Program-made: the position numbers and the translations under genes | Shown: positions 1 through 26,895 of the stretch, one piece after another | How the letters are laid out: the number at the start of each line of letters is the position of its first letter | Numbering within the stretch: position 1 is the stretch's first letter | Source of the DNA: Actinomycetes bacterium | GTDB lineage: Bacteria > Actinomycetota > CALGFH01 | Reading direction: 5' to 3' | Assembly (NCBI GenBank): GCA_030152105.1 | Contig: JASLIH010000468.1 | Span: 1 to 26,895, forward strand | DNA: 26,895 nt | Notes under the pieces: model-generated | What the model was told of the DNA's origin: nothing | The model's input: the letters and a program-made list of their open reading frames with translations, nothing else | Databases searched by the model: none

Positions 1-394
1 GGCCGTCCCACTCGTGCACCTGGTACAGGTCGATGCGGTCGGTCCGCAGCCGCCGCAGGCTCGCCTCACACTCACGGATCAGGTGGTGGCGGGACAGCCC
101 GGCGTCGTTGGGCCCATCCCCCATCGGCATCCGCGCCTTGGTGGCCACCAGCACCTCGTCGCGGCGGCCCTCCAGGACCTGCCCGACGATCTCCTCCGAC
201 AGCCCGTCGGAGTAGACGTTGGCGGTGTCGATCAGGTTGATCCCCGCCTCCAGGCACCGGTCCACCTGCCCCCGGGCCTCCTCCAGGCTGGTCGACCCGA
301 CGCTGGCGAACCCGCCCGTGCCCCCGAAGGTCATCGTGCCCATGGTCAGCACCGAGACCCGCAGGCCGGACGCCCCAAGCTGCCGATACCGCAT
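1..394 (-). CDS. aldo/keto reductase, N-terminal part (cut by window edge)
   Basis: The reading frame starts at ATG 394 and runs off the left end of the window, so only about 131 residues are seen. They form the first half of an aldo/keto reductase (beta/alpha)8 barrel: an N-terminal [14 protein letters not shown] strand, a DTANVYSDG motif holding the catalytic Asp and Tyr, a Lys in ATKAR and a His in YQVHEWDG. The full Asp-Tyr-Lys-His set is therefore present. A GGGGAGGACAG stretch just upstream is a good ribosome binding site. Family members reduce aldehydes or ketones with NADPH in the cytoplasm; the substrate cannot be told here. It lies 59 bases downstream of the broken NO synthase gene in the same direction, but nothing shows a shared job. 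Confidence 0.9.
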
Positions 395-453
395 CTGTCC
401 TCCCCGCCTCGTCGCCCTCCGGGCTGGCAGCGGAGAATCTACCCGGTGTCGCG

Positions 454-1621
454 TCAGGCCGGCGGATGGTGGACGTAGTTCGGGCGCAGGTCGGCGGTCT
501 GGTAGTAGCGGTGGAACACCGCGGTGGCGGCGCCCGAGATCGGCGGGACGATCCATGACCAGTCGGCCGGGGTGATCCGGCCGGCGCGCTGCTCCCTGGC
601 CAGGTGGGTCAGGAAGCGGTGGGACTCGGTGTCGTGGTCGGCGATGGTGACCCCGGCGCTGTCGAAGGAGTGCAGGACGGCCAGGTTGAGCTCGACCAGG
701 ACCCGGTCGCGCCAGAGCGACCGCTCCTTGGTGGTGTCGAGCCCCATGTGGTCGGCGACGGCGGGGAGCAGGTCGTAGCGGTCGACGTCGGCCAGGCTGC
801 GGGCGCCGATCTCGGTGCCCATGTACCAGCCGTTGAAGGACGCCGCCGGGTAGCAGATGCCGCCGATCTCCAGGCACATGTTGGAGATGGCGGGGACGGC
901 GTGCCAGCGCAGCCCGAGGCCGGCGAACCATCGGTAGCGGGGTGGCCGAGCGGCACCTCGAGGACCGCGTCGCTGGGAAGGTCGAACAGCCGGGGGCCCT
1001 CCCCGGGGGCCTGCACGACCAGCGGCAGCACGTCGAACAGGGTGCCCGGCCCGGCCGGGCCAGCCGAGGTCGCGCACGGCCTCGGTGAAGTCGGCGTAGC
1101 GCGGGTCGCCGACGATCGTCCCGTCCGCCGTCGGTAGCCGGCGTAGCGGATCAGCTGCTCGTTCCAGATGCGGGGGCCGGGCCGCCCGGGCATGGCCGGG
1201 GCGAACACGGTGAGGGTCGGCCGCACCCGCCCCCGTTGGTGGCCTCGCGCAGGTGCGCGACCGCCTCGGTGGCCAGCTGCCCGGCGCCGGTGACGTGGCG
1301 CCGGTCGCGCACCCGCAGGCTGCGCCAGGAGAGCCGGCCGATGCAGCGGCTGCTGTTGCGCCAGGCGGCCTGGGCCCCGAAGGTCAGCTCGGCGGCGGTG
1401 TGGGCGTAGGTCCCGTACCGCTCGATCTGGGCGCGGACCTCCTCGACCCGCGCCCGGATCGACCCCACGCGCGGGTTCTCGGCCTGGTAGAGGGCCAGGA
1501 ACTCCTCGGCCGCGGCCGGGTCCACCCGCCTCCCCGGGGCCAGCTCGCCCAGGGGCGCCGGCCGTCCGGCCGGGACCGCCACGTCGTGCCTGGGCTCCCC
1601 GCGAACAGCATGACTGCTCAT
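454..1621 (-). pseudogene. nos: bacterial nitric oxide synthase oxygenase, four apparent frameshifts
   Basis: The conceptual protein matches the NOS oxygenase family, which makes NO from L-arginine with heme and a tetrahydropterin. Landmarks in order are AWRNSSRCIGRLSW with the proximal heme Cys, a RPTLTVFAP strand, [36 protein letters not shown], and [13 protein letters not shown] with the Glu that binds arginine in the family. No reductase domain follows, as usual in bacteria. The frame changes four times reading leftward, near 1230, 1135, 1058 and 944. Three changes fit loss of one base next to G or C runs; the third fits two lost bases or one gained base. Residues between breaks stay well conserved and the stop is in the normal place, so sequencing or assembly errors are as likely as recent gene death. 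ATG 1621 or GTG 1630 could be the start. Neighbouring genes are intact. Confidence 0.85.
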
Positions 1622-1653
1622 GATGCCCACCCCCGCCGAAGGAGACGTTATCC

Positions 1654-1686
1654 TCAGGGGGCGTAGGCCACCTGACGATCGCCCAT
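1654..1686 (-). CDS. possible 10-residue upstream ORF before the NOS gene
   Basis: A short frame, MGDRQVAYAP then TGA, starts at ATG 1686 just behind an AAGGAGG sequence (1690-1696), one of the best Shine-Dalgarno matches in the window. The gap of 3 bases to the ATG is shorter than ideal. It ends 33 bases before the NOS ATG and is in a different frame. It could be a leader peptide, a relic of an earlier start, or chance. No run of a single amino acid codon suggests attenuation. Confidence 0.25.
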   Translation of the reverse strand: MGDRQVAYAP

Positions 1687-1882
1687 CTGCCTCCTTCCGA
1701 CCCGGTCCGGCTGGCGACTACCTGCGGCCGAGCGCGCGGACCAGCTCGTCCGTCCGCCGGTTGCGTACCCCGGGACCGGACGGGTTACCCGGAGCTGGGA
1801 CGCCAGGGGTCCAGCGAGGGTCTCCAGCTCCTCCGGCGTGCGGGCCCTGCCACCATGCCGGTGCTCGCGCCACCAACGACCA

Positions 1883-1911
1883 GCCCCTGCGGGGCGGCCC
1901 CTTCGGCGGGG
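1883..1911 (-). terminator. tandem GC hairpins after the kinase gene
   Basis: Directly beyond the FGGY kinase stop codon are two back-to-back inverted repeats. One has CCCC/GGGG arms around a 6-base loop (1898-1911); the other has GCCCC/GGGGC arms around a 3-base loop (1883-1895). There is no T run, which is common for actinobacterial terminators. The position at the end of a four-gene cassette supports a terminator role. The remaining stretch to 1687 shows no convincing gene. Confidence 0.45.
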
Positions 1912-1913
1912 TG

Positions 1914-3437
1914 TCAGCCCTCGAACACCGGCTTGAGGGCGGCGTAGAGGTCGCGGTAACGGCGGTAGGCGTCGGCGTAGCGCTGGTGGGTCTCGAGGTC
2001 GGGGACGTGCTCGTCGGGCTGGTAGGCGACGAAGGCGGACACGGCGTCGGCGACGCTGCTGTGCACCCCGGAGCCGACCGCGGCCAGGATGGCGGCGCCG
2101 GTGGCGGTGGTCTCGACGCTGGTCGGGACCCGGACCGGGAGGCCGGTGACGTCGGCCTTGATCTGGCGCCACAGGGGCCCCTTGGCCCCGCCGCCGACGA
2201 TCGTGAGGCGGCGGACGTCCAGGCCGGCGGCGCCCATCCCCTCGAGGATGTCGCGGAGGGCGTACGCGCTGCCCTCCAGCAGGGCCCGGGTCATGTGGGC
2301 CCTGGTGTGGGCGAGGGTGAGGCCGTAGAAGACCCCCCGGGCGGCCCCGTTCCACTCCGGGGCCATCGCGCCCTGCATGCAGGGCAGGAAGACCAGCCCC
2401 TCGGCCCCTGGGGGGATCTTGGCCGCCGGGCCGGTCAGCAGGTCGTAGGCGTCGCCCTGCCCGCTGGCCTCCGCCGCCCGCTCCAGGGGCGCGAACTGGT
2501 CCCGCCACCAGCGCAGGTTGCCGCCGGAGACGAACCCGGGGTTCTCCAGCAGCCAGACGTCGGGGTCGGCGTGGGGGTGGCACTCGACCAGCATGGCCGG
2601 GTCCTCGCCCGGCTCCGCCGACGCGGCGCAGACCGGCTCGGCGGTGCCGACGACGTCGCACACCTCGCCGGGGGCGAACACCCCGGCGCCGAGGGTGGCC
2701 GCCATCTCGTCCCCGCAGCCGACCACCACCACCGTGCCCGGCGACAGGCCGGTGCGCTCGGCGAAGGCCCTCGTGACCGGCCCGACGGCCTGGGTCCCGG
2801 CGGCCAGCTCGGGGAGCATCGCCTCCTCGACCCCGACGGCGTCCAGGACCGGCGCCGACCAGTCCCGGGTCCTCGGGTCGAGCAGGGCCAGCGAGGAGGC
2901 GTTGGACCAGTCGGCGGCCAGCACCCCGGCGGCCTCGCGCAGCACATAGGACCCCGGCGGCATGAGGTGGGCGGCCTCGGCGAAGACCTCGGGCTCCTCG
3001 TCGCGGACCCACAGGGCCTTGAACACCGCGTGCGAGGAGTCCAGGTTGGCCCCGGTGTGGTGGTAGAAGTCGGCCGGCGACAGCTTGTCGGCGACCGCCG
3101 CCGCCTGCGGCTCGGCCCGCCGGTCCATCCAGATCATCGCCGGGCGCAGCGGCTCGCCCTCGGCGTCGCACACCACCATCCCGTCCAGCTGCGACCCGAA
3201 CGACAGCGCCGTCACCGCCGCCGGGCCCTCCGGCGCCTCGGCCAGCACCCGGGCGATGCTGGCGTGCAGGGCCGCGGTCCACAGCCTCGGGTCCTGCTCG
3301 GCCCAGCCGGGATGGGGGAAGTCGACGTCGTAGGCCTCGTAGGCCGAGGCCACCAGGCGCCCGTCGGCGGCGTACAGGGCGGCGTTGGTGCCCTGGCTGC
3401 CGACGTCGCAGCCGATCACGTACGGCGCGGCGGTCAC
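1914..3437 (-). CDS. FGGY-family carbohydrate kinase (xylulokinase-like)
   Basis: This 507-residue protein has the two-lobed FGGY kinase fold. It begins with the phosphate-1 loop in YVIGCDVGSQGTNAAL, has GWAEQDPRLW and WMDRRAEPQ substrate-side motifs, and ends with the ATP-binding IVGGGAKGPLWRQIKADV region and ETTATGAAILAA. The length is typical. Such enzymes phosphorylate a sugar, ketose or polyol with ATP in the cytoplasm; family members include XylB, GlpK, AraB and LsrK, and the substrate cannot be fixed by eye. GTG 3437 is chosen because it overlaps the dehydrogenase stop in GTGA, which suggests coupled translation. It is the last gene of the GntR-aldolase-dehydrogenase cassette, so it probably activates the product of, or the substrate for, the other two enzymes. 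Confidence 0.9.
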   Translation of the reverse strand: MTAAPYVIGCDVGSQGTNAALYAADGRLVASAYEAYDVDFPHPGWAEQDPRLWTAALHASIARVLAEAPEGPAAVTALSFGSQLDGMVVCDAEGEPLRPAMIWMDRRAEPQAAAVADKLSPADFYHHTGANLDSSHAVFKALWVRDEEPEVFAEAAHLMPPGSYVLREAAGVLAADWSNASSLALLDPRTRDWSAPVLDAVGVEEAMLPELAAGTQAVGPVTRAFAERTGLSPGTVVVVGCGDEMAATLGAGVFAPGEVCDVVGTAEPVCAASAEPGEDPAMLVECHPHADPDVWLLENPGFVSGGNLRWWRDQFAPLERAAEASGQGDAYDLLTGPAAKIPPGAEGLVFLPCMQGAMAPEWNGAARGVFYGLTLAHTRAHMTRALLEGSAYALRDILEGMGAAGLDVRRLTIVGGGAKGPLWRQIKADVTGLPVRVPTSVETTATGAAILAAVGSGVHSSVADAVSAFVAYQPDEHVPDLETHQRYADAYRRYRDLYAALKPVFEG

Positions 3438-4486
3438 GGCACCACCACCATCTTCAGGCCGGCCCCGGAGCGGATGGTCTCGAACGCCTCGCCGATCTTG
3501 TCCAGGGGGAACTGGTGGGTGACGACCGGGGCCAGCTCGGTCCGGCGCCGGTTGAGGTAGTCCATGGTGAGCCGGTACTGGCGGTGGGTGGCCCCGTACG
3601 CGCCGAGGATGGCCAGCTCCTTGTAGTGGAGCTGGTTCATGTCGAGCGGGCTCACCGGGTCGTGCTTGGGCAGGCCGGCGAAGTAGACCACCCGGGCCCG
3701 CTTGGCGGCCATCTCCAGGGCCGCCTGCTGGGCCTGCTTGGAGGGCGCGGCCACGCTGATCCGCTCGGCTCCCCCACCGCCGGTCCGCTCCAGCAGGCCG
3801 GCCAGGCCGTTGTCCTCGCCGGCCTCCCAGGCGTCGTCCACGAACCCGCCCACCGCCTCGAGGGCCAGGTCGAGGCGCTGGCGGTTCACGTCGCACAGGA
3901 ACACCCTGCCGGCCCCGCGGTCGCGGGCCATGACCGCCTGCCAGCAGCCGATCGGGCCGGAGCCGAGGATCAGCACGGTGTCGCCCAGGCCGACCTCGAG
4001 GACCTCGATGCCGTTGAGGGCGCAGGCGAACGGGTCCACCACCGTGGCCAGCTCCGACGGCAGATCGGGCGGGAGGGGGATGAGGTTCTTGACGGCGATC
4101 GGGGGCACGGCGGCGAGCTCGGCGTAGGCCCCGGGGAAGGGGTCGAAGCCGTACAGCAGGTGGTGCTCGCAGAGGTTCTGGCGGCCGTCGAGGCACTGGC
4201 GGCACTGGCCGCAGGTGAGGATCGAGCCGAGGAACACCCGGCCCCCGGCCTCCACCCCCTGGGGCAGCGTGGCGTCCGGCCCGACCCGCTCCAGGACCCC
4301 GACCGGCTCGTGGCCCAGGACCCAGGGGGCCGGCGCCCGCGGGTCGCCGTTGAAGAAGGTCCGTGCGTCGGTCCCGCAGATCCCGCAGGCCTGCACGCGC
4401 AGGATGGCCCCGCGCGGGTCGAGGGTCGGCTCGTCGACCTCACGGACCGCCACCGCGTTGCGGTCGGTCATGAACGCCGCCCTCAC
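3434..4486 (-). CDS. zinc-dependent medium-chain alcohol/polyol dehydrogenase
   Basis: This 350-residue protein belongs to the medium-chain dehydrogenase family, like sorbitol and threonine dehydrogenases. Catalytic zinc ligands are visible as Cys37 in CGICGTD and His59-Glu60 in GHEPVG. Where many relatives have Glu in EPLA, this one has Asp151 in DPFA. The structural zinc site is complete, with Cys92, Cys95, Cys98 and Cys106. A GSGPIG nucleotide-binding loop lies at 175-180. GTG 4486 is preferred over ATG 4471 because the resulting MRAAF start fits the family and because it overlaps the aldolase stop as GTGA. The likely reaction is NAD(P)-linked oxidation of a secondary alcohol on a polyol or sugar. 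Specificity is unknown; the neighbouring kinase and aldolase point to a catabolic chain. Confidence 0.88.
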   Translation of the reverse strand: MRAAFMTDRNAVAVREVDEPTLDPRGAILRVQACGICGTDARTFFNGDPRAPAPWVLGHEPVGVLERVGPDATLPQGVEAGGRVFLGSILTCGQCRQCLDGRQNLCEHHLLYGFDPFPGAYAELAAVPPIAVKNLIPLPPDLPSELATVVDPFACALNGIEVLEVGLGDTVLILGSGPIGCWQAVMARDRGAGRVFLCDVNRQRLDLALEAVGGFVDDAWEAGEDNGLAGLLERTGGGGAERISVAAPSKQAQQAALEMAAKRARVVYFAGLPKHDPVSPLDMNQLHYKELAILGAYGATHRQYRLTMDYLNRRRTELAPVVTHQFPLDKIGEAFETIRSGAGLKMVVVP

Positions 4487-5337
4487 GACCGTGCCTCGGG
4501 CGCCGTCTCCTGGAGCTCGTCGAAGGCCTTGTCGGCGCTCCAGCGTTCCCGGATCACCCTGGACAGGGCCCGGGTGATCGCCTCGGGGGAACGGTGCATG
4601 AAGATGTTCCGGCCCACCGAGCAGCCGATGCCGCCGGCCGCGGTGGCCGCCTCCATCCGCGCCAGCAGCTCCCGGTCGCCGAGGCGGGAGCCGCCGGCCA
4701 GCACCAGCGGGATCCCGGCGGCCGCCTCCACCAGGCGGGCGAACAAGTCCCCGTCGCCCGGCCAGTTCGTCTTGACGATGTCGGCCCCGAGCTCGGCGCA
4801 GAGCCGCACGTTGCGCCGCAGATACTCGAAGCCGTACTGCTCCTTGAGCTGCTCGACGGCGGCGTAGGTGGTCGGGAACTCGGCCTCGGCGATCAGCGGC
4901 ATCCCCATGGCGGCGCACTCGCGGCCCACGCCGGCCAGGGTGCGGATCATCCCCGCCTCGGTGTCGCCGCCCAGCGCCGTGAACAGCACCACGGCGTCGG
5001 CCCCGAGGCGGACGGCCTCCTCCACCTGGGCGATCTGGATCACCTCGGGCTGGGGGTCGGCCGGGTTGGCCGAGGCCGACAGCAGCAGGGCCAGCGAGGT
5101 CGTTGGCGAGAACGCCGGCTCGGCCAGCCGGATCATGCCCTTGGACATCATGATGACGTTGGCCCCGCCGGCCACCACCTCGGCGGTGCGGGCGCCGATG
5201 GCGGCCAGCGGCTCCAGGAACGTCGGCGAGGTCATGCCGTGGTCGAGAGCGCAGATGATCGAGACCCCGGCCGGGTCGATCACCCGCTTGAGGCGCATCG
5301 CCGTGCCCACCTGGGTGGTCGCGGCCTGTGTCGTCAT
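4483..5337 (-). CDS. DhnA/LsrF-family class I aldolase
   Basis: This 284-residue enzyme has the (beta/alpha)8 fold of the DeoC/LacD/DhnA group. It shows CALDHGM (29-35), GANVIMMSKG, a probable Schiff-base Lys189 in ADIVKTNWPGD, the phosphate-binding VLAGGSR, and GGIGCSVGRNIF near the end. The same family holds archaeal-type fructose-bisphosphate aldolase, the aminoshikimate-route enzyme and LsrF, the AI-2 pathway thiolase. The C-terminal ADKAFDELQE resembles the LsrF tail region, but eye alignment cannot separate these activities. Its ATG overlaps the GntR stop by ATGA and its own stop overlaps the next start by GTGA. It probably cleaves a phosphorylated keto compound made by the neighbouring kinase and dehydrogenase. 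Confidence 0.85.
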   Translation of the reverse strand: MTTQAATTQVGTAMRLKRVIDPAGVSIICALDHGMTSPTFLEPLAAIGARTAEVVAGGANVIMMSKGMIRLAEPAFSPTTSLALLLSASANPADPQPEVIQIAQVEEAVRLGADAVVLFTALGGDTEAGMIRTLAGVGRECAAMGMPLIAEAEFPTTYAAVEQLKEQYGFEYLRRNVRLCAELGADIVKTNWPGDGDLFARLVEAAAGIPLVLAGGSRLGDRELLARMEAATAAGGIGCSVGRNIFMHRSPEAITRALSRVIRERWSADKAFDELQETAPEARS

Positions 5338-6101
5338 GTGAGCCTCCTTCCGGGGCCCCGCCGGACCACCGTGAAATCGAACGCGTCGGCAAGGTGGAAC
5401 TCATGCGATGAGATGACCGGGGTGCCGTCCTGGGCGTAGTCGACCTGCCAGAGGTAGAGCAGCAGCTCGCCCCGGGGCACCCCGAGGCGGCCGGCGACGG
5501 CGTGGTCGGCCCGCACCGGCCGGAACCGGGCCACGCCGTGGTGGATGACGATGCCGAGGTCACGCTCGAGCACGTCGTAGATGGATCGTTCAAGCATCTC
5601 CTGGACGACCTGGTCGCGGCCCTTGACCAGCCGGCTGGGGAACAGGTCGCGCGACAGCACCACCGGCTTGCCCTCGGCCGTCCGCACCCGCTCGATCACC
5701 AGGACGTCCTGGCCCGGCTCCAGCTCCAGCAGGGCCGCCTCACCGGCCGCGGCCGGCTCGACCCAGGTGCGCCCGTCGGCGATCCCGGCGGTCATGCCGG
5801 CGGCCCGGATGGCATCGGTGACGCCGAAGTTCACGTCGAGGCTGTTGGCCATGCGGGGGTGGTCGGCGACGAAGGTGCCGGAGCCCTGGCGGCGCCTGAG
5901 GAGCCCCTCCAGCTCCATGGCCCGCAGGGCCTCGCGCAGGGTCGCCCGCGACACCTGGAGCTCGGCGGCCAGCTCTGGCTCGGAGGGCAGCTGGGTCCCG
6001 GCGGGGAGCTCTCCCCGGTCGATCCGCTGCTTGAGCTCGTCCTGGACCGAGACCGAGCGTAGCCGTGGTCGCGCCCCGGTTGCCCGCTGTGGCCTCTGCA
6101 T
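5334..6101 (-). CDS. GntR/HutC-family transcriptional regulator with UTRA domain
   Basis: This 255-residue protein has an N-terminal winged helix (about 15-80) with the family signature LPSEPELAAELQVSRATLREAL and a wing ending RRRQGSGTFV. A UTRA ligand-binding domain follows (about 95-245), including VLSRDLFPSR and a terminal HEFHLADAFDFTV. Regulators of this kind usually repress nearby catabolic genes until a metabolite binds. It is the first gene of the four-gene cassette and stands divergent from the APC permease, with two matching palindromic sites between them, so autorepression plus permease control is likely. ATG 6101 has no Shine-Dalgarno sequence, and a TATACT -10 box ends 10 bases upstream, so the mRNA may be leaderless or nearly so. 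Confidence 0.9.
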   Translation of the reverse strand: MQRPQRATGARPRLRSVSVQDELKQRIDRGELPAGTQLPSEPELAAELQVSRATLREALRAMELEGLLRRRQGSGTFVADHPRMANSLDVNFGVTDAIRAAGMTAGIADGRTWVEPAAAGEAALLELEPGQDVLVIERVRTAEGKPVVLSRDLFPSRLVKGRDQVVQEMLERSIYDVLERDLGIVIHHGVARFRPVRADHAVAGRLGVPRGELLLYLWQVDYAQDGTPVISSHEFHLADAFDFTVVRRGPGRRLT

Positions 6102-6111
6102 TCTGGCGAGG

Positions 6112-6142
6112 AGTATACGTCAGACAACTCAGCCAGGGTCAA
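6112..6142 (-). promoter_or_regulatory. leftward promoter of the GntR cassette
   Basis: Read on the minus strand there is TTGACC (6142-6137), a 19-base spacer and TATACT (6117-6112). The spacer is longer than ideal, but the -10 match is strong. Transcription would begin about 6102-6106, right at the GntR ATG at 6101. One copy of the operator lies inside the spacer. Confidence 0.5.
6118..6129. promoter_or_regulatory. operator copy 1 for the GntR regulator
   Basis: The sequence CGTCAGACAACT holds the GTC-A-GAC palindrome typical of GntR-type sites (GTC-N-GAC). The 11 bases GTCAGACAACT (6119-6129) recur exactly at 6196-6206. This copy lies between the -35 and -10 of the leftward promoter, where a bound repressor would block polymerase. 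Confidence 0.6.
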
Positions 6143-6147
6143 GGAGC

Positions 6148-6176
6148 TTGACTCGGTCTTACCACGCCCTTACCAT
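6148..6176 (+). promoter_or_regulatory. rightward promoter of the APC permease
   Basis: TTGACT (6148-6153), a 17-base spacer and TACCAT (6171-6176) make a good housekeeping-type promoter. The start would be near 6183, giving a leader of about 70 bases before GTG 6254. Operator copy 2 lies just after the start point. Confidence 0.5.
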
Positions 6177-6194
6177 CCGGCCATCGTCCAGTAA

Positions 6195-6206
6195 TGTCAG
6201 ACAACT
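6195..6206. promoter_or_regulatory. operator copy 2 for the GntR regulator
   Basis: TGTCAGACAACT contains the perfect 9-base palindrome TGTC-A-GACA (6195-6203) and shares 11 bases with copy 1. It lies just downstream of the predicted permease transcription start. It also covers the in-frame ATG at 6194, which argues against that codon being the real start. Confidence 0.6.
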
Positions 6207-6253
6207 TCCCGGACGCGGCCCTGCCGCGCGACGACGAGCAAGGGGGTTGCGAC

Positions 6254-7837
6254 GTGGCCCAGGAGCGACGCCGAGTCGGATCGGTGAGCTACGAGGAGGC
6301 CGGCGAGGACTACTTCGGCAAGCGCAGGCTGCGCCGGCACGCGGCCTTCTGGTCGCTGTGGTCGCTGGGGGTGGCGGCCGTCATCTCCGGCGACTTCTAC
6401 GGCTGGAACCTGGGCCTGGACGCCGGCGGGTTCGGCGGGCTGCTGATCGCGACGGCCGTCATCACGATCATGTACTTCGGGCTGTGCTTCAGCATCGCCG
6501 AGATGTCACCGGCCCTCCCCCACACCGGCGGGGCCTACTCCTTCGCCCGCTCGGCCATGGGGCCCTGGGGCGGGTTCATCACCGGGCTGGCCGAGAACAT
6601 GGAGTACGTGATCACCCCGGCCGTGGTCGTGGGGGCGATGGGCTTCCTGATGCACGACATCGTCACCGGCCTGTTCGACATCGTCGGCTCGCCCTGGTGG
6701 AACAGCCCGGTGACCTGGTGGGCCGTCTTCTACGTGGTCTTCGTGTGGATCAACATCCTCGGCATCGAGGCCACGATGCGGTTCACCGTGGTGATCAACA
6801 TCCTCGCCCTCGGGATCCTGGCCTTCTTCTTCATCTCGGTGCTGGCCTCGGGCAAGCTCGACACCAGCCTGTGGACCAACATCCCGCCCGAGGCGGGCGG
6901 CTCCAGCTTCCTGCCCAAGGGGATCGCCGGCATCTTCCCGGCGATCCCGTTCGCCATCTGGTTCTACCTGGCCATCGAGGAGCTGCCGCTGGCCGCCGAG
7001 GAATCCCACGACCCGGCCCGCGACGTCCCCCGGGCCACCATCTGGGGCCTGGTCACCCTGGTCATCACCGGCCTTGGCATTCTGTTCCTCAACACCGGGA
7101 TCGACGGGGGCGCGGCCGACATCGGCGTCTCGGCCACCCCGCTGTTCGACGGGTTCAAGGCCGTGTTCGGCGAGGGCACTGGGGCCGAGGTGCTGGCCCT
7201 GATCGGGCTGACCGGCCTGATCGCCAGCTTCTTCACCATCATCTACGCCTACGGCCGCAACACCTACTCGCTGTCGCGGGCCGGCTACTTCCCGAAGTGG
7301 CTGTCGGTCACCCACGGCACCCGCAACACCCCCCACCGGGCCCTGATCGCCGGCGCCGTCGTCGGCTACGCCCTGGCCGTGCTGATCTACGAGCTGGGCC
7401 AGAGCGAGGGCGCCCTGGCCGGGAAGATCGTCGGGGCGCTGCTCTACATGGCCGTGTTCGGCGCCGTCATCTCCTACTTCATGCAGTGCCTGTCGTTCAT
7501 CCTGCTGCGCCGCAAGTACCCCAACATCCAGCGGCCCTACCGCAGCCCGGTCGGCGAGTGGGGCGCGGGCATCGCCGGGGCGATCGCCCTGGTCTCGCTG
7601 ATCTCGCTGTACTCCAACGCCGACTACCGCCCGGGTGTGTACGGGACCCTCATCTACTTCGTGATCGGGATCGCCTACTTCGCCTTCTCGGGCCGCAACC
7701 GCCTGGTGCTCTCCCCCGAGGAGGAGTTCGCCATGACCCACGGCGAGCACGGCCGCCCCCAGAGCGAGGGCTACGGCTCCACCCACGTCAGCGACCTCGA
7801 CGCCGAGACGACCGTCAAGGAGACTCCCACGCCGTAA
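6254..7837 (+). CDS. APC-superfamily permease, ethanolamine-permease-like
   Basis: This is a 527-residue inner-membrane transporter with about twelve hydrophobic segments. The first part, VISGDFYGWNLGLDAGGFGG, then LPHTGGAYSFARSAMGPWGG and GLAENMEYVITPAV, closely resembles ethanolamine permeases of the APC superfamily, which usually run as proton or sodium symporters or as exchangers. GTG 6254 is chosen because AGGGGG (6241-6246) precedes it at 7 bases; the longer frame from ATG 6194 would begin inside operator copy 2. No ethanolamine lyase or shell genes are nearby. Divergence from the GntR cassette and the shared operator suggest it imports the compound, or an amino-bearing relative, that the aldolase, dehydrogenase and kinase break down. 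The substrate is not known. Confidence 0.88.
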   Translation: MAQERRRVGSVSYEEAGEDYFGKRRLRRHAAFWSLWSLGVAAVISGDFYGWNLGLDAGGFGGLLIATAVITIMYFGLCFSIAEMSPALPHTGGAYSFARSAMGPWGGFITGLAENMEYVITPAVVVGAMGFLMHDIVTGLFDIVGSPWWNSPVTWWAVFYVVFVWINILGIEATMRFTVVINILALGILAFFFISVLASGKLDTSLWTNIPPEAGGSSFLPKGIAGIFPAIPFAIWFYLAIEELPLAAEESHDPARDVPRATIWGLVTLVITGLGILFLNTGIDGGAADIGVSATPLFDGFKAVFGEGTGAEVLALIGLTGLIASFFTIIYAYGRNTYSLSRAGYFPKWLSVTHGTRNTPHRALIAGAVVGYALAVLIYELGQSEGALAGKIVGALLYMAVFGAVISYFMQCLSFILLRRKYPNIQRPYRSPVGEWGAGIAGAIALVSLISLYSNADYRPGVYGTLIYFVIGIAYFAFSGRNRLVLSPEEEFAMTHGEHGRPQSEGYGSTHVSDLDAETTVKETPTP

Positions 7838-7840
7838 GGG

Positions 7841-9418
7841 TCAGGGGCTGTCGAGCACGGCCAGGTCGGCAAGGGCCGACCTGGCCTCCTCGAGCAGGAT
7901 CCGCTCGGCCCGGCGGTAGGTGGCGTCAGCCTGGGCCGGGGTGTCGCCGACGGCGGTCAGGCCGACCCGCCCGTGCTCGCTCAGGCAGCTGATCATGTGG
8001 AACACGACGCCGGCCTGGCGGGCCTGGTCGAAGTGGAGACCGTGGCGGGCGACGATGTCGAACAGGTCGTCGTGGCGCAGGCCGCGCAGCAGCGGGTCCT
8101 CGAGATGGTCGGTGGCGACCAGGTGCTTCTCGCGGCCGTCGGGGGTGACGAACAGGGCGGTCGCCGCGTCGTAGCGGCCGTCGGTGAGGAACTGCAGGGT
8201 CAGGAACGGGTGGGTGGTGCCGCCCTTGCGGAGGTTGAGCTCGATGGCGTACTGGGCCCAGGCGCCTTCGCGGTCGCGGACGACCACGAAGTCGATGGCG
8301 AAGCGGCCGAGCACGCCCTCGCGGGCCAGGCGGCGGCCGATGATGGCGGCGTCGGCGCTGATCGCCCTGGCGTAGGCGAAGTCGGCCGGGAACCGGCAGC
8401 CGAGATAGCTCTGGCCGCTGGGGCCGCCGAGGAGCTGGTCGTGGGTCGAGAGCAGCTCGACGTCGCCGAGGGGCGTGACCCGCAGCTGGACGCTGGGGCT
8501 ACGGAGCTCGACCCCGGAGATCAGCTCCTCGACGATGCCGCCGCGCTCGGCCAGCTTGGCCACGTACCCGTCGAACGGCATGTCGGGGAGCTCGAAGCGC
8601 ATGGCCCTGGCCCGCTCGCCCAGCTCGGCCGGCTCCCCGGCCGAGCCCGGCGGGGGCAGCCCGCCCAGGTCGACCAGGGCGTTGCCGCCGCCGGAGACGC
8701 CCTCGTTGAGCTTGACCAGGGCCTGGCCGGCCCCGGGGCTGGCCGCGCGTAGCCGGGCCAGGGCGCCGACGACCTCCTCCAGGCTGTGCAGATCCTCGAA
8801 GCCGGCCGGGTGGCGCACCCCCTCCTCGGCGAAGAGCCGGCGGCAGCCGCTCTTGGTCCCCAGGTGGAACAGCCGCGGGTCGGCGCCGTACATGGGGATC
8901 CCGAGGGCCAGGGCCAGGTCCCGCTCCAGCGGGGTGGTGTTGTAGGGCACCAGGTGGGAGCGGCGCCGGTCGGGGACGAGCGAGCGGATCTGGGAGACCA
9001 CCCGGGGCCGCTCCAGGAGCTTCTCGGTGAGCGGCCGCGGCGAGCCGTCCTGGACCGCCACCAGCGACAGCCGAGCCCGGGCGTGGCTGGGGATGATGCC
9101 GGGCAGCAGGGCCAGGTAGTACTCGACGATCTGGGGGGCGATCGGCATCGAGGTCACGTACACCATCCGCAGCCGCGGCTGGCGAAGTAGGAGCAGCAGG
9201 AACAGGAACCGCTCCTCGTAGGCCTGGGTGAGCGACCCGCTGTTCTGGTTGACCCGGTCGACCGTCACCGACGGCACCACCACGACCGACTCGCCCTCCT
9301 GGTTGAGGCGCATGGCCCGCCACACCTCGGGCATCTGGGTCTGGAGCCTGGCGAAGCGCCGGTCGCGCTCGCCCGGGTCCAGCTCGGCCAGGGTCGGCGG
9401 CCGGGTGGTGCTGGTCAC
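7841..9418 (-). CDS. ATP-grasp ligase, PGM1 (peptide ligase)-like
   Basis: This protein of about 525 residues resembles PGM1-related ATP-grasp enzymes, which join a carboxylate to an amine through an acyl-phosphate; PGM1 itself acts in pheganomycin synthesis. Visible parts are PRLRMVYVTSMPIAPQIVEY (81-100), the nucleotide-binding VKLNEGVSGGGNALVDL (235-251), GGIVEELISGVELRSPSVQL and the metal-binding FAIDFVV and AIELNLRKGGTTHP near the C-terminal third. GTG 9418 is chosen because it overlaps the cyclase stop in GTGA; longer in-frame extension looks like out-of-frame translation of the cyclase gene. It is the last gene of a four-gene signalling operon, an unusual setting. It ends three bases from the convergent permease gene. 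No precursor peptide gene was found beside it. Confidence 0.75.
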   Translation of the reverse strand: MTSTTRPPTLAELDPGERDRRFARLQTQMPEVWRAMRLNQEGESVVVVPSVTVDRVNQNSGSLTQAYEERFLFLLLLLRQPRLRMVYVTSMPIAPQIVEYYLALLPGIIPSHARARLSLVAVQDGSPRPLTEKLLERPRVVSQIRSLVPDRRRSHLVPYNTTPLERDLALALGIPMYGADPRLFHLGTKSGCRRLFAEEGVRHPAGFEDLHSLEEVVGALARLRAASPGAGQALVKLNEGVSGGGNALVDLGGLPPPGSAGEPAELGERARAMRFELPDMPFDGYVAKLAERGGIVEELISGVELRSPSVQLRVTPLGDVELLSTHDQLLGGPSGQSYLGCRFPADFAYARAISADAAIIGRRLAREGVLGRFAIDFVVVRDREGAWAQYAIELNLRKGGTTHPFLTLQFLTDGRYDAATALFVTPDGREKHLVATDHLEDPLLRGLRHDDLFDIVARHGLHFDQARQAGVVFHMISCLSEHGRVGLTAVGDTPAQADATYRRAERILLEEARSALADLAVLDSP

Positions 9419-10542
9419 GAGCTGATCCGGGCCGCGTCCAGCCCGACCACGTTGAAGGTGGCCACCGGGCGGGAGAAGCCGCGCAGGGTCAGCTCCCCCA
9501 CCGGCTCGCTGGTCACGAACTCCTCCACCGCGGCGTGGACCCGCGGGCTGAGCAGGATCTGCCACGGCCGGGCCTCAGCGCACAGCCGGGCGGCCAGGTT
9601 GGTGCAGTTGCCGATGGCCGTGTAGTCCGACCGGCCCTCGAACCCGACCCGGCCGAGGGTGGCGTAGCCCTGGGCCACGCCGACGCCCAGGGCCAGGTCG
9701 TAGCCGTGCCGCGTCCAGTCCTTGGCCAGGCCCTCGACCCGGTTGCGCATGGCCACCGCCATCCGGACCGCCCGCAGGGGCGCGTCCTCACAGGGCAGCG
9801 GGTCGTTGAAGAACACCATCAGCCCGTCGCCGGTGAACCGCTCGAGGGTGCCCTCGAACCGGGTGACCAGGTCGCCGAGGGCCTGGTAGTAGTCGTCCAG
9901 CACCCCCATCACCTCCTCCGGCTCGGCGGTCTCGGCGAAGGCGGTGAAGGCGCGCAGGTCGCAGAAGACCACGGTGATGTCGCGCCGGTGGCTGTCCAGG
10001 AACGACTCGTCGCCGGAGGACACGACCAGGTCGGCCAGCTGGGGCGAGAGGAACCGGCGCAGCCGGCCCATGCGCTCGAGCTGGCCGACCTGGTCGCTGA
10101 CCCGCTGCTCGAGGGTGCGGTTCCACTCGGCCAGCTCGGCCGCCTGGCCCTCGATGGTGTCGTGGTAGCGCTTGATGCGCAGTAGCGACCGCACCCTGGC
10201 CAGCAGCTCGGCCTGGTCGAAGGGCTTGGCCACGAAATCGTCGGCACCGGCCTCGATGGCCAGGAGCCGCTCCTGGTCGCCGCTGGCGGTGATCATGACC
10301 ACGGGCAGGAAGGCGGTGGCCGGGTCCTGGCGCAGGCGGCGGCAGACCTCGTAGCCGTCCATCTCTGGCATCACGATGTCGAGCAGGACCAGGTCGGGGC
10401 GGTGCTCGACGACCAGGGCCAGGGCCTCGGGGCCGGACCCGGCGCCGAGCACCCGGTAGCCGCGAGGGCTGAGCACGGCGTCGAGCAGGCGGACGTTGGC
10501 CGGCAGGTCGTCGACGGCCAGGACAAGGGGCTCATCGGTCAT
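9415..10542 (-). CDS. response regulator with class III adenylate/guanylate cyclase output
   Basis: This 375-residue protein joins a receiver domain to a nucleotide cyclase. The receiver (about 1-120) has Asp11-Asp12, phospho-acceptor Asp55 in LVLLDIVMP and Lys106 in AKPF. A coiled-coil-like linker (about 130-165) leads to RRFLSPQLADLV, common before such cyclase domains. The class III catalytic domain has metal-binding Asp195 in VVFCDLRAFT and Asp239 in FTGDGLMVFF, plus the transition-state Asn and Arg in TNLAARL. cAMP is the likeliest product, but ATP versus GTP choice cannot be fixed. It overlaps the receiver gene upstream by 11 bases and the ATP-grasp gene by four. Phosphotransfer from the operon kinase probably controls it. 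Confidence 0.92.
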   Translation of the reverse strand: MTDEPLVLAVDDLPANVRLLDAVLSPRGYRVLGAGSGPEALALVVEHRPDLVLLDIVMPEMDGYEVCRRLRQDPATAFLPVVMITASGDQERLLAIEAGADDFVAKPFDQAELLARVRSLLRIKRYHDTIEGQAAELAEWNRTLEQRVSDQVGQLERMGRLRRFLSPQLADLVVSSGDESFLDSHRRDITVVFCDLRAFTAFAETAEPEEVMGVLDDYYQALGDLVTRFEGTLERFTGDGLMVFFNDPLPCEDAPLRAVRMAVAMRNRVEGLAKDWTRHGYDLALGVGVAQGYATLGRVGFEGRSDYTAIGNCTNLAARLCAEARPWQILLSPRVHAAVEEFVTSEPVGELTLRGFSRPVATFNVVGLDAARISS

Positions 10543-10924
10543 CGGGCAGCTCCGCGGCGGTGAGGAACGCGCGCACCTGGCCGGGCAGCTCGCGCACGCT
10601 GATGGGCTTCTCCAGGTAGCCGTCGAACCCGGCCCGCAGGACCCGCTCGCGGTCCTCCTTCATGGCCAGGGCCGTGACGGCGACGACGGGGACACCGGCG
10701 GTGGGCGGGCTCCCCCGCAGCTGCCGGAACGCCTCCATGCCGTCGATGCCGGGCAGCTGCAGGTCGAGCAGGACCAGGTCCGGCGGGCGGACGCTGGCCA
10801 GGGCCAGGCCGTCCTCGGCGGTGCGGGCCTCGGCGGTCCGGAACCCGCTGAACTGGAGCACGTCCCGGACCAGCTTCAGGTTCCGCTCGTTGTCCTCGAT
10901 GATGAGGATCAGCTGGTCGGCCAT
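10532..10924 (-). CDS. stand-alone response regulator receiver (DivK-like)
   Basis: This 130-residue protein is only a receiver domain, with no DNA-binding output. It has Glu10-Asp11, phospho-acceptor Asp54 in VLLDLQLPG, Thr84 in AVTALAM and Lys106 in EKPI. The DNERNLKLVRDVL helix is like those of DivK/CpdR-type single-domain regulators that work in phosphorelays. Its start lies inside the end of the kinase gene (16-base overlap) and its end lies inside the start of the cyclase gene (11 bases), so its synthesis is tied to both. It may shuttle phosphate between the kinase and the cyclase, or act as a sink. Confidence 0.92.
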   Translation of the reverse strand: MADQLILIIEDNERNLKLVRDVLQFSGFRTAEARTAEDGLALASVRPPDLVLLDLQLPGIDGMEAFRQLRGSPPTAGVPVVAVTALAMKEDRERVLRAGFDGYLEKPISVRELPGQVRAFLTAAELPDDR

Positions 10925-12627
10925 GTCGCCTCCGGTCCGCAGCGGGCGAGCGCGTCGAGGACACCCTCGCGTGACACCGGCTTGACCAGGTAGTCGGCCG
11001 CGCCGAGGGCGAGCCCGCGACCGCGCTCGTCGAGGATCGACACCACCACCACCGGGATGGCGGCCGTTGCCGGGTCGGCCTTGAGCGACTCCAGGACCTG
11101 CCAGCCGTCCAGCCCGGGGAGCAGGATGTCCAGCACGACGATGGCCGGCTGGAGGGCCTTGACGAGCTCGACCCCGCGCCGGCCGTCGTGGGCGCTGACC
11201 ACCCGCAGCCCGGCCGCCTCGGCATACACGGTGAGCAGGTCGATGGAGCGGCGGTCGTCGTCGATCACGACCACCGTGCGCTCCCCGTCGGCCCGGCCCG
11301 GGTCGTCGCCGGTGGCGGCGGCCGTGGCCGGGGCGCCGGCCGGGATGGCGAACCCGAAGGTGCTGCCCACCCCCAACTGGCTGTCGACCCAGATCCGGCC
11401 GCCGTGCAACTCAACGATCCGCTTGGACAGGGTCAGCCCGAGCCCGGTGCCCTCGGTGGTCGAGGCCCGGCGGCCGCCCTGCTGGAAGGACTCGAAGATC
11501 CGTTCACGGTCCTCGGCCGCCACCCCGGTCCCGGTGTCGGCCACGGTCACCAGGACCTCGGTCCCCTCGGTGCGGGCCCGGACCTCGACCCGCCCACCGT
11601 CGGGGGTGAACTTCACCGCGTTGGACAGCAGGTTGACGATCACCTGCTTGATCCGCAGCTCGTCGGCGCGCACCGGCCTCACGTCGGCGGCCACCTCGAG
11701 GCCGAGCCAGATGCCGTGCCGGGCGGCCCGCTCGCGCACCAGGGCGAGGCCGTGGCCAAGGGCCTCCTGGAGGGAGAACTCGGTCGGGTCCAGCGTCATC
11801 TGGCCGGCCTCGACCTTGGAGAGGTCGAGGATCTCGTTCAGCAGCTCCAGCAGGTGCTTGCCGGAGCTCCAGATGTCGCGCAGGTAGTCCTCCTGACGGT
11901 CGTTGAGGTCCCCGAACATCCGCTCCAGCAGCACCTCGGAGAACCCGATGACCGCGTTCAGCGGGGTCCGGAGCTCGTGCGACATGCTGGCCAGGAACTC
12001 CGACTTGTGCCGGCTCGCCACCTCCACCTCGGCCGACCGGGCCTGCAGCGCGTGGACCAGGTCGACGTTGCGGATGGCGATCGCCGCCTGGGTGGCGAAG
12101 GTGGTCAGGAGCTCGGTGGCCCGCTCGCTGAACGGGTCGACCTCGGTCCGCCAGACGACCAGGACGCCGACCACCTCGCCGTCGAGCAGCATGGGGACGC
12201 CCATGGTGGTCCGGAAGCCGCCGTGGCGCTGGATGTCGAGCCGCCCGTACTCGGGGTCGGCAAGGACGTCGGCGATCTGCTGGGGCCGGCGCTCCAGCCC
12301 GACCCGGCCGGTCAGGGTGCCCCGGTCCTGGGCCAGGGGATGCTGGGCGAGGTAGGCGCGGTCCTCCTCGGTGAGAGGGCCCGACGCGATGGCCAGCCGG
12401 TAGGTGTCCGCCTCGAGCAGGAAGATCAGGGCGATGTCGGCCCGGCAGAGGTGGCGGGCGCTGTCGACCACGGTCTCCAGCACGGCGTCGAGGTCCGAGG
12501 TGGCACGACCGAGGACGGCCAGGACCCCGCTCGTCGCCGCCTGCTGCTCCCGGGCCTCGGCGAGGTCGCGCCGGAGGCGCTCGACCTCCTCGCGCAGCCC
12601 CCCCACGGCCTCGACGCCCTCGACCAC
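10909..12627 (-). CDS. hybrid sensor histidine kinase: GAF-HisKA-HATPase-REC
   Basis: This soluble hybrid kinase has about 572 residues. A short N-terminal coiled coil (about 10-35) is followed by a GAF sensor domain (about 40-190), a HisKA dimer domain with phospho-acceptor His217 in SMSHELRTPLN, a HATPase domain with NLLSNAVKF (N box), DTGTGV and GTGLGL (G boxes), and a C-terminal receiver holding VVVIDDD and an Asp in VVLDILLPG. No membrane segment is seen, so it should sense a cytoplasmic signal through GAF. GTG 12627 is chosen for a GGAGG box 4 bases upstream; an in-frame ATG at 12714 adds a stretch without domain features. It heads the operon with the single receiver, the cyclase and the ATP-grasp enzyme. 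Confidence 0.92.
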   Translation of the reverse strand: MVEGVEAVGGLREEVERLRRDLAEAREQQAATSGVLAVLGRATSDLDAVLETVVDSARHLCRADIALIFLLEADTYRLAIASGPLTEEDRAYLAQHPLAQDRGTLTGRVGLERRPQQIADVLADPEYGRLDIQRHGGFRTTMGVPMLLDGEVVGVLVVWRTEVDPFSERATELLTTFATQAAIAIRNVDLVHALQARSAEVEVASRHKSEFLASMSHELRTPLNAVIGFSEVLLERMFGDLNDRQEDYLRDIWSSGKHLLELLNEILDLSKVEAGQMTLDPTEFSLQEALGHGLALVRERAARHGIWLGLEVAADVRPVRADELRIKQVIVNLLSNAVKFTPDGGRVEVRARTEGTEVLVTVADTGTGVAAEDRERIFESFQQGGRRASTTEGTGLGLTLSKRIVELHGGRIWVDSQLGVGSTFGFAIPAGAPATAAATGDDPGRADGERTVVVIDDDRRSIDLLTVYAEAAGLRVVSAHDGRRGVELVKALQPAIVVLDILLPGLDGWQVLESLKADPATAAIPVVVVSILDERGRGLALGAADYLVKPVSREGVLDALARCGPEATWPTS

Positions 12628-12797
12628 CTCGCCTCCTCGAGGACAACCCCACCAGCCAGGACCAATCCGCCAGAGACGTCCAAGTAGTGTCCTCCCGCCG
12701 AACTCCGAACACAACGGGTGGAGCCGGGAGCGGTTGACGGGCCTGGGAGAGACCTGCGAGCGTCCCGGATCCCGAACCCACCTGCGAGGGCTGACCG

Positions 12798-15700
12798 ATG
12801 CCGGACGACATCACCCCGTCACCGGAGCGCCGTGACCGACGGCGGGCCTTGGCCACCGGCCTGGCCGTGGTCGCGCTGGTCCTGGCCGTGCCGCTGCTGG
12901 CCCAGGGGTACCGGGAGCTGCGGCGCCACCAGGGGGTCGACCAGGTCGCCCTCCAGTTCGCCGGCGGGCGGGAGGCCGCCTGCCAGGTCATCCAGCCCGG
13001 CGCGGCCGGCTGCCCGGTGCCGGCCGCCGAGGTCGAGCGGTACACCTCGGCGGTGCGGGCCGACTGGTATCTGGTGGCCGGGTACGTGCTCGCCGGGCTG
13101 GGGGTGTTCGGGCTCGGTGGGCTGTTCCTGTACGGGTCGGGGGCGCAGCGGATCGCGCGCTGGTGCCTCGGCGGGGTCCTGCTGGCCGGGGCGGCCGACA
13201 GCCTGGAGAACCTGGCCCTGCTGGGTGGCCTGGACCGCCTGGGCACGGCCGGCGGCGACGGCCCGTTCGAGCTGGCGGCCTCCCTGGCCGTGGTCAAGTT
13301 CGCCTTCGGCGGGCCGCTGCTGCCGGTGTTCGTGGTCGTTGCCAGTGTGCTGGCCGCCCGGCGGCTGCACCGGCCATCGCGGGTGGTCCGCCGCGAGGAC
13401 ACCAGCCCGCCCGAGATCGCCCGGGCTGGTGAGCTCGACCCCGGCACCAGCAGGCGGCCCGACATCATCCTGCCCCCGGCCGTGGCCGACAGCTCGACGG
13501 CCACCCTGTCGGCCACCGTCAGCCAGTCCGGCCCTGACGTCCAGCAGGAGCTCTACACCGACCAGGGCCGTGCCCGGGCGGCCAGGGAGGCGGCCAGCGT
13601 CGGCGGCGGCCCCGGCACCGACCTGCCCGGCCCGGCCCAGGCCCGCTGGCACAACGCCGGCCGGGTCCCGCCGGGCCGTCCGCCGGCCGAGGTCGGGATC
13701 TGCGCCTCGGGCGGCGGCATCCGCTCGGCCTCGGTCACCCTGGGAGCGCTCCAGGCGCTCCAGCGCGACGTCCTGCCACGGGCCCGGTACCTGGTGTCGG
13801 TGTCGGGCGGCGGCTACATGACCGGCGCCTTCCAGCTGGCCCTGACCCGGGCCAACTCCGAGGCCGAGTCGCTGGCCACACCGGCGGACGTGTTCACGCC
13901 CGGGTCGGCCGAGGAGGACCACCTGCGACGCCACGGCAAGTACCTGGCCGACGGCGGCCTCGAGTGGGCGACAGCGCTGGGGGTGGTGCTGCGCGGGGTG
14001 GCGGCGTCGCTGGCCCTGCTGACCCTGGGCGTGGTCGTCATCGGGGTCGGCCTCAACGCCTTCTACCGGGCGGCGCCGGTGGTCGACGTGACCCGGCTTC
14101 TGCCCCGGTTCGACCCGGCCGCCGGGAACGGCCCGGCGCCGTTCCCGGCCCCGACGGCCGCGGTGTGGCGGACGCTGGCGGTGGGAGCGGCCATCGCCGC
14201 GGCCGCCTGGGTGGTGGTGATCGTCGGGCTGCTGGCCAGCAACGACCGGCTCGGCCTGGGCCGGGCGGCCCGCAACCTGTTCCGGGCCGCCGTCGGGGTC
14301 ACCGCGGTGGTGGCCGTGTACGCCGTGGCCGTGCCGGTGGTCGTCTGGGCGATGGCCAGGCTCACCTGGGCGACCCAGGTCGACAGCCCGGTCCCGGCCG
14401 CCTCCTTCACCGCCGTGGCCACCACCCTGCTCACCTGGTTCGGCGCCCTGGCCAGCACCCTGTGGCGCCGCACGGAGCGGCTGACCGCCGGCGGCGGCAA
14501 GGTCGGCCCCCTGCGCTGGCTGCTCGGCCGCCGGGGCCAGGGCCAGGTGGTCGAGCAGCAGGTGGCCACCGGGTTCGGGCAGAGCCTGATCGTCTGGGCG
14601 GTGCACGCCGTGCTGGCCTTCGTGTTCGTGTTCGTGGCCGCCTGGACGACCGCGGCCGCCCACCGGTGGCCGGCCTGGGTGGGCCTGGCCCTGCTGGGGG
14701 TGCTGGTCGGGGCCGGCTTCCTGATCGACCAGACCTGGCTGAGCCTCCACCCCTTCTACCGGCGCCGGCTGGCCTCGGCCTTCGCCGTCCGCCGGGCTCA
14801 CATGCCCGACGGCGGCACCGGCGCCCTGGCCTACGAGATCGAGGAGCCGACCACCCTCAGCCGCTACGGCGGCCGGCCCGACGGGTTCCCGCAGGTCATC
14901 TTCGTCGGCGCGGCCGCCCTGTCGGGCCAGTCCCGGACCCCGCCGGGCCGCCGCTCGGCCGCGTTCACCATGTCGGCCGACTACGTCGGCGGGCCCGACG
15001 TCGGCTGGGTCCGGACAAGCACCCTGGAGGAGACCTGCAAGCCGGCTCTGCGCCGGGACGTGACCGTCCAGGCGGCCATGGCCGTGTCCGGGGCGGCGAT
15101 CGCCTCGGCCATGGGCCGCCAGGCCGTCGCCGTGCAGCGGCTGCTGGCCCTGTCCAACGTCCGGCTCGGCACCTGGCTGCCCAACCCGGCGTTCCTGGCC
15201 GTCCTCGGCCGGCCCACCGCCAGCTGGCGGGCTCCGCGTCTGCCCAACGCCCGCCGGCTCCCCTACCAGCTGCGCGAGATCGTCGGCGCCTACCCGGCCG
15301 AGGGCCGCTTGCTGCTCTGCACCGACGGTGGCCACTGGGAGAACCTGGGCCTCGTCGAGCTGCTGCGCCACCGCTGCCGGACCCTCTACTGCATCGACGC
15401 CAGCGGCGACGCGCCGCCGTTCGCCACCACCCTGGCCGAGGCCATCACCCTGGCCTATGAGGAGCTGGGGGTGCGGATCACCGTGCGCGACCCCACCGGC
15501 CTGGTGCCGGGCAGCGCCGCTCCCCTGTCGCCCCCGGAGGTCCTGGCGCGCCTCAACGCCCGCCTGTCGCGCTCCGCGGTCGCCGTGGCCGACGTCGAGT
15601 ACCCGGAGGCGTTCGCCGTCACCGAGGACGAGGCGCCGTCACGCCACGGCACCCTGATCGTGGCCAAGGCCCTGCTCACCCCGGACATGCCGTACGAGCT

Positions 15701-15848
15701 GCTCACCTACGCCCTCAAGGAGACCGCCTTCCCGCGCCAGAGCACCGGCGACCAGTTCTTCGACCACGCCCAGTTCGACGCCTACCGTGCCCTCGGCTTC
15801 CACATCGGCACCGCCGCCCTGGCCGCCGGCAAGCCCCCGCCCGGCTAG
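12798..15848 (+). CDS. large patatin-like phospholipase with multispan membrane insert
   Basis: This 1016-residue protein carries the split parts of a patatin-type lipase. The oxyanion loop GGGIRS lies at 305-310, the nucleophile Ser336 in SVSGGGY, and the catalytic Asp843 in DGGHWENLGL. The usual GxSxG has Ser in the first position here. Between Ser336 and the Asp, from about residue 390 to 640, lie several hydrophobic membrane segments, and two to four more lie at 20-190. The active site should face the cytoplasm if the loops near 305 and 843 share a side. Such enzymes hydrolyse acyl esters of phospholipids; this substrate is unknown. The start has a weak GAGGG site. It is divergent from the kinase operon across 170 bases in which no strong promoter was recognised. 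Confidence 0.85.
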   Translation: MPDDITPSPERRDRRRALATGLAVVALVLAVPLLAQGYRELRRHQGVDQVALQFAGGREAACQVIQPGAAGCPVPAAEVERYTSAVRADWYLVAGYVLAGLGVFGLGGLFLYGSGAQRIARWCLGGVLLAGAADSLENLALLGGLDRLGTAGGDGPFELAASLAVVKFAFGGPLLPVFVVVASVLAARRLHRPSRVVRREDTSPPEIARAGELDPGTSRRPDIILPPAVADSSTATLSATVSQSGPDVQQELYTDQGRARAAREAASVGGGPGTDLPGPAQARWHNAGRVPPGRPPAEVGICASGGGIRSASVTLGALQALQRDVLPRARYLVSVSGGGYMTGAFQLALTRANSEAESLATPADVFTPGSAEEDHLRRHGKYLADGGLEWATALGVVLRGVAASLALLTLGVVVIGVGLNAFYRAAPVVDVTRLLPRFDPAAGNGPAPFPAPTAAVWRTLAVGAAIAAAAWVVVIVGLLASNDRLGLGRAARNLFRAAVGVTAVVAVYAVAVPVVVWAMARLTWATQVDSPVPAASFTAVATTLLTWFGALASTLWRRTERLTAGGGKVGPLRWLLGRRGQGQVVEQQVATGFGQSLIVWAVHAVLAFVFVFVAAWTTAAAHRWPAWVGLALLGVLVGAGFLIDQTWLSLHPFYRRRLASAFAVRRAHMPDGGTGALAYEIEEPTTLSRYGGRPDGFPQVIFVGAAALSGQSRTPPGRRSAAFTMSADYVGGPDVGWVRTSTLEETCKPALRRDVTVQAAMAVSGAAIASAMGRQAVAVQRLLALSNVRLGTWLPNPAFLAVLGRPTASWRAPRLPNARRLPYQLREIVGAYPAEGRLLLCTDGGHWENLGLVELLRHRCRTLYCIDASGDAPPFATTLAEAITLAYEELGVRITVRDPTGLVPGSAAPLSPPEVLARLNARLSRSAVAVADVEYPEAFAVTEDEAPSRHGTLIVAKALLTPDMPYELLTYALKETAFPRQSTGDQFFDHAQFDAYRALGFHIGTAALAAGKPPPG

Positions 15849-15867
15849 GGAAGGTCGCGGGCCCGGG

Positions 15868-16728
15868 TCATGGCCGGCCGGCCCAGCGGCGGGCGCCGTC
15901 GACCCGGGTCACCGTGCCGAAGGGCTCCGGGAAGTGGGCCGGGGCCAGCCACATGCCCTCGGACTCGAGCTGGTCCAGGAGCCGGCGCCTGGTCCCTCTG
16001 GCCACCTCGGGCTGGACGTCGCTGCCAGGGCCCCAGTCGGGCTCGCCGACCTGGGCCGGGTGGTTGGCGACGTCGCCCCAGAGCAGGGCCGCCTCCTCCG
16101 CCGAGCGGACCAGCAGGCTCTGGGAGCCGGGGGTGTGCCCGGGGGTGTGGAGCAGGCTGAGCTCGGCGTCCAGGGTGCGGTCGCCCTCCAGCAGCTCGGC
16201 CACCCCGAGGGCCTGGAGCGGGGCCACGCACCGGACGAAGGCCTCGCGGTCGTCCTCGTCGCCGTAGGTCGCGAACAGCTCCCAGTCGGCCCGCTGGACG
16301 AGGTAGCGGGCCCGCGGGAACAGCGGCCGGGCCCGGTCGCCGTCCCAGGCAAGGTTCCAGCCGATGTGGTCCAGGTGCAGGTGGGTGAGGACGACCAGGT
16401 CGATCTCGTCCGGCTCGACCCCGGCCGCGGCCAGCTCCTGGGGCAGCCGCCCCGGGACCCCGATCCAGGTGGCGCCGGGCGCCCCGGGCCCGCCGACCCC
16501 GGTGTCGACCAGCACGACCCGGTCGCGGCCCCGGACCACGAAGCACCAGTCGCGCAGCCGCCAGCGGCCGGGCCCGCCGAACGCCTTCGGGTGGCGCTCC
16601 CGCCACGGCGCCCAGGCGGCCGCCTCCACCCGGGGAAAGGCCCGCTCCAGCGGGGCCGGGAAGTCGCCCGTGACGTCGCACACGGCGGTGATCTGGACGG
16701 TGCCGACGGTCAGCGACCGGCTGGTCAT
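15868..16728 (-). CDS. metallo-beta-lactamase-fold hydrolase
   Basis: This 286-residue cytoplasmic protein has the binuclear metal site THLHLDHIGW (His116, His118, Asp120, His121), a later His in LLHTPGHTPGS, an Asp in LLWGDVANH and a last His in LAPAHFPEPFG. The form resembles lactonase and YtnP-like members, which open lactones including acyl-homoserine lactones, but glyoxalase-like or arylsulfatase-like activity cannot be ruled out. Its ATG overlaps the stop of the molybdoenzyme gene by four bases, so it is made in the same operon. Its own stop lies 19 bases from the convergent patatin gene, with no room for a long terminator. Confidence 0.88.
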   Translation of the reverse strand: MTSRSLTVGTVQITAVCDVTGDFPAPLERAFPRVEAAAWAPWRERHPKAFGGPGRWRLRDWCFVVRGRDRVVLVDTGVGGPGAPGATWIGVPGRLPQELAAAGVEPDEIDLVVLTHLHLDHIGWNLAWDGDRARPLFPRARYLVQRADWELFATYGDEDDREAFVRCVAPLQALGVAELLEGDRTLDAELSLLHTPGHTPGSQSLLVRSAEEAALLWGDVANHPAQVGEPDWGPGSDVQPEVARGTRRRLLDQLESEGMWLAPAHFPEPFGTVTRVDGARRWAGRP

Positions 16729-17816
16729 CGTGGCACCTCGCGGACCGTGACCCGGACCCGGTGGAGGGCGTTGTTGGCGTAGCCGCCGGTGTTCCAGGGG
16801 ACCTGGGCGGGCTGGGTGTTGCCGGCCGCGTCGGTGGCCCGCGAGCACAGCTCGTAGCTGCCGGGGGCGGCGTCCCATTCGTAGGTCCAGCCGGCCCAGG
16901 CCCAGGCGGAGGGCTGGGGTGCCAGCCGGGCCGGGGCCCAGCTGCCGCCGCCGTCGAGGCTGACCTCGACCCCGGCCACCGGGGCCAGGCCGGACCAGGC
17001 CCGGCCGGACAGCCGGTGGCGGCCCGGGGGCAGGAACCGCTGGCGGGACTCGAACTCGGGAACCCCGGGCGGCAGCAGGAGCGAGCGCGGCTGGATGCGG
17101 GTGACGGGCGTCCCCGGGTCGTCCTCGGAGGTGTGGATCAGGTAGGTGCCGGTCTGCTGGTAGCCGTCGAACGGCTCGGTGAGCAGGGTGATCCGGCGCA
17201 GCCATTTGACCGAGGTCATGCCGTACCAGCCGGGCACGACCAGCCGCAGCGGGTAGCCGTGCTGGGGCGGGAGGGGCTGGCCGTTGACCCCCCAGGCGAG
17301 CAGGACCTCCTCGCGCATCGCCTCGGCCAGGGGCAGGCTGCGCTCGTAGTCGTGCTCCAGGCCGCCCTGGACGCCCCGGTCGGCCCCGGCGAACAGGACC
17401 TCGACGGACCCGGGGCCTGCCCCGGCCTCCTCGAGCAGGGGGGCCAGCGGCGTACCCGTCCACTCGGCCGTGCCCACCGCCTCCTCCAGCCAGGGCTGGC
17501 TGACCGGCCGCGGGTCGAGCCGGGCCCGGCCGTTGCCGGCGCACTCCAGCGTCACCGGCGCGGTCACCACCGGCCGCCGCCGCAGCTCCTCCATGGTCAG
17601 CGACAGCGGCCGTTCCACCCGCCCGCCGACCTCCAGCCGCCAGGTCGTCTCGTCGGCGGCCGGGATGTCGAAGTGGATCAGCAGGTAGTGGAGGCCGACC
17701 GGGGTGACGTCGTAGCGGAGGGCCTCCAGCGGCATCCCGTGGTTGCGGGCCGCCAGGGCCAGCTCCTCCATGGTGATGCCGGTCGCGCGGCCCTCGGTGG
17801 CCGCCGGGTCGGTCAT
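16725..17816 (-). CDS. sulfite-oxidase-family molybdopterin oxidoreductase (cytoplasmic)
   Basis: This 363-residue protein has the sulfite oxidase fold. HYLLIHFDIP lies near 43-52, the molybdenum-ligating Cys92 sits in TLECAGNGR, and HGYPLRLVVPGWYGMTSVKWL forms the later part of the cofactor pocket. A dimerisation domain follows (about 245-363) with VSLDGGGSWAPA and WTYEWDAAPGSYEL. There is no heme-binding cytochrome b5 domain and no Tat signal, unlike exported YedY/MsrP or SorA types, so it should act in the cytoplasm, or its partner is elsewhere. ATG 17816 has GAGAGGA upstream. It sits 14 bases after the epimerase and overlaps the hydrolase gene. The substrate (sulfite or another oxo-acceptor) is not clear. 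Confidence 0.9.
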   Translation of the reverse strand: MTDPAATEGRATGITMEELALAARNHGMPLEALRYDVTPVGLHYLLIHFDIPAADETTWRLEVGGRVERPLSLTMEELRRRPVVTAPVTLECAGNGRARLDPRPVSQPWLEEAVGTAEWTGTPLAPLLEEAGAGPGSVEVLFAGADRGVQGGLEHDYERSLPLAEAMREEVLLAWGVNGQPLPPQHGYPLRLVVPGWYGMTSVKWLRRITLLTEPFDGYQQTGTYLIHTSEDDPGTPVTRIQPRSLLLPPGVPEFESRQRFLPPGRHRLSGRAWSGLAPVAGVEVSLDGGGSWAPARLAPQPSAWAWAGWTYEWDAAPGSYELCSRATDAAGNTQPAQVPWNTGGYANNALHRVRVTVREVPR

Positions 17817-17830
17817 GGCGATCCTCTCGT

Positions 17831-18694
17831 CTAGAACAGCGATCTCCAGGTGAACTCGGGATCGTAGCCGAGCAGGCGGCGGGCCTTGTCGATCCCCAGC
17901 AGGGTGCCGTGCTCGGCCAGGTCGCCCTTGACCGGGACGCCGGGGAATACCTCGGCCAGTAGTTCGCGGCTGGGGCGGCGCATGACAGTGTCGCCGGCGG
18001 CGATGATGAACGCCTCGGCCCCGGCGACGTCGGCCTCGAGGGCCCGCCGCACCGCCTGGGCGACGTGCGACTCGTCGACGTAGCCCCACAGGTTCCATCT
18101 GCGCAGCTGCGGGTCGTCCCAGAAGGACGGGAACCGCTGGTAGTCGGCCCGCTCCATGATGTTGGAGAAGCGCAGGCCCAGGAACGGGATGCCGGTCCAG
18201 CGGGCGAACTGGCGGGCCATCTCCTCGCCGAGGACCTTGGAGAGGGCGTAGGAGGTCTCGGGCCGCAGCTCGGCCTGCTCGTCCACCGGCGCGTAGTCGG
18301 GCGGGCGGTCGAAGGGCAGGCCGAGGGTCGTCTCGCTGGACGCCCAGACGACCCGCTCGAGGCCGAGGCGGGCCGCGGCCGCGAACACCGTGTGGGTGCT
18401 GGTGAGGTTGGTGCGGAACACGATGTCGGGGGTGGCGTGGACCGGCGAGGGGATGGCGGCCAGATGGACGACGGCCTGGATGCCCCCGAGGACCTCGGCC
18501 CCGCTGAGGGCCTCCAGGGTCTGGCCGAAGTCGGTCAGGTCGGCGGGCAGGAACGGCGCCGGCGAGTCGGCCGTGCTCGACTCGGCCGACGGCACCCGGT
18601 CGACGTTCAGCACCTGGTGCCCGTGCTCGAGCAGGTCGCGGACCACGGCCCGTCCCGCCTTGCCGCTCCCCCCGGTGACGACAATCCTCGTCAT
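17831..18694 (-). CDS. NAD-dependent epimerase/dehydrogenase (extended SDR)
   Basis: This 287-residue Rossmann protein starts with IVVTGGSGKAGRAV (NAD loop at 8-14), has VVHLAAIPSP, a Ser-rich VVWASSETTLG, and the catalytic Tyr-Lys pair in SYALSK. The ETTLG and LGLRFSN motifs recall uronate dehydrogenase and UDP-sugar epimerase relatives; the length is near that of uronate dehydrogenase. The reaction is not certain. It is the first gene of a leftward operon with the molybdoenzyme and the hydrolase. A strong GAGAGGAGC sequence lies 8-16 bases before ATG 18694. No obvious sugar pathway gene follows it. Confidence 0.85.
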   Translation of the reverse strand: MTRIVVTGGSGKAGRAVVRDLLEHGHQVLNVDRVPSAESSTADSPAPFLPADLTDFGQTLEALSGAEVLGGIQAVVHLAAIPSPVHATPDIVFRTNLTSTHTVFAAAARLGLERVVWASSETTLGLPFDRPPDYAPVDEQAELRPETSYALSKVLGEEMARQFARWTGIPFLGLRFSNIMERADYQRFPSFWDDPQLRRWNLWGYVDESHVAQAVRRALEADVAGAEAFIIAAGDTVMRRPSRELLAEVFPGVPVKGDLAEHGTLLGIDKARRLLGYDPEFTWRSLF

Positions 18695-18719
18695 GGCCGC
18701 TCGCTCCTCTCAGTACGGC

Positions 18720-18732
18720 AACGTACGTCGTT
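18720..18732. promoter_or_regulatory. small inverted repeat upstream of the epimerase operon
   Basis: AACG-TACGT-CGTT (18720-18732) overlaps the 8-base palindrome ACGTACGT. It lies 26 bases upstream of the epimerase start and 85 bases before the divergent lipoprotein gene. It could bind a regulator, but only one copy was found and no regulator gene is adjacent. Confidence 0.22.
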
Positions 18733-18816
18733 CTCCGCAGAACATACGATGACGGAGCGCGCCGAGCTTCCCATACTGGCCAGCAGCCTGGACGCAATGG
18801 TTCTTGGGAGGGCATC

Positions 18817-20103
18817 GTGCGGGTTCGAGCAGGCTTGACGGCGCTGGCCACCGTGGTCCTGGCGGCCGCGGTCGGCTGCACCTCGGGTGGGGACGGGGGC
18901 GCGCGCTCGTCGGCGGCGGCCACGTCCACCACCGTCCATCACGCCATGACCCCGGCGGCGCTGGGGCCGGACGCGACCCCGAGGGAGGTGCGGGCCCGCT
19001 TCGAGCAGCTGCTCGGCCAGCACGCCCTGCTGGCGGTGCGCCAGGCCCGCAGCGAGGTGGCCATGGCCCCTGATCTCAAGACAGTGGTCGACAGCTCGCT
19101 GGCGGCCAACGCGCGCGCCCTCGATCAGCTGGTCGGGGTGACCTACGACAGCGCCCAGGCGGCGAAGTTCGAGCAGCTCTGGAAGGGCTACACCGACGAG
19201 CTGTCCGCCTACGCCCAGGCGTCGGCCACCGGCAACAGCACCGGCGCCCAGGAGACGCGGGCCGCCCTGCTGGCCCAGTGCGACGACTGGGGCGCCTTCC
19301 TGGACGACGCCAGCGCCGGCCGGATCGAGGCGGCCACAGCGACCAGGAACGCCCAGGCGCGGGTCGAGCAGCTCATGGGGCAGGTCGACGCCTACGCCGG
19401 CCGGAACTACGCCAAGGCCTACACCCTGGAGCGCCAGGCCTATGAGGGCGCCTACGGGGCCGGGACCACCCTGGCCAGGGCCAGCCTGACGAGCAAGGAG
19501 GCGGCCGACCTGAACAAGGCGCCGGAGAACCTCCGGTCGGCCTTCGCCATGCTGCTCGGCGAGCACATGGAGCTGGTCGTCGACGCCCAGCGGGCCACCT
19601 TCGCCGGGTCGCCCGAGTTCGACGCCGCGGCTGCCCAGGTCAACGCCAACACCGCCACCCTGACCGAGGCGATGAGCGGGATCGTCGGCCCCAAGAAGGC
19701 GGCCGAGTTCGAGGCCGCCTGGGCCAACCACGTCGAGGGCCTGATGGCCTACACGGCCGCGGTCGCGAGCAAGGACGAGGCCGCCAAGACGGTGGCCAAG
19801 GAGAACCTGGACGCCTTCGCCGAGCGCCTCGCCCTCTACTTCAGCGACGTCGTCCGCAACGTGCTCGCCACCGACCCGCTGACCGACGCCATCACCGCCC
19901 ACGACGCCCACCTGATCAACCAGGCCGACGCGTACGCGGCCAAGGACTACGCCAGGGCCCAGCAGGCCCAGGACGAGGGCTACAGCCAGATGGTCGGGGT
20001 GGCCAACGTCCTGGTCGACGCCATCGAGAAGGTCATGGCGACCGACATGCCGGCCGGCGGGTCCAAGACCGGCGGCGGCGGGACCGCCCACGTCCACCCA
20101 TGA
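18817..20103 (+). CDS. lipoprotein with internally duplicated helical domain
   Basis: This 428-residue protein has a lipoprotein signal peptide with lipobox AVGC (Cys21) after LTALATVVLAA, so it should be anchored on the outer face of the membrane. The mature part is almost all helix and has two similar halves. LLGQHALLAVRQAR (about 66) pairs with LLGEHMELVVDAQR (about 248); AAKFEQLWKGYTDELSAYA pairs with AAEFEAAWANHVEGLMAYT; and VDAYAGRNYAKAYTLERQAY pairs with ADAYAAKDYARAQQAQDEGY. Each half looks like a four-helix bundle. The tail is Gly-rich and ends HVHP. I do not recognise the family. GTG 18817 has GGGAGGG close upstream. The sortase gene begins one base after its stop, so the two are co-translated. 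No LPXTG-type sorting signal is seen. Confidence 0.8.
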   Translation: MRVRAGLTALATVVLAAAVGCTSGGDGGARSSAAATSTTVHHAMTPAALGPDATPREVRARFEQLLGQHALLAVRQARSEVAMAPDLKTVVDSSLAANARALDQLVGVTYDSAQAAKFEQLWKGYTDELSAYAQASATGNSTGAQETRAALLAQCDDWGAFLDDASAGRIEAATATRNAQARVEQLMGQVDAYAGRNYAKAYTLERQAYEGAYGAGTTLARASLTSKEAADLNKAPENLRSAFAMLLGEHMELVVDAQRATFAGSPEFDAAAAQVNANTATLTEAMSGIVGPKKAAEFEAAWANHVEGLMAYTAAVASKDEAAKTVAKENLDAFAERLALYFSDVVRNVLATDPLTDAITAHDAHLINQADAYAAKDYARAQQAQDEGYSQMVGVANVLVDAIEKVMATDMPAGGSKTGGGGTAHVHP

Positions 20104-20104
20104 G

Positions 20105-20764
20105 ATGACCAGGAGCGGGGCCCGGCGCACGGCCACCACGACGGCGGTGGCCGTGGCCTTGCTCGTGCTCCCGGCCCTCCTGGCTGGCTGCGGCGGCCCC
20201 CGGGCCGAGTACGCCGGGGTGGCCAGCACCATCGACCCCCAGGGCCAGGCCGGGCCGGCCGACGGCCTGGAGGCGGCCCGGCGGTTCCGCTCGACCCGCC
20301 GCTTCCGGTCGACCCCGGTGCCGGTGCGGCTGGAGATCCCGAGGATCGGGGTTGCCACCGGGCTCCAGCGGCTCGGCCGGGCCACCGACGGCACGGTCGA
20401 GGTGCCGAGCGGCCCCGGCAAATGGGACATGGCCGGCTGGTACGAGGGCGGCACCCGGCCGGGCGACCCCGGGTCGGCGGTGATCCTCGGCCACGTCGAC
20501 TCCACCTTGGGCCCGGCGGTGTTCTACCGGCTGCGGGAGCTGCGACCCGGGGACCGGGTCGAGGTCGTCCGGGCCGGGGGCTCGCGGATCGCCTTCACCG
20601 TCGAACGGGTCGAGCAGTACGACAAGCGGCGCTTCCCCACCGCCGAGGTCTACTACCCGACCCTTGAGCCGATGCTGCGCCTGGTCACCTGCGGCGGCGC
20701 CTTCAACTACGCCACCGGCCACTACACCGACAACGTGATCGTGTTCGCCTCGCTGCGCGGCTGA
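20105..20764 (+). CDS. class E/F-type sortase carrying a lipobox
   Basis: This 219-residue protein has a sortase beta-barrel core: IPRIGVATGL, a catalytic His130 in ILGHVDS and catalytic Cys196 in LRLVTCGG, ending HYTDNVIVFASL. Sortases cut a sorting signal and join proteins to the cell wall or to each other. The N-terminus has a lipobox, LAGC (26-29), so this one may be held by a lipid rather than a transmembrane helix. The family also needs an Arg after the Cys; the stretch from Cys196 to DNVIV has none, which is odd. A repeat of RRFRST lies in the linker. The gene starts one base after the lipoprotein stop. No sorted substrate gene is visible nearby. Confidence 0.85.
   Translation: MTRSGARRTATTTAVAVALLVLPALLAGCGGPRAEYAGVASTIDPQGQAGPADGLEAARRFRSTRRFRSTPVPVRLEIPRIGVATGLQRLGRATDGTVEVPSGPGKWDMAGWYEGGTRPGDPGSAVILGHVDSTLGPAVFYRLRELRPGDRVEVVRAGGSRIAFTVERVEQYDKRRFPTAEVYYPTLEPMLRLVTCGGAFNYATGHYTDNVIVFASLRG
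20279..20314 (+). repeat. 18-base tandem duplication in the sortase linker
   Basis: Two successive 18-base units encode RRFRST twice (residues 59-70). They differ at third positions, so the copy is not recent. It lies between the lipobox and the catalytic core and lengthens a basic linker. Confidence 0.7.
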
Positions 20765-20792
20765 GCGGTCCCGGCCTCGTATCATCGCCCCC

Positions 20793-21998
20793 ATGAAGGC
20801 CGAGCAGACGGACGGGGCCGGGCCCAAGGCGATCTCGGGAGGTGCCTGGTACCGCCCGATGGTGGCCCGGCCGACCGACGAGGAGCACCGCAGCGCGACC
20901 GTGCTGGAGCTGTTCTTCGACCTGTGCTTCGTGGTCGCCGTGGCCCAGGCCGCCTCCGCGCTGCACCACCTGATCGCCGAGGACCACGTGGGCGACGGCG
21001 TGGTCGGCTACGCCACGGTGTTCTTCGCCATCTGGTGGGCGTGGATGAACTTCACCTGGTTCGCCTCGGCCTACGACACCGACGACGTCGTCTACCGGCT
21101 GACCACCCTGGTCCAGATCGCCGGCGCCCTGATCCTGGCCGCGGGTGTGCCCGACGCCATGGACGGCAGCGACTTCGCCGTCATCACCCTCGGCTATGTG
21201 GTCATGCGCCTGGCCATGGTCGCCCAGTGGCTGCGGGCGGCCGCCGCCGACCCGCCCCACCGGCGCAGCTCGCTGCGCTTCGCCGCCGGCATCGCCCTGG
21301 TCCAGCTCGGCTGGGTGCTGCGGCTGGCCCTGCCCGAGGGCCTCGGCATGGCCAGCTTCCTGGTCCTGGTCGCGGCCGAGCTCGTGATCCCCATCTGGGC
21401 CGAGCGGGCCGCCCCGACCTCCTGGCATCCGCGCCACATCGCCGAGCGCTACGGCCTGTTCACCCTGATCGTGCTGGGCGAGTGCGTGCTCGCCTCCACC
21501 GTGGCCATCCAGACCGCCCTCGACGAGAACGCCGCCCTGGCCGACCTGGCCACCACGGCGGCGGGCGGGCTGCTGACCGTGTTCGGGATGTGGTGGCTGT
21601 ACTTCGGCAAGGAGGCCTCGGAGTTCCTGACCTCGCTGCGGGCCGGGTACATCTGGGGCTACGGCCACTACCTGGTGTTCGCCTCGGCCGCGGCCGTCGG
21701 GGCCGGGCTGGCCGTCAACGTCGACCACCTCACCCACCACGCCGCCATCGGCGCCCGCGGGTCGGCGGCCGCCTTCACCGTCCCGGTGGCCCTGTTCCTC
21801 CTGGCCGTCTGGGCGCTGCAGCTGCGGCCCCATCACCTGGCCCGCTGGCACAGCGCGCTGGCGCCGGCCACCGCCGTCCTGGTCCTGGCCGCGACCCTGG
21901 CCTCCGAGCCCGTCCTGGTCACCGGGCTGCTGGTGGCGACGATGATCGCGGCCTCCCTGGTCGCCCTCCACCGCCCGGCGGCCGCCCGGGCACCCTAG
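20793..21998 (+). CDS. ltrA: LtrA family (low temperature requirement) membrane protein
   Basis: This 401-residue protein is mostly membrane helices. The family start is plain: ATVLELFFDLCFVVAVAQAA, followed by FFAIWWAWMNFTWFASAYDTDD and later RYGLFTLIVLGECVLAST, then FGMWWLYFG. LtrA proteins are named from Listeria growth in the cold; their molecular role is not known. No Shine-Dalgarno sequence precedes ATG 20793, but TATCAT (20780-20785) ends seven bases before it, which fits a leaderless mRNA. The gene follows the sortase by 28 bases and ends one base from the convergent glucose-6-phosphate dehydrogenase gene. Confidence 0.93.
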   Translation: MKAEQTDGAGPKAISGGAWYRPMVARPTDEEHRSATVLELFFDLCFVVAVAQAASALHHLIAEDHVGDGVVGYATVFFAIWWAWMNFTWFASAYDTDDVVYRLTTLVQIAGALILAAGVPDAMDGSDFAVITLGYVVMRLAMVAQWLRAAAADPPHRRSSLRFAAGIALVQLGWVLRLALPEGLGMASFLVLVAAELVIPIWAERAAPTSWHPRHIAERYGLFTLIVLGECVLASTVAIQTALDENAALADLATTAAGGLLTVFGMWWLYFGKEASEFLTSLRAGYIWGYGHYLVFASAAAVGAGLAVNVDHLTHHAAIGARGSAAAFTVPVALFLLAVWALQLRPHHLARWHSALAPATAVLVLAATLASEPVLVTGLLVATMIAASLVALHRPAAARAP

Positions 21999-21999
21999 C

Positions 22000-23385
22000 T
22001 CAGCTGGGGACCGACCAGGTGCCGTCGCCGGCGATCAGCTGGTCGGCCTCCTCGGGGCCCCAGGTGCCCGGGTCGTACTCGTAGAGAGGGGTGGCGTCCT
22101 CGCCGACCACCGGGTCGACGACCCGCCACTCGGCCTCGACGGCGTCCTGGCGGGCGAACAGCTCGGTCTCGCCCTCCATGGCGTCACCGATGAGACGCTC
22201 GTAGGGGGGCCGGCCGTGGCCAGGGCGGTCGGCCGCGACCAGCTCCACGTCCTCGCCGATCAGCTGGTCGCCGGGGACCTTGACCCGCACGCCGAGCTCG
22301 ATGCGGACGTCGGGGCCGAGGTGCAGGCGCAGGTGGTTCGACCGGGCCGGGATCAGCTCCCCGAACAGCTCCAGCGGCGGGCGCCGGAACTCGACCAGCA
22401 CCTCGGTGTCGGTCACCGGCAGCCGCTTGCCGGCGCGGATGTAGAACGGCACCCCCGACCAGCGCCAGGTGTCGATGGCCAGGCGGGCGGCCACATAGGT
22501 CTCGACCGCCGAGTCGGCGGCCACCCCGGGCTCGTCGCGGTAGCCACGGAACTGGCCGCGGACGACGCTGGAGCGGTCAAGCGGCCGCACGGCCTGGATG
22601 AGCCGGGAGCGCTCCTGGCGGGTGGCGTCGGGGGTGTGCACCGCCGGGGCGTCCATGGCCAGCAGGGCGAGGACCTGGAGCAGGTGGTTCTGGAGGACGT
22701 CGCGGATCGCCCCGGCCTCCTCGTAGAAGGCGCCCCGGCCCTTGACGCCGAAGTCCTCGGCCATGGTGATCTGCATCTGGCGCACGTAGCGGGCGTTCCA
22801 GATCGGCTCCAGCAGGGCGTTGGCGAAGCGCAGGTAGAGGATGTTCTGGATCGGCTCCTTGCCCAGGAAGTGGTCCATGCGGAAGATGCGGTCCTCGGGC
22901 AGGTGGCGGTGCAGGATCTGGTTCAGCTCCTGGGCCGAGGCCAGGTCGCGGCCGAACGGCTTCTCCACGATCACCCGGGCCGCGTCGATGCGGCCGGCGG
23001 TGGCCAGCCCCTCGGTCACGGTGGCGAACATGCTCGGCGGGATCGCCAGGTAGTGCAGCGGCCGCTGGGCGTCGCCCAGCTCCTTGCCGAGCCGCTGGAA
23101 GGTGCTGGCGTCGCTGTAGTCGCCGTCGATGTAGCGCAGCAGCTTCGACAGTCTGGCGAACGCCTCCTGGTCGACCTTGCCCTTGCCGCCGGCGTCGTGC
23201 TCGACACTGTCGCGGGCCCGCCGGCGCAGCCGGGCCAGGTCCCAGCCCGACTTGGCCACCCCGATGATCGGTACTTCGAGCCGCTGGCGCTGGACCAGCC
23301 CCAGCAGGGCCGGGAAGACCTCCTTGTAGGCGAGGTCGCCGGTGGCGCCAAAGAACACGATCGCGTCGGAACGCTGGCTGTCGAT
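22000..23385 (-). CDS. zwf: glucose-6-phosphate dehydrogenase
   Basis: This enzyme of about 461 residues oxidises glucose-6-phosphate to 6-phosphogluconolactone and reduces NADP or NAD, opening the pentose phosphate route. It has the nucleotide loop [20 protein letters not shown], the active-site [15 protein letters not shown] and [14 protein letters not shown]. The start is unusual. The only usual start codon near the N-terminus is GTG 23358, which would cut into the first beta strand of the Rossmann fold and has no Shine-Dalgarno sequence. ATC 23385 stands seven bases after AAAGGAG and gives a normal N-terminus ([15 protein letters not shown]). An ATC start, or an ATG misread as ATC, is my choice. 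No 6-phosphogluconate genes are beside it. Confidence 0.95.
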
Positions 23386-23432
23386 CGGGCCACTCCTTTG
23401 GTCGAGCTGTCCGCGGGCGAGACAATGATCGT

Positions 23433-24893
23433 ATGACGAGCGGTGCCGCGGGTCGCGCGACCCCGAGACGGTGGGCCCTGGCCGCCCTGGCCGGCCTGGT
23501 CCTGCTGGCCGCCGGCCTGGTCCAGGTGATCCTGGGCAGCCGCGGCCAGTTCCTCTACCTGCTCGTCGGGGCGGTCCTGAGCGTGGCCGTCATCGCCGCC
23601 ACCGCCTGGTGGGCCTTCACCACCCGCCGGGTCTGGAAACGCTGGCTCAACATCGCCATCGCCGCCCTGGCCGTTGCCAACATCGTCGTCGGCTTCATCG
23701 AGTTCGGTATCCGCCAGGCCACCGGCGCCCTCGCCATCGTCGCCGGCGCCCTCCTCTACGCCACCGCCACCCCTCGCGCCCTCCGCCCCCCGACCGGCGG
23801 GGAGCCATGGACAACCCCAGGCACCAGCTCCGACCCCGGGGAGCCATGGACAGCCCCAGGCACCAGCTCCGACCCTGGGTTAGCCTCCCCCACCGGGGGA
23901 CCCGACGACGGCGGGCGGGGTTCCGGCGTACCCGGGAAGCCCACCTCGCCGTGGTTGCTGGTGAACCCCCGGTCGGGGGATGGGAAGGCGGGGCGGGTCG
24001 GGCTGGTGGAGGCGGCCCGGGGGATGGGCGTGCGGGTGCACCTGCTGGAGGCGGGGGACGACCCGGCGGCGCTGGCCCGGGCGGCGGTCGAGGGTGGGGC
24101 GGACGTGGTCGGGGTGGCCGGTGGGGACGGGTCGATGGGGCTGGTGGCGGCGGTGGCGGTCGAGGCCGGGGTGCCGTTTGTGTGTGTGCCGTCGGGGACC
24201 CGGAACCACTTCGCCGGGGACCTGGGGCTGGACCGGGGCGACCCGCTGGCCGCGCTGGCCGCCTTCGCCGGCCCTGAGCGGCGTGTCGACGTGGCCAGGG
24301 TCGGGGACCGGGTGTTCGTCAACAACGTGTCCCTCGGGGCCTACGCCGACCTGGTCGCCGACCCCCGCTACCGGGCCGGGAAGCTGGCCACCGCCCACGC
24401 CGTCCTGCCGGCGTCGCTGCGCGGGGAGCGGGAGCTGCTACGGGTCGACCTCCGGGACGCCGCCGGCCGCGAGCACCCGGACTTGCTGGTCCTGCTGGTG
24501 GCCTGCAACGCCTACGAGCTGAACGGGGTCCGGGAGCGGATGGACGGCGGGGTGCTGCAGGTGTCGGCCCTGCGGGCCCGGACCGGGGCCGCTCTGGCCG
24601 GCCTGGCCACCAGGACCCTGGCCAGGGGGGGCCGCGCTCCGGCGGGGACCGGCTGGGCCCAGTGGACCACCACCGTTCTGCGGGTCGAGGCGCCCCTCCC
24701 CCAGCTGCCCGCCGGTATCGACGGAGAGGCCGCCACCCTGGCCGCCCCGCTCGAGTTCCGGGTCCTCCCCCGGGCCCTGCGGGTCCTCGTCCCCCCGGCC
24801 CTCACCCCCCGAACCCCCCGGGGCCGCCTCCAGCGGTGGTCGACCGTCCTCGGCCTCCTCCGGGTGGCGGCCGGGTCGAGCGCCGGGCGGTGA
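23433..24893 (+). CDS. diacylglycerol-kinase-type lipid kinase with membrane N-terminus
   Basis: This 486-residue protein has about four membrane helices in residues 12-112, a low-complexity Pro/Gly/Ser linker (about 116-170) and a DAGK catalytic domain (about 172-480). The kinase part shows [14 protein letters not shown], the glycine loop [10 protein letters not shown] (Ser where GGDGT is usual), [15 protein letters not shown] and the C-terminal GIDGEA. It probably phosphorylates diacylglycerol or a related lipid with ATP at the membrane. ATG 23433 has no Shine-Dalgarno sequence; a GACAAT box ends six bases before it, so the mRNA may be leaderless. It is divergent from zwf across 47 bases. 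The linker holds a 39-base tandem repeat. Confidence 0.87.
23799..23876 (+). repeat. 39-base tandem repeat in the lipid kinase linker
   Basis: Two 39-base units (23799-23837 and 23838-23876) encode [13 protein letters not shown] and [13 protein letters not shown]. They differ at only two bases, so the duplication looks recent. The frame is kept, and the linker between membrane part and kinase part is lengthened by 13 residues. Copy number may vary between strains. Confidence 0.9.
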
Positions 24894-24905
24894 CCGGCCC
24901 GGCGG

Positions 24906-25496
24906 TCAGGCTCCGGGGCTGACCACCTCGGACAGGATCGACCGGACCGCCCGGTCGGTGTACTCGGCGGCCGGCCAGGCACGGTCGACGACCAGGTGGG
25001 CGAAGGTGGACGGCTGGGCGCGGGCCCAGACCCAGTCGGTGGCCGACGCCGTGGTCCAGCCGTCGGCCAGGCGGCCGTCGCCGGCGACCCGGTCGACGGC
25101 GGCCGCGAACATCTCGCGCAGGTCGCCCATGCGGTCGCGCCAGGCCAGGCCGCCCTCGTCGCCGTTGACGGCGGCCGCCTCCAGCGCCCGGGCAACGGGC
25201 AGGATCTCGGGGAGGTAGGCGAACCACAGCCGCAGCAGCCGCTCCAGCGCCGCCACCGGCGGGAGCGAGCTGGTCTCGGCGGCCCTGCCGGCGAACCCGC
25301 TGCGGACGTCGTGGCGGCGGGCCATGGCCTTCAAGAGCCCGGCCCGGTTCTCGAAGTGGACGTAGAGCAGCTGGCGGGAGACGCCGGTGGCGGCAGCGAT
25401 GTCGGCCACGGTGACGGCGTCGATCCCCCGCTCGCGGACCAGGCCCCAGGCGGTATCGAGGATGCGGGCGCGGCTGTCGCCGCGGGTCACGGCCAT
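24906..25496 (-). CDS. TetR/AcrR-family transcriptional regulator
   Basis: This 196-residue protein has the TetR DNA-binding domain: SRARILDTAWGLVRERGIDAVTVADIAAATGVSRQLLYVHF in segments from about 8 to 50. A helical ligand domain follows. ATG 25496 is taken because it starts directly before the conserved helix; further upstream the frame runs through the operators. It is divergent from an acyl-CoA ligase gene, with two ACACGTGT-centred palindromes between them, so it probably represses that gene and lifts when an acyl-CoA or aromatic ligand binds. It ends 12 bases from the convergent lipid kinase stop. Confidence 0.9.
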   Translation of the reverse strand: MAVTRGDSRARILDTAWGLVRERGIDAVTVADIAAATGVSRQLLYVHFENRAGLLKAMARRHDVRSGFAGRAAETSSLPPVAALERLLRLWFAYLPEILPVARALEAAAVNGDEGGLAWRDRMGDLREMFAAAVDRVAGDGRLADGWTTASATDWVWARAQPSTFAHLVVDRAWPAAEYTDRAVRSILSEVVSPGA

Positions 25497-25517
25497 GGCG
25501 CCAGCCTGGCCCAGGTA

Positions 25518-25531
25518 TTGACACGTGTCAA
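25518..25531. promoter_or_regulatory. operator 1 for the TetR regulator
   Basis: TTGACACGTGTCAA is a perfect 14-base palindrome. Its first six bases are also the -35 box of the rightward promoter, so a bound repressor would exclude polymerase. Confidence 0.75.
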
Positions 25532-25547
25532 ATGACCGTCCTATTTT
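25518..25547 (+). promoter_or_regulatory. promoter of the acyl-CoA ligase gene
   Basis: TTGACA (25518-25523), an 18-base spacer and TATTTT (25542-25547) form a good promoter. Both boxes lie within or against the two palindromes. The start would be about 25554, leaving a leader of about 28 bases with GGAGG ahead of ATG 25582. Confidence 0.6.
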
Positions 25548-25558
25548 ACACGTGTCAA
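25545..25558. promoter_or_regulatory. operator 2 for the TetR regulator
   Basis: TTTACACGTGTCAA differs from operator 1 at one base. The centres lie 27 bases apart. It covers the -10 box and the expected transcription start. Confidence 0.72.
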
Positions 25559-25581
25559 CCATGACTGAGGAGGTCGGGAGC

Positions 25582-26895
25582 ATGTGGACCAGCCCGTACG
25601 CGCCGGTCGAGGTCGGGGGCACGACCCTGCACCGGATGGTCCTTGCCGCCGCCGACCGCTTCGGGGACCGGCCGGCCCTGGTGGACGGGCCGTCGGGGAC
25701 GACGGTCAGCTACCGGCTGCTGGCCGAGCGGGTCCAGGGGGTGGCGGCGGGGCTGGCCGCCACCGGCTTCCGGCCCGGGGACGTGCTCGCCCTGTGGGCG
25801 CCGAACCTGCCCCAGTGGGCCGGGGTCGCCCTGGGGGCCATGGCCGCCGGCGGGACCGTGACCGGCGCCAGCCCGGCCTGCACCGAGCGCGAGCTGGCCG
25901 CCCAGCTGGCCGACGCCGGCGCCTCGGTCCTGGTGACCGTCCCGTCGCTGGTCCCGGCGGCCCGTTCGGCCGCGGTCGCCGCCGGGACCCGCCAGGTGGT
26001 GGTGCTCGGCCAGGCCGAGGGCGCCACCCCGATCCTCGACCTGCTGGGTGTCGGCCGTCACGCCCCCAACCCCGGCCCGGCCCTCGACCCGGCCACCGCG
26101 GTCGCCCTGCTCCCCTACTCGAGCGGCACCACCGGGCTGCCCAAGGGGGTCCGGCTGACCCACGCCAACCTGGTCACCTCGGTGCGCCAGGTCGCCGCCG
26201 GGCTGCGCGTCGGCGAGGGCGACACCCTGCTCGCCGTGCCGCCGTTCTCCCACGTCATGGGGTTCCTGGTCACCCTGGCCCTACCACTGTGCTCGGGCGC
26301 GACCGTGGTCACCATGCCCCGCTTCGACCCCGGCCAGTTCCTCGAGCTCCTCCAGCGGCACCGGGTCACTGTCCTGGTCGGGGCCCCGCCGATGCTGCGG
26401 GTCCTGGCCGGCCACCCCCTGGCCGCCACCGCCGACCTGCGCTCCCTGGAGCTGGTGGTGTGCGGCGGGGCGCCGCTGACCGCCGACGCCCAGCTGGCCC
26501 TGGCGGCGAGGCTGCCGGGGGCGACCGTCGGCCAGGCCTACGGGCTGACCGAGACGACCGTCGGGGTGAGCATGCCCGACCGGGCCGCCGGCAGCGTCCC
26601 GGGCACGGTCGGGCGGGTCATGCCGAGCACCGAGCTGCGGGTGGCCGACCCGGAGACGGGCCGCGACCTGGGTGCCGGCCAGCCGGGCGAGCTGCTGGTC
26701 CGCGGCCCTCAGGTGATGGCCGGCTACCTGGGCCGGCCCGAGGCGACCGCGGCCATGGTCGGCCCGGGCGGCTGGCTGCGCACCGGCGACCTCGGCCTGG
26801 TCGACGGCGACGGCAACGTGGTCATCGTCGACCGGCTCAAGGAGCTCATCAAGGTGAGCGGCTGGCAGGTCGCCCCGGCCGAGCTGGAGGCGCTG
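25582..26895 (+). CDS. acyl-CoA ligase (4-coumarate--CoA ligase-like), C-terminus beyond window
   Basis: The frame is open for 438 codons to the window end. It is an AMP-forming acyl/aryl-CoA ligase of the 4CL-like group, which adenylates a carboxylate and transfers it to CoA. Motifs are the P loop PYSSGTTGLPKGV, AVPPFSHVMGF, GQAYGLTETTVG, the hinge region GWLRTGDLGLVDGDGN and DRLKELIKVSGWQVAPAELEAL. The catalytic C-terminal Lys would be past the end. ATG 25582 is preferred over ATG 25561 because GGAGG (25569-25573) stands 8 bases before it. The acid substrate is unknown; fatty or hydroxycinnamic acids are both possible. Control by the divergent TetR protein is strongly suggested by the operator pair. 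Confidence 0.92.
   Translation, partial: MWTSPYAPVEVGGTTLHRMVLAAADRFGDRPALVDGPSGTTVSYRLLAERVQGVAAGLAATGFRPGDVLALWAPNLPQWAGVALGAMAAGGTVTGASPACTERELAAQLADAGASVLVTVPSLVPAARSAAVAAGTRQVVVLGQAEGATPILDLLGVGRHAPNPGPALDPATAVALLPYSSGTTGLPKGVRLTHANLVTSVRQVAAGLRVGEGDTLLAVPPFSHVMGFLVTLALPLCSGATVVTMPRFDPGQFLELLQRHRVTVLVGAPPMLRVLAGHPLAATADLRSLELVVCGGAPLTADAQLALAARLPGATVGQAYGLTETTVGVSMPDRAAGSVPGTVGRVMPSTELRVADPETGRDLGAGQPGELLVRGPQVMAGYLGRPEATAAMVGPGGWLRTGDLGLVDGDGNVVIVDRLKELIKVSGWQVAPAELEAL

Follow-up and report, generated by a model that had tools for sequence, protein, structure and literature searches.

Organization of the divergon

The window, the whole 26,895-nucleotide stretch of DNA analysed here, carries between positions 1914 and 7837 four genes in a single minus-strand operon and a fifth that diverges from it on the plus strand. 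The operon is led by a GntR/UTRA regulator (5334..6101, 255 aa; Pfam GntR and UTRA), followed by a DeoC/LacD-family (DhnA-like) Schiff-base aldolase (4483..5337, 284 aa; Pfam DeoC), a zinc-dependent dehydrogenase (3434..4471, 345 aa; Pfam ADH_N and ADH_zinc_N) and an FGGY carbohydrate kinase (1914..3437, 507 aa, GTG start; Pfam FGGY_N and FGGY_C). The start of the kinase gene overlaps the stop of the dehydrogenase gene, as the start of the aldolase gene does the stop of GntR. The divergent gene (6194..7837; Pfam AA_permease) encodes an APC-superfamily, ethanolamine-permease-like transporter. Judged from the sequence, its start is more likely the GTG at 6254, with AGGGGG at 6241-6246, than the ATG at 6194, which overlaps the second of two operators located between the divergent genes.

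The first of these TTGTCTGAC operators (6119..6127, minus strand) falls inside the 19-base spacer of the likely promoter of the GntR-aldolase-dehydrogenase-kinase operon (6112..6142, minus strand; TTGACC at 6142-6137, TATACT at 6117-6112), which was read by eye, as the promoter scan admitted spacers of 16-18 and thus did not list it. The second, TGTCAGACAA (6195..6204, plus strand), is downstream of a promoter-like site for the APC gene returned by that scan (6148..6176, plus strand; TTGACT-17-TACCAT). Allowing at most one mismatch, TCAGACAACT matches the window only at 6120 and 6197. At least two matches arose in 7 of 100 shuffles, making this count modest taken alone, and the case for the operators rests instead on their conservation in relatives. 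It is nearly certain that the five genes constitute one regulon. The sequence-only reading had proposed a candidate new catabolic regulon from the same five genes, permease included, and this is supported; what it overlooked is a linkage to gamma-glutamylation genes in relatives.

Conservation of the locus and its operator

The core loci, the window included, number 32 and come mostly from uncultured (metagenome-assembled) Actinomycetota and Chloroflexota; their genes were assigned by tblastn. The APC and GntR genes are divergent neighbours in 24 of the 32, so that the search for the five-gene neighbourhood proposed earlier finds the permease linkage conserved; of the other eight loci, three begin inside the core. 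Behind the same operator, the APC gene is replaced by a binding-protein ABC transporter (SBP_bac_6) in L010 and by gamma-glutamyl-hydrolase-like (amidohydrolase-like) genes in L005 and L019. No dehydrogenase lies between the aldolase and kinase of L070. L026 is a divergent instance (aldolase 60%, kinase 49% and dehydrogenase 41%) whose neighbourhood still holds APC-family, GS-like, SDR and ALDH genes. Plasmid records contain only relatives below 60% identity to the aldolase, dehydrogenase and kinase; a Rhizobium gallicum record among them carried no annotation.

The operator TTGTCNGAC, with its middle base free, precedes GntR in all 27 core loci that could be examined (both strands), and only two further sites occur elsewhere in the 370,841 bases of those loci. 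Control stretches from one genome contain two sites in 336,020 bases. At the level of whole genomes, the exact 10-mer TTGTCTGACA is confined to the divergon in five of six (G007, G037, G051, G001 and G103); the sixth, G058, has no exact copy and its locus, L072, carries the variant TTGTCGGAC. The reversed pattern gave 0 matches. Neither a GntR match nor an operator was found in L006 and L021.

Family assignment of the five proteins

None of the five proteins reached an NCBIfam cut-off. The best named model for the kinase is XylB (TIGR01312), at 349.6 bits against a cut-off of 380.25, and in place of the E. coli XylB motif GQMHG the protein carries SQLDG, which is kept in all 25 aligned core rows. 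The aldolase belongs to the DeoC/LacD class I family by both PF01791 (106.6 bits, cut-off 23.8) and its Schiff-base lysine, placed by alignment at Lys189; this lysine and an EAE motif at 151-153 are kept in 35 of 35 rows. In the alignment, Phe154 stands where a catalytic Tyr is usually found. The score of the aldolase against 2-amino-3,7-dideoxyheptulosonate synthase (PRK07226) is 213.3 bits (cut-off 241), and the mean pLDDT of a structure predicted from a 12-row alignment (A1) is a poor 59.1. The best named models for the dehydrogenase are L-threonine 3-dehydrogenase and scyllo-inosose 3-dehydrogenase, with every score well short of its cut-off, and the best model for the regulator is PhnF (109.8 bits, cut-off 156.8). 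Against the ethanolamine permease model TIGR00908 (cut-off 381.75), the window permease scores 369.4 and that of L007 375.8, both below, whereas those of L021 (400.2) and L075 (500.5) lie above.

In the trees that the sequence-only reading had proposed as a check, the kinase and the aldolase each form their own clade, apart from the E. coli reference enzymes, on deep branches that are long and unsure. Neither of the outcomes named beforehand as refuting that reading, firm grouping inside a known pathway or want of a conserved permease linkage, was seen. A xylulose pathway was rejected on the missed XylB cut-off, the replacement of GQMHG by SQLDG and the separate kinase clade.

Processing of AI-2 or an AI-2-like compound by analogues of LsrK and LsrF, a substrate suggested in the sequence-only reading, is very improbable. 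LsrK does top the solved-structure matches of the kinase (5ya0, 204.1 bits), narrowly above XylB (199.7), and the solved structures related to the aldolase include LsrF. However, the kinase scores 231.4 bits against an LsrK cut-off of 528 and the aldolase 108.5 against 297 for LsrF, the kinase clade is separate from E. coli LsrK and the aldolase clade from LsrF, and the nearest solved relative of the aldolase is MJ0400 (134.7 bits) rather than LsrF (81.9). A zinc dehydrogenase is absent from the annotated E. coli lsr genes. Moreover, no LsrACDB importer, LsrR or LsrG was recognised by Pfam among the 23 larger window ORFs scanned, in a record ending 1.9 kb past the kinase, in line with the earlier remark on the Lsr ABC importer and LsrR; the AI-2-like substrate suggested with that remark was rejected.

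The family to which the aldolase belongs also includes archaeal fructose-bisphosphate aldolases, which would suit a housekeeping fructose-bisphosphate aldolase or a glycerol/DHA route lying here by chance. This is hardly credible given the dedicated repressor and operator, and since 8 of 10 related genomes encode another glycolytic aldolase, of class I or II, it was rejected. PF00274 was detected in 8 of the 10 (two with one in-frame stop and one split), PF01116 in 4 and PF01950 in none, and none of the three was found in G058 and G002.

Linkage to gamma-glutamylation genes

In most long relatives, the divergon sits among gamma-glutamylation (amine-module) genes that resemble the GlnA4 ethanolamine cluster of Streptomyces. 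At 40% identity or above, at least one such gene is present in 18 of 22 loci of at least 11 kb compared to 1 of 20 control stretches, and at least two in 17 of 22 compared to 0 of 20; at least two of the five amine-module classes occur in 20 of the 32 core loci (40% identity). The linkage is present in both Actinomycetota and Chloroflexota records. No linked gamma-glutamyl gene was found in eight of the 32 core loci, namely the window, its nearest relatives L001, L069 and L070, as well as L010 and L021 and two short loci, L003 and L020; the window clade is therefore without this linkage, and the set of a GlnA4-type pathway (linked GS-like ligase, ALDH, SDR and hydrolase) was not found in the window.

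Of the 19 genomes that carry the aldolase, 12 encode a GlnA4-like ligase, compared to 86 of 377 aldolase-free genomes (Fisher p 3e-4, uncorrected for kinship), and no such ligase of more than 42% identity was found in 3 of the 19, relaxed search included. Unlinked GS modules occur in G007 (L041), G037 (L138), G051 (L139), G004 (L042) and G001 (L043), and the operator was not found at L041, L042 or L043. In the five genomes that carry the exact 10-mer only at the divergon, the amine module lies outside this regulon.

A proposed pathway and its alternatives

To the directly observed gene set, conservation, operators, linkage and conserved Schiff-base lysine, a predicted substrate and predicted reactions can be added. 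Tentatively, we favour a model in which the divergon is a small, self-contained catabolic unit with its own GntR/UTRA repressor, dedicated to a single amine-bearing polyol. In the absence of its ligand, the repressor would occupy the TTGTCTGAC site of each divergent promoter. The APC permease would import an amine-bearing, polyol-like compound, as suggested by its family and by its replacement, in some relatives, with transporter and hydrolase genes. The enzyme families make oxidation, phosphorylation and cleavage the likely order: the zinc dehydrogenase would turn a hydroxyl group into a ketone, the FGGY kinase would phosphorylate the ketose at the future DHAP end, and the Schiff-base aldolase would cleave the phosphoketose to DHAP and a short aldehyde, probably an amino- or gamma-glutamylamino-aldehyde. 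Where linked, the GS-like ligase, the short-chain and aldehyde dehydrogenases and the gamma-glutamyl-hydrolase-like enzymes may serve to mask the amine, to oxidise the aldehyde and, finally, to release glutamate and a small amino acid. An amino-polyol, among the substrates first suggested for the locus, is still the best guess.

A fully linear and as yet undescribed route for amino-polyols, free or gamma-glutamyl-protected, in which the permease and gamma-glutamylation lead to an amino-ketose, the FGGY kinase with its acidic SQLDG motif and the Phe154/EAE aldolase yield DHAP and a gamma-glutamylamino aldehyde, and glutamate and a small amino acid result, is rather unlikely.

It is possible, if doubtful, that two separate catabolic modules share a promoter region, one a permease-led module for an ethanolamine-like amine and the other an ordinary polyol module of dehydrogenase, kinase and aldolase, jointly induced as both compounds co-occur, lipid head groups or glycoconjugates being examples. 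The amine module stands alone at L078 (SDR, ALDH, C26, GS and APC at 64%) with no triad, and the window clade, L010 and L021 keep the triad but have no amine genes linked to it. More distant combinations of these three enzyme types accompany TRAP transport on a Rhizobium sp. X9 plasmid and glycerol enzymes on a Rubrobacter plasmid. Against such a division, the permease gene and the repressor-triad operon are divergent neighbours in those 24 of 32 loci, and the permease is substituted behind the same operator by a hydrolase-like gene (L005, L019) or an ABC transporter (L010).

An ordinary polyol or ketose pathway is improbable; here this APC subfamily would have taken on a neutral sugar alcohol as its substrate, with the gamma-glutamyl genes linked through hitch-hiking. 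The XylB model as best match of the kinase, under its cut-off, is consistent with this, as are the window and L007 permease scores below 381.75, compared to 500.5 for the GlnA4-type cluster permease of L075. However, the L021 permease exceeds the same cut-off, the operator-linked genes that replace the APC encode an SBP_bac_6 transporter or are amidohydrolase-like, and the gamma-glutamyl linkage recurs in two phyla.

Under the favoured single-compound model, the conservation of so sharply regulated a unit across metagenome-assembled genomes of Actinomycetota and Chloroflexota points to an amine-carbohydrate found in the environment, and as each enzyme lends itself to separate expression and assay, the question of the substrate is open to bench test. 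No pathway joining this gene set was found in a literature search that covered titles and abstract openings for part of the hits, mostly outside subscription journals.

Relation to characterized systems

The E. coli Lsr system for AI-2 shares with the window an FGGY kinase and a DeoC/LacD aldolase, but the window adds a dehydrogenase, its sequences form separate clades, and the Lsr importer, regulator and isomerase were not recognised in it. The sulfoquinovose pathway of E. coli (yihT/yihV) also employs an aldolase of this superfamily, which releases DHAP from a 1-phosphoketose that has an unusual tail, along with an isomerase and a different kinase family; in the aldolase tree, YihT stands apart on a very long branch. 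The MJ0400-type 2-amino-3,7-dideoxyheptulosonate synthase, although the nearest solved relative of the window aldolase, has a biosynthetic role, and the window aldolase lies under both curated cut-offs.

In humans, sorbitol is converted to fructose, fructose 1-phosphate and then DHAP and glyceraldehyde, as outlined in one report (PMC11519228). A polyol dehydrogenase, a ketose kinase and an aldolase as outlined there act in the order proposed for the window. At the window divergon an amine-type permease is tied in, and the human kinase and aldolase come from families other than those of the window.

The Streptomyces GlnA4 (gamma-glutamylethanolamide) cluster SCO1610-1615 comprises an SDR, an aldehyde dehydrogenase, a GS-like ligase and an amidotransferase, with an ethanolamine/amino acid permease added in some species, according to one report (PMC6529630). 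The gene classes listed there flank the triad in most long relatives. Similar groups of SDR, ALDH, GS and C26 genes, with APC in L075, are found in the large genomes of L075-L077, but no dehydrogenase-kinase-aldolase triad was matched in them, the permease of L075 exceeds the TIGR00908 cut-off that the window permease misses, and, of their regulator-like ORFs, the one in L076 belongs to GntR-FCD and the one in L075 gave no family match, whereas the window has GntR-UTRA.

Among distant aldolase-kinase pairs, L033 lies beside apparent sugar ABC permeases, judged by eye, and L027 beside GlpK-like kinases, which leaves room for a chemistry that involves no amine. Aldolases on a Palleronia plasmid and a Shinella plasmid adjoin PfkB kinases and sugar-type ABC genes. 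A weak signal comes from NC10, in which one of three loci, L030, is without the genes concerned and the other two, L028 and L036, are near relatives; in these two, SDR, GS-like, nitrilase-family and ALDH genes, without dehydrogenase or kinase, lie near the aldolase.

Organization and conservation of the divergon

Five open genes occupy positions 1914-7837 of the window, four on the minus strand and one on the plus strand. The minus-strand operon encodes, in order of transcription, a GntR/UTRA regulator (6101-5334), a DeoC/LacD aldolase (5337-4483), a zinc dehydrogenase (4471-3434) and an FGGY kinase (3437-1914). Stop and start codons overlap where the GntR gene meets the aldolase gene and where the dehydrogenase gene meets the kinase gene. 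The APC permease gene (6194-7837, plus strand) is divergent from this operon and probably starts at GTG 6254 rather than at 6194. None of the five divergon proteins of the window reaches an NCBIfam cut-off. The enzyme families themselves are already known; the novelty lies in the combination of genes and its regulation.

A genome scan with an aldolase alignment yielded 36 loci, and the core gene set is present in 27 of these, namely those whose aldolases show at least about 72% identity. With L069, L070, L072, L073 and the window, 32 core loci are available, although L018 and L020 stop short of the kinase. APC and GntR genes are divergent neighbours in 24 of the 32. Among the other eight, the records of L003, L012 and L023 start within the core; the APC place is taken by gamma-glutamyl-hydrolase-like genes in L005 and L019, by a GATase gene in L006 (which has no GntR match) and by a binding-protein ABC transporter in L010; and L021 retains APC with no GntR match. 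L070, from genome G051, is a close relative of the window divergon with no dehydrogenase gene between aldolase and kinase; other dehydrogenases (30-37% identity) are encoded elsewhere in G051. The aldolase is carried by 21 of 396 genomes sampled from one phylum, 19 of them at 62% identity or more, and by 7 of 301 sampled from another.

A dedicated operator

Two copies of the predicted operator, TCAGACAACT, lie in the window, at 6120 and 6197; allowing up to one mismatch reveals no third. One copy lies within the spacer of a candidate GntR-operon promoter read by eye on the minus strand (TTGACC-19-TATACT), and the second lies downstream of a candidate APC promoter found by promoter scan on the plus strand (TTGACT-17-TACCAT). 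Relatives bear TTGTCTGAC or the palindrome TTTGTCNGACAAA. With both strands searched and the middle base free, the site is found upstream of GntR in all 27 examinable core loci, window included, and only two additional sites (L008, L035) occur across their 370,841 bases; control stretches from one genome contain two per 336,020 bases. Of the remaining core loci, L003, L006, L021 and L023 have neither a GntR match nor the site, and L012, with its upstream part cut off, stands outside the count. In the more remote L025, L030 and L033, GntR is matched but no site precedes it. In 22 control loci totalling 348,954 bases, there is a single exact TTGTCTGAC, both orientations counted. Across six whole genomes, exact TTGTCTGACA is found once each in G007, G037, G001 and G103, twice in G051 and not at all in G058, whose locus bears the variant TTGTCGGACAA; every occurrence is at the divergon, and the reversed pattern is absent from all six. 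This near-confinement of the operator marks the permease and triad (dehydrogenase, kinase and aldolase) as a small dedicated regulon.

Kinase, aldolase and permease

In trees with E. coli references (LsrK, XylB, LyxK, FucK, AraB, RhaB and GlpK for the kinase; LsrF, FbaB and YihT for the aldolase), each protein falls in its own clade, the deep branches being long and unsure. All 35 rows of the aldolase alignment, which leaves out L010 and L034, retain the Schiff-base lysine and carry EAE immediately ahead of the residue where a catalytic tyrosine usually sits. The core aldolases have Phe there, except for Val in L018; among distant aldolases this residue is Tyr in L027, L028, L030, L033 and L036, and Trp in L026. 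The kinase displays SQLDG in 25 of 25 core rows, compared with GQMHG in E. coli XylB. Separate glycolytic aldolases are present in 8 of 10 related genomes.

By analogy with these families, the dehydrogenase would oxidize a polyol to a ketose, the kinase would yield the ketose phosphate, and the aldolase would cleave it to DHAP and an aldehyde. The same dehydrogenase-kinase-aldolase order is found in the human sorbitol route described in PMC11519228. Elsewhere, distantly related trios of these enzyme types accompany TRAP transport (Rhizobium sp. X9) or glycerol enzymes (Rubrobacter); the triad therefore resembles a general-purpose unit, with the amine side supplied by the permease and hydrolases. 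The window permease scores just under the ethanolamine-permease cut-off, whereas those of L021 and of the GlnA4-type cluster in L075 score above it; a related amine, and not ethanolamine itself, may thus be what the window permease transports.

Linkage to putative gamma-glutamyl amine genes

Genes around the triad in relatives encode a glutamine-synthetase-like ligase, an aldehyde dehydrogenase, a short-chain dehydrogenase, Peptidase_C26 or GATase hydrolases and class III aminotransferases, a content resembling that described for the Streptomyces GlnA4 ethanolamine cluster in PMC6529630. The triad was not found in L075-L077, which come from large genomes with a GlnA4-type cluster. With a threshold of 40% identity, 24 of 32 core loci carry one or more genes of this amine module; for core loci of at least 11 kb, 18 of 22 have at least one and 17 of 22 at least two, against 1 and 0 of 20 control stretches, each 16.8 kb long and all taken from one genome. 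Among the 19 genomes whose aldolase reaches at least 62% identity, 12 encode a GlnA4-like ligase (E 1e-110 or better), compared with 86 of the remaining 377 (Fisher p 3e-4, without correction for kinship). When aldolase-bearing genomes alone were searched under relaxed conditions, ligase fragments of 48-57% identity turned up in four more of these, and nothing above 42% in three.

Counting against the gamma-glutamyl link, a linked amine gene is absent in the window, L001, L069 and L070, and the glutamine synthetase modules of G007, G037 and G051 sit away from the divergon and have no exact operator. A single amine-bearing substrate for permease and triad is the reading we tentatively favour, although it is somewhat less likely than not; that amine and polyol are separate molecules, handled by two co-regulated modules, is only slightly less probable.

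Neighbouring and distant loci

Beside the kinase gene, the window encodes a nitric oxide synthase oxygenase domain (454-1630, minus strand) split into two parts that lie in different frames (PF02898 at 242 and 105 bits), reflecting either gene disruption or a sequencing error. Convergent to the permease gene is that of an ATP-grasp-like protein with a PGM1_C domain (7841-9565, minus strand). A GAF-histidine-kinase-receiver protein lies near a receiver-adenylate/guanylate-cyclase protein (9415-12714, minus strand), and a sulfite-oxidase-type molybdopterin oxidoreductase adjoins a metallo-beta-lactamase-fold protein (15868-18932, minus strand).

In other genomes, L091, from a Rhizobium sp. X9 plasmid, is a second kind of triad locus whose positions 863-9128 encode a TRAP transporter, hydroxyacid dehydrogenase, aldolase, zinc dehydrogenase, FGGY kinase and FCD regulator. 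In L027, L029 and L030, more remote members of the window's aldolase clade adjoin glycerol-1-phosphate-dehydrogenase-like genes, a call scored for L030 and extended to L027 and L029 by clustering with the L030 gene; L027 also has two GlpK-like kinases. In L026, from a Thermoleophilia genome, a DUF6885 gene and a phosphoribosyl pyrophosphate synthetase-like gene (4761-6674) adjoin a divergent triad.
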